Source of the DNA: Bdellovibrionales bacterium
GTDB taxonomy: Bacteria; Bdellovibrionota; UBA1018
NCBI GenBank assembly: GCA_016786465.1
Contig: JAEUWC010000019.1
Coordinates: forward strand, 89,905-153,904
Reading direction: 5' to 3'
Length of the DNA: 64,000 nucleotides
In this document: one piece after another, positions 1 to 64,000 of the stretch
How the letters are laid out: every line of letters starts with the position of its first letter
Position numbering within the stretch: position 1 is the first letter of the stretch
The notes under the pieces: generated by a model
Databases searched by the model: none
The model's input: the letters and a program-made list of their open reading frames with translations, nothing else
What the model was told of the DNA's origin: nothing
Position numbers and translations under genes: made by a program

Positions 1-1
1 T

Positions 2-373
2 CAGGACTTGGAAATGGTTTTCGGACTTTTTCCGCGCTTGAAAGAAAGACGAAAACAAAACGCCGGAACCCTTTCGGGTGGCGAACAGCAGATGCTGGCG
101 ATGGGGCGCGCATTAATGGCGCATCCTGACCTTCTGCTTTTGGACGAACCCAGCCTGGGACTAGCACCACAAATCATTCAAAAGATTTTTGAAATCATTC
201 AGACAATTAACAAGCAAGGTGTGACCGTCCTGCTCGTAGAACAAAACGCCCTTCAAGCCCTTCAAATTGCACATCAGGGCGTCATCTTGGAAACAGGATC
301 GGTCGCTGGATCGGGCCCCGCTCGCGAGCTTCTGAAATCCGATCAGGTCAGGAAGGCGTATCTGGGCGAATAG
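2..373 (+). CDS. livF: High-affinity branched-chain amino acid ABC transporter ATPase, C-terminal part
   Basis: Partial gene: the reading frame is open back to the first bases of the window, so the start lies upstream. The visible 124 residues hold the second half of an ABC ATPase: signature LSGGEQQM, Walker [14 protein letters not shown] and the switch segment VLLVEQN. The phrases GLAPQII and VEQNA with a short C-terminus are typical of LivF, one of two cytoplasmic ATPases that power leucine/isoleucine/valine or amide uptake with LivG and the LivHM permeases. The Walker A half is outside the window. Family assignment is firm; substrate is inferred. The gene ends 116 bases before the next one, with no clear terminator. 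Confidence 0.85.
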
Positions 374-489
374 CCCTGTGATGTAGGTGATAAAAAAGAG
401 CTTTTTGTGCTTAGGATATCCGAATTTGTGAATATCCATCACATATCTTCTGGTCTGATCGGCGTTTTTAGCTGAAACTAAACAAGTCA

Positions 490-1401
490 ATGAAACGAAC
501 CCTTTTCGTTCTTCTGGTCTACTCTTCCCTTGGTTCCTGGTCTCGGGCTGCGGATGCTCCGGCCCCTGCCCCTGCAGTCCCCATCACCGAAGATCTTGTG
601 GCAGACCCGCTCGACACCCCTTCTGCACCCTTGGCGGCCCCTGAACCGGCCGCGCCCATTGAAGAACCGCCAGCCCTAGCCGCCGACCCCGTCCCTGCCG
701 CACGCGAAGTGCCTAGGGTTGAAATCAAAAAGGATCCTGAACCCGAGCCACCAGTTTCTGAAGTCGTGGAATCCGCGCCCTTACCTACAGCGACGACCAG
801 TGGAAGAACCAACCTTTCAACCTGGGAATTTGACCCAGACGTTCCCTTGATTCAGCGGATTCGCCCACAGTGGGGAATTCGAATCGAAGGATCGTCATCG
901 GCCTGGAAAGGGCTGCCGAATTCAAGCATCCGCCAAATCGGTATGGGATTTGAATTTCAACCCCGTGTGTTTCAGAAGGTCGGCGTTTTGGGCCTAGGGG
1001 TTGGCTTTGGAATCCTGCCCGTGGTCAGTTCAGGGATGACCTTGAATACCACCCACGTATCCAGCATTGGATCGCTTTGGTACCTTGCCGGGACCCTTCG
1101 ATATCAGCTGAAAATCGTTCGAAATCAGTGGGTCGTTCCGATGGCTGCGTTTCATTTTGAACGCGCGACCTATAAAACGAAAACGCTGGCATCTGGCGCA
1201 ACCACCGCAAGCGGACTTTCTTTGGGTGCCCTTTTTCTTTTGAATGCGGTGGATCCTGAAATCGCAGCACAAAGCTTGGCCGAAGCGGGCTTGGTTCGAA
1301 GCTACCTTTTTGCAGAATTTCGAATGCTGCGCCCAACAGGTGGCGCATTAAGCTACGAAGATCGCGCGCTGATTGCCGGCATTCGTTTAGAATACGAATA
1401 A
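490..1401 (+). CDS. Exported Pro/Ala-rich protein with possible outer-membrane barrel
   Basis: 303 residues of unknown function. Residues 1-20 form a signal peptide with likely cleavage after SWSRA. Residues 21-105 are low-complexity, rich in Pro, Ala and Glu, as in a periplasmic or wall-spanning linker. Residues 115-303 alternate polar and hydrophobic residues with many glycines and end in RLEYE, which suggests amphipathic beta strands of an outer-membrane barrel; this is inferred by eye. It converges on the phosphatase gene with a four-base gap. ATG at 490 is preferred because it directly precedes the signal peptide. Confidence 0.7.
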   Translation: MKRTLFVLLVYSSLGSWSRAADAPAPAPAVPITEDLVADPLDTPSAPLAAPEPAAPIEEPPALAADPVPAAREVPRVEIKKDPEPEPPVSEVVESAPLPTATTSGRTNLSTWEFDPDVPLIQRIRPQWGIRIEGSSSAWKGLPNSSIRQIGMGFEFQPRVFQKVGVLGLGVGFGILPVVSSGMTLNTTHVSSIGSLWYLAGTLRYQLKIVRNQWVVPMAAFHFERATYKTKTLASGATTASGLSLGALFLLNAVDPEIAAQSLAEAGLVRSYLFAEFRMLRPTGGALSYEDRALIAGIRLEYE

Positions 1402-1405
1402 AATC

Positions 1406-3472
1406 TTAGTGGTACTTACACAGGAAAAAGGTCACGTCATCGGGCTGTTCCGTGTTTTTGCGATAATCATTGACCTGACCCAACACCTGGTCCACAGCGT
1501 CCGAAGCCTTCGTTCCGTTGGAAACTGAACCCAGAATCGACTTAATGAATTGCTTTGAACCCCATGCCACACCTTCAGGGTTCGTCACGTCGGGCACTCC
1601 GTCGGTATAGAAAAAGATCGCATCGCCAGGATTCAGCGTCAGCGTGACTTCTTGGTAATCGTAATCCGCTTCTTCACCCAAGCGCGGACTGTTCACTTCG
1701 TTCAGCGGTTCTAAGTCCTTTTTCGAGAGCTTTTTAGACGTTTCCCGCAACAAATAAGGGGGGTCATGGCTGGCGTTGGTGTAGATGAATTCACCGGTTT
1801 CAATGTCCAAAGATGCGATGAAGAAGGTCATATTCATCTTACCTTTTGAACTGTGGTGAATCGCGTTGTTTAGAAACTTCATCGCAAGCGCAGGCCGCAT
1901 GTCCGGCAGTTTTTCAATAATTGATGCCGCAGATCGTGCAGCGCTGGTTAAAAGCGCGGCAGGGGCTCCGTGTCCGGTCGCGTCTCCGATCCAAAGAAAG
2001 ACTTTCTTGCCGATTTTACAATGAAACCACCAGTCGCCACCGCACTCGCTGGCCGGCTGGTAAACCCCGGCAACCGCAACACCGCCTTCTTCAAAGCGGG
2101 GTTCAGGAAACAGAGAATCTTGCACCGCTTTCGCAGTTGCCAGTTCGGCTTCCATTCGTGCTTGGTTGGCTGTGGCTTGGATCAATCGAGCCACTTCGGC
2201 CGCCATCTTATTGAAGGACTGAGCCAAACTTCCGACTTCGTCGTTTGAATTGACGTTCACCTGAACGTTGAAATCTCCGGATGAAACCTTTTCGGTCGCT
2301 GTATAAAGTTGCCGCAAAGTTCGAGTCAAAGTTCCGCTGGCCACAACTGATGTCATCACGGCAAAGGAAATCAGCGCGATGAAGAAGATGATGGATTTCC
2401 AAAGCAGGATTTCAACGGCCTTCAGGGCTTCTTTTTTACGAACCAATCCCACAGCCAAGATGTCGCCCAGCCCTACTCGAGAATAGGACGCCAAAAGCTG
2501 TTTACCGTCGGAAGCAGTCGCTTCAACAGTCCCGTCGGACACTTTCTTGGACTGCAGATCTTGAAAGAACTTCCAGCTTCCGAATTCAGCAACTTTTTCA
2601 GCTTTTTCGTTCGATGGATCAGGTCCGAAAATCACCTGGCCATTCGGCTGAAGCAAAAAGCCCGTATAGGTATTGGCCTGCGCAATCGAGCGGGCCAATG
2701 AATCCAAACGCAGCCAAAGAACTGCCGCATGGGTAATCGTTTTGCTGCCGTCCTTGGAATGAAGCTTGATCATCGCAACCAGGTCACGAATCGGCCCCTT
2801 GGCTAGGCGAAGCGCAAATCCAGACGACGAAGTCGCTTCCTTCGCCCATTCGCCCACACGAGATTCTTCTTTATAGATCTGATTCAATGCGTCTTGTAGG
2901 CCGACGATTTCCTGATTGTTGTTCGCCTTCGTCATTGCGCCCAGCAGTTCGGGCTGACGCCCTTCCTTGACACGGTAAACCTGCATCAAGATGTGCGTGG
3001 GTTCTTTGGCGAAGCGCGCTTTGGTCACCGAAAGAAAGCTTCTGGACTGATCATCGAAGTCATCCAGATAGCTGTTCAAAAACTTCATGTGGTTATCGAT
3101 TTCGATGCGCGAGCGAGAAGCGATCGATCGAACGGCCATGGCAGTGGAATCGAAGACGTAGGCCAGTTTGTCGCTTTCAAATAGCCGAGTCGCAAGGATC
3201 AGGTACAGGCCAAGCGAAACAAGTGGCAAAGTCACCAGAAGCGCCAAAAGTTTGTACTTCAAGCTGATTCGACGTTTACCGTCTGAAGTGACTGGAATTT
3301 CAGTGTTTCTAGCTTCTGTGGCGCCAGTGGCCTGAGTTTCTACTTTCGTTTCTTCGGTTGGCGAAGAATCTTGCGGTGGAATTTCTGAAGGCGTCTGCGG
3401 TTCGGTGACTTGAGTTTCCGGAGTTTCCATTTTGCTTTGTGCCCGCGACGGCTTGTTTCGGTCCGTCCCCAA
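1406..3472 (-). CDS. Membrane sensor with HAMP and SpoIIE/RsbU-type PP2C phosphatase domain
   Basis: 688 residues. Order: Pro/Thr/Glu-rich cytoplasmic N-terminus (1-70), TM1 (about 73-95), extracytoplasmic sensor region (95-350), TM2 (about 355-378), HAMP linker with the typical NDEVGSLAQSFN end (380-430), short coiled linker, then a PP2C domain (about 465-688). Metal-binding aspartates are visible in GDWW, WIGDATGHG and FYTDGV. In partner switching such phosphatases dephosphorylate a STAS anti-anti-sigma protein after a signal reaches the sensor. A STAS gene (6935-7417) and a GHKL kinase-like gene (7480-8436) lie close by, separated by the large FecR protein. It is divergent from that gene across 159 bases. 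Domain calls are strong; partners are inferred. Confidence 0.85.
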   Translation of the reverse strand: MGTDRNKPSRAQSKMETPETQVTEPQTPSEIPPQDSSPTEETKVETQATGATEARNTEIPVTSDGKRRISLKYKLLALLVTLPLVSLGLYLILATRLFESDKLAYVFDSTAMAVRSIASRSRIEIDNHMKFLNSYLDDFDDQSRSFLSVTKARFAKEPTHILMQVYRVKEGRQPELLGAMTKANNNQEIVGLQDALNQIYKEESRVGEWAKEATSSSGFALRLAKGPIRDLVAMIKLHSKDGSKTITHAAVLWLRLDSLARSIAQANTYTGFLLQPNGQVIFGPDPSNEKAEKVAEFGSWKFFQDLQSKKVSDGTVEATASDGKQLLASYSRVGLGDILAVGLVRKKEALKAVEILLWKSIIFFIALISFAVMTSVVASGTLTRTLRQLYTATEKVSSGDFNVQVNVNSNDEVGSLAQSFNKMAAEVARLIQATANQARMEAELATAKAVQDSLFPEPRFEEGGVAVAGVYQPASECGGDWWFHCKIGKKVFLWIGDATGHGAPAALLTSAARSAASIIEKLPDMRPALAMKFLNNAIHHSSKGKMNMTFFIASLDIETGEFIYTNASHDPPYLLRETSKKLSKKDLEPLNEVNSPRLGEEADYDYQEVTLTLNPGDAIFFYTDGVPDVTNPEGVAWGSKQFIKSILGSVSNGTKASDAVDQVLGQVNDYRKNTEQPDDVTFFLCKYH

Positions 3473-3551
3473 GAAAGCTTAAGCCCTAAATCACTTCGCA
3501 GCTTGGCAAATTGCGAGAAAATTGAATTTAACCACCCCTTTCGTCAATGCC

Positions 3552-3579
3552 TTGTCGCGACGCAATCCATGTCTAAGAT
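3552..3579 (+). promoter_or_regulatory. Possible promoter of the FecR/FnIII-like gene
   Basis: TTGTCG at 3552-3557 and TAAGAT at 3574-3579 are separated by 16 bases. The -10 box matches the sigma-70 consensus at four of six positions and the -35 box is weak. It lies in the 159-base divergent spacer. AAGGAG at 3604-3609 is 22 bases from the GTG start at 3632, too far to serve it directly. Confidence 0.25.
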
Positions 3580-3631
3580 TTAGCCATTTTTTTTTAAGCA
3601 ATTAAGGAGTGACTGCCGAACAGAAGATGCT

Positions 3632-6600
3632 GTGACAGGTGTTATTAAAACTTTCATTCAAGATAGACTGGACCGCTGGATCTTCGGGATCGCTCTGCTG
3701 CTATTTCTAGCCGCGAGCTACCTGATCCTAGACGATCGCATTTTGTTCCGCGGGGCCGGCAACGCAGGCTTGGGTGAAGCTATTGCTACTTTGTACCGGA
3801 AAGACAATGACGTCCGTCGCCGTCTTGAGACCGATGTCGCGTTTATGCCTATCGCAAATTCGGAACCCGTTTTTGCCGGAGACGCTGTTTTCACCGGCAC
3901 CCGTTCGGAAGCCGACGTCGTTTTCAACGACGGATCCAAAGTCACGATCGAAGCGGGCAGCTTGGTTGTCGTGCAAATGACCAATGACGCCGCAAAGCTG
4001 AATATCGAAAAAGGCGCCTTGACCGGTAAGCTTTCGGGCAACAAGGCACTGGCGATCGTGGCGGGCGGTCAGACTTCGACCCTGACCGGTAAGGACGCAC
4101 AGGTTCAAATCAATGTTGACGGCAAGAACGGAACCCAGATGGCCGTCTTATCCGGAAACGCTGAATTGAAATCGGGTGATCAGAAAATCGAACTAAAAGC
4201 CAACCAGTCCACCCAAGTCTTAGCCGGCGGCGCTATCGCCAAACCCGTGACATTTGGCCTAGAACTTTTGAATCCACGCCCCGACGAATCCATCTGGAAA
4301 GAAGGCGATAAACCGATCGTCTTTCAATGGGCGACTCGCGAAGCCCTAAAAGACGCCGAATATAAGATCGAAGTTTCAAAAGAACGGGATTTCAAAAAAA
4401 TCGAATTTGAAAAGACTACTTCGAAGACTGAACTTGAAGTCGGAAGTCTTCCGGCAGAAGGATCCTTCTACTGGAGAATCACCGCCTACGAATCCAGTAA
4501 GGAAGTTGCACGCAGTCTTTCTCAAAAGATTCTTCTAAACGAAGATCATGCCCCAAAGGTATTGACCCCTGCAGATGATGCGGAGGTAACTTACGCGCAG
4601 AACGTCAATTCAGAAGTCGGCCAAGGTACCGAGGTTGCTTTCAAGTGGACCACCTTTAAGGATTCGGAACCCCGGGCTGCGAAATACAGAATTGAAATCT
4701 ACCGCGACCGCAAGGACGCACTATTCACCCAGTCCGAAACTGTAGAAATGGAATGGAAGTCTCCAAAACTATCTGCCGGAAAATACTATTGGCGCGTTAA
4801 AGCCCAAGACAAGGCCCGCCCGCATTCGGCATTCAGCGAAATGCGGACTTTCCAGGTTTCTGAAAAGGCCCCAGGCGCACCGATGGCCCTACTTCCTGAA
4901 TCTGGCCAAAAGCACTTAAAGAAGTCCAAAGGTTCGGTCGTCCACTTTGAATGGAAGTCTGACGGGTTTGCGGCATCTCAGTATTTGCTTGAGGTTTCTA
5001 AAGATAAGTCCTTTGAAAAGTCAGCAGATCTTGTTTTCAGTAAGCGCGTCGAATCAACGACGGTTGAACAAGAAGTCGCCGATCTAGGCGATTACTTCTG
5101 GCGAGTTCGCGGAATCGCGTCCGACGGCTCGATGAGTGCGTTCTCGAAACCAAATAAGTTTGTCATCGCACCTTGGGAAGCGCTCGAGGCGCCGACCGCA
5201 AGTGAACAAACCATTGAACTTTTCTTGGGTGCAGAAGGTCCTTACATGGCCGAACCCCAGAAGATCAAATGGTCAAAGAACGATGCTGCCCAGAAGTACG
5301 AAGTCGAAATCGCAGACCAGCCTGACTTTAAGAATCCCTTGGTCAAAGAAACTTCACCGACACCAATGCTTCCTTGGCCAAGCCAACTTCTTCCAGAAGC
5401 GTCGAAATCGGCATATTTCCGCGTTCGTACCCAAGTCACAGCCGAAGACTTCACCGGCTGGAGCAATCCGGTCCTGGTGAAGATCGAAATCGAAAAGGAA
5501 GGCCTGAAGGCGCCAAAAGGAATTGCACCGCGGGGTAGCCAAACTTTGGAAATCAACCCCAAGAAGCCTCACCCGCTTTCATTTGAATGGGCCCCGGCAA
5601 AGGGTGCGAAAGATTACGACTTCGAAATCGCCAAAGACAACAAGTTCAAAGAAATCGTTCACCAAGGGCGCGTCAAGGGTACGGCGACTCAATGGACCAC
5701 AAATGATGCGGGCTACTTGTACTGGCGCGTGCGTGCTAGAAACGCCTACACCGAAAGTGAATGGTCCGATAATAATAAGTTTGAACTAGAAATCGCGGCA
5801 GAAGCAGTCGACTTGCCAGCGCCGATCCTAGTTGCGCCAGTTGGACGCTATTTCCAAGAAGATGACGATCGCGTTCATTTCAAGTGGGAAGAAGTCGAAG
5901 GCGCCCGAACTTACGAAGTCATTCTGATTCGCAAAAAGGGAACCGGAAGCCGTCTACCTGCAAATGTCATCGAACCCCCTTCCGTGCTTCGTTACCGAGT
6001 CGACAATTCGTCGGTTCGCTTGGAAGTTCCAAAAGACGGATCGTACACCTGGAAAGTTCGTGCGATGGCAACGGATGGAAAAATTGGATTGATGCCGGTG
6101 AACGAAGCGCGGGAACTTGCGTCGCTTCCGCCTACTCCGGTTCCAGCAAACGCGCCGCCGGTCACTGGCGAAAAAGGCGGATTTAGCACTGCAAACTTCG
6201 ACTTGGTTCGTAACCCCATTGACACCAAACGCCCAGGTTACTTAGCGGCTTCGACGATGATGGCCCCGTATTCTTATCAATTCAACAGCCCCACCTTTAA
6301 CGGATCGGGAACCGCCGCTTCGACCGCAATCACGGTTCAGGCGTCAGGAGAATATTGGTTCAAACCAAGGTGGGCAATCGGTGGATACGTTGAAAGCACG
6401 CTTTTCAATATTGAAACTGAATTTTTTGTCCGAAGCGCGTTCCAAGCCGTCGCAAAATACAGAATTCCAATTGCTCCTGAAAAAGGCCTGCACATTGCGC
6501 CTTTCTTAGGGGCTGAAACCCGTCAGTTCTTCCAGATCGTCCCTGTTTCTGCTTCGGCATTTTCAGTCAGTCAGTTCTGGACGTTAGGTCCGGTTGCGGG

Positions 6601-6910
6601 ATTTGACGTGAAGAAATCATTCACGGAAAACCTATCTGCAAGCTTCAAAGCGCAGTACTTCCTACCGACGACTTTAATGGGCAGCGCCGTCAACGGTGCG
6701 CGAATTACATCCGATGCCAGCTATCGAAACCTATCGCTTGGATTGCAGGGATTCTATTGGTGGAGTTCGCGCTGGGGTGTAGGCGCCGGAGCCTTTATCG
6801 ACAACCGATCCATCAGCTTCAATTTACCTAATGGGCAGACGCGCCCAGAGCAAATCATCACCGACGGATCCTATTTCTACGGCAGCGTGATGTACCGCTT
6901 CGGACAATAG
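3632..6910 (+). CDS. Giant FecR-domain protein with FnIII-like repeats and C-terminal barrel
   Basis: 1092 residues. One TM segment at about 15-35 anchors or exports the chain. Residues 75-200 form a FecR-like beta domain (GDAVFTG, FNDGSKVTIEAGS). From about 210 to 870 there are at least six FnIII-like modules, each ending in a YWRV-type strand (FYWRI, YYWRV, YFWRV, YFRV, YWRV, YTWKV). The last 190 residues (from about 900) are rich in aromatic, amphipathic strands and end in YRFGQ, with a final aromatic region as in outer-membrane barrels. It may bridge the inner membrane, periplasm and outer membrane. GTG at 3632 is the first possible start in frame. FecR often works in surface signalling, but no ECF sigma factor is adjacent. 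Function is unknown. Confidence 0.75.
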   Translation: MTGVIKTFIQDRLDRWIFGIALLLFLAASYLILDDRILFRGAGNAGLGEAIATLYRKDNDVRRRLETDVAFMPIANSEPVFAGDAVFTGTRSEADVVFNDGSKVTIEAGSLVVVQMTNDAAKLNIEKGALTGKLSGNKALAIVAGGQTSTLTGKDAQVQINVDGKNGTQMAVLSGNAELKSGDQKIELKANQSTQVLAGGAIAKPVTFGLELLNPRPDESIWKEGDKPIVFQWATREALKDAEYKIEVSKERDFKKIEFEKTTSKTELEVGSLPAEGSFYWRITAYESSKEVARSLSQKILLNEDHAPKVLTPADDAEVTYAQNVNSEVGQGTEVAFKWTTFKDSEPRAAKYRIEIYRDRKDALFTQSETVEMEWKSPKLSAGKYYWRVKAQDKARPHSAFSEMRTFQVSEKAPGAPMALLPESGQKHLKKSKGSVVHFEWKSDGFAASQYLLEVSKDKSFEKSADLVFSKRVESTTVEQEVADLGDYFWRVRGIASDGSMSAFSKPNKFVIAPWEALEAPTASEQTIELFLGAEGPYMAEPQKIKWSKNDAAQKYEVEIADQPDFKNPLVKETSPTPMLPWPSQLLPEASKSAYFRVRTQVTAEDFTGWSNPVLVKIEIEKEGLKAPKGIAPRGSQTLEINPKKPHPLSFEWAPAKGAKDYDFEIAKDNKFKEIVHQGRVKGTATQWTTNDAGYLYWRVRARNAYTESEWSDNNKFELEIAAEAVDLPAPILVAPVGRYFQEDDDRVHFKWEEVEGARTYEVILIRKKGTGSRLPANVIEPPSVLRYRVDNSSVRLEVPKDGSYTWKVRAMATDGKIGLMPVNEARELASLPPTPVPANAPPVTGEKGGFSTANFDLVRNPIDTKRPGYLAASTMMAPYSYQFNSPTFNGSGTAASTAITVQASGEYWFKPRWAIGGYVESTLFNIETEFFVRSAFQAVAKYRIPIAPEKGLHIAPFLGAETRQFFQIVPVSASAFSVSQFWTLGPVAGFDVKKSFTENLSASFKAQYFLPTTLMGSAVNGARITSDASYRNLSLGLQGFYWWSSRWGVGAGAFIDNRSISFNLPNGQTRPEQIITDGSYFYGSVMYRFGQ

Positions 6911-6934
6911 TAGAATCCTTTAGCTTTCAGATAC

Positions 6935-7417
6935 TTAAACCTGAGGATTCATCAAAAACTTAAAGTAGATTTTAGGAATATCGTCGAATTCGGAAGCACT
7001 TCCGCATTTTGGACACTTCTGCCCTGGAATGTTGAAGTTGATCTTACGCAGGTCGGGAACAGTAAACGTTAAAGTGAAGTTGTGTTCTTCAGCTTCACAC
7101 GAAAAAGGAACCTGCATCGAAACGACTTTTCCTCCTGCCGAGAAATTGAAAACCAGATTCATCTGCTGAACGATCGGAGGAGCGCAGTCGTAGAAAAAAA
7201 TCGGAACGCGCAGTCCCTGGATCTTTTGAAAGTACTTGATCCAGTTCTTCACTCCGATCGAATTGATCCGGGTGATCTGTCCGCAGTTGACGTGCATTTC
7301 GTACGGAGGCGCGGGAAGAGTCCCGATCGCTTTTTCGATATCCGCTTGGTCGTCCACTTGTCCCGCCAACTGAACTACGAACTGCTTGTCTTTTTTTCCT
7401 GTCTTCGCGTTGAGCAT
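6935..7417 (-). CDS. STAS-like protein with C-terminal zinc ribbon-like motif
   Basis: 160 residues. Residues 10-100 resemble a STAS fold (anti-anti-sigma): FVVQLAGQVDD at the start and TRINSIGVKNW near 49-59, where Ser53 is at the expected phosphorylation position (compare DSSG in SpoIIAA). The C-terminal part has a CPKCG knuckle, with further cysteines such as FSCEAEEH, so it may bind zinc. It is divergent from the GHKL kinase-like gene with 62 bases between starts, and the SpoIIE-type phosphatase is two genes away. This suggests the regulated switch protein of a partner-switching module. The STAS call rests on motif reading, not a profile search. Confidence 0.65.
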   Translation of the reverse strand: MLNAKTGKKDKQFVVQLAGQVDDQADIEKAIGTLPAPPYEMHVNCGQITRINSIGVKNWIKYFQKIQGLRVPIFFYDCAPPIVQQMNLVFNFSAGGKVVSMQVPFSCEAEEHNFTLTFTVPDLRKINFNIPGQKCPKCGSASEFDDIPKIYFKFLMNPQV

Positions 7418-7479
7418 GAATCATATGGTATCACTTTGGGTTTTGCTGACAAGGAAGCTTCGCTTAGACTATTTCAAGA

Positions 7480-8436
7480 ATGGGAATATTGATTTCCGTG
7501 ACAGCCCGCCCCGAGGACATCAAGTTCGGTCAGGCCGTTGCTGCTTTAGCAGGAATGGAAGCCGCCCATGTCGATCGAGCAAACGAACTTCGGAAGCTGA
7601 TCAAGGACAAGAAAGACGTCGTCATTTTCTGGGATGTAGACCATCCGGACGCAATCGAGATCAGCTCGCCGCTGTCGATTTCCAACGTGGGACAGGTTCT
7701 CCGGGGGGTCATCGATTCAGCGCGGGTATTTGCGATTTCCACCCAGGCACTGAACCAAACCCCGTTCATCTTCAACATTCCCATCTTTAACCACCACATT
7801 TACCGCCAATTTGATGAACCCAGCCCCCTTTTGGTGTCCCTTTTGGTGAAAGCTTGCCGTAACCGCGACCCGTTTGGCCTTCAGAACTACACCCCGAAGG
7901 GGACTGAACCGCGAAAAATCGTTTTGAAGAATTCCAAGGAACGCCGGCCCGTTTGCGAAGCCATCGCCAATATTTTGGTGAAAGCCGCTATCCCCGACCA
8001 GTTAAACAACCTGGCGACCCAAGCGGTTGACGAAATGCTGATGAATGCGATTTTTGACGCACCGGTCCGAGGAACCGAGACCTATAAGCGAAAATTGGAT
8101 CGGGCTTCTGAATTCAACCTTGCAGGTCGCGAAACGGTTGAAGTCGAATTTGCCAATGTAACCGGCTATTTCGCCATTTGCGTGCGAGATAGCTTTGGTT
8201 CTTTGAAGAAGGACTCGGTTCTTCAATACATTCGTAAGGATTACGAAAAGTCTGAATACAAGGTTTCTGACAAGGATCCGGGCGCCGGACTTGGGGTCTA
8301 TGGAATGATTCAATCCGGATTGAGCATCGTCTTTTGTTCGCGCCAAAACATTAAGACCGAAGTGATGCTTTTCTTGCCTCAAGTGACAGGAATGAAGGGC
8401 TTTCGTAAGGGCTTTCGCTTCTTCAGCTTTATCTGA
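7480..8436 (+). CDS. GHKL ATPase-like protein (anti-sigma/serine kinase type) with N-terminal receiver-like region
   Basis: 318 residues. The first 130 resemble an alpha/beta domain (VVIFWDVDHPDAIE), possibly a degenerate receiver, by eye only. Residues 155-300 form a GHKL (HATPase_c) domain: N-box around DEMLMNAIFDA (E185, N189), a degenerate DxG box (RDSFG, 237-240) and glycine box GAGLGVYG (268-275). Size and N-box resemble serine kinases of partner switching (SpoIIAB/RsbW). With the divergent STAS gene and the SpoIIE phosphatase nearby it probably forms such a switch, but no sigma factor is seen here. The protein ends 72 bases before tRNA-Leu. Confidence 0.7.
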   Translation: MGILISVTARPEDIKFGQAVAALAGMEAAHVDRANELRKLIKDKKDVVIFWDVDHPDAIEISSPLSISNVGQVLRGVIDSARVFAISTQALNQTPFIFNIPIFNHHIYRQFDEPSPLLVSLLVKACRNRDPFGLQNYTPKGTEPRKIVLKNSKERRPVCEAIANILVKAAIPDQLNNLATQAVDEMLMNAIFDAPVRGTETYKRKLDRASEFNLAGRETVEVEFANVTGYFAICVRDSFGSLKKDSVLQYIRKDYEKSEYKVSDKDPGAGLGVYGMIQSGLSIVFCSRQNIKTEVMLFLPQVTGMKGFRKGFRFFSFI

Positions 8437-8445
8437 GCCCAGAAC

Positions 8446-8474
8446 TTGACTGAGTCCATACCCACAGCTATTTT
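8446..8474 (+). promoter_or_regulatory. Sigma-70-type promoter of tRNA-Leu(GAG)
   Basis: TTGACT at 8446-8451 (five of six consensus matches), a 17-base spacer, and TATTTT at 8469-8474 (four of six). The predicted start near 8481 leaves a leader of about 28 bases before the tRNA at 8509. It is the best promoter match in the window. Confidence 0.6.
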
Positions 8475-8508
8475 GCCGCTTCCCTTTAAATCGTGAAAAT
8501 TCGTCCGT

Positions 8509-8593
8509 GCGAGGATGGTGGAATTGGTAGACACGTACGTTTGAGGGGCGTATGCCGCAAGGCGTGAGGGTTCAAGTCCCTCTCTTCGCACCA
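8509..8593 (+). tRNA. tRNA-Leu(GAG)
   Basis: 85 bases with encoded CCA. Acceptor GCGAGGA pairs with TCTTCGC (one G-U). Anticodon stem TACGT/GCGTA encloses loop TTGAGGG, giving anticodon GAG. A variable arm typical of class II tRNAs lies between the anticodon stem and the TTCAAGT T-loop. The 3' end overlaps the end of the opposite-strand gene by 22 bases. Confidence 0.95.
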
Positions 8594-8802
8594 TTATAAG
8601 GACAATGTCGGCACCCGCTGCCACAGCAATAGCCCCGCTTCAGATGATAAGCTGCGGTAAACACGGTAAAATCCCCTTCTAAGTAAAAATCCTCGCCTAG
8701 TTTTGGGCGATAGGACTTCTGGCAAGCCCGACAAAGGCCACTTTCGGTCGGATGGGGGCGATCGCCGACATCGAAATCTTTTTCGCAACTGTGACAGATC
8801 AC
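8572..8802 (-). CDS. Small cysteine-rich DUF5522-like protein
   Basis: 76 residues. N-terminal CxxC knuckle (ICHSCEKDF) with a second pair (CRACQ), then the tail HLKRGYCCGSGCRHCPYNG, which matches the HxxRGxCCxxGCRHCPY signature of DUF5522. The cysteines probably bind a metal; function is unknown. Its stop codon (8572-8574) lies inside the tRNA-Leu gene on the other strand, so the last seven codons overlap that tRNA. The unchanged tail motif supports the frame as real. Confidence 0.75.
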   Translation of the reverse strand: MICHSCEKDFDVGDRPHPTESGLCRACQKSYRPKLGEDFYLEGDFTVFTAAYHLKRGYCCGSGCRHCPYNGAKRGT

Positions 8803-8855
8803 AAGCCTAGTTTCCTCGTTAAGGGCTTAGGCCGTCCAGCCGAAAAGTCATCGAT

Positions 8856-9875
8856 ATGATTCGATCTCTATTTCTTGCGCTGAGTCTACCGATCTTGATC
8901 TTAACCGCCGTCTATCTGATCGAGCGTCCGGGGCTAGAGCACCCCTTTGGAAAAGCAACCGACGCAAAAACGGAAGCGGTCGATGTCGAGGATCTGAAAA
9001 CAGCTTCGGTTCGCAAGAAAACAAAGAAGCGTCAGGAAGAGCGCGCGGAAACGGTCATCGAAAAGAAGGCTGAAACGCCGGCCCCTGTGTTGAGCGATGC
9101 TCAGTACGAAACAAAGGTCGAAGACGCTGGCGAAACGCTTTCGTTAATATCAATGCGTCTTTACGGAACTTCAAAACGCTGGAAAGAAATTGCCGAAACA
9201 AACGGCATGCAACCGCCTTATGCCGTCAAAGTCGGGCAGGTCTTGCGCCTAACTTCTGCGCCCACACTGGATGAATTTCAGGGCCGAATTGAAATTTTGA
9301 AGCACTATCGAAAAAAGTTCGGATTGGCGCTTGAAGGGGCCGATTACGATCGCGCAGTTCAAACGATGGCGAAATCGTACGGCAAGACGGTCCCAGTCCG
9401 TAGGATCGCTTCCACCGCACCCGTCGTGAAAACGCCTGAAATCAAGCCTGAAGCGGTCCTGCCAGTTGCGAAGGCCGAAATTCAGACTGAACCAAAAAAG
9501 GCAGATCTTGATGAAGAAAAACGAAAGGTCGACGAAGCTTTCGAAAAAGAAGGCCTGACCTACCTGAAGGAAAAGAAGTGGAAAAACGCGATCGCGCATT
9601 TTGCCAAACGAAAAGACGGGTTCCTTAAGGCACCCAATGACAACGAAGTGATTTGGTATTCGGGATCGCTTGCCGAGGTCGTTTTTCAGCGCTTAAATCT
9701 GAGGAAAGAAATCGAAGGCAGAAATCCTGCGGAAGCAAAAAAAGAACGCGGAGCCATTCATGGCTGGGTCGCTGAATGGTCAGACCACTTGGTCTGCTTC
9801 AACGTCCCTACCGGCGAAAAGCGCAAAGACGGCTTTGGTTACCGCTGCATCGGCGTGAAGTCTGCGAAAAACTAA
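8856..9875 (+). CDS. Exported or anchored LysM-domain protein
   Basis: 339 residues. Residues 3-22 form an N-terminal TM helix or signal sequence. Residues 30-80 are a charged Lys/Glu linker. A LysM domain lies at about 84-132 (GETLSLISMRLYGTSKRWKEIA, IxLP-like VGQVLRL end), indicating peptidoglycan binding in the periplasm. After another linker (140-215) comes an alpha-helical, TPR-like stretch (LDEEKRKVDEAF to IAHFAKRKDGF), and the chain ends in GYRCIGVK. A shorter paralogue at 43962-44759 shares the LysM and the YRCxGxK end. It converges with the peptidase gene, overlapping by four bases. Confidence 0.8.
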   Translation: MIRSLFLALSLPILILTAVYLIERPGLEHPFGKATDAKTEAVDVEDLKTASVRKKTKKRQEERAETVIEKKAETPAPVLSDAQYETKVEDAGETLSLISMRLYGTSKRWKEIAETNGMQPPYAVKVGQVLRLTSAPTLDEFQGRIEILKHYRKKFGLALEGADYDRAVQTMAKSYGKTVPVRRIASTAPVVKTPEIKPEAVLPVAKAEIQTEPKKADLDEEKRKVDEAFEKEGLTYLKEKKWKNAIAHFAKRKDGFLKAPNDNEVIWYSGSLAEVVFQRLNLRKEIEGRNPAEAKKERGAIHGWVAEWSDHLVCFNVPTGEKRKDGFGYRCIGVKSAKN

Positions 9876-11569
9876 GCGCGGATCGCGTTTTGAGCATAAT
9901 CCGCAAGCTTTTGGACTAGCGATTCCTGAAAAGGCGATTCCAGTCCAGCTGACTTAAAGATATCCAGCACACTTTTTTGTCCGCCCAGACGGCAAAGCGC
10001 CAAATAGCTGCTTAAAGCTTGGGTTGCGTCCCTTTCTTCAAGCATCGCCAGCTGCATCGCCCCCATTTCAGCGATTCCGTAGTCAATGTAGTAAAACGGC
10101 GCTGCATAGATGTGCGACTGCGCGTACCAACGCGCCCACTTCGCTTCAGGAAACTGGCTGAAGTCCCAGCCCGGCTGGAACCTGTCGAAAATCCTGCACC
10201 AGGCGTCGTCGCGATCCGACGGTGAAACCTTTGGGTTTTCGTAAACCCAGTGCTGAAATTCGTCGACAACGGCGATGTGGCAAAGAAGTTCCAACGCGTC
10301 TTTGAACTTTTCTTTCTTGAACTTGTTTTTCAGATCACCCTTGAAAAACACGTCCATGTGGCGAAGCGAAAGGTATTCCATTCCCATGGAATGAATTTCT
10401 GCGGCATCCAGCGTTGGCCAGCGCATTTCTACCCATTCAATTCCCTGCGATTCCCAGGCTTGAAACGCATGTCCCATTTCGTGCATCAATGTTCCCACAT
10501 CCGAATGGGATCCGGTCGAATTACAGAAAATCGCAACCCGCTTTTCATCAGGAAACGAAGTGCAAAAGGCCCCTGCTCTTTTTCCCGGCCGATTTTCAAG
10601 GTCGATCAGGTTTTCCTGGCGCATTTTTCGAAAATGCCCCTGAAGCACGGGTGAAAGACGACCAAAAATTTGATCCGCACAATCCAGCTGCGTCGCAACC
10701 GGCGCGGCGTCATCCGGAAAGCGAAGTGACGGAGTAAAAGACGCGTCCCAGGCATGGACTAGCGGGGTTCCCAATTCCTTGGCCTGCGCTTCACGAAGCT
10801 TTTTGACCAAAGGGACAATCAACCTTTCTACATTCGAGCGAAACTGCTTGGATTCAGCCTGGCCATAGTCGGTTCGGCTCATTCCTGCATAGCCCAGCTT
10901 CAAGTAATTCGAATGGCCTAGGTTTTCCGCCTGTTTTTGACGGTTTTCAACCAGGCGAGCAAAGAAACCGGAAAGTTCGGCGTGGTGGTCCACGAACCAC
11001 TTTCGATACGCAAAGAAAGAATCCCGCCTTAGGTCAGCGTTTTCGGACGTTCCAAGTGATCGAGCTTTCGTCAAAGTCATCTTTTGACCTTGGACCGTCA
11101 CTTCGGCGCGGGCGACGAACTGTTCGTACTCTTTCACGATCCCGCCTTCTAGAACGCGAAGATCCACGTTCTTGGGGTCGCTGGTCATCAATTGGACATC
11201 GGCTTTCTTAAAAAAGTATTCACCCATTTCGGAAATCAATTCCGAACGAAGCTTTGAAGCCAGAAGTAGACTTCCGATTTCAAAACCCGCCTTCGAAGAA
11301 ACCGGAATAATTTTTTCCCGAAAATACTTTTCGGCCAAAACAGTGGGTTCGTGTGCGGTGTTCTTCGCCAGTTCGTAACCGACGCGGGCGTATTCGCCAG
11401 AAAGGTATGCTTCCCAATCATTCCAGCGCCTGAGTGCTTTTAAAAAAGCTTTTGCGTCTTGTGCCGCTTCGGCGGCCTTGAGTTCAGTCACCGCTTGTCG
11501 GTGCGCTCCTTCTACATGGTGGGGTTCTAGTTTCTGCGGGCGATTTGAAAGGTGATAATAGTGAGCCAT
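9872..11569 (-). CDS. M3-family oligoendopeptidase (PepF-like)
   Basis: 565 residues from ATG at 11569. Zinc motif HEMGH at 363-367 with a downstream glutamate-bearing segment (EIHSMGMEYLSL) matches M3 metallopeptidases (PepF/thimet oligopeptidase class), which hydrolyse short peptides in the cytosol; no signal peptide is seen. An upstream start (11602) would overlap the preceding gene by 31 bases. ATG at 11569 has AGGA at suitable spacing and follows the upstream stop TAA (11572-11574) by two bases, so coupling with that gene is likely. Substrate is unknown. Confidence 0.85.
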   Translation of the reverse strand: MAHYYHLSNRPQKLEPHHVEGAHRQAVTELKAAEAAQDAKAFLKALRRWNDWEAYLSGEYARVGYELAKNTAHEPTVLAEKYFREKIIPVSSKAGFEIGSLLLASKLRSELISEMGEYFFKKADVQLMTSDPKNVDLRVLEGGIVKEYEQFVARAEVTVQGQKMTLTKARSLGTSENADLRRDSFFAYRKWFVDHHAELSGFFARLVENRQKQAENLGHSNYLKLGYAGMSRTDYGQAESKQFRSNVERLIVPLVKKLREAQAKELGTPLVHAWDASFTPSLRFPDDAAPVATQLDCADQIFGRLSPVLQGHFRKMRQENLIDLENRPGKRAGAFCTSFPDEKRVAIFCNSTGSHSDVGTLMHEMGHAFQAWESQGIEWVEMRWPTLDAAEIHSMGMEYLSLRHMDVFFKGDLKNKFKKEKFKDALELLCHIAVVDEFQHWVYENPKVSPSDRDDAWCRIFDRFQPGWDFSQFPEAKWARWYAQSHIYAAPFYYIDYGIAEMGAMQLAMLEERDATQALSSYLALCRLGGQKSVLDIFKSAGLESPFQESLVQKLADYAQNAIRA

Positions 11570-11571
11570 GA

Positions 11572-12279
11572 TTATTTTCCTGAGTGAAATTGAAGTTCCC
11601 AACCCAATTCAGGGGAATAAAAGACAGACGCTTTTCCGAAGGCGGAAAGGCCTTTCATCCAATCTTCTTGTCCCGAAACTTGGGTTACTGATTTTGAAAC
11701 CGCAGTTGAAATCCGAAGCGTGGGTGAAGGTCCTATAAAGCGAATCTGAAGTTCCGAGGCTTTTGCTTGAGCAGCTTCGTCCCAAACCCAAAACAGTCCT
11801 TCGACCATTCGGCCCAACAGTTCGGCAGAATAAAACCGAGCTGGAATCATCGCATGGGCGTCTTCTTGGAACGCTTGAACTGTGATTCCGGCTTCTTTCG
11901 AAAATGGCGCTAGAAATGATACAAGATCTTCTAAAAGTTCGGAGACGGGTACGGGGTCTGACCCTTCGCCCGGGTCCTTCAATAGATTTCTTTGGCCCTT
12001 GAGCATGGCAGCTGCACGCTGCGTGGCCATCAGAATCCGTTCAAGGGACTTGTCCGCCTTGGCCGACGCTTCCTTTCCTAGGGCATCTTGCAGAATACTG
12101 GCAGACCCTTGAATCAGGGTTAAATCATTGTTCAGCTGGTGAACCAGTACGGCTGAATAGCGATCAAGGACTTTCGAACTGCCAAAGTAACTGGGCATAG
12201 CCCGATCATACTGGAACCCCGGCGGTTTGAAATGGATAGCCACAGGATTCTCTTGCGATCTCGATGGATTACCTGACAT
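11572..12279 (-). CDS. Degenerate histidine-kinase-like protein
   Basis: 235 residues from ATG at 12279; TTG at 12327 is possible but gives a non-conserved-looking tail. Residues 36-70 resemble a HisKA dimerisation helix, with VHQLNNDLTLIQG carrying a candidate phospho-accepting His47. A HATPase-like region follows but no clear N-box asparagine or GxGxG glycine box is visible, so it may not bind ATP. No TM segment or receiver gene is adjacent. It is divergent from the lipid operon, 69 bases away, and upstream of the M3 peptidase with which it probably forms an operon. It could be a pseudokinase or a histidine phosphotransfer protein. Confidence 0.55.
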   Translation of the reverse strand: MSGNPSRSQENPVAIHFKPPGFQYDRAMPSYFGSSKVLDRYSAVLVHQLNNDLTLIQGSASILQDALGKEASAKADKSLERILMATQRAAAMLKGQRNLLKDPGEGSDPVPVSELLEDLVSFLAPFSKEAGITVQAFQEDAHAMIPARFYSAELLGRMVEGLFWVWDEAAQAKASELQIRFIGPSPTLRISTAVSKSVTQVSGQEDWMKGLSAFGKASVFYSPELGWELQFHSGK

Positions 12280-12348
12280 ATAACCTATGTTAAAAGCGCA
12301 AAACTCTTTCTGGACTCGGCGCATCAAAAACAGGATAACTTCGGCGGG

Positions 12349-13410
12349 ATGAAATCGGGGTTCTACAAAGGCTTGAAAGCCGAAGTATCGGAATATTTAG
12401 AAGTTCATGGGATTCGCCCCAAAGCGGATTGGATCCTATGGACGAAGTTCCTTGTGTCTTTGGCCTGCCTGCTTGGGTCCTACTTGGCTTTGATGACTTT
12501 GGACTTAAACGCAGCCCAGGCCTGGGTCGTCGGCCTGGTCCTTTCACTTTCTATCTGCTTTTTCTTCGTCAACAGCATGCACGACATGGTTCATGGCGCT
12601 TTGACCGAAAATCGCTTCCTTCGTGATGTCTTCCCCTACATTTTGGACTGGATTGGACCCAGCAGCTTCATCTGGAGAAACAAACACAACCGTAGCCACC
12701 ACTTTCACACGAACCACCCAGGGATCGACAACGACCTAAATGTTTCGATCTTGCTTAGGTTTTCACCCCATCATCCACGAATGGCATTTCACCGATTCCA
12801 AGCGTTTTACATCACCTTGGCCTATTGCCTTCAGACCCTTTTTTGGTTTTACGTCACCGACTTTAAAAACATCCTTCGCGGAAAAATCACAAAACAAAAA
12901 CTTCTAGGACAGACTTCGGCGGAAAACTGGCTTTTCGTTATCAATAAAGGAATTCACATCACTTTAGCTTTGGTAATTCCTAGCCAAGTGCATGGATTCC
13001 AATCGGCGGCGTTGGGTTACCTGGTGGTTTATGGCCTAGCTAGCCTGCTTTTGGCGCTGATTTTTCAGGTAGCGCACGTTTTCGAGGGCGCAAAATTTCA
13101 CACCATTGAACGCTTCGAAGACCAAGATCAATGGGCGAAAAGCCAAATTGAAGGAACCTGCGTCTTCGATCCCGCGTCTAAGTTCGCACTTTGGGTGTAC
13201 GGGGGTCTAAATCTGCAAGTCGTCCACCACTTATTTCCTGAAATCGCTCACACCCATTACTACAAGATTTTTCCGATTATCCGAAAGCATTGCCAGGAAA
13301 ACGGGATCGAATTGCATTGCTTCGAAAGTTTTAGTGCCGCCTTGAAGTCCCATTATCGACAACTGCACCGACTGGGAACGGGGCAAGCCAACGGAGACCT
13401 TTATGCATAA
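12349..13410 (+). CDS. Front-end-type membrane fatty acid desaturase
   Basis: 353 residues with several TM segments. Three histidine boxes bind the di-iron centre: HDMVH (78-82), HNRSHH (113-118) and QVVHH (290-294). Glutamine in the third box is characteristic of front-end or linoleoyl-CoA-type desaturases that put a double bond between an existing one and the carboxyl end. It acts on acyl chains in the inner membrane. First gene of the nine-gene operon; the last gene is a different desaturase. Its stop overlaps the start of the HMG-CoA reductase gene by eight bases. Confidence 0.85.
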   Translation: MKSGFYKGLKAEVSEYLEVHGIRPKADWILWTKFLVSLACLLGSYLALMTLDLNAAQAWVVGLVLSLSICFFFVNSMHDMVHGALTENRFLRDVFPYILDWIGPSSFIWRNKHNRSHHFHTNHPGIDNDLNVSILLRFSPHHPRMAFHRFQAFYITLAYCLQTLFWFYVTDFKNILRGKITKQKLLGQTSAENWLFVINKGIHITLALVIPSQVHGFQSAALGYLVVYGLASLLLALIFQVAHVFEGAKFHTIERFEDQDQWAKSQIEGTCVFDPASKFALWVYGGLNLQVVHHLFPEIAHTHYYKIFPIIRKHCQENGIELHCFESFSAALKSHYRQLHRLGTGQANGDLYA

Positions 13411-15688
13411 GGAATGGACTGACTTTAAGAATCTAAAGGCTCCGGGCCGCGGACAAAGCAACGAAGAAGCGCGACTTGCAAGGGTTCAGTTTCTAGAAAA
13501 GCTAGGCAAAGCCGTGCCGGTAACAGCAAAATCCGCACTTGGCGCGAAGGATGTCAGAAGCAACATCGAATCCTTTGTGGGTGCGACACAGATCCCCGTG
13601 GGCTTGGTGGGTCCGCTGCTTTACCAAAAAGAAGATGGATCACAGGAAGCAGTGTTTAGTTTGGCAGCGACCAGTGAAGGAGCACTGATTGCCAGCATGA
13701 ATCGCGGGGCTTCGGTGATCAGTTCTTGCGGTGGATTCCGCGCCCATGTCCAAGACCAGAGGATGCTACGTGCGCCGCTATTTTGCTTTGAAGATTTGAG
13801 CCAGGCTCGAGTTTTCGCGCAGTGGATTCAGAAACAGAAAGAATTTCTTTCGCAGTACATTCGTCGTTATTCCCGTCACGCCGAACTTCTTGAAATTCGA
13901 ACCAATATCTTTGGTCGAAATGTCGAAACTAAGTTTTATTACCGAACGGGTGATGCCGCCGGACAAAACCAAACTACCATTTGCACGTGGCACAGTTGCC
14001 TTTGGATTGAAAAAGAATTCAATGAAAAGCACGCCTTTCCGATCAAAAGCTTTCTTTTGGAAGGTAACGGAGCATCCGATAAAAAAATCAGCTACGGGAC
14101 TTCGATTAACGGCCGTGGAATTCATGTCATCGCCGAAGCAATCGTGGACCGCGATGTTTTGAAGGCCAAACTGAAGGTCACGCCAGAAGAAATCATTCAC
14201 TTCTTTAACATCACCCAGCAAGTTGCGACTTCAGACGGTATGGTGGGCTACAACATCAACGTCGCCAATTCGATTGCAGCCATTTTTGCTGCCACCGGGC
14301 AAGACTTGGCCTGTGTCCACGAGTCTGCGGTTGGATTTTTTCAGATCGAAGCCCACCCCCGCGGATTGTATTTCAGCCTCAAGCTTCCGAAACTAGTCAT
14401 CGGAACTGTGGGCGGCGGAACCGGTCTACCCACGCAGCGGGAAGCTTTAGAAGTCATGGGGTGCGTTGGAAGCGGTAAGGTTTACCGAATGGCGGAAATG
14501 ATCGCCGGTTTTACACTAGGACTTGAAATATCGACCATGGCAGCAATCGCTTCTGGGCAGTTTGCATTGGCGCATGAACGTCTGGGAAGAAACCGGCCTT
14601 TGGATTCAATCAGCCTTCAAGAACTGCAAGACAGTTACTTGGCCGCCCGTCTACCCGAACTTCAACCCCGATTCGTCGATGACTTTGAAGACAAGAACGG
14701 GATTATCTTGCAGCTGGCTGATCGCCAAAACTCGAAACACATGGGACTAAGTCTTTGGCGAATCAAGGTCCAGAATCAGAATCGTCTGGCGATCTTGAAA
14801 AGTAAGCCGACTCATCCTGAAATTCTAAACGCGATGTATCGACTGACCGGGCTAATTGACCCGGCTTTGGCCAAAAGCTTTTGTCTGTATCAAGGCACCA
14901 GTGAATTTGTAGATAGCCACGTTCGGGAAACGGAAATTTATCAGGCCCTATCCAGCGCAAGATTTACAGCGATTCCAGAACTGTTTGGATCGGTGAACGA
15001 CGCTGAACGCGAAGGTCACATGATTCTGATGGAATACTTAGACGAAAGTCATTTCCGCCTGATGAATTCCGAAGCAACGCCTGAAGCCTGGACACAAACC
15101 GATGCCGAAAGATGCATTCGGTCCATTGTTGAAGCCCAAAAACTTTTGCAACCTTCCATGAGCAGCCCCTGGGTTCGACAGTTTCGCTTCGAAAGTTACG
15201 GGGACTTCTTTTCAAAAGCGATTGAAACAATGAAACAGGAAACGGGAAATGCAGTTTGGGTTTCGCTTTTTCAAGCTGCCCATCGCTATTTGGAAAAGTT
15301 TGAAGCGACCGTCCTGAAAGACGCGCCGCTCAGTGTGGTTCACAACGACTTCAATCCACGAAACGTTGCGGTATCAAAAGCGGATCAGGTCAAGATCTAT
15401 GACTGGGAACTTTCCGCCATCGACCTTCCCCATCGGGATTTTATCGAATTCGCATGCTTCACCCAGCATCCAGGCATCAACTTTAAGGCCTTGCAGCAAA
15501 CCTTCGAATCAGCCTTAGGAAATGCAAGCGCATTTCATCCGGATTCCTACAGGTATGCGTTTGCCAAGTTCTTGGTGACTCGGGTCAGCCTTTACGTTTT
15601 AGGGAATAGCTTAAGCCGCTACACTTTCTTGAAACCTTTACTTCGCGGAATCCTGCAGATTAATTCCGAGGAAAAGTATTTTGTCTAA
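13403..15688 (+). CDS. HMG-CoA reductase fused to an aminoglycoside-phosphotransferase-like kinase domain
   Basis: 761 residues. Residues 50-405 form a class I-like HMG-CoA reductase with catalytic residues retained: Glu92 in TSEGALIASMNRG, Lys in DKK (227-228), Asp301 in ATGQD, and His391 in LAHERLGRN, plus the DAAGQN (184-189) and GTVGGGT (334-340) nucleotide and dimer motifs. It should reduce HMG-CoA or a related thioester to mevalonate or a related alcohol. Residues 450-761 form a complete APH/choline-kinase-like domain: candidate ATP lysine in AILKSK, catalytic VHNDFNPRN (His647, Asp649, Asn654), and metal-binding Asp667 in IYDWEL. The fusion is not a standard mevalonate-pathway enzyme; mevalonate kinases are GHMP proteins. 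Reading overlaps both neighbours. The coupling suggests the reduced alcohol is the kinase substrate, which is inference. Confidence 0.85.
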   Translation: MHKEWTDFKNLKAPGRGQSNEEARLARVQFLEKLGKAVPVTAKSALGAKDVRSNIESFVGATQIPVGLVGPLLYQKEDGSQEAVFSLAATSEGALIASMNRGASVISSCGGFRAHVQDQRMLRAPLFCFEDLSQARVFAQWIQKQKEFLSQYIRRYSRHAELLEIRTNIFGRNVETKFYYRTGDAAGQNQTTICTWHSCLWIEKEFNEKHAFPIKSFLLEGNGASDKKISYGTSINGRGIHVIAEAIVDRDVLKAKLKVTPEEIIHFFNITQQVATSDGMVGYNINVANSIAAIFAATGQDLACVHESAVGFFQIEAHPRGLYFSLKLPKLVIGTVGGGTGLPTQREALEVMGCVGSGKVYRMAEMIAGFTLGLEISTMAAIASGQFALAHERLGRNRPLDSISLQELQDSYLAARLPELQPRFVDDFEDKNGIILQLADRQNSKHMGLSLWRIKVQNQNRLAILKSKPTHPEILNAMYRLTGLIDPALAKSFCLYQGTSEFVDSHVRETEIYQALSSARFTAIPELFGSVNDAEREGHMILMEYLDESHFRLMNSEATPEAWTQTDAERCIRSIVEAQKLLQPSMSSPWVRQFRFESYGDFFSKAIETMKQETGNAVWVSLFQAAHRYLEKFEATVLKDAPLSVVHNDFNPRNVAVSKADQVKIYDWELSAIDLPHRDFIEFACFTQHPGINFKALQQTFESALGNASAFHPDSYRYAFAKFLVTRVSLYVLGNSLSRYTFLKPLLRGILQINSEEKYFV

Positions 15689-16196
15689 ACACTTTATACT
15701 GACTTACCTTCCGCTGTTGCTGACCAATGTCCTTCACATGTGGATGGTGAAGTGGGACTGGCTTTCGCCCCTAAAGATTCCCGTCAACGAAAGGCTCTTT
15801 GGCAAGAACAAGACCTGGCGCGGTATCTTTCTAGTCGCCATCTTGAACCTGCTTTTCTTTTCAGCCGTTGCTTTGGCTTTTGGCTATTGGAACGAACTAA
15901 GCCCCGAAGCGCCTGTTCTTGGGCTGTCATTGGGATTGGCCTACAGCCTTTCAGAACTTCCGAATTCTTTTTTAAAGCGTCGCCTAGGTATTGCCCCCGG
16001 ACAGAAGTCAGGCCCTGGACTTTCCTGGAGCGTTTTTTCTGATCGCGCAGATTCCGCATTGGGCGTTTGCTGGGTTTATTGCTGGATGATGAATCTTGAC
16101 GTGACCACTGGCGCGATTCTTTTCTTCCCTGCGCTTTTGGTTCACCTTTTCTTTTCCGCAGTTTTGGTTGCTTTGAAGGTCAAGGAACAGATCTGA
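15681..16196 (+). CDS. CarS-like CDP-archaeol synthase family membrane protein
   Basis: 171 residues, about five TM helices. Motifs GKNKTWRG (41-48), LPNSFLKRRLGIAPG (93-107) and DRADS (121-125) match the CarS/DUF46 family, which transfers CMP from CTP to an unsaturated phospholipid precursor, typically archaeal geranylgeranylglyceryl phosphate. Bacterial CDP-diacylglycerol is normally made by the longer CdsA. Starts with TTG inside the end of the previous gene (eight-base overlap) behind GAGG. Acyl-modifying genes surround it, so its lipid acceptor may be an unusual one. Family match by eye; substrate open. Confidence 0.75.
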   Translation: MSKHFILTYLPLLLTNVLHMWMVKWDWLSPLKIPVNERLFGKNKTWRGIFLVAILNLLFFSAVALAFGYWNELSPEAPVLGLSLGLAYSLSELPNSFLKRRLGIAPGQKSGPGLSWSVFSDRADSALGVCWVYCWMMNLDVTTGAILFFPALLVHLFFSAVLVALKVKEQI

Positions 16197-18577
16197 TGCG
16201 CTTCCAAAATCTTTCCGAAAAACTAAATGAATCACAAGTCGGCGCCAAGGCGTTTCACCTGTCACGAATGATTCAACTAGGCGTTTCGGTTCCAGAAGGC
16301 TTTGTCGTCGCGACCCAGGGAAAGCCGCCTAACGTCAATTCGATGGACGCTTTTAAGACCGAACTACTAAAACGCGCTTCTGAAATTCGGTCTGACCGTC
16401 TGATGATTCGAAGTTCGGCTGTCGGAGAAGATTCGGGCGACGCATCCTTTGCCGGACAATTGGATTCGTTTTCGGTCAACAACACCCCGGACGAGATCCT
16501 TCAGGGTTTTTTTCGTTGCCTGGAATCATTGAACGGAAAACGTGCTGAAGTTTACGGGCAAAAATCCGGCCGTAAGCTAGACCGAATGGGCGTGATTGTT
16601 CAAAGAATGATTTCACCTGACTATGCGGGTGTCTTGTTTACCCGATCACCGCTGAATCCAAAAGAAGCCCTTTTAGAATTCGTCGACGGACATGCTGAAA
16701 AGCTGGTTTCAGGGCAAGTCACGCCCGTTTCGGTTTCATTTACCTGGGGTCAGGTTCCCAAAGGACTGCCTTTTGACCCGACATCCCTATTTGAACAAGC
16801 CCAGAAGATTCAGGAAAATTCCACAAGCCCACAAGATATCGAGTGGACGGTGGTCAATCAAAAGGCATCCCTGGTTCAGGCGCGCCCGATTACTTCGATT
16901 CTGGAAGATCGCAATTGGTCCAATACCAATGTAAACGAAAACTATCCTGATCGTTTAACCCCATTTTTGGCATCACTGGCACGTGAATCCTACTACCACT
17001 ACTTCAAAAACCTAGCGATTCAGCTGGGCGGATATGATTCCATCCTCGAGACCGAACTTCGATCAATCATAGGAACCTGGGGCTGGAAAATGTACTACAA
17101 CATGACCAGCATTCACCAAATCTTAGCCCAGTCGCCATTTGCTGGGCTTTTTCGAAAAAGTTTTGACGACTTTGTAGGCTACACAAAGGATTCACCCTCG
17201 ATCGGTGTGCGCCTTCAAGGCATTCGGAAAAAGCTAGGGTTTGCCTTAAATCTTCTGTTTCAGTTCGTCAGGCTTCCGGCGCGTGTCGCGTGGATCGAAA
17301 AGGAAGTTCAAGCCCATTCCCAAGCTGTCGATCAAGCCCGAGATTTGAAGTCACTTTCCAAAGCCTATCACCAGTTCTTGAACCTACGTTTTAATGAATG
17401 GCATCGGGCTTCCTTTGCTGATCTTTTTGCGATGATCACCCACGGAATCTTAGGAAAGATCTGTTCGATGGCCGACCCCCAGAAGGCCTCGGGCCTTCAG
17501 AATCAACTGATCCAAAGCATTCCAGGCCTGGTCAGCAATCAACCCATTTTCGAAATCCACCGGCTGGCGTCTTTAATCCAAGAAGATCAGGGGGCTGGAT
17601 CGACATTCGTGGGGGATGCAGAAAATGCCATTTCGTGGATGCACGAAAACCCAGAATCCGAAATCACCCAGGCTTTCGAACGATACCTTTTGAACTGGGG
17701 TTTTCGGTGCTCGGGTGAACTGACCTTGACCACGCCCAATTACATTGATGATCCACGCCTTTTGGTTCAAGTGCTTCAGTCTTACTTAAAGTCCAGTCCG
17801 CGGGATCCTGAAAGTCTGTTTTTAAAAAAATCCCGTGAACAAAAAGATATTCTGCAAAAAACGCGTGAAAAGCTTGGGTTCCCCTGGGCGACTATCCTGA
17901 GCCTAACCGTTCAGGCAACAGCCTACAGTATTTCCTGCCGCGAGCGCGTCCGACTGAAGCAAGCGCAAATGTACCATTCGGCAAAAAGAATTTTGAAAGC
18001 ATTGGGACAGAAACTAGCCACCCAAGGCAAGCTTGAAAAAGTGGATGACATTTTCTTTCTAGAATACCCAGAAGTTTCTAGAATTTTTTCCGGCGAAGAA
18101 TTGGATTCAAGCCTGGTCCAAGCCCTAGTCCAAAGCCGGCGAAAGTCCTTTGATCAAGCAAAACCGGCACCTGACGAGTTTTCTACACGCTTAGGCGAGT
18201 TCAAAAATGATCCCATTCCTTCATTGACGAAACCGTCCACAACCTTGACGGCAGACGGGAATTTACATGGGTTATCAGCTTGCGGAGGTATCGTTGAAGG
18301 CACGATTCGAGTCCTAGAATCGATTCACGAAATACCCAGGATTCAGAAAGGCGACATCTTGGTCACCAAGCAAACGGATCCAGGCTGGATCTGCGCGTTT
18401 CCGGTGATTTCAGGCCTAATTGTCGAACGCGGCGGAATGCTTTCGCACGGGGCAATCGTGGCTCGCGAATTCGGAATTCCTGCAGTGGTCGCTGTGGATC
18501 AAGCGACTTCGATCCTTAAAGATGGAAGCAAGGTCCGTCTGGATGCGTACCAAGGAAGGATTGAATGCTTGAACTGA
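16196..18577 (+). CDS. PEP-synthase/rifampicin-phosphotransferase-like dikinase
   Basis: 793 residues. The N-terminal 240 residues are a PPDK_N/PEP-synthase ATP-grasp domain (VGAKAFHLSRM, RSSAVGEDSGDASFAG, QARPI). The middle domain (about 245-690) is unlike PEP synthase's PEP-binding barrel. The C-terminal 100 residues are the swivelling phosphohistidine domain with GGMLSHGAIVAREFGIP, catalytic His751. This order, without the PEP/pyruvate TIM barrel, resembles rifampicin phosphotransferase-type dikinases, which transfer the ATP beta-phosphate through His to an organic acceptor. TGA of the CarS-like gene and this ATG overlap (TGATG). In a lipid operon the acceptor may be a lipid precursor; this is inference. 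Confidence 0.7.
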   Translation: MRFQNLSEKLNESQVGAKAFHLSRMIQLGVSVPEGFVVATQGKPPNVNSMDAFKTELLKRASEIRSDRLMIRSSAVGEDSGDASFAGQLDSFSVNNTPDEILQGFFRCLESLNGKRAEVYGQKSGRKLDRMGVIVQRMISPDYAGVLFTRSPLNPKEALLEFVDGHAEKLVSGQVTPVSVSFTWGQVPKGLPFDPTSLFEQAQKIQENSTSPQDIEWTVVNQKASLVQARPITSILEDRNWSNTNVNENYPDRLTPFLASLARESYYHYFKNLAIQLGGYDSILETELRSIIGTWGWKMYYNMTSIHQILAQSPFAGLFRKSFDDFVGYTKDSPSIGVRLQGIRKKLGFALNLLFQFVRLPARVAWIEKEVQAHSQAVDQARDLKSLSKAYHQFLNLRFNEWHRASFADLFAMITHGILGKICSMADPQKASGLQNQLIQSIPGLVSNQPIFEIHRLASLIQEDQGAGSTFVGDAENAISWMHENPESEITQAFERYLLNWGFRCSGELTLTTPNYIDDPRLLVQVLQSYLKSSPRDPESLFLKKSREQKDILQKTREKLGFPWATILSLTVQATAYSISCRERVRLKQAQMYHSAKRILKALGQKLATQGKLEKVDDIFFLEYPEVSRIFSGEELDSSLVQALVQSRRKSFDQAKPAPDEFSTRLGEFKNDPIPSLTKPSTTLTADGNLHGLSACGGIVEGTIRVLESIHEIPRIQKGDILVTKQTDPGWICAFPVISGLIVERGGMLSHGAIVAREFGIPAVVAVDQATSILKDGSKVRLDAYQGRIECLN

Positions 18578-19152
18578 CCAAAACCTTAGCATTCTATTAT
18601 CGTGAACGCTTTAGGCCATTTCCTTGGTTGATTCTGCCCTTTGTCTTGTCGGTCCTATTTGTAGGATCTTTGGGCCCCGCGTTTTGGCAGGCGGCGCTTT
18701 ATTTTGGACTAAGCCTTTTGTTTTTTCGTCTTTTTGATGATCTAGGGACCCATCTTTATGATGGCGCTCGGGGGAAAAAACGAAGCTACCTGAATCGACT
18801 TCAACAGCTTGAAGTCGCAGTTTTCTTGCCCTTAGGGCTTCTTTTAAGCGTCACCTTTTTCTGGCTGGGTCTGCCTGGAATCATTTGGATGACATTATTC
18901 ATTTTGCTGTCAGGCGCCCTTTATCTGGTTGGATCGCCAAAGCGACCCGTACTTTTTGTTTCTATTTTGAAGTACCCGTTTCTGGGCGCCTTGGTTATGG
19001 GCGGCTTTGATGCCTGGATTTTGGTCGGGTTTTCCTTGTTTCTGCTTCATGAACTGATTGAAGAAAAGTTTCTGCCCTTTCCTAAAGCCACCGCTTGGTT
19101 CGCCTTTATTGTGGTTTTAGGTTCACGTGTATTTTGGAGCCAATTCCGATGA
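18565..19152 (+). CDS. Short UbiA-like membrane protein
   Basis: 195 residues with about five or six TM helices. FFRLFDDLGTHLYD (53-66) resembles the Asp-rich prenyl-diphosphate site of UbiA-family prenyltransferases (Asp58, Asp59, Asp66). UbiA proteins usually have about 280-300 residues and a second Asp motif, which I cannot see clearly, so this is short. It overlaps the dikinase gene by 13 bases and the methyltransferase by four. Known UbiA enzymes attach prenyl chains to aromatics, haem or glyceryl phosphate. Assignment is tentative. Confidence 0.5.
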   Translation: MLELTKTLAFYYRERFRPFPWLILPFVLSVLFVGSLGPAFWQAALYFGLSLLFFRLFDDLGTHLYDGARGKKRSYLNRLQQLEVAVFLPLGLLLSVTFFWLGLPGIIWMTLFILLSGALYLVGSPKRPVLFVSILKYPFLGALVMGGFDAWILVGFSLFLLHELIEEKFLPFPKATAWFAFIVVLGSRVFWSQFR

Positions 19153-20129
19153 CCCCTTCAATGACGACCCAAAAATTCCCAAACAAAACCAACCCTGCGC
19201 ACTATCACTTTGAAGACGTCGCCTGCTATCAGTGCGGATCCAAGAAAAGTCAGTACTTTCTGACAGGTGAAGAAGACCTTACGGGTAAAGAAGGCTACTT
19301 TAATTATGTTCGCTGCGAAAATTGCAATCTAGTCTACCAAAACCCCCGTATCGCCGCTGACCAGATCAAGTCGTTCTATGACAGCGAATACATTGCTCAC
19401 AGAAAGAAGACGAACTGGGGGATTTTGACTCCGCTTTATGAACGCGCGATGAGCAAGCATGACCGCGATAAAGACGCGCTGGTCAGCCGTTATGTCAAAA
19501 TTACGTCCGAAACCAAAGTTCTGGACGTTGGATGTGCAGTGGGGACATTTCTTCTTCACCTAAAGAAGAAGTATGGCGCAAAGATCAGCGGTGTCGACTT
19601 TAAGGAAGACTTAAGTTTTCCTGGTTTTGAACAGATCGACTTTCATTGCGGGCTTTTCTACGAACAGAAACTTGAACCCGAAAGCTTCGACCTTGTGACC
19701 ATGTGGCATTTTCTTGAACACTGCTATTCGCCGCCCCAGTCCTTAAAAAAGGCGGCACAAGTCGTCAAAAAAGGCGGGAAAGTCATCATCGAAGTCCCGC
19801 GCCTGGATTCATTGACCTACAAAGTGTTTCAAGAAAAATGGCCTGGTGTTCAGGCACCGCAGCATACTGTGCTTTTTGATAAGGAATCCTTGATCTCGAT
19901 GGCTCAAAAGAACGGCCTAAAAGTAATCGACTACCTTCCTTATGGCGCTTTTCCGGCCTATTTTTACATTTTTGCTGGGACCTATTTCAAAACATTGGGC
20001 AAAGGTCTGAACCTAAACCGGGCCATAGCGCCCTACTTCTTGGGCCAGCTTCTTCTTGCACCGCTACTTGCGTTTGAAAAGAAGCTGAATCTTTCGATGC
20101 AAACCATCATTTGCGAAAGGACTGAATGA
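19149..20129 (+). CDS. SAM-dependent methyltransferase with N-terminal zinc ribbon
   Basis: 326 residues from ATG at 19149, the ATGA overlap with the previous stop; a longer start at 19095 is less likely. CxxC pairs at 26/29 and 56/59 form a zinc knuckle. VLDVGCAVG at about 124-132 is the SAM-binding motif I of a class I methyltransferase. The order zinc ribbon-methyltransferase resembles Methyltransf_23/Tyw3-unrelated sugar or lipid methyltransferases of biosynthetic clusters. Two hydrophobic patches near the C-terminus may touch the membrane. Substrate unknown; the operon suggests a lipid intermediate. Confidence 0.75.
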   Translation: MTPSMTTQKFPNKTNPAHYHFEDVACYQCGSKKSQYFLTGEEDLTGKEGYFNYVRCENCNLVYQNPRIAADQIKSFYDSEYIAHRKKTNWGILTPLYERAMSKHDRDKDALVSRYVKITSETKVLDVGCAVGTFLLHLKKKYGAKISGVDFKEDLSFPGFEQIDFHCGLFYEQKLEPESFDLVTMWHFLEHCYSPPQSLKKAAQVVKKGGKVIIEVPRLDSLTYKVFQEKWPGVQAPQHTVLFDKESLISMAQKNGLKVIDYLPYGAFPAYFYIFAGTYFKTLGKGLNLNRAIAPYFLGQLLLAPLLAFEKKLNLSMQTIICERTE

Positions 20130-20866
20130 AGATTTTGGTCCTGATCTACCGAAGCTTGATTGCTTACCTAGGAATCACGTTGAATGGCCTGATCGGGTCG
20201 ATTCTGTATTTGATTTCTTTTGGGCGACTTCGCAGGTGGAACGCCGAAGTCCTGACGCCATTTTTTGGAAAGTGGATCTTAAAGCTGATTGGAATTGAAG
20301 CGGTTCTTCCCGATTCGTCTCAGATTCCCGCAGGCCCTGTGATGTACATCTTCAATCACAATTCGTTTTTGGATATTTTTCTTTTACCGATGCTGAAGTT
20401 GCCCAATACCGTCCCGCTTCTTTCGACTCGCACCCGGAAGATCATTCCCCTTTACCTGGCGAATCTAGGAATGGGCGCCAAGTTCATTCCATTTAAGGAC
20501 CGTCCCGAAGCCCGGCTGGGTTTCTTAAAGGCTTTGTCCAAATGGCTAGAACGAAAAGAAGCAAGCCTGGTTTGCGCGCCCGAAGGCGTCCATCGCTTTC
20601 GTCACGGCATTGGAAAATTCAATCGTGGAATCTTTCATGCCGCCATGGAAAGTCGAACGACCATTGCTCCACTTTTCTTCAAGATCCCAAAGGAAAGCAA
20701 TCCGCTTGAAACCCATTCCTTTAGAAATGGGCGTGTGGAAGTCAGTGTTTTACCCCCGATTTCAACGGCAAACTGGACCGTTGAAACCTTGGATGAAGAA
20801 ATTCAAAGAATCCGAAACATTTACGTTCAGAAGTTCAATCAGGAATTTCAGGCGGGGATTCAATGA
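20126..20866 (+). CDS. PlsC-type 1-acylglycerol-3-phosphate acyltransferase-like
   Basis: 246 residues. N-terminal TM at about 8-30. The catalytic box NHNSFLDIF gives H78 and D83 (HX4D), followed by the APEGVHR (151-157) element equivalent to EGTR. This family acylates lysophosphatidic acid or similar lyso lipids at the cytoplasmic face of the inner membrane. ATGA overlaps the methyltransferase stop, and its own TGA overlaps the next ATG. Acyl specificity and acceptor unknown. Confidence 0.85.
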   Translation: MKILVLIYRSLIAYLGITLNGLIGSILYLISFGRLRRWNAEVLTPFFGKWILKLIGIEAVLPDSSQIPAGPVMYIFNHNSFLDIFLLPMLKLPNTVPLLSTRTRKIIPLYLANLGMGAKFIPFKDRPEARLGFLKALSKWLERKEASLVCAPEGVHRFRHGIGKFNRGIFHAAMESRTTIAPLFFKIPKESNPLETHSFRNGRVEVSVLPPISTANWTVETLDEEIQRIRNIYVQKFNQEFQAGIQ

Positions 20867-21309
20867 TTCAAGCCAGTTTTGAAGTTTTCAGGTCTTTTTT
20901 CAGGACGCCGGATCCAACACGAACGCTTGAACCCGCAACGTTTACAGTCATGCCTTGGCATCTGGATTTGAATGGTCACGTCAATAATGCGACGTATTTG
21001 AACTATTGCAATCAGGCGCGCCTGATTCACCTAGCGGGGCTGGGGCTGGTCAAGCCCATGGTGCAAAATCGCATTGCACCCGTGATTTCAAAGACTGAAA
21101 TTCAGTATCTTCGATCACTAAAACTTTTTGACCGCTTCACGATCGAAACCCAATTTGAAAATCACGCCTTTGAATCCATTGAAATTTCGCATCGATTTTC
21201 AAAAAAGGGAAAAGCAGTCGCCATCGTTCGATCCAAGATCAAACTTTTAAGCCCAGGGGGTCAGGATGAGTCTAGAAAACTCTACCTTCGATACTTCGGC
21301 GGCAATTAG
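20863..21309 (+). CDS. Hotdog-fold acyl-CoA/acyl-ACP thioesterase
   Basis: 148 residues. The DLNGHVNNATYLNY stretch (35-48) matches the 4HBT hotdog thioesterase active site (Asp, HxxN). It should hydrolyse acyl thioesters in the cytosol, releasing free fatty acids or editing the acyl pool. Starts at the ATGA overlap with the acyltransferase; its last 44 bases overlap the start of the second desaturase. Chain length cannot be read from the sequence. Confidence 0.8.
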   Translation: MIQASFEVFRSFFRTPDPTRTLEPATFTVMPWHLDLNGHVNNATYLNYCNQARLIHLAGLGLVKPMVQNRIAPVISKTEIQYLRSLKLFDRFTIETQFENHAFESIEISHRFSKKGKAVAIVRSKIKLLSPGGQDESRKLYLRYFGGN

Positions 21310-22228
21310 TTCACCGACGCGTAGTTTGATTGTCAAAAGCGACTGGGCGGCTGCAAAACGCCTGATTCTGCCTATTGCTTTTGGTGTATTTTGTTTTTTG
21401 AATCTTTCATCCGGCTGGATTTTGTACAGCCTGGGTCAAATTTTAGGCGCTGTTTTCTTTGCCCAGTGCTTTATCTTGCTTCATGAATTCGGGCACGATT
21501 CATTCTTTAAGACTCGGTATTTGAATACAGTCTTTGGTCAAATCGCGTCCTTTCTAGTCTTCTTGCCCTTTCACAACTGGAAAAAAATTCATGCCCTTCA
21601 CCACAAGTGGACCGGATGGCGTGACCTTGACCCCACCACGGAAAAGACGTTCGACGGACGTTTTGGAACGATTCAGCGACAGGTGATCCATTTTTGCTGG
21701 AAATACCATGTACCCATTTTCACCCTAGGCTACCGATTGGGGATTTATTGGAAACTTGAAAAACTGAAGCGTCACCTTTCGCCGCGCGATTATTTCGCGT
21801 GCCAGTTGAACATGGCTGCGATGGTGATCGTTTATATCGGCCTGATCTTTTTTGCGGGCGATACCCTGCTTCGAATCTTGCCGGCTTTGTACTTCAGTTG
21901 GGCGATTTGCGACGTGGTGTCATTAAGCCAGCATTCCCATATCGAAATGCCCGTTTCTAACGGCATAGCCGTTCAGCCACTTAAGTACCGAGAACAGGCG
22001 CAGTATTCGCGAAGTCTGATTCTTCCTTCCGCAATCGGCGAATACTTCTATTTCAATATGAATTTCCACGAGGCACACCATCATTACCCGGGACTGCCTT
22101 GTTACCATCTTCCTAAGGTCCAGGTGCCTTCGAAAAATGCCTACCCATTCTGGCCGTGGCTAAAAAAAGTGAAATCGATGCCCGGTGTGGTCTTCATTTT
22201 CACCACATCAAAAGATCGGGACTTTTAG
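21266..22228 (+). CDS. Membrane fatty acid desaturase (second of the operon)
   Basis: 320 residues with four TM segments. Histidine boxes HEFGH (73-77), HALHH (109-113) and HEAHHH (about 268-273) mark a di-iron membrane desaturase/hydroxylase. The third box lacks the glutamine of the first desaturase, so it belongs to another subfamily, possibly a methyl-end desaturase or sphingolipid-type hydroxylase. Starts inside the thioesterase gene behind GGGGGTCAGG. Last gene of the operon; it converges on the next gene with three bases between. Confidence 0.8.
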   Translation: MSLENSTFDTSAAISSPTRSLIVKSDWAAAKRLILPIAFGVFCFLNLSSGWILYSLGQILGAVFFAQCFILLHEFGHDSFFKTRYLNTVFGQIASFLVFLPFHNWKKIHALHHKWTGWRDLDPTTEKTFDGRFGTIQRQVIHFCWKYHVPIFTLGYRLGIYWKLEKLKRHLSPRDYFACQLNMAAMVIVYIGLIFFAGDTLLRILPALYFSWAICDVVSLSQHSHIEMPVSNGIAVQPLKYREQAQYSRSLILPSAIGEYFYFNMNFHEAHHHYPGLPCYHLPKVQVPSKNAYPFWPWLKKVKSMPGVVFIFTTSKDRDF

Positions 22229-22231
22229 AAA

Positions 22232-22603
22232 TTAAAGGGTGCAGGTCAATTTCAAATCGACGGCCTTGCCGTCTTTGTCTTCGACGCCAGAAGACGACTT
22301 AAATGAACCTTCGTACAATGTCGCGACTGAAGTGCTGGTTGTCTTGGTCAGTTCCAACACATCTTGCGAACCGTCAGAGCGGGACCAGGTGACTTTCAGT
22401 CCATCTTGAGTGCTTTCAATGGCGTCGGCTTTATCGAAATCTTTCGAAACGACCGAACCCTTTAGCGAAACTTCCGTCATCATTTTTTCTTCGTGAACGG
22501 TCACGGATAACGAACCGCAGTCCAACTGGTAGATGGTCTGCGAAGCTTGTCCTGGGCTTTGAAACGCTGCGGAAATAATCATCGGCAAAAAGTAGGCTTT
22601 CAT
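22232..22603 (-). CDS. Small exported protein
   Basis: 123 residues, unknown. A signal peptide (1-20, cut after GQA) and a beta-rich mature part with two cysteines (LDCGS, LTCTL) that could form a disulphide in the periplasm. ATG at 22603 is preferred as it begins the signal peptide. It converges with the desaturase gene. Confidence 0.6.
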   Translation of the reverse strand: MKAYFLPMIISAAFQSPGQASQTIYQLDCGSLSVTVHEEKMMTEVSLKGSVVSKDFDKADAIESTQDGLKVTWSRSDGSQDVLELTKTTSTSVATLYEGSFKSSSGVEDKDGKAVDLKLTCTL

Positions 22604-22951
22604 TTTCGGTCCTCGTGACTTGGATCAAGCAGGGGCCGTGCCAGGCCATCCGTCTGCCAAATCGTATCCATTCGAACTTGCGCTGAAAGCACATAGGATT
22701 CAGTTTGGGGCTTTTGCAGCTGTCTAAACATTTTTCAGTCCGTCGGGGAATCCAGGCCAGGAACCAAGGTGGTGTTATTGCTAGTTTAAATTATTGATAT
22801 TTAAATACTTTTTTGACGGCAAACGTGTATACTAGAACTTCACTGATCGAGTTCAGACTTTAGCGAGCTCGAGCCTTCCAAGAGAAAATCTTTAAAAGCC
22901 TACCACTTTAGATCGAATTCTTTTCAGGTTAACGAAAAAGGAGAAACGATT
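22604..22951. other. Gene-free spacer with possible promoter
   Basis: 348 bases with no convincing gene. It contains an AT-rich stretch (about 22785-22812) and a good -10 box TATACT at 22828-22833, but no consensus -35 box at 16-18 bases. The next gene begins at 22952 with AAGGAG eleven bases before it, so the 5' leader is about 110 bases. Confidence 0.4.
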
Positions 22952-23164
22952 ATGTTGGTAACGAATCAAGTAGTATCGGCTTTGAAAAAAAGGCCAAGCG
23001 GCAGCAGTGTCATCAAGAAAAAGGCGTGTGCCGCCTGCGGTTGCGCATTTTCCCCAAGATTCCTGTTTTCAATCACCTGCGATTTCTGCAGGTCACCCAT
23101 GAGCAGCTTTCTATCGGTTCCAAATGAAACTACGCCGTCTTTAATGATGGCACTGGTGGCTTAA
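22952..23164 (+). CDS. Small zinc-ribbon-like protein
   Basis: 70 residues, unknown. CAACGCAF (32-39) and CDFC (53-56) form two knuckles of a probable zinc ribbon, flanked by a basic N-terminus with KKRPS. Preceded by AAGGAG at eleven bases. Its TAA overlaps the next ATG by one base (TAATG). DNA- or RNA-binding role possible but not shown. Confidence 0.65.
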   Translation: MLVTNQVVSALKKRPSGSSVIKKKACAACGCAFSPRFLFSITCDFCRSPMSSFLSVPNETTPSLMMALVA

Positions 23165-23364
23165 TGAGTACGCTTACAGTGGACAAGAAAATCGAAAAAT
23201 CGATGCTCGAGCAACTAGCGGAACGAGTACAGGACCTTTTCTTAAAGGTCCAATCCGCCCGATCCATGGATCGCCCAAGAGCCAGCGTTCTTTATGGCGA
23301 AGCATGTTTGGCCTACAGAGCACACAAGATCTTTGTGATCGAACAAGATGCCTTACTGAAATAA
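23164..23364 (+). CDS. Small helical protein
   Basis: 66 residues, no recognised family. It looks fully alpha-helical, with a hydrophobic heptad-like pattern (MLEQLAERVQDLFLKV). It is translationally coupled to the zinc-ribbon gene through TAATG and is followed after ten bases by the SlyD-like gene. Function unknown. Confidence 0.55.
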   Translation: MSTLTVDKKIEKSMLEQLAERVQDLFLKVQSARSMDRPRASVLYGEACLAYRAHKIFVIEQDALLK

Positions 23365-23374
23365 GGAGCCGCGA

Positions 23375-23854
23375 ATGAAACCTCAAGTGATCTCATTCAA
23401 CTGCGTAATGCGAAATAAGTTGGGCCAGGTCCTGAGTTCGTCTTTCAATCACGACGTGATCAATCAAGATGACGGCAACTACAATCGCCTGCCGGGACTG
23501 GTCCAGGGGCTACAGGCGGTTCGGGTGGGCGAAAAGCGAAATATCGTGGTTCCGGCAGACAGCGCTTACGGTCGCTACGACCCGCGACTGATCATCGAAG
23601 TCAGACGTTCCGAACTGGAGTACGGTGATCGCTTGAAACTGGGAAGCCAGGTTCTTCGATTTCATGAACCCACTTCTGAACAAAAACTTTTCAGGGTCGT
23701 TCAAATGAACGAGGATTCAGTAGTTCTGGATGGCAACCATTCGCTCGCGGGTCACGATCTGGTTTTTGAAGTCGAGATCGTCTCAGCAAGAGATGCGGAC
23801 GACAGCGATCTGACGGATGCGTCTACGCTGATCGGTAATCAGCTTTTGCACTAA
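23375..23854 (+). CDS. SlyD-like FKBP-type peptidyl-prolyl isomerase
   Basis: 159 residues. The pattern GLVQGLQAVRVGEKRNIVV, SAYGRYDPRLI and LDGNHSLAGHDLVFEVEIV matches SlyD/FKBP, with an FKBP core interrupted by an IF (insert-in-flap) segment. SlyD isomerises proline bonds and acts as a chaperone; the usual His-rich metal-binding tail is absent. Start ATG with AAGGAG ten bases upstream. Third gene of a small operon. Confidence 0.8.
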   Translation: MKPQVISFNCVMRNKLGQVLSSSFNHDVINQDDGNYNRLPGLVQGLQAVRVGEKRNIVVPADSAYGRYDPRLIIEVRRSELEYGDRLKLGSQVLRFHEPTSEQKLFRVVQMNEDSVVLDGNHSLAGHDLVFEVEIVSARDADDSDLTDASTLIGNQLLH

Positions 23855-23965
23855 GATACATCTGTGCTAGACTGATTCAGTAAGTAGTTCATTGTTTGCT
23901 TCTTCCGAGTCTGCGGGCATTGTGCCCATATCCTCTTGAGCGGCTCCCAGCCTTTAGGAGGTTAA

Positions 23966-24277
23966 ATGGGTAAAAAATTATACGTAGGCAATCTTCCTTT
24001 TTCAGCAACCGATCAGATCTTGAACGACACTTTCGCACAATGCGGAACGGTCGAATCTTCGAAAATCATCGTCGATCGCGACTCGGGTCGTAGCAAGGGT
24101 TTTGGCTTTGTCGAGATGTCGACCGAAGCAGAAGCTCTCGACGCAATCAGTAAATTCAACGGCGCCGACTATGACGGACGCGCCATGACCGTGAACGAAG
24201 CCAAGCCGATGGTTCCTCGTGAAAATCGTGGCGGCGGCTTTGGCGGCGGCAATCGCGATCGCGGCAACCGCTGGTAA
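23966..24277 (+). CDS. RRM-domain RNA-binding protein with Gly-rich tail
   Basis: 103 residues. RNP2 motif LYVGNL (5-10) and RNP1 KGFGFVEM (45-52) identify a single RRM domain; residues 85-103 are Gly/Arg-rich (GGGFGGGNRDRG). Such proteins bind RNA, often in cold response. AGGAGG (23956-23961) ends four bases before the ATG. A small 5-bp hairpin (GGGCA-TTG-TGCCC, 23915-23927) lies in the leader. A strong terminator follows. Confidence 0.9.
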   Translation: MGKKLYVGNLPFSATDQILNDTFAQCGTVESSKIIVDRDSGRSKGFGFVEMSTEAEALDAISKFNGADYDGRAMTVNEAKPMVPRENRGGGFGGGNRDRGNRW

Positions 24278-24297
24278 TTTCAGTCCATCGTTTTACC

Positions 24298-24340
24298 GAG
24301 GCTCACCTCCCACGTTTTGGGATGTGAGCCTCTCTTTTTT
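24298..24340 (+). terminator. Rho-independent terminator after the RRM gene
   Basis: GAGGCTCAC and TCCCA arms pair with TGGGA and GTGAGCCTC around loop CGTTT, with one mismatch (c/t), followed by TCTTTTTT. It ends 21 bases after the stop codon of the RRM gene. Confidence 0.85.
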
Positions 24341-24370
24341 CTATGAACGCCCGTCCAAGGAGAGTGTCCC

Positions 24371-24556
24371 CTGTTTCTGACGACAAGCAAACTATTCAAA
24401 AAACAGTTCAAGTGTTTCAAATGCCGCCTGCTCTTCGCTCAACGCGACGGTGACTGGTTTAATTGGGAATCGATGCAGGTCCGTCTGTGCAAGTCCTGCG
24501 AGAAGCTGACCCAAGAAAGTCCTGAGCGTAATCAAGAACTTCAGATCAGTTCTTGA
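24371..24556 (+). CDS. Small basic zinc-ribbon protein, probable CTG start
   Basis: 61 residues in a frame with no ATG, GTG or TTG start upstream of the conserved part. CFKC (15-18) and CKSC (40-43) are separated by 21 residues as in zinc ribbons, and KLFKKQFK gives a basic N-terminus. AAGGAG at 24357-24362 is eight bases before CTG at 24371, which is the only fitting start; an in-frame stop (24344-24346) blocks anything further upstream. Function unknown. The paired cysteines and the Shine-Dalgarno spacing are the reasons to call it a gene. Confidence 0.55.
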   Translation: MFLTTSKLFKKQFKCFKCRLLFAQRDGDWFNWESMQVRLCKSCEKLTQESPERNQELQISS

Positions 24557-24644
24557 TCGGGACAGAAAAATAGAAGAACGCGAACGGCGGATCAAAGATC
24601 CGAAGAAAAATCTTCTTTTGGGGATTTCAGTGGATTGAGAAAAA

Positions 24645-24709
<65 letters not shown>

Positions 24710-24719
<10 letters not shown>

Positions 24720-25423
24720 ACAACTGATTGGGAAGAAGCACTGAGATACAAAGGCCCATCGAATTGGTCAAGCAGGGATTTGCTCCAAATGTCCCGAACG
24801 CGAAGGAAAAGTTGTTCAGAAAAGCTTTGATATTCCAAATAGTTAGCCAAGAATGCAGGCGGTTTATCTAAGCCGCACGGATTCGAAAGCCCGCGAAAAC
24901 TATCCCGTGTTTGAAACACATTCAAAGCAATCCCGTGCTGAACTACTCCGTCGACGATTCGAACCCCTACCGAAGCAAGTTTCCCATCGCTGCACCAAAG
25001 TCCGGCGTCAGATTCCAAAGACACGCGCGTCTGAATTCCCATCTTTCGCGCTACAGTTTGCGCCGACTGAAGCAGACGTTCAGTCAAGATCCGAACCCCG
25101 CGGGTTTCACCTGTTAGACTTTCAATTCGATCAACCACGAAGACCACCCACTGTCCGGGCCCGTGATAGGTTGCAAGGCCCCCTCGATCAACGTTCATGC
25201 GCGGAATGGCGTTTGCTTCACGGATTTCTTCCTGGCAGGCATCCGCAGTTTGCGCGCCTCGACCCAGCGTGATCACCGGTGCTACTTCTGAAAAAAGAAC
25301 GACACCCGGTTCACCTGCCAAAACCTTCTTGGCGTATTCTTTTTGAAGACGATCTAGATCGGCATAGGTAAAAGGCTGATTGGCCTGGTGCCGATTTATG
25401 ATGAAGGTTTTTGGAAGCGCCAT
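24710..25423 (-). CDS. lipB: Octanoyltransferase LipB
   Basis: 237 residues. Transfers octanoyl from acyl carrier protein to lipoyl-carrying proteins in lipoic acid synthesis. RGGLATYHGPGQ (80-91), the KxASxGVR lysine (Lys148 in KLASVGVR), HGIALNV and the PCG motif with nucleophile Cys183 are all present. ATG at 25423 lies six bases after the upstream lipoprotein stop. The stop codon TAG uses positions 8-10 of tRNA-Val, so the last 10 bases overlap the tRNA and both are probably cut from one transcript. A GcvH-like protein lacking the lipoyl lysine is encoded at 39495-39854. Confidence 0.95.
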
Positions 25424-25429
25424 CGTCTT

Positions 25430-26431
25430 TTAGTAAAGTTGAACGGTATCGCCTTCGCGAATGTTTCCGCCGGTGTGAACTTCTGCAACCGCACCATCGG
25501 CGCCGATGAATTCAACGACTTCGACCGTGCCCTTCAGCTGGCCCGGAGCCCGGCCTAGAAAAGCCCCGGTTGCCGGGTCGATCACGTCTTCACCCTGGGT
25601 CATCACTTTCAAAATATCGCCCGCAGCGATTCCTGAAGTGCGGCCCGCATTCAAATAGATTTTCTTGCCGACGATTTTTGCGACGTGACCTTCCCAGGTC
25701 ATCTTTTCAACCGCACGAACCACATCGGGAACCAACTGCGCCACCGCATTTCGAACCGCCAGTCGGGTCATTTCACTTCGGAATTCCGCCGATTCCAGAT
25801 TTTCAGGCTCGATTGCAACCATGGCGCTTGACGAAGATTCGCCCGACTTGCCCGAAGCCATGATTTCCTTTCCGGAATTCACGTCAAAAACCTTCATTTC
25901 AACATCGGCAGCCGCAATCGACTGTTTTTGGCGAAGAAGTCCAATATCATCGCCGCGAATCCGGTAAACGACGCGTGACACGCGGCCAATCACCAAAACA
26001 GCAACTCCCAGGCGGCGCCCTTCTCGAATCAATTGAGCCACTTTTACGTGGTCTCCATTCACAAAGTCTTCGGTGACTCGATCTGTTTTCGCGTCCAATG
26101 GAAGAATGACCCGTTGGCTTAGGCTTAAGCCGCGGCGAAGTTCGTCCGCTGCAAAAAGCCCGACTTCCTGTTGTCGAACCGGCGTGTCGTTCCAAAAATC
26201 CAAAATCATGATGCGCTTTTTAGGTTGCCCCATCGCTTCGATTCGTTGGGATGGCGTTTTAGACCCAGGGGTTCCCGGAGCCAGGCCCGCACCGGGCGCA
26301 CCGGTTTTGTTGTAATAGCTGGGCGATTCCGATTTGTAATAGTCCTGATCTTTTCTATAGGCATCCGACCTTTGGCAAGCACTTGTGCAAAACAGGCCAA
26401 CCCCCATCAGAATCCAGACTCTATTTGCCAT
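25430..26431 (-). CDS. CsgG-family lipoprotein with FlgT_C-like tail
   Basis: 333 residues. A lipoprotein-like signal (CTSAC, candidate Cys19) followed by a Pro/Gly-rich linker (20-70). Residues 73-235 resemble CsgG/LpoB-type periplasmic domains (LDFWNDTP, VLVIGRVSRV, DVEMKVFDVNSGKEI). The C-terminal 80 residues (NAGRTSGIAAGDIL, GREGDTVQL-type end) match the FlgT_C domain. The combination is seen in flagellar FlgT and in secretion lipoproteins. Its ATG overlaps the stop of the upstream exported protein by 11 bases. Function unknown: flagellar ring or outer-membrane channel. Confidence 0.7.
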   Translation of the reverse strand: MANRVWILMGVGLFCTSACQRSDAYRKDQDYYKSESPSYYNKTGAPGAGLAPGTPGSKTPSQRIEAMGQPKKRIMILDFWNDTPVRQQEVGLFAADELRRGLSLSQRVILPLDAKTDRVTEDFVNGDHVKVAQLIREGRRLGVAVLVIGRVSRVVYRIRGDDIGLLRQKQSIAAADVEMKVFDVNSGKEIMASGKSGESSSSAMVAIEPENLESAEFRSEMTRLAVRNAVAQLVPDVVRAVEKMTWEGHVAKIVGKKIYLNAGRTSGIAAGDILKVMTQGEDVIDPATGAFLGRAPGQLKGTVEVVEFIGADGAVAEVHTGGNIREGDTVQLY

Positions 26432-27752
26432 ACTGTACCTCCGCGCGAAGTCCTTTCACGCTTGAATTGGCCGAAGAGTTTTCGTCCCAACCGAAACCTT
26501 CTCCTCGGAACGCATAACGATAAGGCGCCTGAAGTTGAATCGTGGTGAGTGCCGCTTTGATTTCAGGAAAGGGTTTCATCGAGCGAACTGAGAAACGCAC
26601 TTTCCCTTTGGCGAACATCCGATCTTCGAGTGTCCCCAAGCCTTGAACTCGCTCTTGAAGTGCCGAGCGAAGCATCTGATAAACGCTGAAATCGCGAACA
26701 CCGGTAACAAAAACTGCCGTTTCTTCACCCGCGTCTTGATTTAAATTCAGCCCTCCCAGCGCCAAAACCTTTGCGCCCAAATCCGTGAAAGCGTCTGACA
26801 AAAGACGTCCAACCGATGGATCTACAGGATCGGATTCCAAAACTTCCAAAGATCCTTCTTGGCGATCTGCTTTTTGAATCCCGCCGGGGATGTCGCGAAA
26901 AAGGATCGCGGATCGAACGGCGGTGCGCTTTTCATCCGCGTGGGCCGTGTCGCCTGGATCATTGGCCGCGATCTGCATCTGGATCACCATCGCACCCATC
27001 CAGCCCTTGCGCGCAGCAAGCTGCAAAATCCGATCTTCTAGCGCCTTACCGGTCAACTGAAGTCCGCTGCTTTTTCCCGAAAGATCGCGTAAGTCCTGCG
27101 GCATGATCCAAACGGGAGAAAACCCCCTGCGTTCTAGTCGACCTACGGCCAGCGGCTTAATCTTGGGAAGAGCGGCCCCACATCGAACGCAATCACCGGC
27201 CGAACGAATGTAAATCCCCATTCGGACTTCCTTGGTTTTGTCGCCCTTGGCGTTATAGTGATACGCCAAAAATTTCTTGATCGCGTCGGCATCGATTTCA
27301 ACCTGAAGAACGCTTCCATTCATTCGGTAATCCTTAATGAAGCGTGAATGTTGCCCGACGACTTCTTCGGCAAAAAGCCGCTTTTGCCAGGGTTCCAGAT
27401 CCTTCAACTTGGATTGATAATTTGAAATAATCGACTTCAGAACTTCTTGAACGCTTTGACTGGATTCAAACGGAACCGTCACGCGCGAATCTGAAGACGA
27501 AGCCCCCGCCTGACTTGCAAATGCCGACTGAGCTCCCGGCACTGGCGCTTGAATGCCAGATGGCGAATTTGAAGGCGCTTCACTGTCGCCTGCCGCCGTT
27601 GCTTCGGCTTTAGGTCCTGCTTCGGGATCTTCGGCTTCAGGATCCACAAACTTTTGCGTCGATTCCTGTGCAAAGACGACGTGCGAAAAAGTCCCGAAAG
27701 CCGGAACCCAGAGATTGAAGGTAAGCAGTAGAATCAAAAGAGGAAAACGCAT
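26421..27752 (-). CDS. Exported protein of unknown function, partner of the CsgG-like lipoprotein
   Basis: 443 residues from ATG at 27752; a start at 27773 adds seven residues before the signal peptide. Signal peptide 1-28 (cut near FAQ), then a Pro/Ala/Glu/Ser-rich linker (30-95). The rest is mixed alpha/beta with a CxxC pair (GDCVRCG) and a region (SDAFTDLGAKVLALGGLNL) that may resemble FlgT_N-type proteins; not firm. It sits between dnaE and the CsgG-like gene, overlapping the latter by 11 bases, so both proteins probably act together in the periplasm or outer membrane. Confidence 0.6.
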   Translation of the reverse strand: MRFPLLILLLTFNLWVPAFGTFSHVVFAQESTQKFVDPEAEDPEAGPKAEATAAGDSEAPSNSPSGIQAPVPGAQSAFASQAGASSSDSRVTVPFESSQSVQEVLKSIISNYQSKLKDLEPWQKRLFAEEVVGQHSRFIKDYRMNGSVLQVEIDADAIKKFLAYHYNAKGDKTKEVRMGIYIRSAGDCVRCGAALPKIKPLAVGRLERRGFSPVWIMPQDLRDLSGKSSGLQLTGKALEDRILQLAARKGWMGAMVIQMQIAANDPGDTAHADEKRTAVRSAILFRDIPGGIQKADRQEGSLEVLESDPVDPSVGRLLSDAFTDLGAKVLALGGLNLNQDAGEETAVFVTGVRDFSVYQMLRSALQERVQGLGTLEDRMFAKGKVRFSVRSMKPFPEIKAALTTIQLQAPYRYAFRGEGFGWDENSSANSSVKGLRAEVQYGK

Positions 27753-27783
27753 ACCCATAGTGTAGCAGAACACCGGGCTTCGT

Positions 27784-30700
27784 CTATTGCAGACTCACCA
27801 CTTCCTGGCCAAAAATTCGGTTCACGCCCTCGACCCATTGCGGAGTCGGAGCAACCCCAATGGTCTTGGGAAGTGAAAGCTGGGTCTTGAACTTAGGATT
27901 CTTGAAATCGATTCGAACCGGGCATTTTCCGCGGTTTTGCACCAAAATTCTTTTCAAATCCCGAAGTTGCTCGGGTGTGGTTTGCCCAGGATCCAAATTC
28001 AAAATGACTTGTTGCACGCGATTTCGGTGGGCTTCCGAAACCCATTCCATATTTTTCGCCAAAATTTTGGCAACCGATTCCTCGCCCTGTCCAGTCTCGA
28101 TTTCTCCGGTCAGAACAACGGGCTCGGCTTCTTGCATCGCGCGCTTCAGCATTTCCTGGGTCGCAGCAAACGCTTCAGGAAAGAAGACCACTTCGATCTT
28201 GGCGCGCAGATCTTCAAACTGAACAAAGGCCATTCGCGAACCTTTTTTGGTCATGACTTCTTTGACTTCAGTCACTAGGCCAGCAACTTTTGCTTCGGGA
28301 CGTTGGGGTCGACTATAACGTTGCCCGCCCCCGCCGCCGCCAAACTGATCCGACGGATCCGGCTTTGGAACAAATTGGTTTTGATTCTTCGAACGTTCCT
28401 GCGCGAAAGTTTGGATTTTTTCGATGTTCCAACCCAGCCATTCTTCGCAGATTCCTTGCCAGGTATCCATCGGGTGGCCTGAAACGTAAAAGCCCACCGT
28501 CTGCTTTTCCAAAACCAAGCGACGCGAACGTGGCCAATCTTCTTCGTTTTTGAAAACATTCCCAACCGGGGTCACTAGCTTCACTTCATCGGATCCGAAA
28601 CTGTCGAAAAGCGAAGACTGTCCCAGTTCTTTTTCCGCCTGTTCATCTGACGCGACTTCCAAAATTCCTTCCAAAGACGCAAAAAGACTTGCCCGATTCA
28701 CTTCTGAAATCGGATCAAACGCGCCAGAAAGCGTCAGCGATTCCAAAACTTTCTTGTTCACTTTTCGTGTCGAAACGCTGCGGCAAAAATCCATGACGTT
28801 GGTAAAGGACTTGGTCGCCCGCGCTTCCAAAATCGAATCCACGGCAATGCCCCCGACGCCTTTGATTGCTTCAAGTCCAAAGCGAATCGCGCGGATGGTC
28901 TGCCCTTTCCATTTCTTGGCCTGCGACCCCAGCTGCGCCAGCAAGATCGCGTCGTACTGCGGATCGGTCGGGGCTAGCTTTTCAACGCTGAAACGCTTTT
29001 GCGACCGGTTCACATCCGGTGACAACACTGGAATCCCGTGCGCGCGCGCATCGGAAATGTACTTGGTGATCTTGTCGGTGTTGTCCATTTCCGTGGTCAT
29101 CAACGCCGCCATGAATTCAGCTGGAAAATAAGTTTTTAAATACGCCGTCTGATAGGTCAGAACACCGTACGCCGCCGAATGCGACTTGTTGAAGCCATAT
29201 TCGGCAAATTTCGCCATCAAATCGAAAATGGATTCTGCCTTCGCGCCTTCGATTCCCTTTGCGACCGCGCCTTTGACAAAGATTTCGCGGTGCTTGGCCA
29301 TTTCTTCAGGCTTTTTCTTACCCATGGCACGCCGAAGAAGATCCGCTTGTCCCAGCGAATATCCGGCAAGTTCACGCGCAATTTGCATGACCTGTTCTTG
29401 GTAAAGAATCACCCCATAGGTGTCTTTCAAGATCGTCGAAAGCGCTTCGACGTCATAGACAATGGGCTTTCGTCCATGCTTGCGGTCAATGAAGTCGTCG
29501 ACCATTCCACTGCCCAACGGGCCTGGGCGATAAAGAGCATTGATCGCAGTCAGGTCTTCTAGGCTTCCTGGCTGAATCCGCAAGCAAAGGTCCTTCATGC
29601 CTGAACTTTCAACCTGAAATACGCCATCGGTGTCGCCCGCGCTGATCAGCTGAAACACGCGCGGATCTTCGTAATCCATTTTTTCCAGTTCAAAACCTGC
29701 TTCGGCCGTTCCTTCTTCTGCAGTTGATCGAATCAGCTTCACGGCGTGGTCAATCACCGTCAAAGTCTTTAAACCCAGGAAGTCGTACTTCACTAGCCCG
29801 ATGGCTTCTGCAGAATCCTTATCCAGTTGCGTGACCAAGGCGCCGTCGCGCCCGACATAGATCGGGCAGTGTGCAACCACTGGACGTTCCGTGATGATCA
29901 CGCCAGCGGCATGGATGCCTGCGTTTCGATAAAGCCCTTCAAGCGCCAGTGCGTATTCAAAAACCTTTCCCAGTCGGGAATCGGTTTCAATTTTTTCGCG
30001 AAGGCGGGGTTCCTTTTCCAGCGCTTCAGAAAGCGTGATTCCCAGTTCTTCAGGCATCAGCTTGGTCAGCTGATCGCTATCGGCAAAGCTCAGTCCCAAA
30101 ACACGCGCTACGTCCTTCAGGACGGCGCGCGCCTGAAGTTTACCGAAAGTAATGATCTGACAGACGTTTTCTGCGCCGTACTTTTGGGTAACGTAATTGA
30201 TGACTTCGGCACGACGATCCTGACAGAAATCGACGTCAAAGTCCGGCATGCTGATCCGTTCAGGGTTGATGAATCGCTCGAAAAGAAGATTAAACTGAAT
30301 GGGATCAATGTCGGTGATTCCCAGACTGTAAGCGACTAGGCTTCCGGCACCCGATCCCCGCCCAGGCCCCACAGGAATCTGATTCTTTTTTGCCCACTGA
30401 ATAAAGTCAGCAACGATCAAGAAGTATCCCGCGAATCCCGTCTTTTCGATCATGGCCACTTCTTGCGCCAATCGATCGTGGTAAAGGGGTTCGCGTTCAG
30501 CCCAATTTGCGGCGTTTCGCTTTTTCTGAAATCCGTATTCTTGAAAACGTTTCAGCAGTCCCGCTTTGGACTGTTCACGAAAATATTCGTTCAAATCAAA
30601 GTCGTCTTCTTTGCCTACGCCTTCGGGACGAAACTTCGGAAGGTGGTAGATCTGCCGCCCCTGAGCGTCCTTGAATTGAAACTTCAGATCGCATTTGTCA

Positions 30701-31593
30701 GCAATCTTGACGCTGTTTTCCACGGCGCCCGGGTAATTCGCAAAGCGTTCGGCCATCAGTTTTTGGCTTTTGAAATGAAATTCGGCGGGCACCAAGGACT
30801 TGGGGCGGTCAAAATCTAATTCGCGCCCGCCTTCGATGCATTGAAGGACTTCGTGCGCTTCGCAGTGGTGCGGTTCCAGATAGTGGCAGTCGTTGGTAGC
30901 CACACATTCAATTTGATGTTTTTCGCCCCATTGAAAAAGAACCTGGTTCACGCGGTCTTGTTCAGGGATACCGCTGTCCTGAAGTTCCAGGTAAAAATCA
31001 GGTCCAAAGCGTTTCTTAAACCAAAGCAACGACTGAAGCGCACCTTCTTCGTTACCGGTTAAAATTTTATACGACAGTTCGCCGCGTAAACATCCGGATA
31101 GGACGACTAGGCCCTCGCCGAAGCGATCCAAAAGTTCGCGGTCAATAAATGCCCTAGGCCCCGCAGGCTGGCCTTTTTGAACAGGCGGCGCTTCCGTGTA
31201 GGCCCGAGTCACCAGTTGGCAAAGGTTTTCGTAACCTTGAAGGTTTTTACAAAGCAGAACCAAATGATGGAAGCGCGGCACATAGGTCATCGAGCCTGGT
31301 GAACCCGATGCCCCCCCGGCTGTTGTCGCATTCTTGGATTGTGTCCATGCAGCAGTTCTACCGTCGGCTGCAAACAAGACTTCGCATCCAATAATCGGCT
31401 TGATGCCAGCGGCTTGTGCCGCTTTGTAGAAGTCGATTGCTCCGAAAAGGTTGTTCAAGTCGGTAATCGCGACCGACTTCATCCCAAGTGCTTTGACCCG
31501 TTCGATCAAATTTTCGACATGGATTGCACCCTGAAGAAGACTGTACTGAGTGTGAACGTGCAAGTGCACGAAGTCGGGCGTCTGGATTTCCAT
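27784..31593 (-). CDS. dnaE: DNA polymerase III alpha subunit
   Basis: 1269 residues; E. coli DnaE is 1160. PHP domain from residue 10 (HLHVHTQYSLLQG), palm with GRGSGAGS (411-417) and the catalytic PDFDVDF (450-456), fingers with DLLRRAMGKK, helix-hairpin-helix (IKGVGGIAVDSIL) and OB-fold (VAGLVTEVKEVMTKKG) near the C-terminus, where beta-clamp binding motifs are usual. It is the replicative polymerase. It heads a minus-strand cluster with the exported-protein genes and lipB. The PHP metal-binding residues look mostly intact. Confidence 0.98.
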   Translation of the reverse strand: MEIQTPDFVHLHVHTQYSLLQGAIHVENLIERVKALGMKSVAITDLNNLFGAIDFYKAAQAAGIKPIIGCEVLFAADGRTAAWTQSKNATTAGGASGSPGSMTYVPRFHHLVLLCKNLQGYENLCQLVTRAYTEAPPVQKGQPAGPRAFIDRELLDRFGEGLVVLSGCLRGELSYKILTGNEEGALQSLLWFKKRFGPDFYLELQDSGIPEQDRVNQVLFQWGEKHQIECVATNDCHYLEPHHCEAHEVLQCIEGGRELDFDRPKSLVPAEFHFKSQKLMAERFANYPGAVENSVKIADKCDLKFQFKDAQGRQIYHLPKFRPEGVGKEDDFDLNEYFREQSKAGLLKRFQEYGFQKKRNAANWAEREPLYHDRLAQEVAMIEKTGFAGYFLIVADFIQWAKKNQIPVGPGRGSGAGSLVAYSLGITDIDPIQFNLLFERFINPERISMPDFDVDFCQDRRAEVINYVTQKYGAENVCQIITFGKLQARAVLKDVARVLGLSFADSDQLTKLMPEELGITLSEALEKEPRLREKIETDSRLGKVFEYALALEGLYRNAGIHAAGVIITERPVVAHCPIYVGRDGALVTQLDKDSAEAIGLVKYDFLGLKTLTVIDHAVKLIRSTAEEGTAEAGFELEKMDYEDPRVFQLISAGDTDGVFQVESSGMKDLCLRIQPGSLEDLTAINALYRPGPLGSGMVDDFIDRKHGRKPIVYDVEALSTILKDTYGVILYQEQVMQIARELAGYSLGQADLLRRAMGKKKPEEMAKHREIFVKGAVAKGIEGAKAESIFDLMAKFAEYGFNKSHSAAYGVLTYQTAYLKTYFPAEFMAALMTTEMDNTDKITKYISDARAHGIPVLSPDVNRSQKRFSVEKLAPTDPQYDAILLAQLGSQAKKWKGQTIRAIRFGLEAIKGVGGIAVDSILEARATKSFTNVMDFCRSVSTRKVNKKVLESLTLSGAFDPISEVNRASLFASLEGILEVASDEQAEKELGQSSLFDSFGSDEVKLVTPVGNVFKNEEDWPRSRRLVLEKQTVGFYVSGHPMDTWQGICEEWLGWNIEKIQTFAQERSKNQNQFVPKPDPSDQFGGGGGGQRYSRPQRPEAKVAGLVTEVKEVMTKKGSRMAFVQFEDLRAKIEVVFFPEAFAATQEMLKRAMQEAEPVVLTGEIETGQGEESVAKILAKNMEWVSEAHRNRVQQVILNLDPGQTTPEQLRDLKRILVQNRGKCPVRIDFKNPKFKTQLSLPKTIGVAPTPQWVEGVNRIFGQEVVSLQ

Positions 31594-31647
31594 GGATCTG
31601 TTTCAGGCGTAACCCAAAGGGCTTTGAAGAGCAACGCGGCTCGGAGC

Positions 31648-32337
31648 CTAACGCACGCTCAGATGCGGTGCGTAGAACTTAGCGACTCCTTCAACAGTTT
31701 CAGGTGCTTGCGAATCCTGACGCGCAGCCGTGCGACCTGGTATCGGAAAGACCGCGATGGGATCTCCCTTTTTCAGCTTTCGGTACGAAAGAGGAAGGTA
31801 AACTCGAGCCATTTTCCCGGTATCCATCTGCGCGTCATAGGCAATGACCCCTTGGCGCCAGCACCAAAATCCCTGCTGATCCGAAACGGCCAAAATTTTT
31901 GCCGTACCTAAAGGACGAATTTTCTGAACTGATCGGCGAAAGCCCCGATAAGTTTGAACTGCCGATCCGCTCAGGGTCAGAACCAAAAAAAGAAAACCGA
32001 TCGGCGGGCCTAGGCTCCAAAGAAGTGAAATTTCGAATTCACGCTGAAGCTCGCGACAGCGTTCGCCTTCAAATGAACTGACCGGTGGCGAAGTGATGCA
32101 ACGATCCGCCAGTGCATACCCTAAAAGAATCGAAGTTTTTTCGATTCGAAGAAATTCGTTTTTTGAAACGCCCATCAGCGCTTCAGTCGCATACAGTGAG
32201 CTGGGTCGCCCTTCTGTACTGCTCATGTCCTGCACATGAATTGCCGCAACACCGATCACCAAAAAGCTGACTAGCGCCAGAAAACCTCGCCGCGCCAAAA
32301 GGACTTTCGGAATGATTTGAAAGGGATTGTCGCCCAC
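31648..32337 (-). CDS. Two-TM membrane protein of unknown function
   Basis: 229 residues from GTG at 32337. TM segments at about 16-35 and 103-127. Between them is a periplasmic loop with two cysteines (RCITS, ERCREL), and the C-terminal 80 residues form a soluble cytoplasmic domain. No known family recognised. It is divergent from the next gene and 54 bases upstream of dnaE. Confidence 0.55.
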   Translation of the reverse strand: MGDNPFQIIPKVLLARRGFLALVSFLVIGVAAIHVQDMSSTEGRPSSLYATEALMGVSKNEFLRIEKTSILLGYALADRCITSPPVSSFEGERCRELQREFEISLLWSLGPPIGFLFLVLTLSGSAVQTYRGFRRSVQKIRPLGTAKILAVSDQQGFWCWRQGVIAYDAQMDTGKMARVYLPLSYRKLKKGDPIAVFPIPGRTAARQDSQAPETVEGVAKFYAPHLSVR

Positions 32338-32388
32338 GTTCCCGATTATGACCTAGACCCTAAGAAAGATCGAGTGCAAGCTAAGGGC

Positions 32389-33042
32389 ATGACCGGGTCA
32401 CCCGTTTGGCTCAATTTCATCGAAAGAAAACTGCCTTGGATTCGGGGAATCGCAATTCCGCGAATCGGATTTTTACTAGTGACGCTTCAAGCGCTTGGAT
32501 TTCTCTTTATTTCCATGAATCCGCTTTGGCTAGAAAGACTGGCGCTGATTCCGCACGAAGTTTTGGAAAATAAAGAATATTGGCGACTGGTCACTTTACT
32601 TTCGCTTCCGATTTCAGACAGTCCGATTTGGGCTTTCTTTGCGCTTTGGTTTCTTTTCACCATCGTCGAAGCCATCGAAGGCGTTTGGGGCGACTTTAGA
32701 ACGACGTTTTTCCTATTGATCAGTTGGTCAGTCACCATCGCCTATTCTTTGACAACGGGCTACACCGTCACGCGCGCAACCGATTTTGAATCGATGCTTT
32801 TTTTGGCCGGAGCGACTTTGTTTCCCGAAGCTGAAGCTAGCCTTTTCTTCATCATGCCCATCAAATGGAAATGGTTGGGTGGCTTTACGGCGCTATTACA
32901 AATCATCCAGTTTATTCGCGGTGACTGGGGTGATCGAGGCTACCTTTTGGCGATTTTTTCAAGCTACTTGCTTTTCTTTGGGCCAGCGGCGCTAGACCGG
33001 ATCAAGAACTACTACCGTCGCCGCAACTGGAACCGACGCTAA
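32389..33042 (+). CDS. Rhomboid-like membrane protein without catalytic residues
   Basis: 217 residues from ATG at 32389 behind AAGG; a TTG start at 32317 would overlap the divergent gene. About five TM helices and the LENKEYWRLVT loop resemble rhomboid-like proteins (TMEM115/DUF1751 type). I do not see GxSG or the catalytic histidine, so proteolysis is unlikely. It converges with guaA with a four-base gap. Function unknown. Confidence 0.55.
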   Translation: MTGSPVWLNFIERKLPWIRGIAIPRIGFLLVTLQALGFLFISMNPLWLERLALIPHEVLENKEYWRLVTLLSLPISDSPIWAFFALWFLFTIVEAIEGVWGDFRTTFFLLISWSVTIAYSLTTGYTVTRATDFESMLFLAGATLFPEAEASLFFIMPIKWKWLGGFTALLQIIQFIRGDWGDRGYLLAIFSSYLLFFGPAALDRIKNYYRRRNWNRR

Positions 33043-33046
33043 TCGC

Positions 33047-36168
<3,122 letters not shown>

Positions 36169-36711
36169 TTACTTACCCTTTCCTTCCTTTTCCAACTTCT
36201 TGAGCATCTCAATGTAACCGCGCGAATCGCCCACATAGTTGTTCGCGCTTTTTTTCAAAAAAGCGATTTCATCTTCTTTTAAACTTCGAACCACTTTTCC
36301 AGGGCTTCCTAAAATCAGCGAGCCCGAAGGAACCTTCACTCCTTGAGTCACCAGTGTCCCAGCCCCGACAATGCAGTCATCTCCGATTTCGCAGTCATCC
36401 ATCAAAATCGCGCCCATCCCGATCAGGATGCGATTGCCGACCGTGCAACCGTGCAAGGTCACGCGATGTCCAACCGTCACGTCGTCGCCCACTTTCAAGG
36501 GGCTTTTCTTTCGGGTCACGTGAAGCATCGAATGATCTTGGATATTGGTCCGTGAACCAATCTTGATCCAATTCACGTCGCCACGAATGACCACTTGAAA
36601 CCAAACGCTCGATTCTTCACCGATCTCGACTTCGCCAATGACGTCACAAGACGGCGCAAGAAAGCAGCTGGGATGTATTTTTGGCCAGATCTCGTGATGC
36701 GGAAGGATCAC
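36169..36711 (-). CDS. Gamma-carbonic-anhydrase-like hexapeptide-repeat protein
   Basis: 180 residues from GTG at 36711; GTGA overlaps the miaB stop. Left-handed beta-helix hexapeptides and three potential zinc histidines (SMLHV, VGHRVTLHG) match the gamma-CA/PaaY/YrdA family, which may hydrate CO2 or act as a transferase-like protein. A TTG start at 36735 would overlap miaB by 28 bases. C-terminal helix present. Activity unproven. Confidence 0.8.
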   Translation of the reverse strand: MILPHHEIWPKIHPSCFLAPSCDVIGEVEIGEESSVWFQVVIRGDVNWIKIGSRTNIQDHSMLHVTRKKSPLKVGDDVTVGHRVTLHGCTVGNRILIGMGAILMDDCEIGDDCIVGAGTLVTQGVKVPSGSLILGSPGKVVRSLKEDEIAFLKKSANNYVGDSRGYIEMLKKLEKEGKGK

Positions 36712-38252
36712 GAGACCACCTCGGATTTCACCCAACCGGGCGTAGCCCCTGGGTTTGACCTTTTCAACGCTTCAGCCATTCCCGGATCAATCACCAATTC
36801 GCCTTCTAGCGAAAGCGCCGTAGAACCCGTGATTTTTACCGATACAAAGCGACCAGTGAAGTTTCTTGGGCTGTCATCGTAAAAATTCACGACGCGATTG
36901 CACTGGGTGCGTCCCATCCAGACGCGGCCAACAGTTGCGCCTTTTTCGATTTTCAAGCGATCGCTTTTGGATTCACTTTCAACCAAGACTTCCATCGTCT
37001 TACCGACGCGGGCCGCGTAAAGCGGTTCTGAAATCTTCAGCTGGTGTTTCAGCAAGCGATTCAACCGGGCATTTTTAACCTTTGCGGGGACATCATCTGG
37101 CAATTTTGCCGCGCGGGTACCCGGACGCGGAGAATACGCAAAAGCGAAGATATTGTCGTACTGAACCCGATCCAAAAGACGGATCGTTTCTTCAAATTCT
37201 TCATCCGTTTCAGTTGGGAATCCCACGATCAGGTCCGTGGAAATTCCAACGTCTGGATTCAAACGCCGCAAACGATCCATTTGCGCAATATAGGCTTCAA
37301 TCTGATGGTGGCGACCCATTTTGGTCAGCACACGGTTTGACCCACTTTGAACCGGAAGGTGCAAGTGCGCAGCCAAACGCTTCACGCCGCCTTGTTCGTG
37401 TGGCGCGTAACATTCAATCAGTTCGTCGCTGAAATCCAGCGGATGACTGGACGTAAAACGGATCAGCCGAAGCTTTTCGCATCTTGGATCCGAATCAATG
37501 GCCCGAAGTAGCTGTGGAAAATTTTCTTCTCCTGCCCGAGGACCTACTTTTCCAATGACGTTGTGAAGTTCAAGAGGCTCGCGGCCCTTGGTGTTGGGAT
37601 TGCCTTTGCCAAAAGAATTCACGTTCTGCCCAAGAAGCGTGACTTCGCGAACACCTTTCGCGACCAAGCCCGCAATATCATCGACCACTTCGTCAATCGT
37701 TCGGGATTTTTCACGCCCGCGCGTAAAAGGCACGATGCAATAGGTGCAGAACTTGTCGCAGCCCTTCATGATGTTCACAAAAGCTTGCGCGCGAGCACCG
37801 ACGACCTTGGTTTCAGTCGAATAGTTCATCGTGCGATCAAATTCTGCATAAACGACATGTTTTTCGCCGTTTTCAATCCGATTTACAATTTCAGGAAGGT
37901 TGTCGATGGCGTCGGTTCCAAAGACAAAATCCAAATAAGGCGCGCGCTTAAAAAGTGTCTGCTTTTCCAGCTGTCCCACGCATCCGCCGATTCCGATGAT
38001 GGGTTTTTTTCCGTTTTTGTTAAAGTCCTGATAAGTGCCCAAGGTTGAAACGGCCTTGTGCACAGCTTTTTCGCGAACCGTGCAGCCGTTTAGGATGATC
38101 ACCGAAGCGTCGTCGGCCGTTTCTGTGGGCGTGTAACCGGATTCGGATAGAAGTGCCGCCATCCGTTCGCTATCGGCTACGTTCATTTGGCAGCCAAAGG
38201 TCTTGATGAAGTAGGACCCCCGCTTTTCACTGCCTGCCGTTGTCTGATTCAT
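36708..38252 (-). CDS. miaB: tRNA-2-methylthio-N6-isopentenyladenosine methylthiotransferase MiaB
   Basis: 514 residues. N-terminal UPF0004 domain with cysteines 21, 57 and 91 for the auxiliary cluster. Radical SAM motif CDKFCTYC (165, 169, 172) and a C-terminal TRAM domain. Adds a methylthio group to i6A37 in tRNAs. First gene of the guaBA-containing operon. No GC or length anomaly noted. Confidence 0.95.
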   Translation of the reverse strand: MNQTTAGSEKRGSYFIKTFGCQMNVADSERMAALLSESGYTPTETADDASVIILNGCTVREKAVHKAVSTLGTYQDFNKNGKKPIIGIGGCVGQLEKQTLFKRAPYLDFVFGTDAIDNLPEIVNRIENGEKHVVYAEFDRTMNYSTETKVVGARAQAFVNIMKGCDKFCTYCIVPFTRGREKSRTIDEVVDDIAGLVAKGVREVTLLGQNVNSFGKGNPNTKGREPLELHNVIGKVGPRAGEENFPQLLRAIDSDPRCEKLRLIRFTSSHPLDFSDELIECYAPHEQGGVKRLAAHLHLPVQSGSNRVLTKMGRHHQIEAYIAQMDRLRRLNPDVGISTDLIVGFPTETDEEFEETIRLLDRVQYDNIFAFAYSPRPGTRAAKLPDDVPAKVKNARLNRLLKHQLKISEPLYAARVGKTMEVLVESESKSDRLKIEKGATVGRVWMGRTQCNRVVNFYDDSPRNFTGRFVSVKITGSTALSLEGELVIDPGMAEALKRSNPGATPGWVKSEVVS

Positions 38253-38296
38253 TTGGTCCGAACGTCTATCAGATTCGGGCTCCAGATTCGAGCCCT

Positions 38297-39541
38297 TTAG
38301 GGGTCCTGTGACAGCGTCCCTTGCCGAAGCATCCTGGACCGAGCCAGCATGAAAAGTTCTTCAGAATCAAGGGTTTCCGCCGGTGAAAACGCCCCACCCA
38401 CCCGAAGCTGAAAACCCAGTGCGGTTTCTATCCTAGCCAAAAGGCCCTTGGCGTCGCTGGGGCGGCAGTCTTCCAATAAAAGCGCCGCTAGATCCTGTTC
38501 AGGGAATTCCCAGACAGTGTCCGAAGCCCGAAAAAGTTCGGCACGAACTTTTTCAACCCAAAGTTCAGGATAAGGCTGCTTCACTGGGCGAATGACCAAA
38601 AGCGCGATCGCGGATTCAAAAAAGTTACTTTCCTGGAAAGGAGCCATTCGCGACCGAAGAACTGCAAGAAGCTGATCTTCGTGGGTGCGCTTTAAAAGTT
38701 TAATTTGAACCCGAACTTCATGAAAAGCCACGTCGATCAGGTCAGCGCGGATTTCGGCTTCATGCCGTCGAGCAATTTCGTGAAGAAGTACCCATTCGCT
38801 TCCAATTCCTTCTTCGGTTCGGGACAAAAACGCAGCTTCCGATTGCAAAGTCGCACCGAACGCACTGGCCGGGGATGCAAGCCCCACAGCTACCGCGGTT
38901 TTTGCCTTTTGAATGTTTTCTAACCAGGAATCAATTCGATCGGGGTTGCCGCGAAAGCAGACTTCCATCCGATGGGGTTCATAAGTACAGACCACCTCGG
39001 TACCCCGTGCAGTCACGCTTTCAATCGATTCAAAAACCAGATCCAATGCGCGAATCAATCGCTTGGGATCGACGATTTCCAGGACGTCCTTGGGCTGATC
39101 GCCCTTCAGGGTCAGGCCCAGTTTTAGGGCTAAAAAGCGCTCTTTCCAGGCTCGGACCCGATTTTCCAAAAGACGGTAACCATTGACGGCACGAAACTGC
39201 GCATGAAAAAAACCGCCTTCGATCGCCGCAAGGTCCAGCAAGGACTCGACGGTTTTCTGAAGTCGTTCTGCGTTTCGCAGGATCATGTCGCTCCATTCAT
39301 TACGAGCCCCATGAGTCAAAAGTGCGGTTGCACCGTTGATGATTCCCGTCAGCGGAGTCTTCAATTCGTGTGAAAGCATCGAAAGAAGATTCGACTGATA
39401 GGCTTTGAAGGTCGAAAGCAAAACGGGATCGTGATTAAACGCATCGCCGCTTGCAGTGTGGCCGACAGCTAAATCAACTTCTTTCGCCTTGGCCTTAGTG
39501 GCCGGCGTATTCTTTGAGATCGCTTTTGTCTTGGATTTCAA
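38297..39541 (-). CDS. HisKA protein with degenerate ATPase and possible degenerate GGDEF region
   Basis: 414 residues. A Lys/Thr-rich tail, then HisKA with MLSHELKTPLTG (candidate His58). The following HATPase region has no DxGxG or N-box asparagine that I can see, so it is probably not an active kinase. The last 130 residues (ALLVIRPVKQ, LAALLLEDC, VGGAFSPAETLDSEELFMLARSRML) resemble a GGDEF domain lacking the GGDEF motif. No TM. Overlaps the GcvH-like stop by 47 bases. A scaffold or regulatory role is inferred. Confidence 0.55.
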   Translation of the reverse strand: MKSKTKAISKNTPATKAKAKEVDLAVGHTASGDAFNHDPVLLSTFKAYQSNLLSMLSHELKTPLTGIINGATALLTHGARNEWSDMILRNAERLQKTVESLLDLAAIEGGFFHAQFRAVNGYRLLENRVRAWKERFLALKLGLTLKGDQPKDVLEIVDPKRLIRALDLVFESIESVTARGTEVVCTYEPHRMEVCFRGNPDRIDSWLENIQKAKTAVAVGLASPASAFGATLQSEAAFLSRTEEGIGSEWVLLHEIARRHEAEIRADLIDVAFHEVRVQIKLLKRTHEDQLLAVLRSRMAPFQESNFFESAIALLVIRPVKQPYPELWVEKVRAELFRASDTVWEFPEQDLAALLLEDCRPSDAKGLLARIETALGFQLRVGGAFSPAETLDSEELFMLARSRMLRQGTLSQDP

Positions 39542-39854
39542 GCTTCACCAACCATCCTTCTTCGGTGGGATCTTCGGCAATCAAGGATGGATCGCTCGTC
39601 AGTCCAGAATTGATTTCAAGCACCACGCCCGACGCCGGGGTCGTGACCTCGATGCTGCCCTGTGACCCTTCCACAGTCGCGACGACATCGTCCTTGGTGA
39701 AGTCGTCTTTTTCTGTAGGAAGCTCGACGCCCTCGACGTCGCCCAGTTCATCCAGTGCTGCGTTGGTGATCCCAACGGTGATGACGCTGTTTTTTCGGGT
39801 AAACCAAAGGGTGCCTTCGGCGTATTCGCCGCTCTTAGGTGCGATTTCACTCAT
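39495..39854 (-). CDS. GcvH-like protein lacking the lipoyl lysine
   Basis: 119 residues from ATG at 39854. The lipoyl/biotinyl-type beta fold of glycine-cleavage H protein is seen throughout (TVGITNAALDELGDVE, TTPASGVVLEIN, EEGWLVKL). The position of the lipoyl lysine, VESVK in E. coli GcvH, reads VEGSQ: Gln65 replaces it. No glycine-cleavage genes are adjacent; the next gene, overlapping by 47 bases, is a histidine-kinase-like protein. It therefore may be a structural or regulatory paralogue. A TTG start at 39884 is possible. Confidence 0.7.
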   Translation of the reverse strand: MSEIAPKSGEYAEGTLWFTRKNSVITVGITNAALDELGDVEGVELPTEKDDFTKDDVVATVEGSQGSIEVTTPASGVVLEINSGLTSDPSLIAEDPTEEGWLVKLEIQDKSDLKEYAGH

Positions 39855-40000
39855 GGAAAAAAGTCTAATGGTTACAGGGCCCAAAGAACAACGCTATTTC
39901 TGCAAGAAAACCAGTTAAGATCACCTAATTTTTATTAATAATTGATCGATTTCAAGGCCTTAGATGGGCTTAAAATTCTTGACCCCCATTACCTGACTTA

Positions 40001-40029
40001 TTGACTCGGGTATTGAGGTCTGAGAGAAT
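40001..40029 (+). promoter_or_regulatory. Possible promoter of the paired exported-protein operon
   Basis: TTGACT (40001-40006, five of six), 17-base spacer, GAGAAT (40024-40029, four of six). The predicted start near 40036 would leave a leader of about 40 bases before ATG 40077, or about ten before ATG 40047. Confidence 0.4.
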
Positions 40030-40076
40030 CAGGAATTGGGACGGGAATGCCGAAAAGGAATACGGGGGAACGAGGC

Positions 40077-41942
40077 ATGTTCAGAATTCAATTGAGCCTA
40101 CTGGGCTGGGTGGTTTTAGGTTCTGCACCCGCTTTCGCGGGCTATCTTCCCGCAGCCGGCCCCGGAGGCCAGGTCGTCTGTAAAAAGGTCGACGCTGAAT
40201 CCAACGCAGCCCAAATTGTGACCGTTTGTTCAAACGGCGCGCGAAGCACTCAGTTTACTGCCACCGGTACCCTGATCGAAGATCAAGTCGATTCCGAAGG
40301 AAACGTTTTGCGTTCTGGAGCCATGAAGCAAGACGTCGCCGGAAACGTGAACAAAGATTTCAACTGGCGAAAAAACGATGCCTATCTGAACGACGACGGA
40401 ACATGCAAAACCGGCAAGATGATTGACGGAAAATTTGCCTGCGCTGGTGCAAACACCGCCATCAAGTCCGCCGAACTTAGCAATATCGGTTCACAAATGA
40501 TTGGTGCTGGCGCGCTGAACCAATACGGCCAACAAGTCTGGCAAGACGTTGCAGCTAGCGGTGGCGACGTTGCGACTTCCTATGAAGCGCAGGCCAAACT
40601 GATGGATCGGGCCGGAGACACTCAGAAAAAAATGGGCGGAGTCAGCCTAGCTGCCGGAATGGGACAGATGCTGGCCTACCAACGAGCACAAGCCAACGTT
40701 AAGGAGCTGAAGCGCGAATTGGCGATGGTTGAAAAACGAATCCAGGTTAATTTGGACAATCGCGTGGTCGGCGACGGCACCAACTCTAACGAATACGGAT
40801 ACATTTCAGGAAACCGCGGGGATTCGCGCGGTGCCATCAAGGATCAAATCACGGGCAAAGTCATCGAAAACTTCAACTTGAACCAAGCGGTTCGGGTGAA
40901 TGGAATCGAGCGTCCAAGTGATAGCGAACTGAATCTTTTGAAAAGTGCTGGAATTCTGGATGCGAATTTTCGGTATGCAACGGCTTACAACACGATCGAT
41001 AAACGCGTGACCGCCATTCAGAATCACCCCAGCATGAATGCCGAACAAAAACGCCAAGCGCTTTCTGCTGTTCGCCGGATGCAGCTGGCTGATGCAGAAA
41101 TGAATAAGAAAAAAGCCGAAGTCGTTGCGCAAACCAAACAGATCCTTCAGCGCGCGATTTCTGAACAAACTGAAATTGCCGGCAGGACCGCTGCAGGGGC
41201 AGCAACTTCGATTGCCCAGGGCGCAAGCCAAATTCATATGGGCAATGAACAGCAGCGCACGGCCAATTCAATCAAAGGCCTTGCTGACAAGATCCGCGAA
41301 AACGGGAAAGCGGCTCCCCCAATTGTTTTGGGAAACACACAGGTGGATACCACGCAGACGGGTGGCGGCCGCGGCGGAAGCGGTTTGGGCGGTGGTGGCC
41401 CGGACATTTCATTGGTGGATGGCGTTCCGACCCCGGGTGCATCGCCCTTGGGTGGTTTCAACGGTATGGGCGATCCACTGAACACCAAAGACAATCTTGA
41501 AACTCAGGTTGGCCCACCGGCTGGTGCATTCATGGCCGGAGGAATGGGCGGCGGCGCGATGGGTGGAATGGGCGGCGGAATGGGTGGCGGAATGCAACCC
41601 GGAACGGCTAGCCTTCCTACGGATTCAAAAGCCTTAGCTGGATTGGGCGACAAGAACGCAGACCCCTACAAAGTTTACGGCAAAGGGTCAGACTATAAGA
41701 ATGGCGTCGCGCCGGGAGCTCCTGGCGCCGCAGGCGGGGCACCAGGAATGGAAGCCTTGCTAGAAGCCATGAAGGATAACAAAGAAATCACCCGTGATGG
41801 AGCTCCTGAAACGGGTGACCGGGCTCCGGCGTCGGGTGAAGTTCAATTTCTAAGTCCCGACACCGATATCTTCAAACAAGTCAGCATCGCCTACCGAAGC
41901 AAACTTGAATCAGGTGCTGTGGGAGTCGTCGTTCAACCATGA
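40077..41942 (+). CDS. Large exported protein with coiled helices and Gly/Met-rich segment
   Basis: 621 residues from ATG at 40077 (GAGG six bases upstream); the upstream ATG 40047 adds ten residues. Signal peptide 1-21 cut after AFA. Residues 200-400 are helical with charged heptads (AYQRAQANVKELKRELAMVEKR). Residues 440-530 contain low-complexity Gly runs and a GGMGGG repeat. The end reads IFKQVSIAYRSK, similar to the C-terminal IFRRVSFRYQS of the next gene. Stop and next ATG overlap (ATGA), so they form a pair. Function unknown. Confidence 0.65.
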   Translation: MFRIQLSLLGWVVLGSAPAFAGYLPAAGPGGQVVCKKVDAESNAAQIVTVCSNGARSTQFTATGTLIEDQVDSEGNVLRSGAMKQDVAGNVNKDFNWRKNDAYLNDDGTCKTGKMIDGKFACAGANTAIKSAELSNIGSQMIGAGALNQYGQQVWQDVAASGGDVATSYEAQAKLMDRAGDTQKKMGGVSLAAGMGQMLAYQRAQANVKELKRELAMVEKRIQVNLDNRVVGDGTNSNEYGYISGNRGDSRGAIKDQITGKVIENFNLNQAVRVNGIERPSDSELNLLKSAGILDANFRYATAYNTIDKRVTAIQNHPSMNAEQKRQALSAVRRMQLADAEMNKKKAEVVAQTKQILQRAISEQTEIAGRTAAGAATSIAQGASQIHMGNEQQRTANSIKGLADKIRENGKAAPPIVLGNTQVDTTQTGGGRGGSGLGGGGPDISLVDGVPTPGASPLGGFNGMGDPLNTKDNLETQVGPPAGAFMAGGMGGGAMGGMGGGMGGGMQPGTASLPTDSKALAGLGDKNADPYKVYGKGSDYKNGVAPGAPGAAGGAPGMEALLEAMKDNKEITRDGAPETGDRAPASGEVQFLSPDTDIFKQVSIAYRSKLESGAVGVVVQP

Positions 41943-43708
41943 AGCGACCTTCGTTTTGCCGTAAGGCGATTCATCTTTTATTGATTGCACTGATGGGCTT
42001 GCCGACCCAAGCCCTGCTCTACCCTACTTCTGCGCGGGCTGAAGACGAAGAACCTCCGGCAGACGAAGGGGGCGACGAAGGTGGGGACACCGGTGCGCCC
42101 GATGCAACCATCAACGGCGAAGACGCAAACGCTTACATGGAAAATTTGCAGTCCAAGCAAGGCGCGGATCTGAATATCGATCTTTCCAAAGAAGGCGCAA
42201 TGCAGGCTGGAATGAGCGTCCTCAGTGACGGCGGCAAAGGCCTAAAGGAAAGCGCTGAAAACACCTGGAATGTCCTTTCAAGAAATGTCGGAACCGTCGG
42301 AGAACTGAATCGAAGTTACAAAGACGTTTGCGAAAAAGACACGCGCACGGTGAAAGACGGAAAATCGGGCCAGGGATCCGGCGGTAACGTCGATGCAGGA
42401 TCGATGCAGCATAAGACCGCGCTTTGCCAATTGGTTCACGATTCTGTAAAGACCGCAAAGCTGGAACGCGTTGTTGAAATCGCCTGGGGCGGGGCGACGG
42501 CTTCTTGTATTGCTGCTTGTGCTTCAAAAACGGGCACTTTTGGTGTCGTCAACCTGGACGCGCTTTGCAGTCTAGTGGCCCAAGGTGCGGGGTTAGCGAG
42601 CACCGCAGGTAACGCGATTTTGCAGAATGATTTCGGAACAGCTGCAAAAGAAATCGGAAATGGCTTGGTCCAAGCCAGCAATCTAGGCGACAAGTTCGCG
42701 GCAACAAAGTTGGGTGGCACAAAGATTGGCGGAAAAATCGGGGAAAAGCTAGGCGCCGGAAGCGAAGGCTTCAAGATGAAGGACCTAAAGGCAAACAAGG
42801 GCCAAAAGCGCGGCGAAGGCGATCAAAAGGAATCCTGCAGTGCAATTGCAAAGACAATGCTTCAGATGATTCAGGCCCGATTCCGTAAGAAAAACGCCAT
42901 TGGTATTGGCGTGGATTCTTTGGCCGGACTGAAAAATCTTCAGATGCGCAAAGACGGAATCACGTTTGCGGGATTTGATACGAAACTTAAGGATTTCAAC
43001 ATCAAGACGAATCTAGCTGGTCTGAACAGCGCTGCAGACCGTAACGGCGATGGAAAGTTTGACGACGCGGATGGTTCGGCGGCTTGTAATGGCGCGCAAG
43101 GAAACATGGGATTGACGATTTCGTGTATGTCAGCGGGGAACAAGGACCTTGCCGAACTTTTCAAAAACCCGGACGTGCAAAAATTCATGGGCGATGCCGG
43201 AATTGGACAGTGGATCGATGCGGATCCTTCGGCTGATATTAATCCAAGTGACTTAGCTTCCGGAATGGGCGGAATGCCTCCGGAATTCGCCCCGCTTTTG
43301 GACCAAGCGAACCAATTGGCCGTTAATACGACCGAAGCCGCAAATGCCGCGCCGGTTGCCGTGAATGAAAAAGGCGCCGAATACAAACAGGTTTCCGGAG
43401 GTGGCGCAGGACGTTCGCCGGCTTCAAGCGAAGAAAGCCTGGAAGACATGGTCAAACGGATGATGGAAGCTCAAAACGCCGGCGCTACAAAGAATGAAGA
43501 CCCATCCTTCGATCATGCCCTGGCCTTTCGCTATGCTCGCGACGCTTCGGGGCTTTCGGAAGACCGCGCAGTCAGCATTTTCCGCAGGGTTTCGTTTCGA
43601 TACCAGTCCGTAGGTCGCAAGGACGGTTTGTATTCGAACTTATTGAATCCCGCAGCCCGAGCTCCAGCTTCGGCTGATCTGCCTCACGTTCCCGTAGCAC
43701 CGAAGTAA
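41939..43708 (+). CDS. Exported protein paired with the preceding gene
   Basis: 589 residues. Signal peptide 1-33 cut near ARA, acidic Asp/Glu/Gly-rich stretch (35-55). Six or more cysteines in the middle (KTALCQL, ASCIAACASK, DALCSL, SCSAIA, SCMSAG) may form disulphides in the periplasm. A DRNGDGKFDDADG segment resembles an EF-hand/dockerin-like calcium loop. It ends in IFRRVSFRYQS with a Pro/Ala-rich tail. Translation is coupled to the upstream gene. Unknown function, likely cell-envelope or secreted. Confidence 0.65.
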   Translation: MKRPSFCRKAIHLLLIALMGLPTQALLYPTSARAEDEEPPADEGGDEGGDTGAPDATINGEDANAYMENLQSKQGADLNIDLSKEGAMQAGMSVLSDGGKGLKESAENTWNVLSRNVGTVGELNRSYKDVCEKDTRTVKDGKSGQGSGGNVDAGSMQHKTALCQLVHDSVKTAKLERVVEIAWGGATASCIAACASKTGTFGVVNLDALCSLVAQGAGLASTAGNAILQNDFGTAAKEIGNGLVQASNLGDKFAATKLGGTKIGGKIGEKLGAGSEGFKMKDLKANKGQKRGEGDQKESCSAIAKTMLQMIQARFRKKNAIGIGVDSLAGLKNLQMRKDGITFAGFDTKLKDFNIKTNLAGLNSAADRNGDGKFDDADGSAACNGAQGNMGLTISCMSAGNKDLAELFKNPDVQKFMGDAGIGQWIDADPSADINPSDLASGMGGMPPEFAPLLDQANQLAVNTTEAANAAPVAVNEKGAEYKQVSGGGAGRSPASSEESLEDMVKRMMEAQNAGATKNEDPSFDHALAFRYARDASGLSEDRAVSIFRRVSFRYQSVGRKDGLYSNLLNPAARAPASADLPHVPVAPK

Positions 43709-43711
43709 GCC

Positions 43712-43740
43712 TTGAAAAGCCCCGTGAACTCGAATATGCC
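43712..43740 (+). promoter_or_regulatory. Possible promoter of tRNA-Ala(GGC)
   Basis: TTGAAA (43712-43717, five of six), exactly 17 bases, and TATGCC (43735-43740, three of six). Predicted start near 43747, about 29 bases before the tRNA, nearly the same leader length as for tRNA-Leu(GAG). Confidence 0.4.
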
Positions 43741-43775
43741 TTAGATCTCACCAACATTCTTGGTTCTTTGGTTTT

Positions 43776-43851
43776 GGGGCATTAGCTCAGTTGGTAGAGC
43801 GTTTCCATGGCATGGAAAAGGTCAGCGGTTCGACTCCGCTATGCTCCACCA
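43776..43851 (+). tRNA. tRNA-Ala(GGC)
   Basis: 76 bases with encoded CCA. Acceptor GGGGCAT pairs with ATGCTCC (one G-U). Anticodon stem TTTCC/GGAAA with loop ATGGCAT gives anticodon GGC. T-arm AGCGG-TTCGACT-CCGCT. Confidence 0.95.
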
Positions 43852-43961
43852 ATTTCTTCTTAGCTCAAGACCGCTTTCAACTATGGCCGATCTAACGGTC
43901 GTAACACTTCGCATCACAGCCCGGCGCTCAATAAATCTCGAAAGAATGCCGACCAGCTGAC

Positions 43962-44759
43962 GTGAGACTGAAATCTTTCGTCACCTTTGCCGCATTCCTT
44001 TTGCAGGGTTTGAATCTAGCCGCTGCAAAAGAAGCCGAACGACTGCCCTTAGTATTGGCTCCTTCGGCAACTTACCAAGTTCATGAATCCGGTGAAAACC
44101 TAAGCCTGATCGCACTTCGTCTTTACGGCAAAAGTTCACGCTGGAAAGAAATTGCGACGTTGAACGAAATGAAGGCGCCGTATCGCCTGAAGATGCGACA
44201 AATCCTTCGTCTTCCGACTGCGCCGACCTTAACCCAAGCCCAGGGGAATCAAAAAGTTTTGGCCTATTGGCGACGCCACTTTGGGCTTTCCGGAAACGAA
44301 ACTCGGCGCGAAGTCGCATCAATTCCCAAGAAAACCATCGATACCCCTAGCATTCGCGAAAATCGCGAACCCAAGCCCGAAATTGACGACGCCTTTGTTG
44401 AATCCGGAAAAGAATTGCTGGTTGACCGGAAACTTGAAAAAGCTTTCGACTACTTTTCACCGCTAACCCATCTAGCCCTGGACAAGTTTCCCAAAGACGA
44501 CGAATTGGTTTACCTGGACGGAGCGTCCGCAGAACGAATCTTTGGCACCTTGAAGTCCACCCAACGAAAACCCGCATCCACCCCGGGACAGCTAGCCAAG
44601 ATCGCACCCAACCAATTGCGTTTTTCAGATTACGAAAGCAAAAGCGGAACTGACATTGTTTGCGCAAAGGTCCCCCTGGTTGACGTCAATCGCCAGTACG
44701 TCTTTAGCCGCGCCGGAATGATGGTTTTCAATTATCGCTGCGTGGGTTTGAAAAAGTAG
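43962..44759 (+). CDS. Exported LysM-domain protein, paralogue of the one at 8856
   Basis: 265 residues from GTG at 43962. Signal peptide 1-22 (ends AAA). A LysM domain at about 38-83 (GENLSLIALRLYGKSSRWKEIA, ILRLP) suggests peptidoglycan binding in the periplasm. A helical domain follows (IDDAFVESGKELLVDRKLEKAFDYF), and the end YRCVGLK matches the YRCIGVK end of the 8856-9875 protein. This one lacks the long charged linker. It converges with the oxygenase gene, overlapping by 32 bases. Confidence 0.75.
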   Translation: MRLKSFVTFAAFLLQGLNLAAAKEAERLPLVLAPSATYQVHESGENLSLIALRLYGKSSRWKEIATLNEMKAPYRLKMRQILRLPTAPTLTQAQGNQKVLAYWRRHFGLSGNETRREVASIPKKTIDTPSIRENREPKPEIDDAFVESGKELLVDRKLEKAFDYFSPLTHLALDKFPKDDELVYLDGASAERIFGTLKSTQRKPASTPGQLAKIAPNQLRFSDYESKSGTDIVCAKVPLVDVNRQYVFSRAGMMVFNYRCVGLKK

Positions 44760-45681
44760 CCAAACCCGGAAAAACCTTCGAAACCTTTTTTACTAGGTAT
44801 TCGCCATAAGTTCCCTGAAAAGCGTGAAGGTCTTGCCCATCCCATCGCGAAGCACCTGGAACAACCGTCGGCGTTCCCGGAATGGATTTGGGATGACTAA
44901 AGAACCCTGGATCAAAAAAGAAAGGCATCGAAAGTCGATCTTTTCCCGATCGATTCTTCACGCGATGAAGTGTGGATCGATACAAACCGCCGGTCATCAG
45001 ATCCAGCATGTCTCCGATGTTGCAAATCAAGGTTCCTTTTTCAGGGGGAACTTCTGTCCAGCCCGAAGGCGTCTTAACTTCTAACCCACCGTTTTCGTCC
45101 TGCCAAAGCAGTGTCAAAAGACCGTAATCCGTGTGTTCCCCCACACCCCACTGTATGGCTTCTTTCGAAGAATTAGGCGCTGGGTAATGAAAGATGCGAA
45201 ACAAAATCAGCGGATCTTGGGTTAAATCGGCGCGAAAATAGTGGGTAGGTAAATTCAAGCCCAGGGCGATCAGTTCCATCACGGTATGCCCCACCCCAGT
45301 CAGTTCTTTCATCACCCGCAATACCTGCACTTGAAGTTCTTTTGGGTGATTTGGAAAAAGATTCGGACCATGAAGCGGAATCGATCCTTTTGGACCTTCG
45401 GATCCAAAGTAAAGTCCTTCCTTTAGATCCGGCCTTCCCGACGTCAGTTCTGCACCCAAAGGAAAATACCCGCGCCACGCAATTCCTGCGCGGGACATTT
45501 CAATTTGCATTTTTTCATCCTGAGCCTGCGAGAAGAATTCGCGGCTGCTTTTTTCAAGATCCGAAAAAAGATACGGATCCACGCCAAAATCGGATATCGA
45601 AAAAAATCCGTGTGTGCGGCAGGCTTCGCGAATCAAGACCACCGCCCGATCGCGATCTTGAAGACTGACTTTGGGGATCAT
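44728..45681 (-). CDS. 2-oxoglutarate/Fe(II)-dependent oxygenase, IPNS-like
   Basis: 317 residues from ATG at 45681. Residues 2-60 match the DIOX_N domain, and HTD (His183, Asp185) with His239 form the Fe(II) site; RLSMPFF (Arg249, Ser251) binds 2-oxoglutarate. The family includes isopenicillin N synthase and plant-type dioxygenases; the substrate cannot be deduced. Start ATGA overlaps the transferase stop, so the pair is co-transcribed. An upstream start (45792) would cut deep into the transferase gene. Confidence 0.85.
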   Translation of the reverse strand: MIPKVSLQDRDRAVVLIREACRTHGFFSISDFGVDPYLFSDLEKSSREFFSQAQDEKMQIEMSRAGIAWRGYFPLGAELTSGRPDLKEGLYFGSEGPKGSIPLHGPNLFPNHPKELQVQVLRVMKELTGVGHTVMELIALGLNLPTHYFRADLTQDPLILFRIFHYPAPNSSKEAIQWGVGEHTDYGLLTLLWQDENGGLEVKTPSGWTEVPPEKGTLICNIGDMLDLMTGGLYRSTLHRVKNRSGKDRLSMPFFFDPGFFSHPKSIPGTPTVVPGASRWDGQDLHAFQGTYGEYLVKKVSKVFPGLATFSNPRSDN

Positions 45682-46310
45682 TCTTCGTACGAAAAAACTT
45701 CTGCTTGGTTTGCGGCTGGATTCTTCATCATCCGATTCAAATAGGCCAAGACGTTTGGGTACTTTTCCATCACGACTTTGAATTCGGGCCAAAAAGTACT
45801 GAAATAAAGATCATAGGTCACGCAGATATCTGCTGCCGTCAGACGCTCGCCGACTAAGAACTGATTTTTTGAAAGCGCACGATCCAAAGTAAACATCGCA
45901 TCATTGACGTCGCCGATCAGCGCCGCTTCTTTCTTGGTTCGAAGTTCACCTTCAGGGATATCTTCGATGATCATGATTCGCGCACGAAACGGGTCCAGCG
46001 TGGCTGCCGAAAAATACATCCACTGCTGGTAATGTGCCCGAAGCGGAGAATCCAAGGCAGGCGCAAATCCCTTTTCTAGGAATCGATCAGCCAAATATGC
46101 GCAGATCGCTACCGATTCAAAAATTACTTGGCCGTCGATTTCCAAAACCGGGGCACGACCCATTGGATTCTTCGAAAGGTAATCCGGCGTTTCATTTTCT
46201 TTTTTGGCGCGATTGATCCAGTGGGATTCGTAAGGGATTCCCATTTCCGTCATCAGCCAACGCGCCTTTGCGCCGCGATCATAAGGGGCCAAACCGTAAA
46301 GTGTCGTCAT
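45678..46310 (-). CDS. Glutathione S-transferase-like protein
   Basis: 210 residues. N-terminal thioredoxin fold (MTTLYGLAPYDRGAKARWLM to GRAPVLEIDGQVIFESVAI) with the usual ES turn after the cis-Pro, and a C-terminal helical domain. Conjugates or reduces small molecules with glutathione, or is a regulator of the SspA type. First gene of the pair with the oxygenase, suggesting joint detoxification or secondary metabolism. Start ATG 46310 is five bases from the divergent gene's upstream region. Confidence 0.85.
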   Translation of the reverse strand: MTTLYGLAPYDRGAKARWLMTEMGIPYESHWINRAKKENETPDYLSKNPMGRAPVLEIDGQVIFESVAICAYLADRFLEKGFAPALDSPLRAHYQQWMYFSAATLDPFRARIMIIEDIPEGELRTKKEAALIGDVNDAMFTLDRALSKNQFLVGERLTAADICVTYDLYFSTFWPEFKVVMEKYPNVLAYLNRMMKNPAANQAEVFSYEE

Positions 46311-46402
46311 AAGGAATGCTTACATCGATGCCAAAAAAATGTCGAACTCCAGCCACCAACAGCACTCTACACCTGGGATCGGCAAGTACCGATAAGTCTT
46401 CG

Positions 46403-47872
46403 ATGGCCTGGGATTCTCATCATTTACGACTCGCAGTGACAAGCTGGGTGATCTTGCAAGCGTCGACCGCTTTCGCGGGCTACCAACGGAAGATCAATGA
46501 AGTGTCCTGTGTTCACGCTGAAAGTTTTGAATCAACCTTCGAGTATTGGAATCACACCCGAGGACCTGTTTTCTTGGTTCCTCATCACAGAAAGACTGAA
46601 ACCTGCAAAGTCACAACCTTGCCCACTCAGGCGGTCAAACCCGGACACGTCGCTATTGTACGCTTAAGGTGTATCGTGAGACCTTCGTCGGCTAAGCTGT
46701 ATTTTTCTTACCCATTTGTGATGCAAACGCGTTTCATCGACCCCGTAACCCAGGAAGAACACGGCGCTCTAGAAACACTTCACGTCCGCGGATTCGTGTC
46801 TCCAACCGTTTGCACCGACGCAAGCCGCATCTTGGAAGACCGAGACCCACCTTTGAAAACACCTAGATCCGACTGCAATGAATTTAGATTGGATCTTCCA
46901 CCGCTACCACTTTCTAAAGTCGCCGTTCGATCACAGGGCAATACAAATGGGACTTGCTATGCTGCTGCCAGCACCGGGCTGTACGATTACATGAGAGCCG
47001 CCGAAGGTCAGAATACCGAAGATCCAGCCAGCACATTGGCTGCGGCATTTGATTTCAAGAAGTACCTGGATCGAGACGTTAAGCCCGGTCCAAAAATCAT
47101 GGATGGCGGGTCCTTCTTTATGCTTTTGGATCACCTGGCTTTAGAGGGCGCATGCCCACATTCTGAAGTCACAAAAAAACTAAAACTTTCAGGCCTATCT
47201 GAAGATGATTTCAACTACGTATACTCGAACTTTACCGATGATTTAGGAATGAAAAACGTTCAAGACTTGCGAAAAGACCTGCCTTCTTACAAGGCCAAAA
47301 TTCCAAATGAACTTGATCCAAACGGATTCATCCAGCGAATTGACAGTGTCGCGCAGGTCAACCCCGAACTGCTGCGCAAAAGTCCCGTTGAACTTTACGA
47401 AAAGGCCTTGCCTTTAACCTGTCTCGATTCAAAAAGGCAAAAACTCAAGTCTTCGTGGCAGTTTCACCATTATTCGCGCTCTAATTCTCAACTTCCTCTT
47501 TCGACTTTGCAGCAGCATTTGGAACGCAGCTTTTTCAAATCCAAGAACAACCACCCGGTGGCCGTGGGTATGCGTGCCTGCGCGATTTCAGATGACTTAC
47601 CTACCGCGGTAGACGAATTGGAAAGATTCCTGGAATCCGATTCCTGCGGAGGCCACGCACTGCTTTTGATCGGACAAAAGTGGAACGCCGAAAAAAACCG
47701 ATGTGAAGTGATCCTTCGAAATTCCTACGGGACAGGGACCTGCCGCTATTATTCCAACTGGGACTGCGACAGGTCCTTAGGGACTGTATCGATGGATAAA
47801 GAGATTTTCCTACGTGCCCTGAAGGCCATTTCGACGATCGAGCGCAGATCCAACCCAAATCAAGCCCACTGA
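46403..47872 (+). CDS. Exported papain-like cysteine protease homologue
   Basis: 489 residues from ATG at 46403, which begins a signal peptide (1-25, end AFA); a longer start at 46316 adds an unlikely tail. The N-terminal 150 residues look beta-rich. From residue 178 the papain pattern is clear: Gln178 in SQGN, Cys185 in GTCYAA, His at about 389 in CGGHALLLIG, and Asn at about 411 in LRNSYG, all at family-like positions. Many cysteines suggest disulphides. A secreted protease acting on prey or host proteins is possible but unproven. Confidence 0.7.
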   Translation: MAWDSHHLRLAVTSWVILQASTAFAGYQRKINEVSCVHAESFESTFEYWNHTRGPVFLVPHHRKTETCKVTTLPTQAVKPGHVAIVRLRCIVRPSSAKLYFSYPFVMQTRFIDPVTQEEHGALETLHVRGFVSPTVCTDASRILEDRDPPLKTPRSDCNEFRLDLPPLPLSKVAVRSQGNTNGTCYAAASTGLYDYMRAAEGQNTEDPASTLAAAFDFKKYLDRDVKPGPKIMDGGSFFMLLDHLALEGACPHSEVTKKLKLSGLSEDDFNYVYSNFTDDLGMKNVQDLRKDLPSYKAKIPNELDPNGFIQRIDSVAQVNPELLRKSPVELYEKALPLTCLDSKRQKLKSSWQFHHYSRSNSQLPLSTLQQHLERSFFKSKNNHPVAVGMRACAISDDLPTAVDELERFLESDSCGGHALLLIGQKWNAEKNRCEVILRNSYGTGTCRYYSNWDCDRSLGTVSMDKEIFLRALKAISTIERRSNPNQAH

Positions 47873-47958
47873 AAACCAAAAGTGGCGTCACGAATATGAC
47901 AACATCTTGTACTTAACGAAAGCTGCACTTTATCGCCCAAAATGCCGAAAAACAGGGC

Positions 47959-49221
47959 GTGAAGCGGAAACGACTTGGCTTGCGACTTGTTGTGGCAATT
48001 TTGGCTTTGACCCCATTTTCCAAGGCTTGGGCCAAGAAAGTCGGAAACTGTGCCGAGCACGACCGCTTCCGTGCGGTGTATTGCGCGGACCTCGCGGTTT
48101 CTCATTTGGGATCCAGCAACCCCAAGCTTAAAGCGGCTGCCCAGAAGTGTTCCAAAGACCAAAGCTGTTGGTGCCGCCTGAATGTCGTTGGCCCAGGTGG
48201 GTCAGCGGTTCTTCAAAACCTGGATCCGCCAAACGGAGAAATTGCTTCCCGTCCCGGGCCGGGATTTGTGAAAAACCCTAAGGGACACCTGGCACCCAAG
48301 GTTGCCGAATTTCAATGGATTCGCGACCAGTACATCGGCGACCCGACCTTTCTTCAAGTTGCGAAGTATGACATCGATCGGAATCGGGATTGCACCATCC
48401 CCCGACACCGAAAGGGGGAATGCCATTTGGATGTGGTGAATCTGGAAAAGCGTGGAAAGAAATTTCAAATAGCTTCGGTCTGTGATCAGTCGGGAAATCA
48501 CTTCAACGAAGATTTTTACATTGCCGGTGTTGATGAAACAATCAAGATCAAGACGGCCGGAAAACCATCCAGTCACCCCAAACGAATCAGCCGCAATCCT
48601 GGATCTTCCAAATCGGTCGCGGGCGGTTACACCGGTGTTTACGGAAGCATTACAGTCGGCGTTGTTTCCGGAGCCGGCGCGATCATGTTGGTCGGCCTGT
48701 CAAACGGTGAAGGTGGATTAATGCTGGCTGGTGGCGTTGGAGCTGTCGCAGGCGCCGCGCTCAGCGCCTGCGCAGGTGCTGTTGCCGGAATTATTTCGGG
48801 TCCCGGCTGCCATGGACTTTCAGATCTTGAAGGCTGGGGAATCACCGCCTGTGGTGGCGCGTCTGTCAAAGCAATTGCCGGCGCGGGTGCTGGGGTCTGC
48901 GTGAGTGCGGGGTTAAGAAACGCCCCCAAATTCAAAGGGAAAGACGCACGTATGCTGGGGGAAGCCCTTGCCCTTTCATTGACACAGCTGATGAGCGGCC
49001 GAGCTCCCGCCAACTTGAATCAAGTTTCTTCGGCTTCAAAAGAAGTTTTGAGCAATATTAATCCCTGCTTTGCGTACGGACCCTTTGGGGAAGTCTGCGC
49101 AGGTGTCGGCGGCGGGGTCGGTGCCGTAGGTATCGGAAAGACCACGACCCTAAAGCGCTTCAAAAAAGGAAGTATTCAAGAATTTGGATTCAGAATGATG
49201 CTTGGACTTCCACTGAGATAA
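47959..49221 (+). CDS. Exported protein with hydrophobic Gly/Ala core
   Basis: 420 residues from GTG at 47959. Signal peptide 1-25 (cut after AWA). Several cysteines in the first 150 residues (NCAEH, YCADL, CWCRL). Residues 215-320 are a Gly/Ala-rich hydrophobic stretch with many GAGA-type runs, possibly membrane-inserting, as seen in colicin-like or pore proteins. No family recognised. It follows the papain-like gene by 86 bases on the same strand. Function unknown. Confidence 0.6.
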   Translation: MKRKRLGLRLVVAILALTPFSKAWAKKVGNCAEHDRFRAVYCADLAVSHLGSSNPKLKAAAQKCSKDQSCWCRLNVVGPGGSAVLQNLDPPNGEIASRPGPGFVKNPKGHLAPKVAEFQWIRDQYIGDPTFLQVAKYDIDRNRDCTIPRHRKGECHLDVVNLEKRGKKFQIASVCDQSGNHFNEDFYIAGVDETIKIKTAGKPSSHPKRISRNPGSSKSVAGGYTGVYGSITVGVVSGAGAIMLVGLSNGEGGLMLAGGVGAVAGAALSACAGAVAGIISGPGCHGLSDLEGWGITACGGASVKAIAGAGAGVCVSAGLRNAPKFKGKDARMLGEALALSLTQLMSGRAPANLNQVSSASKEVLSNINPCFAYGPFGEVCAGVGGGVGAVGIGKTTTLKRFKKGSIQEFGFRMMLGLPLR

Positions 49222-49310
49222 TGGTGCCGAGGACGGGAATCGAACCCGTACGCCTCTTACGAAGCGCAGGATTTTAAGTCCTGTGCGTCTACCAATTCCG
49301 CCACCCCGGC
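49222..49310 (-). tRNA. tRNA-Leu(TAA)
   Basis: 89 bases with encoded CCA. Acceptor GCCGGGG pairs with CCTCGGC (one G-U). Anticodon stem CAGGA/TCCTG with loop CTTAAAA gives anticodon TAA. Long variable arm as expected for leucine tRNAs. Confidence 0.95.
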
Positions 49311-49372
49311 AGTGTAAGCGATGGCCTTAAATCAACACGATCTTGGGCGCGACGCAACGAAATATCCAAGCC

Positions 49373-50074
49373 CTATTGGCACATCGTATTGACATGCAGC
49401 GAGCACTCTTGCAGGGCGCCCCCTGCCCCTTGATAAAACGCGTTTTCAAAATACGTCTTTCGATGCGTCGACTGATGACCGCTGGCAAAGGTCAGGGTGA
49501 TCTGCATCCAAACCCCATAGGATCCCTGCGAACAGCTACAGAAGCGGTTGGCCGGCGCTGGCGAATCTTTTCCGTTCGACCCCTGTGGCCCAGTGTGCCC
49601 AGGCGCACCTTGCAGTCCCATCGGCCCCATAGGACCCATAGGTCCCGTGTCGCCGCGTGGCCCGGTCAATCCGCGCGGGCCATCTTCGCCCACAATCCCC
49701 TGCGGTCCCTGTGGTCCTGTAGGTCCCATTGGGCCCTGAAAACCCTTGGGTCCGACCAGGTCTCCGGGAAAACCCTGCTCTCCGCGTGGGCCCATCGGAC
49801 CAACCGGCCCTGGGTCGCCCTGCACAGAAAATCCGGGGTAACCCGTTTCGCCCACTGGACCGATCAAACCGATATCACCTTCTTCACCCCGTGCTCCGGC
49901 CGGGCTTGGGGTGTCGTCTAGATTCTTTTTCAAAATTCCCAATCGGGCACCCGTCGTTGAAATCCGGTCATTCAAGTCTTTGCGCTTTTTGGATCCAAAA
50001 AGAGCATGCGCCGGTTGCACCGTACCCGTTGCGAAAGACGAAACCACGACCATCCACAGAATCTTTTGAAACAT
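49373..50074 (-). CDS. Secreted collagen-like protein, third of three
   Basis: 233 residues. Signal peptide 1-24 (HA cut), short charged helix (28-55) possibly for trimerisation, then about 36 Gly-X-Y triplets from residue 60 to 168, with small breaks at GFSVQG and GDLVG. The C-terminal domain (169-233) starts with FCSCSQGSYG and ends ECSLHVNTMCQ. The other two copies share this layout: FC-x-C at the start and a cysteine pair at the end. ATG at 50074 has GGAG ten bases upstream. Confidence 0.85.
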   Translation of the reverse strand: MFQKILWMVVVSSFATGTVQPAHALFGSKKRKDLNDRISTTGARLGILKKNLDDTPSPAGARGEEGDIGLIGPVGETGYPGFSVQGDPGPVGPMGPRGEQGFPGDLVGPKGFQGPMGPTGPQGPQGIVGEDGPRGLTGPRGDTGPMGPMGPMGLQGAPGHTGPQGSNGKDSPAPANRFCSCSQGSYGVWMQITLTFASGHQSTHRKTYFENAFYQGAGGALQECSLHVNTMCQ

Positions 50075-50083
50075 GGAATTCTC

Positions 50084-50785
50084 CTACCTGCAGATCGTGG
50101 AAATCGCCGCGCTACACGCCGCCCACGCCTGTTGAATGCTGTTATTGTATTCCGACGCCGGAAAAGTGGTCATCGTGTACGGTGTGTCGCGCGAAGCAGT
50201 GACCAGGTGTTTTTCTAGTTCAACTGTGTAAGATGTTCCTTCGCACGCGCAGAAAGTGGTCGGAAGAACCGGCGCGTCGATCCCGGGATCACCCCTAGGC
50301 CCCGTCAGTCCCACCGCACCGGAATCGCCTTGCGGTCCGTAAGGACCTTGAAGACCGGTTGGTCCTTTGCTTCCGGTTTCTCCAGTCGGCCCTGGGTCGC
50401 CCTGATCGCCTTCGGGTCCGACTGGGCCCATGGGACCCCGGATTCCTTGTGGACCGCGTGGTCCGGCAGGGGCTCCTTGCGGGCCTCGAGGACCTTTGGG
50501 TCCAACGTCTCCCATGTCGCCGGTCGGACCTTTAGGCCCGTTGGGACCGCGTGCGCCGCGGTAACCTTGCGGACCCGTCACGCCCTGTGGGCCTTTATCG
50601 CCCTTGGGTCCTGTGATCTGGTGCGCCTTGCTTGAAACCCTTTTTTCAAGCGCCGTAACTTGCGATTCAAGTTCCGTCACTTGCTTTTGCAGTTCTTCAA
50701 GCTTGGGAACTTCAGCTGCACCCATGGCGGACGCTGCTAGAAGAATAGAAACACATGGGATCCACAAAAAACTGAAACTTTTCAT
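50084..50785 (-). CDS. Secreted collagen-like protein, second of three
   Basis: 233 residues from ATG at 50785. Signal peptide 1-22, coiled coil at 28-52 ([20 protein letters not shown]) with leucine heptads, then Gly-X-Y from about 59 to 168 with a break at PQGAPAG. C-terminal domain with FCACEGTSY and terminal [11 protein letters not shown]. It sits 10 bases upstream of the third gene, and its ATG overlaps the stop of the first (ATGA). GGAG lies eleven bases before the start. Confidence 0.85.
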
Positions 50786-51498
50786 GACTCGTCTCCTTGT
50801 GTTCCGCCACATCCGCTCATTGCGGCCTGACAGGCCTTCCGAGCCGCTGCCGTACTTCCATAAGTCGAATAGCTGTAACGATTGATGTATTGATCCGTCA
50901 CGCTTCCAGAAGCGCTGACGGACACTCGTTCCAAATCAAAAGTGCTGCTCCCCACGCATCGACAAAAATAAATGAACCCGCTTCCGCGACTTCTGCCGTC
51001 GTAACCCCGCATTCCCTTTTGCCCAGGCGGTCCCTGTGGTCCTGTCGGGCCTTTAGGTCCTACGGGTCCAACGTAACCTTGCGGACCGTCTGCACCCCTG
51101 GGACCGCGCACGCGGCTGGCCGGACCTTTAGGCCCTTGGGGCCCCTGATAGCCCATAGGACCCACGTCCCCTTGCGGACCCACTGCTCCCGTCACGATGG
51201 CGTCCACGCCCGCAGGTCCTTCCGGCCCCATTGGCCCGGTCCACCCTTTGTAACCCTTTAACCCCATCGGCCCTACGGCCCCAACGGGACCATCAGGCCC
51301 CCTAGGTCCTTGTGGGCCAGGATATCCGGTCGGCCCCTTAGGCCCCGTCACCGGGTGATCTAGACGATCCAAAATAGCCTGGATTTCAGCCTTTTTTGCT
51401 TCAATTTTAGTGATCAGATCTTTCTTTGAAACGGCATGAGCCGTCGAAACCTGCGATGCAAAAACTAAAACCCAGAATCCCCAAAACACTTTGGTCAT
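50782..51498 (-). CDS. Secreted collagen-like protein, first of three
   Basis: 238 residues from ATG at 51498 (GGGG nine bases upstream); an earlier start at 51537 adds a tail before the signal peptide. Signal peptide 1-22, helix at 24-47 ([20 protein letters not shown]), Gly-X-Y from about 52 to 172 with breaks at DAIVTG and ASRVRG. C-terminal domain begins FCRCVGSS and ends [11 protein letters not shown]. First gene of the operon. The three chains are distinct, so a heterotrimer is possible. Confidence 0.85.
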
Positions 51499-51638
51499 CG
51501 TGATACCCCTTTGCCAGAAATGCCCGGATATCAGCAAAACCAGTGCCAGCGTCTTCTCGATTGGAAAAGATCTTAAGCGTATGACACAGCGCGAACTGCA
51601 CGGTCAGTGTCATCTTGCCTGGGCCGATGTGGAACCAG

Positions 51639-52763
51639 CTAGAATTTCAGTTTTGAAAGTACTCGAATCAAAAGTTCGTAACCCTTTTCGCTGGTAAAGA
51701 CTCGGAAAAAGGCGTGCTCAAGCTTTTGCTTGGGCTGAGGACCAAAACCATCTTGGTACCAGCGTTCGTAAAGTTGGTGAATCTGCTGCGCCTTTAGATA
51801 CGGGGGGCGGACTTGGGAAGCGATCAAATCAAGTACAAAATCATTGGAACGCTGGTGCAACGAATCCATCGCCACGCGAAGATCGTCGGGGACTACACCC
51901 TTTCTTCCCGTTTGGGCTTCAACCTTCTTTGCAAGCGCCTTCCAATCTAAATCTTCGCGATCAAAAGCAGCGATGACTTCAGTAAAACGCTGCGTAAAGT
52001 CTGCATATCCGCCGCCGTAAAAGGGATGAAATAGGGAAAATGGACTGCTTCGCGTTCGCAATTCGGCGTACTCAGGCGAAAAAGCGGTCATGTATCCGCC
52101 TGAAATTCCCCACTCACCGTTTTTTCCACGAATGACTCGGGACTCCTGAAGCAACTGCCAAATTCTTTCCAAATAATGGTAACGAAAACCTTCGGTCGTC
52201 TTCAATTCTTCCGCAAGACTCAGGGTTTGCTCGGAAACGACCGGATCAGCAAAATGAAGCAAGTGCATCGAAAGATCATGATCGTTTCCAATCGGGATGG
52301 TCCGTTCTTCAAGCAATAATTTGAAGTACTGAAAAGTTTCAACAAATCCATCCGCTCGCATGTATCCCACTTGATTGGGCCACGAAAGTCGGTAACCGGA
52401 ATTTTGAACAGACCAAGCTTCAAGTTCACTTCGGTCTGAATCTTTCAGGAACAAAAGTCGAAATAGTTCACGACTGGCTTCATTCTTCGAAAAAAGTCCG
52501 CTTGCCATGACCAATTGAAAATCATAGCGGTTCTTCTGACTCAGCTCTGGGTTTGATGAACGTGCAAAATTCGGCAAGCCCCAGCGTTCTAGGTTCTTTG
52601 CAAACTGATCCGCTAGGGAAGAATTCCAAGACTTTAAATCCGGACCAAGTTCAGGCAAAAGGTTCTGCGCACAATCCCCTTGCCTAGCGATCCAACGCGC
52701 AGGCGAAACAAACGCCCCAAAACTTGTGCTTGGAAAAAGCAGGATTAGAAGAATCAGCCGCAC
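51639..52763 (-). CDS. Exported protein of unknown function
   Basis: 374 residues from GTG at 52763. Signal peptide 1-17 (SFG|AF). The mature part is alpha-helical with many Leu, Phe and Tyr residues and one cysteine (DCAQ). No known motif found by eye. It lies 140 bases upstream of the first collagen-like gene on the same strand, so co-transcription is possible. Function unknown. Confidence 0.6.
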   Translation of the reverse strand: MRLILLILLFPSTSFGAFVSPARWIARQGDCAQNLLPELGPDLKSWNSSLADQFAKNLERWGLPNFARSSNPELSQKNRYDFQLVMASGLFSKNEASRELFRLLFLKDSDRSELEAWSVQNSGYRLSWPNQVGYMRADGFVETFQYFKLLLEERTIPIGNDHDLSMHLLHFADPVVSEQTLSLAEELKTTEGFRYHYLERIWQLLQESRVIRGKNGEWGISGGYMTAFSPEYAELRTRSSPFSLFHPFYGGGYADFTQRFTEVIAAFDREDLDWKALAKKVEAQTGRKGVVPDDLRVAMDSLHQRSNDFVLDLIASQVRPPYLKAQQIHQLYERWYQDGFGPQPKQKLEHAFFRVFTSEKGYELLIRVLSKLKF

Positions 52764-52852
52764 CCCAAGATTCTAGCACCTGCGCAAGATTCATTTGAAT
52801 GAAAGAAAATTGACGCCCCTACTTGATTCGTTCCCATGCTATCCTAAATCCC

Positions 52853-55552
52853 ATGTCCGCCAATCTAGCTGAACTTCGACTGCGCGCCCTTTCGCTTGAC
52901 GACCGCGAACGCCACACGGTCATTGAAGAAATTGCAAATTCAGATCACCCCGATACCCCGCGTGAACTGATTGCACTTTATGAAGAATCCGAATGGCGAC
53001 TGACCCGAATTGAAATCCTGGCCCACCTTTCAAAATTTCCCCAAAATTCACGGGTTACGGACTTTCTTTTGGAAAAGGCTCTTTGGGGAGAAGACCTAGG
53101 GCTTCAAGAAGCAGCCATTCTGAATTTAGGTTCGCATCGAACACCTGCGACCGTTACTTTTTTAAGAAACCTTTACCGCCACGGGAACGATATTTTGAAA
53201 GCGCCTGCGGCCATTGCCTTGGGGCGCCTGGCGGATACGGGGTTTGCTTCCATCCTGATTCACGACTTGAAGCAGGCTTTGGAAAAAGAAGACATTCGCC
53301 TGGCAAAAGCCCTGATTTCATCGCTTTCGGATCTTCGGTCTGCACAAGCGGGTGCGCTGGTCCTGCCCTTGGTCACGGACGCTGACTGGGGTCGCCGGTT
53401 TCCTTCTTTGAAGCTTCAGGCCTGGATCGCTTTAGGGAAAATTCTAAGAAGCACGCAAGGACTGGGACAACGCGCAGGTTTTCATCAAGACCTGGCTGAT
53501 TCGATCATCGAATCACAAATTGCATCCGCCAGTCTTTCCCAAATTGAAAACCGTTCACAATGGCGCCTTGAAGATTACCTGGGTCGATATTTTTCAGAAA
53601 AACAAAAACCGCATCCGCACCTTCCGGTCGAATTCAATTCGTTTGCGGCAGAAGACGTCGAAGTCGGTATTCAGCTTTTTTTAAAAAATGAAAACCTGGG
53701 GCGCCTAGCCCAGGCCCTTGAATATGTTTCCGTCATTCGTCCACAGGCGCGAATCGCCCTGATGGACGCCGTTTTGGCTGAATCCACCCCAGAAACAGCA
53801 AACGCCTGCCTTAGGTCCCTTTTATTTCAATCCGATCCCAAGCTGAATCCTTGGATGGTTTCCAACCAATCCAAGCTTCCTCAGGGTGAAGTTTTCTTGG
53901 CGGGCTTGATCTTAGGAATCGAATCCGACACGGGCGTTTGGGTGAAAAAGTTTTCCGAAAGCCTTGAACCCGAAGCTCTGGCGCACGGAATTTGCGACTG
54001 GCTGATTTCTCAAAGGCCTGACCCAAAAGCCTGGGAAAAAGCACAGAACTGGGCCGCAAGCTGGCTTGAATCCAAGCCCAATGCGCGGATTTCAGCGCGG
54101 GTCATCCGAACGCTTGGACGTCTGCGATGCCAGAACAACAAGGTGGTTTCTTTTCTTTTTACGCCCCATACGGCAGATGAAACATTTTCTGCCCGACTTT
54201 TTTTCGTCGAAAAGTCACCGATTCAGAAAGCGGCTGATTGGATGTCGGGGCTGAAAGCGGCTGATTTGAAAAACTTTCAAATCCAGGCCCTGAAAAGCCT
54301 GGTATCGGTCAAAAAAGCGAAGCTTGCTTTCAAAGGCGACTGGTCTTTTCTTTTTCAAAACCTTTCAGCAGCCACGGTCGCGCCTGAATTGGCGCTTGGG
54401 ATTCTGGACTTTTCCTTGGTTGAACCTAGCCCCGGCTTGGAAAAATTCTGCATTGAAGCGCTTTCATCCAAAGATTCGCGCGTCGCGATCCACGCCATCA
54501 TTTCGATGCAGTCCTACACGAACGACAAGAACATCGAAGTCCTTGCACCCTTTTTGTCTTCAAAAGTTTCGTCTTTTTCGGGACGGGCGGTCGACAGTCT
54601 ATGCCGGATTGCGACTTTACGCGCGACCCGGGTCTTGATTGACCATCTGGCAACCCGCCCACTGCAATCGGAATTGATTTCAAAACTAAGCCGATCGATT
54701 GCGCCCACTGGCGAACTGACCCCCTATTTTCAAGGAAAAATTGACGAAATCATGAAGGCCCATCCAGAACACCCGGATTGGGAAATGCTGGGCACACTTC
54801 GCGACAAACTTCGTCCGGCAGCACCGACGACACCTTCCGGCCCGGGCGGGGTAAAACCGATGGCGTCACACGAAGTCGACGAAGAAATCCGAAAATCGAT
54901 TCCCGAATTTGACCGACTTGAAGACCCGGTTCGCGCAGCAATTCGATCGGCTGAAATGCCATTTTTCCGTCCGGAACTTTTCGCTGAATCCGTCGACAAG
55001 GCTTCGGTCGTTTTGGAATACTGTAAAGCCCTGGATCTTTGCCTGGAAAAAGTCATTGGTCGGCAGCAGCTTTTTCCAAAAATCGAAAGAAGCCTTCAAG
55101 ACTTTCAATCCGTGATTTATTCCGTGGGATTGGATGACGAACTGGGTTCCGCATCCGAAACGATGAAGACTTTGAGTTTGACCAAGGGATTCACCCCAGA
55201 ATCTTTTCCGCATCACAAAATGAAAATGCTGGCCCAGCTTTTTTTGACCGGAAAAATCGTTCACGATCGGTTCAAGGCCTTGGATGGACTTCGAGCTTGG
55301 GCCGTCGTGCTTTTGCTTTTTTCTAGAAAGATCACTTCCAAACAGGGTCGCGAAGTCAAAGCGCCCTTGAACTTTGGAAACGTTTCAGACGACAGCATCA
55401 TTCATGCCGCAAAACGGCTAATGGCCCTTCAAGACATTCGGAATCCAGCGGCGCATCGCCAAACTTACTTGCAGCTTTCCGGCGTTGAAAACGTGCGAAA
55501 AGAATCCCTGGAACTGATCCGCTGGGTTCTTAAGCTGACGCAGACTGCTTAG
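52853..55552 (+). CDS. Large HEAT-repeat-like protein
   Basis: 899 residues from ATG at 52853; a TTG start at 52823 adds ten. Helical pairs throughout, several with HEAT-like signatures in residues 60-170 (LQEAAILNLGSHRTPATVTFL, APAAIALGRLADTG). No enzyme motif is visible. Residues 690-899 form a separate helical domain rich in charged residues. Likely a cytoplasmic scaffold. Its end overlaps oppF by four bases on the opposite strand. Function unknown. Confidence 0.6.
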   Translation: MSANLAELRLRALSLDDRERHTVIEEIANSDHPDTPRELIALYEESEWRLTRIEILAHLSKFPQNSRVTDFLLEKALWGEDLGLQEAAILNLGSHRTPATVTFLRNLYRHGNDILKAPAAIALGRLADTGFASILIHDLKQALEKEDIRLAKALISSLSDLRSAQAGALVLPLVTDADWGRRFPSLKLQAWIALGKILRSTQGLGQRAGFHQDLADSIIESQIASASLSQIENRSQWRLEDYLGRYFSEKQKPHPHLPVEFNSFAAEDVEVGIQLFLKNENLGRLAQALEYVSVIRPQARIALMDAVLAESTPETANACLRSLLFQSDPKLNPWMVSNQSKLPQGEVFLAGLILGIESDTGVWVKKFSESLEPEALAHGICDWLISQRPDPKAWEKAQNWAASWLESKPNARISARVIRTLGRLRCQNNKVVSFLFTPHTADETFSARLFFVEKSPIQKAADWMSGLKAADLKNFQIQALKSLVSVKKAKLAFKGDWSFLFQNLSAATVAPELALGILDFSLVEPSPGLEKFCIEALSSKDSRVAIHAIISMQSYTNDKNIEVLAPFLSSKVSSFSGRAVDSLCRIATLRATRVLIDHLATRPLQSELISKLSRSIAPTGELTPYFQGKIDEIMKAHPEHPDWEMLGTLRDKLRPAAPTTPSGPGGVKPMASHEVDEEIRKSIPEFDRLEDPVRAAIRSAEMPFFRPELFAESVDKASVVLEYCKALDLCLEKVIGRQQLFPKIERSLQDFQSVIYSVGLDDELGSASETMKTLSLTKGFTPESFPHHKMKMLAQLFLTGKIVHDRFKALDGLRAWAVVLLLFSRKITSKQGREVKAPLNFGNVSDDSIIHAAKRLMALQDIRNPAAHRQTYLQLSGVENVRKESLELIRWVLKLTQTA

Positions 55553-56535
55553 TGGGTCGTTTCAAATAAGTGGCATGCCGCAAAATGCTCCTTTGCGACT
55601 TCTTTCCACTTAGGTTCGTCCACCGAACAAATCGGCATCGCTTTTGGGCAACGACCCGCAAAACGGCAACCCGGCTTCAAGTTCACGGGCGATGGAATTT
55701 CACCGGTTAAAATTTGATGCACGCGGTTTCTTTCCTTGGCTGGATCGGCTTCAGGGTTCGAAGCAACCAAAGACTGCGTGTAGGGATGCTTCGGACGGAA
55801 GTAAACTTCGTCAGCAGGGCCTAGTTCAACCATCTGACCTAGGTACATGACCGCCATTCGGTCTGAAATGTAACGAACCATGGAAAGATCATGCGCAATA
55901 AACAAAAGCGTCAGACCCATTCGGTTCTTTAGGTCTTCTAGTAAATTCACGACCTGCGCCTGAACGGAAACGTCCAGGGCCGAAATCGGTTCATCGCAAA
56001 CAATCACTCGGGGTTCCAGCGCAAGCGCGCGAGCAATCCCGATTCGCTGACGCTGACCGCCCGAAAATTCATGCGGATAACGCGACATGTGCGCCGCTGC
56101 TAGGCCCACGCGGTTCAGCCAAAAGCCGACCTTCTGTTCGATTTCTTCTTTTTTCCAAATTCCGTGAATCATCGGGCCTTCGGACACGATTTCACGAATC
56201 GTCATTCTGGGGTTCAGCGACGAATACGGATCTTGAAAGATCATCTGAATCTGACGCGAAAACTTCTTAAAATCGTCCGCTTGGTAACGAACGGGAAGTT
56301 TTTCGCCGCGATAAATCACTTCGCCAGCGGTCTTGTCGTACAGCCCCACCAAAGTGCGGCCCAAGGTCGATTTTCCACAGCCCGATTCGCCCACCAGGCC
56401 CACGATTTCGTTTTCACGAACCGCAAGACTGACACCATCCACCGCACGAAGGACTTTTCCATCCTTCACATTGAAGTGCTTTTTCAGGTCTTTGACTTCC
56501 AAAATGACTTCGCCCCGGGCGCCGCCGTTACTCAT
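55549..56535 (-). CDS. oppF: Oligopeptide ABC transporter ATPase OppF
   Basis: 328 residues. Walker [10 protein letters not shown], signature SGGQRQRIG, Walker B VIVCDEP, H-loop FIAHD, and the C-terminal oligo_HPY region with a cysteine cluster (CRFAGRCPKAMPIC) as in the Opp/Dpp ATPases. It drives peptide uptake with OppD. Its start overlaps the oppD stop by four bases. Confidence 0.9.
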   Translation of the reverse strand: MSNGGARGEVILEVKDLKKHFNVKDGKVLRAVDGVSLAVRENEIVGLVGESGCGKSTLGRTLVGLYDKTAGEVIYRGEKLPVRYQADDFKKFSRQIQMIFQDPYSSLNPRMTIREIVSEGPMIHGIWKKEEIEQKVGFWLNRVGLAAAHMSRYPHEFSGGQRQRIGIARALALEPRVIVCDEPISALDVSVQAQVVNLLEDLKNRMGLTLLFIAHDLSMVRYISDRMAVMYLGQMVELGPADEVYFRPKHPYTQSLVASNPEADPAKERNRVHQILTGEIPSPVNLKPGCRFAGRCPKAMPICSVDEPKWKEVAKEHFAACHLFETTH

Positions 56536-57623
56536 GCTTGCCTCCCGCCGGATGCCAAAGATGAAGTTTGAAGCCAGGTCTGAACCTCTTGATCATTCAG
56601 TCGCTTGTTTCTAAATAGGCCCGGCGCTTCTGTCGTCACGCGTTCGTGATGCTGCCAGCAACGTGAAAAGTGCCCCTGATCCGTTTCCCAAAGCCCTGGA
56701 TTGCTGGTCTGACAGACCTTCATCGCAAACGGACAGCGTTCAAAATACGAACAGCCTTCGGGCGGCGCAAAAAGATCGGGTGGCGCGCCATCAATCGGTT
56801 GAAGCCTACGACGTTTACCTTCGTCACCATCCGGCATCGCCGCGCGAAGACCCAGGGTGTAAGGATGTGCTGAACGATAAAAGATGTCGTCCGCAGTCCC
56901 TTTTTCAACGATCTGGCCTGCGTACATAACCGCAACTTCATTGGCCATCTGGGCAACGACGCCTAGGTCGTGGGTGATCAAAATGATCGACATGTTTCGC
57001 GACTTCTGAAGATCCTTCATCACGCGAAGAATCTGGGCTTGAACGGTCACGTCCAAAGCAGTCGTCGGTTCGTCAGCAATCAATAACGATGGGTTGCAAG
57101 CAATAGCCATCGCGATCATCACGCGCTGGCGCATTCCACCTGAAAATTGGAATGGATACTGATTGATTCGCGCTTTCGCTTCTGGAATCTGGACTTGATC
57201 CAAAAGTTCAATTGCGCGTTTCTCGGCGGCTTCCCCGTCGATGCCATCATGGAAACGTAAGGTTTCGGTGATTTGGCGACCTAGGGTCATCGTTGGATTC
57301 AATGACGTCATCGGATCTTGAAAGATCATTCCGATGCCCTTACCGCGAATCTTATTCAGTTCCGCAACCGAACGTCCGACCATTTCCTGACCTTCAAACA
57401 AGACCGATCCCGACGTGATTCGCCCAGGTGGCTGAGGAATCAAGCCCATCAAGGATTGAACGGTGACGGACTTCCCACAGCCGGATTCCCCCACAATGGC
57501 CAAAGTCTTTCCGCGTGGAACATCAAAGGTCACGCCCCTAACGGCTTTGACGATCCCACCATAGGTCGAAAATTCAACCTTCAGGTCCTTCACTTTCAAA
57601 ATCGAGTCAACGGTACCGCTCAT
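56532..57623 (-). CDS. oppD: Oligopeptide ABC transporter ATPase OppD
   Basis: 363 residues. Walker [11 protein letters not shown], signature SGGMRQRV, Walker [14 protein letters not shown]-loop ILITHD; Cys-rich C-terminus ([14 protein letters not shown]). Partner of OppF on the cytoplasmic face. Overlaps the oppC stop by four bases. The last 35 residues are an unusual Gln/Ser tail. Confidence 0.9.
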
Positions 57624-59014
57624 GACTGCGACCTCATTTTTGGATCCAAAGCGTCACGAAGGCCGTCACCCAAAAGGTTAAAGGCCAAAACCGTAATGCT
57701 GATGAAAAGGGCTGGAAAAATGAATTCATGCGGATGAATCAAGAAACTTTTGATCCCATCGTTACACATGCTTCCCCACGAAGGCGTCGGCGGAGCAACC
57801 CCCATCCCGATAAACGACAAGAAGGCTTCCGTGAAAATCGCGCTAGGGACGGCAAACGTCAGATAGACCAAGATCACTCCCAAAGTATTTGGAAGCAGAT
57901 GGCGAAAAATCAAGTACAGGGACTTTGCACCCAATAGACGCGAAGCTTGAACAAATTCGCTTTCACGAAGCTGCAAGATCTGACCGCGTGTTAGGCGCGC
58001 AGCACCTGTCCAGCTTAAGACAATCAATGCAATCAGCATCGGGAAAATCCCGTCATCGCCAGGACCTGCCCCAAATGCGATCTTGAAAAGAATCATGAAA
58101 AGCAAAAACGGAAGCGCCAATACGAAGTCCGTGATTCGCATCAGCCAGTCGTCAATCTTCCCACCAAAGTAGCCCGAAATCCCACCAATCAAGATTCCTA
58201 AAATCACGTACAAAAGCGGCGCAAAGAACCCAATGAACAAGGAAACGCGTGCTCCGAAGATCAATCGTGCCAGCATGTCGCGACCCAAGTAATCTGTTCC
58301 TAGTGGACGTGCACCCATCTTCAGCATTTCGCCGATTTTAGCATCAGGTGAAATGGACTGAGCATCCGACAGCGAGATTCCCGCCTTCAGATCGACTGAA
58401 ATGACCTTAAACTTGGAAGATTCTTCTCCGTTCTTGGCGACCACTGCGTAAAAATAGCGGCCAGCCTGAAGATCAAAGCCATCATCAAAGCTGACGCGAT
58501 TTCCGCCTTCAATTGATGAAAGCGGAACCCCCAAAGATTCACGATCTTTGGGTTCTGTTTGGGTCCGATAAATCGAGTACCCGGCAGCGCCCTTTACAGG
58601 TGTCCATTTGAATCGAACGCCCTGAATCGACGGGACCCCCATAATTTGAATTTCCGCAGTGGCGTCCAGACTTGCGCCATCCGCAGTCGGCGATTCTTCG
58701 TGACCAGCGACCACGACTTCTTCATACGCGACTTCTTCAGGCAAAACCAAAACGGAACGTCCTAGACTGGGAGCTTCAGAAATTCGCGAAAGTTCCTGAT
58801 TCGATGGATCAACACGCCACACATAGGGACCGATCAAAGTAAAAACAACCAGCCCGACCACAATGAAAAGACTGGCTAGTGCCTGCTTGTTTTTCTTCAA
58901 ACGAATCCAAGCGTCCTGCCAGTAAGAAAGCGAAGGACGCGACGAAAGTGTGAATTCAGTGGTCTTTTTGACCGGGCTAAAATCCAACGGAAAGGCAGTT
59001 TTGATGTCCATCAT
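57620..59014 (-). CDS. oppC: Oligopeptide permease OppC with an FnIII-like insertion
   Basis: 464 residues; usual OppC is about 300. TM1 at about 45-65, then a roughly 150-residue extracytoplasmic insertion before the conserved GTDYLGRDMLARL (239-251). The insertion contains an FnIII-like beta sandwich near residues 118-208 (FKWTPVKGAAGYSIYRT, YFYAVVAKNGEES). The normal permease domain with the EAA loop follows. The insertion lies in the periplasm and could contact the binding protein or another protein. Adjoins oppB directly. Confidence 0.85.
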   Translation of the reverse strand: MMDIKTAFPLDFSPVKKTTEFTLSSRPSLSYWQDAWIRLKKNKQALASLFIVVGLVVFTLIGPYVWRVDPSNQELSRISEAPSLGRSVLVLPEEVAYEEVVVAGHEESPTADGASLDATAEIQIMGVPSIQGVRFKWTPVKGAAGYSIYRTQTEPKDRESLGVPLSSIEGGNRVSFDDGFDLQAGRYFYAVVAKNGEESSKFKVISVDLKAGISLSDAQSISPDAKIGEMLKMGARPLGTDYLGRDMLARLIFGARVSLFIGFFAPLLYVILGILIGGISGYFGGKIDDWLMRITDFVLALPFLLFMILFKIAFGAGPGDDGIFPMLIALIVLSWTGAARLTRGQILQLRESEFVQASRLLGAKSLYLIFRHLLPNTLGVILVYLTFAVPSAIFTEAFLSFIGMGVAPPTPSWGSMCNDGIKSFLIHPHEFIFPALFISITVLAFNLLGDGLRDALDPKMRSQS

Positions 59015-59959
59015 TTAAGCCTTTCCCTTCGCAATGCTGATCCGCGGATCCACAAAGCCGTAAATGATATCGACCAAAATCACCATGAACACCAAGAAAG
59101 CGCCGTAAAACACGGTCAAGCCCATGATCACAGTGTAATCCAACTGGTTGACCGCCTGAACGAAATAGCGGCCAAGTCCTGGAATCGCGAAAACAGATTC
59201 AACCACAAAGCCACCCGTGGTGATTGCAGCAATTGCTGGCCCTAGAAAAGTAATGACCGGCAAGATCGCGTTTCGAAGTTGGTGTGAAAAGAAAATCCGC
59301 CGCGTCGGCAATCCCTTGGCTTTTGCCGTTCGAATGTAGTCTTGATTGACGATTTCAAGCAGTGAAGAACGCATCAAGCGGGTCAGAAAAGCCATCGTGC
59401 CCAGCCCCAAAACCAGCGCCGGAAGCAACATGTGGCTAAACGTGCCCCAACCGCCGACCGGAAGAATTTCAGTATCAAACCGCTTGTTGATTTCAGTCAG
59501 CACGTATTGCCCAAGGGCCGCGAAAACAAAGCTAGGAACAGAAACGCCCAAGATGACCAAGAACATGACCGTTCGGTCTTCCCATTTTCCACGGGTCAAC
59601 GCGGCAATGGATCCGTACAATACCCCACCCATGGCTGCGATTAAGACTGCAAGAATCCCTAAAGTGGCAGAAATCGGAAAATGCCCTGCAATGATGTCGT
59701 TCACCGAACGGTTCTGTTGGGTAAACGAAATTCCGAAGTCGCCCTTCATCATATTCGTCAGAAAGACGACGTACTGAACAGCAACAGGTTTATCCAGGCC
59801 GTACCGAGCTTCGATGTTGGCCCGAATTTCTGGGCTCATGGCCTTCGCGCCCGAAATCGGGTCGCCTGGGACTAAGTGCATCGCCAAGAAGGTAGCGGTG
59901 GCGATAAAAAAGACGGTGACTAGTCCTGCCACCAATCTTTTGATCACGTAACTCAACAC
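59015..59959 (-). CDS. oppB: Oligopeptide permease OppB
   Basis: 314 residues with six TM segments. The N-terminal MLSYVIKRLV signature and EAA-like cytoplasmic loop (RTAKAKGLPTRRIFFSHQLRNA) identify a binding-protein-dependent permease. Forms the channel with OppC. Starts 59 bases after oppA. The stop is one base before the oppC start. Confidence 0.9.
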   Translation of the reverse strand: MLSYVIKRLVAGLVTVFFIATATFLAMHLVPGDPISGAKAMSPEIRANIEARYGLDKPVAVQYVVFLTNMMKGDFGISFTQQNRSVNDIIAGHFPISATLGILAVLIAAMGGVLYGSIAALTRGKWEDRTVMFLVILGVSVPSFVFAALGQYVLTEINKRFDTEILPVGGWGTFSHMLLPALVLGLGTMAFLTRLMRSSLLEIVNQDYIRTAKAKGLPTRRIFFSHQLRNAILPVITFLGPAIAAITTGGFVVESVFAIPGLGRYFVQAVNQLDYTVIMGLTVFYGAFLVFMVILVDIIYGFVDPRISIAKGKA

Positions 59960-60018
59960 GGGGAACTCCTAAAAAAACTCGGGCCCAGGCGAAATAGCCC
60001 AGGCCCGAAATTCGTTTC

Positions 60019-61596
60019 TTAATCGATGGTCGCCTGAGTCAGATCAGGGTCAGCACCGATTTGCTTGCGAACAACGCCTTTCAGGCGATCGTTTTCAATA
60101 TAAATGACGGTCCGTTCGTACGAAGGAACGATCGCCACTTCATCGAGCATGATTTTTTCAGCTGCAGCCATCGCGTTCATGCGCTTTTTCACACTGGACG
60201 TCGACTGTGCTTCACGAATCAGCTTGTCGTATTGGTCGTTCTTCCATTCGCCGCGATTGTTCTCGTTCCAGCTGGTCTTCAGCTCGGCAAATGTCATCGG
60301 ATCCGCAAAGTCGGGACCCCAACCTGCCGCAACGATATCGAACTCGCCAGCGGTCATCTTGGCCAAACGTTGCTTGAAGATCTGCTTATCGATCTTCAGT
60401 TCAAGTCCCAAATGGGTTTTAAAGATGTTCTGGAAGTATTCAGCTTCACGAGCAGCAAAGTTCGTGTCGCCGGTCAACCAGACCAGCGGCGGAATGGATC
60501 CGCCCAGTTCTTTCTTGGCCGCTTCGACGAATTTCTTCGCTTCTGCGATGTTCATTTTCGGAGGATTGTAAGGATACTCTTTACGGAAGCGATCCTTCAC
60601 TCCGCGAACCCAAACAGGAATCAAAGTCTTGCCTGGAAGAGTTCCAGGAATCCCCACCACTTTCGTGATGTATTCGTCCATGTTCACGACCAACTGAATC
60701 GCCTTACGCAGATTCTTGTTCGTCGTCGGGCGACCTTTACGGAAGTTGAATTCCATATAGAAAACCGATCCGTCGGAATAGCTTTTCATCTTAAAGCCAT
60801 TCTTAGTCGCCAACGGCAAGTCGTCCTTGCCCAAGCGCTCGATCATGTCGACTTTCTTGTCTTTGAAAAAGTTGAACTGTGCCGTGTTATCCGGAGTGAT
60901 GTACGGAATGTCGATCTGGTCCAGTTTCACCGTTTTTGCATTCCAGTAATTCGGATTCTTTTCCATGGTCAGCGAAGCGCCATGCACCCAGCGGGTTAAA
61001 GTGAAAGGTCCGTTTGCAAGAAGGTCTTTTGCATCTGCGCCATACTTTCCGTTACGTGACTTGTAAAAATCTTCGCGAATCGGAAGGTAGGTCGTAAACG
61101 AAGTCAAACCCAAGAAGTAGCCACAGGGCTTTTCAAATTCGACTTTCAAAGTCGTGTCGTTCACAGCGGTCGCGCCCAATTCTTCAATCTTTTTCTTGCC
61201 CTTAACGATCGCTTCAGCGTTTTTCACGGGATACAGAATGAAAGCGTATTCAGAAGTATTCTTTGGATCCACGGCCAAGCGCCATGCGAAGACGAAATCC
61301 TTTGCCGTGACGGGCTTGCCGTCGCTCCATTTGGCATCTTTACGAAGGTAGAAAGTTGCGCCCTTATCGTTCACTTCCCATTTTTCAGCGACCCCTGGAA
61401 GCGGTTCGCCGTTCTTTCCACTGCGGGTCAATCCTTCAAGGATGTGCCCCAAAACAAAGTTGCTTTGCTGGTCGGTGGCTTTCGAAGAATCCAGTTGGGG
61501 CGGTTCCGTTTGAATGACCAGGTTCACTTTCTTGGGTGCGGCTTGGGCGATGCTCGCCGTAGCCAAAAATACAAAAACTAACCGTTTCATGTTCAT
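60019..61596 (-). CDS. oppA: Periplasmic oligopeptide-binding protein OppA
   Basis: 525 residues. Signal peptide 1-19 (AQA cut), then an SBP_bac_5 fold, with WKVNDKG-type linker and LVVNMDEY region. Binds peptides in the periplasm and delivers them to OppBC. ATG at 61596 has GGAG about eleven bases upstream; M3 at 61590 is a second possible start. First gene of the opp operon, which has an inverted repeat in its leader. No lipobox cysteine, so soluble. Confidence 0.9.
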   Translation of the reverse strand: MNMKRLVFVFLATASIAQAAPKKVNLVIQTEPPQLDSSKATDQQSNFVLGHILEGLTRSGKNGEPLPGVAEKWEVNDKGATFYLRKDAKWSDGKPVTAKDFVFAWRLAVDPKNTSEYAFILYPVKNAEAIVKGKKKIEELGATAVNDTTLKVEFEKPCGYFLGLTSFTTYLPIREDFYKSRNGKYGADAKDLLANGPFTLTRWVHGASLTMEKNPNYWNAKTVKLDQIDIPYITPDNTAQFNFFKDKKVDMIERLGKDDLPLATKNGFKMKSYSDGSVFYMEFNFRKGRPTTNKNLRKAIQLVVNMDEYITKVVGIPGTLPGKTLIPVWVRGVKDRFRKEYPYNPPKMNIAEAKKFVEAAKKELGGSIPPLVWLTGDTNFAAREAEYFQNIFKTHLGLELKIDKQIFKQRLAKMTAGEFDIVAAGWGPDFADPMTFAELKTSWNENNRGEWKNDQYDKLIREAQSTSSVKKRMNAMAAAEKIMLDEVAIVPSYERTVIYIENDRLKGVVRKQIGADPDLTQATID

Positions 61597-61610
61597 GAGA
61601 TGGTTCTCTC

Positions 61611-61643
61611 CTGTCCTAAATTTGTGATCCGCCGTTAGGACAG
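61611..61643 (-). promoter_or_regulatory. Perfect 9-bp inverted repeat in the oppA leader
   Basis: CTGTCCTAA at 61611-61619 and TTAGGACAG at 61635-61643 are exact reverse complements, 15 bases apart. In the oppA transcript the second arm ends one base before the GAGAG of the ribosome-binding site, so an RNA stem would lie next to or cover it, and a protein dimer could also bind the DNA. The function is inferred. Confidence 0.55.
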
Positions 61644-61708
61644 TGCATTAGCTCAGGGAAAATGATTTTGTTAGTTCTTTCTTTAAAAACCCGGACTTAC
61701 GCGTTGCG

Positions 61709-62290
61709 TTAAATCGCGATGGGTTGGTAAGTGATCTTCTCGATGACCAGCTCGATTTCTGATTCAGGGGTCATCACCGTGACCGCATCGCCGACTCGCC
61801 CCTGCAGTAGCGCTTTTCCAATGGGAGAAATCCAGCTGACTAATCCACGCCGGACGTCGGTTTCGTCGATTCCCACGATTGAATAGGTTTTTTTCTGACC
61901 GTTTTCGTCTGAAACCAATACGGTGGCACCAAAAAGGACCCGGTCCGACTTTTGGGTTGCTGGATCCACGATTTCTGCCGAATCCAAACGCCGAGTCAGA
62001 AAGCGAATCCGGCGGTCAATTTCCCGAAGGCGTCGCTTCCCATAGATGTAATCCCCATTTTCCGAACGGTCGCCGTTGCTGGCCGCCCATGAAACGGTTC
62101 GAACCACCTCGGGTCGATCGACCTTGATCAGTCGGGTCAATTCGGAACGCAAGCGCTCGGCACCTGGCGGGGTCATATAATTTTTTGTCCCGCGCGGAAC
62201 GGAATCTTGGTCGTCCTTTTCTTGTCCGCCAGGTAAAAGATCCGTTTCGTTTTCGGTTTCCCCGTCTTTTGGGGCGAAGGCCTTGCTCAT
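61709..62290 (-). CDS. Transcript cleavage factor, GreB-like
   Basis: 193 residues. N-terminal 40 residues form an extra acidic tail, then the Gre coiled coil, with acidic tip GDRSENGDY, and a C-terminal FKBP-like domain (VTVMTPESEIELVIEKI). Gre factors rescue backtracked RNA polymerase by stimulating transcript cleavage. GreB rather than GreA is suggested by the ENGDYIYGKRR stretch. 112 bases separate it from oppA. Confidence 0.85.
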   Translation of the reverse strand: MSKAFAPKDGETENETDLLPGGQEKDDQDSVPRGTKNYMTPPGAERLRSELTRLIKVDRPEVVRTVSWAASNGDRSENGDYIYGKRRLREIDRRIRFLTRRLDSAEIVDPATQKSDRVLFGATVLVSDENGQKKTYSIVGIDETDVRRGLVSWISPIGKALLQGRVGDAVTVMTPESEIELVIEKITYQPIAI

Positions 62291-62299
62291 GGGAAAATC

Positions 62300-64000
62300 T
62301 TAGAACTTCACGCGAATGAACGCAAATCCGCCGGGTCCGCTGGGGTTGACCAGAAATTCACGGATGTTTTGCATATCGCGCGGGTCAAAAAGGTTCTGCA
62401 TCCTGTTTCCTTGGTACTGAAGTCCCCCGCCGAATTGAAACTTGGTTTTCATCTTCTTGGCGTTGAATTCAGCCATGGCCCCCACTCGTCCGGTTTCGTA
62501 GTCATCAATATTAAACCAGACGTCGTTTGAATCCTTCAGTTTGCGTCCGAATGAACCGCTACCATAGGCACTGATACTGAGCGTTTTTCTTCGAGCCAAC
62601 GTCGCAAGCCATTCCAGGCTCGACTTCACCGAACGTCCCCCGCCATGAGTCCAGTAAAGCGTCGATCCAACCTTCAGATAGAATTTGTCGCCCGTGTGAA
62701 TGAAGTCAATTTGGCCGGCCACAAAGTCCTGCTTAAACTGCAACGGAGTATAGGTCTGAATTTGATCAAAATTCATCTGACGAACTTCAGAAACACTCAG
62801 TTCAAGTTTCGAATGTTTGGAAATTTTCTTTGAAACCAATGCGTAATTTCGTATCCAGTTCCACGGATCACTTCCATTGCCATCGAAGACCGTCCCTCGC
62901 CTTTTGTCGACGCTCAGTTCTAGCGAATTGTAGGTCACTTCTGAACCTACGTAGTATTCCGTGTTATTCCGCGGATCGATGTAGAAAATCTTTCCTTCTA
63001 ACTTCGTCGTCAAGAAGGCCAGATGTTCTGCCAAGCTGAAGTTGGGTTCCTTAGGCGTGGGATTGGTGCGATCGATTTGCTGAACCCCAAGTATTGAATC
63101 CCAATTTCCATAAAGCCCAAAATTCGGGTTTCCGAAAATGCCTTTTTTGATCGTGTTTTCTCCGAACCCAAATCCCACAAATGCCTGTTGAAACTGATTG
63201 AAAGGTCCAATCCCCTGGGACTTGTTATATCCCCCGATCAAATAGGTCGTGCGCCATGGATCCAGATCGATTCGGGTCGAAAAATCAATTCTTTGTGAGG
63301 TCATTTCCATTCGCACAGCCGCTTTGTCCCGGGTCGGCATGGACAGCAGCTGCGCCTGGCGAATCCCCGAAAGCGCCATCATCCCTGACGACGTCAAAGT
63401 CAGGTGCATGTTTCCCTTTGCGTCTTCGATCATGCTGGTGGCTGTGAATCCGCTCAGAAACAGATGCGCAGCATCGATGATCATTCTAGGCTGTGGACGA
63501 TCTGCTTTCCCGATTAAGATCACGTCGTCATAATTCTGAACATAAACGTTGCCCGATTTTGGATCCCAGTATCCGGCAACAATGTGCGCGCCAGATTCGA
63601 AATCCCGCCATTCCTGGCGCCAATTCACCGAATAGGCAAACGATTCAAATCCCAGAGCATTCGCAGCTTCGCGCAGAAACTGGTGGATATTTCCGCAGAT
63701 TCCACCCTTGTCGCCGTTATTTCTGGCGTTGATGTAAAGCTGATCTAAAGGGATGTCTTGGGTCCACTGGGGATTGCCCTTTGCAAAATCATAGTCGTAT
63801 CCGCTTCCCAGCTTAGACCCCAGCCGTAGAAGCAAAGATAGTTTCAGTTCTTCAGGCAATTTAGATCCCGTGGATTTCAATAACCCAAAAAACTGGTCAA
63901 CATGGTCGGCCGTGAATTTAGAATTGGATGGCGTATTGAAAAGCATCCAAAGATTGTAAAAAGTTTCACCCGGCGATCCCTGAACCGTCTTGTAGCCATA
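62300..64000 (-). CDS. Transglutaminase-like protein with barrel-like C-terminus, 5' end outside the window
   Basis: 567 residues visible; the frame is open to position 64000, so the start is outside. An internal ATG at 63946 is not needed. Near residue 100 is GICGNIHQFLREAANALGF, a transglutaminase-like catalytic cysteine region, followed by SGAHIVAGYWD (histidine) and NVYVQNYDD (aspartate), plausible triad partners. The rest (about 200-567) alternates aromatic and polar residues in beta strands and ends in IRVKF, as an outer-membrane barrel. Assignment by motif only. The protein may be a surface or outer-membrane enzyme. Confidence 0.6.
   Translation of the reverse strand, partial: YGYKTVQGSPGETFYNLWMLFNTPSNSKFTADHVDQFFGLLKSTGSKLPEELKLSLLLRLGSKLGSGYDYDFAKGNPQWTQDIPLDQLYINARNNGDKGGICGNIHQFLREAANALGFESFAYSVNWRQEWRDFESGAHIVAGYWDPKSGNVYVQNYDDVILIGKADRPQPRMIIDAAHLFLSGFTATSMIEDAKGNMHLTLTSSGMMALSGIRQAQLLSMPTRDKAAVRMEMTSQRIDFSTRIDLDPWRTTYLIGGYNKSQGIGPFNQFQQAFVGFGFGENTIKKGIFGNPNFGLYGNWDSILGVQQIDRTNPTPKEPNFSLAEHLAFLTTKLEGKIFYIDPRNNTEYYVGSEVTYNSLELSVDKRRGTVFDGNGSDPWNWIRNYALVSKKISKHSKLELSVSEVRQMNFDQIQTYTPLQFKQDFVAGQIDFIHTGDKFYLKVGSTLYWTHGGGRSVKSSLEWLATLARRKTLSISAYGSGSFGRKLKDSNDVWFNIDDYETGRVGAMAEFNAKKMKTKFQFGGGLQYQGNRMQNLFDPRDMQNIREFLVNPSGPGGFAFIRVKF

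Follow-up and report, generated by a model that had tools for sequence, protein, structure and literature searches.

What lipid, if any, is made by an operon that places an apparent HMG-CoA reductase (HMGR) among enzymes of CDP-activated lipid synthesis? The question is raised by a locus of a Bdellovibrionales bacterium (GCA_016786465.1), which lies in a stretch of 64,000 nt (contig JAEUWC010000019.1, positions 89,905–153,904 of the forward strand) referred to here as the window; all coordinates are relative to the window. We infer the enzymatic steps, substrates and final lipid from sequence, and on balance we favour a dedicated fatty-alcohol-based phospholipid pathway, possibly of the alkyl-ether type. 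A literature search returned no description of this gene combination, which is no proof of novelty.

A single operon of nine overlapping genes

Nine open reading frames, all on the plus strand, occupy 12349–22228, and every adjacent pair overlaps by 1–44 bases (A/B at 13403–13410, B/C at 15681–15688, C/D at 16196, D/E at 18565–18577, E/F at 19149–19152, F/G at 20126–20129, G/H at 20863–20866 and H/I at 21266–21309). The neighbouring genes, at 11572–12327 and 22232–22603, lie on the opposite strand and bound the set, so that a single transcription unit is framed on both sides. A reading of the DNA made from the letters alone (the sequence-only reading) had described nine mutually overlapping genes on one strand, forming one operon, and both points are borne out by the open reading frames and the flanking strands. 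Promoter and terminator scans at the operon gave signals no higher than the shuffle level. The G+C content over the operon (12000–24000) is 0.47–0.49, below the 0.50–0.52 of most flanking stretches, and such a dip fits acquisition by transfer. Elsewhere, at 48001–52000 of the window, G+C rises to 0.556.

Pfam recognized FA_desaturase, HMG-CoA_red with APH, PPDK_N with PEP-utilizers, Methyltransf_23, Acyltransferase, 4HBT and a further FA_desaturase domain along the operon. Gene A (des1; 12349–13410, 353 aa) encodes a membrane fatty-acid desaturase-type protein (PF00487, E = 2.9e-26), and gene I (des2; 21266–22228) a second one (PF00487, E = 3.7e-31). Gene F (19149–20129, with its ATG at 19149) encodes a SAM methyltransferase with N-terminal CxxC pairs (PF13489, E = 1.2e-21), gene G (20126–20866) a PlsC-family acyltransferase (PF01553, E = 9e-12) and gene H (20863–21309) a hot-dog acyl thioesterase of the 4HBT/YbgC type (PF13279, E = 7.1e-19). 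The des2 gene was present in all window-type copies examined, and a single-sequence profile of des1 had no match beyond the window copy in the loci scanned. Gene F is 69% identical to its copy in a Bacteriovoracaceae operon (L012), as against 29–44% identity for five other genes shared by the same two Bdellovibrionota operons; this far higher conservation suggests a demanding or shared substrate.

The reductase domain of gene B resembles FcrA

Gene B (13403–15688, 761 aa) is predicted to encode an FcrA-like acyl-thioester reductase domain of the HMGR fold (residues 26–396; 13478–14590; PF00368, E = 5.5e-93) fused to an APH-type kinase domain (residues 508–684; 14924–15454; PF01636, E = 1.3e-14) with an HNDFNPRN...YDWE motif. 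The best PDB match of the reductase domain was the archaeal HMGR 6hr7, and NCBIfam TIGR00533 scored gene B at 255.1 bits, under its curated cut-off of 441.8. The catalytic residues E56, K227, D301 and H391, equivalent to E559, K691, D767 and H866 of HMGR, are invariant in seven Bdellovibrionota homologues of gene B, and E559, K691, D767, N755 and H866 were kept in 84–85 of 86 homologues (alignment of covered sequences). A loss of the catalytic lysine in the DAMGMN region was considered and rejected, because Lys691 sits in the DKK motif, which is intact.

The differences lie in S684 and K735, the HMGR residues that bind the HMG carboxylate, and in L862. Gene B has E220 at the S684 position, no lysine at the K735 position and F387 at the L862 position. 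All 85 covered homologues (alignment n = 86) have Glu or Asp at S684, a frequency inflated by scan patterns that selected for DA[SA]GQN or [ED]GN..SDKK; the K735 and L862 columns lay outside this selection, as did E559, D767, N755 and H866, and lysine occurred at K735 in just 3 homologues of the 86-sequence alignment. As a control, the HMGRs in eight Calditrichota mevalonate operons retain SGN, IKKN and Leu862; the non-mevalonate homologues compared carry Glu or Asp at S684 and Phe or Trp at L862 and do not conserve K735. Phylogenetically, 10 class I mevalonate or reference HMGRs formed one clade (SH-aLRT 99) with gene B outside it, and the kinase-fused proteins fell in another clade (SH-aLRT 99), a topology that sets gene B apart from the class I mevalonate HMGRs and is silent on whether the FcrA-like clades form one group.

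FcrA, which reduces long-chain fatty acyl-CoA and not HMG-CoA, shows S684 changed to Glu, K735 replaced (printed as Lys795, which we equate with K735) and L862 changed to a bulky residue (Grossi et al. 2025, PMC11948995). That characterization concerned an N-terminally extended subgroup and not the kinase-fused clade, in which the L862 position is mostly Phe rather than Trp; its assays used plain acyl-CoAs, an ether-lipid role was suggested for some FcrA, and the term 'kinase' is absent from its main text (PMC11948995). From the FcrA signature and the lost HMG-carboxylate ligands, we infer that the gene B reductase is FcrA-like and predict that it reduces long-chain acyl groups. The loss of these ligands and the context of two Calditrichota operons described below also argue, independently of the FcrA paper, for a non-HMG, alcohol-forming enzyme. 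An amino-alcohol substrate, with the Glu at S684 binding the amine, was dropped as a candidate, since the FcrA data account for the same change.

Predicted activation and joining enzymes

The APH motif was found in 61 of 62 long gene B homologues, and kinase-fused FcrA proteins occur in many phyla near CDP-lipid enzymes. The reductase lacks the kinase in the AGPS-type Calditrichota operons (L095 and L142), where the alcohol is used unactivated; this is what a logic of alcohol first and phosphate next predicts, a thin test in two closely related loci.

Gene C (15681–16196, 171 aa; NCBIfam PRK04032, E = 2e-8) encodes a CarS-like, putative CTP:lipid-phosphate cytidylyltransferase. Taken alone its NCBIfam score was weak (34 bits), and it fell below the Pfam threshold; the CarS-like family profile (A3) had as its sole PDB match the CDP-archaeol synthase 5guf (E = 2.8e-6), and the CarS homologue of a Bacteroidota locus (L023) scored 22.6 bits against the PF01864 cut-off of 22. 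At the level of the family profile, the assignment of gene C as a CarS-like homologue is firm. At 18 of 85 loci CarS directly adjoins the HMGR-like gene in the same orientation, and no CarS turned up in 18 same-family genomes without the FcrA-kinase; both patterns support CTP activation by gene C. Against it, CarS or UbiA was not found in some genomes that carry the FcrA-kinase.

Gene D (16196–18577, 793 aa; PF01326 and PF00391) encodes an Rph/PEP-synthase-type dikinase with an ATP-grasp domain, a middle domain and a C-terminal phospho-His domain, whose swivel His751 lies close to the C terminus; the domain calls for gene D include no PEP-binding C-terminal domain. Its best PDB match was 5hv2/5fbs (E = 4e-59), deposited under the name PEP synthase.

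Gene E (18565–19152, 195 aa) had no Pfam support as UbiA when taken alone. The family profile (A4) matched the DGGGPS structure 6m31 (E = 1.7e-11), marking gene E as a short, degenerate UbiA-superfamily protein nearest DGGGPS. Its AlphaFold2 model (pLDDT 86) is all-helical, with a weak fold match to 6m31 (prob 0.72, TM 0.54) and no significant match in the fold search. In motif I the family shares just three invariant residues, R55, D58 and D66, the only ones of this motif that gene E retains. Motif II is mostly lost in the UbiA proteins of window-type operons, which do not carry the usual pair of Asp motifs. As statements of homology, the CarS-like (family profile to 5guf) and rifampicin-phosphotransferase-like (PDB match and domains) labels that the sequence-only reading gave to genes C and D are right; its UbiA-like label names a real homologue by family profile to 6m31, but a short and degenerate one in which the Asp motifs are partly lost.

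The gene set recurs in other bacteria

The HMGR-kinase fusion is patchy: a search of the phylum, covering 241 genomes, gave seven strong matches, the window's own included. Scanning some 85,000 species genomes yielded 80 loci, whose neighbours were then recoded with family profiles. The core of the window operon (FcrA-kinase, CarS-like protein, Rph-type dikinase, DGGGPS-like UbiA, methyltransferase, desaturase and usually PlsC) also occurs in six other genomes from two phyla, with operons of the same order in Bacteriovoracaceae (L020/L012), Pseudobdellovibrio (L038) and Bacteroidota (L022, L023, L025 and L063). A seventh other genome, G032, has the HMGR-kinase alone at one locus (L014), and CarS, dikinase, UbiA, methyltransferase, PlsC and desaturase together at another (L112), away from the first. 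The search for the same gene order, proposed earlier as a check, thus found it in six other genomes and split in a seventh; recurrence of the set with its order preserved is not chance, and the split set is good evidence for joint function.

Related loci carry other combinations. Kordia and other Bacteroidota have the HMGR-kinase, CarS and a CDP-alcohol transferase; two Kordia genomes with FcrA-kinase and CarS had no UbiA-profile match, and the Kordia genome tested for the dikinase (G242) had no match to it. Gammaproteobacteria such as Kosakonia and Marinobacter have UbiA, HMGR-kinase, dikinase, a GNAT-like protein, an AMP-ligase, a CDP-alcohol transferase and CarS. Thermodesulfobacteriota, Myxococcota and Paenibacillus variously combine HMGR-kinase, dikinase, UbiA, PS decarboxylase, a PS-synthase-like transferase and CarS. 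The gene sets of Type IV loci include PS-synthase-like and PS-decarboxylase genes, in support of a phospholipid product.

Six Bacteroidota loci (L085, L086, L087, L089, L090 and L097) encode a kinase-less FcrA-like protein, UbiA, dikinase, DUF3419, a CTP_transf_1 relative, a GNAT-like protein and an AMP-ligase. DUF3419 is, we presume, the family linked to the betaine-lipid enzyme BtaA, and this operon possibly makes a related lipid whose head group is of the homoserine type. A kinase-less FcrA-like gene also lies beside an iron alcohol dehydrogenase and an LPG_synthase_C (PF09924) protein in L092, L094 and L099. Actinomycete loci (L046, L053, L055, L069, L070, L074 and L079) contain consecutive GH3-like, FcrA-kinase and thymidylate-kinase-like genes, an arrangement of GH3, HMGR-kinase and thymidylate-kinase-like genes found in Streptomyces. 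Two Calditrichota loci (L095:1287–6021 and L142:7806–12356) have a kinase-less HMGR-like gene followed directly by PlsC, AGPS and SDR, and the AGPS of this operon type scored 470 bits to 2uuu; these are compact, eukaryote-like ether lipid operons in which an FcrA-type reductase is the likely alcohol maker.

Mevalonate and other lipid routes in the host genome

We compared the DXP and mevalonate routes in the window's genome, a check that the sequence-only reading had also suggested, and found no Dxr and a second, canonical-type HMGR. This gene is class-II-like, lies at a contig end beside a type 2 IPP isomerase (L158:64–2414; contig C13 of genome G000) and, with the isomerase, is evidence for a mevalonate pathway in this genome. 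Given this separate HMGR and the absence of Dxr, mevalonate supply does not require the copy in the operon, and a mevalonate role for gene B was rejected.

For WS/DGAT, TIGR02946 had no match in the window's genome, with a weak control signal; for GGGPS/PcrB, PF01884 had none there, with positive controls. An AGPS query had a sole match in this genome, 191 residues at 31% identity in the query's FAD-binding region, a partial match of the FAD-oxidase kind. With WS/DGAT and GGGPS absent and the AGPS match partial, the alcohol is unlikely to enter wax, archaeal-type isoprenoid lipids or AGPS ethers, and wax esters, GGGPS-type lipids and AGPS ethers were disfavoured as products. CarF/PEDS1 (PF10520) co-occurred in 2 of 50 genomes, with no enrichment; plasmalogens are therefore not indicated, and were rejected as a product.

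A candidate pathway and its alternatives

The product is probably an undescribed fatty-alcohol-derived phospholipid, patchily distributed over many bacterial phyla. Gene B would reduce a long-chain acyl-CoA or acyl-ACP with NADPH to the alcohol, by FcrA chemistry, and its kinase would convert the alcohol to an alkyl phosphate. Gene C would use CTP to activate either this alkyl phosphate or a lipid phosphate with two chains assembled from it, and the CDP-activated lipid would pass to a CDP-alcohol transferase. None is encoded within the window operon, so in this genome the transferase would be supplied from elsewhere; some relatives encode an adjoining one, PS-synthase-like or PgsA-like. Genes D, E and G probably form a module that adds a second chain. 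In our preferred version, D would pyrophosphorylate the alkyl phosphate, E would form an ether bond from the product and G would acylate the remaining hydroxyl. H, A and I would tailor the chains, and F would methylate chain or head group. The Kordia genomes, with FcrA-kinase and CarS and no UbiA-profile match, point to reductase, kinase and CarS as the core and to dikinase and UbiA as an added module, and the reductase's fatty-alcohol-making position in the Calditrichota operons supports its reading as an alcohol maker. Against the pathway, gene E encodes a shortened UbiA protein in which both Asp motifs are incomplete; an alkyl diphosphate that is not allylic would be an unusual donor for UbiA. 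The earlier proposal of an unusual lipid made by reduction, phosphorylation, CTP activation and joining to acyl chains fits both gene content and conservation. More tentatively, at somewhat less than even chances, we suggest a new phospholipid class, glycerol-free or straight-chain ether and present in several phyla, in which alcohols from an HMGR-derived reductase would be phosphorylated and then CTP-activated by an archaeal-type synthase.

Should the product be an alkyl-ether glycerophospholipid only, the route would run in archaeal style from alcohol to phosphate to diphosphate, with a UbiA-made ether bond and CarS leading to straight-chain ether lipids. The best PDB matches of the UbiA and CarS families (DGGGPS and CDP-archaeol synthase), the kinase-less reductase of the AGPS-type operon with its unactivated alcohol, and the thymidylate-kinase-like genes beside FcrA-kinase in other locus types all speak for it, but the degenerate UbiA of the window, the Kordia genomes with no UbiA-profile match and the lack of CarF co-occurrence make this restricted version rather unlikely. 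Less probable again is a glycerol-free phospholipid in which gene B makes and phosphorylates a 1,3-alkanediol from a 3-hydroxyacyl thioester, PlsC or the UbiA protein loads a chain onto the 3-OH, and CarS acts directly on that backbone, with the diol in glycerol's place. HMGR itself works on a 3-hydroxy thioester, the adjacency of CarS and HMGR-like genes and the Kordia set of FcrA-kinase, CarS and CDP-alcohol transferase, with no UbiA-profile match, suit such a lipid, and a substrate that the ordinary CdsA could not accept would call for a dedicated CarS. Yet the substrates tested with FcrA were plain acyl-CoAs (PMC11948995), gene B has no sequence sign of 3-hydroxy specificity, and the role of the dikinase is left unexplained.

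A lipid built on an HMG- or mevalonate-derived unit, as first proposed, is very improbable. Pfam and NCBIfam do label the domain HMG-CoA reductase and its catalytic residues are intact, but this part of the sequence-only reading fails on the loss of the S684, K735 and L862 chemistry with its HMG-carboxylate ligands, on the sub-threshold NCBIfam score (255 against 441.8), on the separate mevalonate-type HMGR gene, and on the FcrA signature and its precedent (PMC11948995). The chances are slighter still for wax-ester or other neutral-lipid synthesis, the role of characterized FcrA, whose alcohols feed wax synthase in haloarchaea and in some bacteria (PMC11948995): the window's genome has no WS/DGAT match, and a kinase fusion and a CarS would hardly make sense there. 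The fatty-alcohol-based phospholipid pathway is the reading we retain.

Comparison with known systems

Bacterial routes, aerobic and many others, to non-isoprenoid ether or otherwise unusual phospholipids are a largely open field, to which the operon and its relatives bring a defined, testable gene set whose first enzyme has a biochemical precedent in FcrA and whose next steps are archaeal-type. Annotations of 'HMG-CoA reductase' outside mevalonate operons may denote fatty acyl reductases, recognizable by a Glu in place of S684, a missing Lys at K735 and a Phe or Trp in place of L862.

Gene B shares with FcrA (PMC11948995) the class I HMGR fold, the catalytic residues, the change of S684 to Glu, the loss of K735 and a bulky residue at L862. 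It differs in its fusion to an APH-type kinase, its place among CDP-lipid genes and the lack of any identified fusion to Lad or ACP. With the late archaeal phospholipid pathway the operon shares a UbiA family nearest DGGGPS and a CarS-like enzyme, whereas GGGPS is missing, the alkyl chain would come from a fatty acyl reductase with its kinase, and the UbiA protein is degenerate; relatives of PS synthase and PS decarboxylase, corresponding to the archaetidylserine synthase and decarboxylase step, occur in related loci. The peroxisome-like, AGPS-type operon of Calditrichota likewise sets an HMGR-like reductase beside PlsC, together with AGPS and SDR, but the window operon has no AGPS and, in its place, a kinase, a dikinase, CarS and a UbiA protein. 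Gene D, finally, has the ATP-grasp, middle and C-terminal swivelling His domains of the Rph and PEP synthase dikinases, from which its genomic context and its divergent substrate-binding middle domain set it apart.
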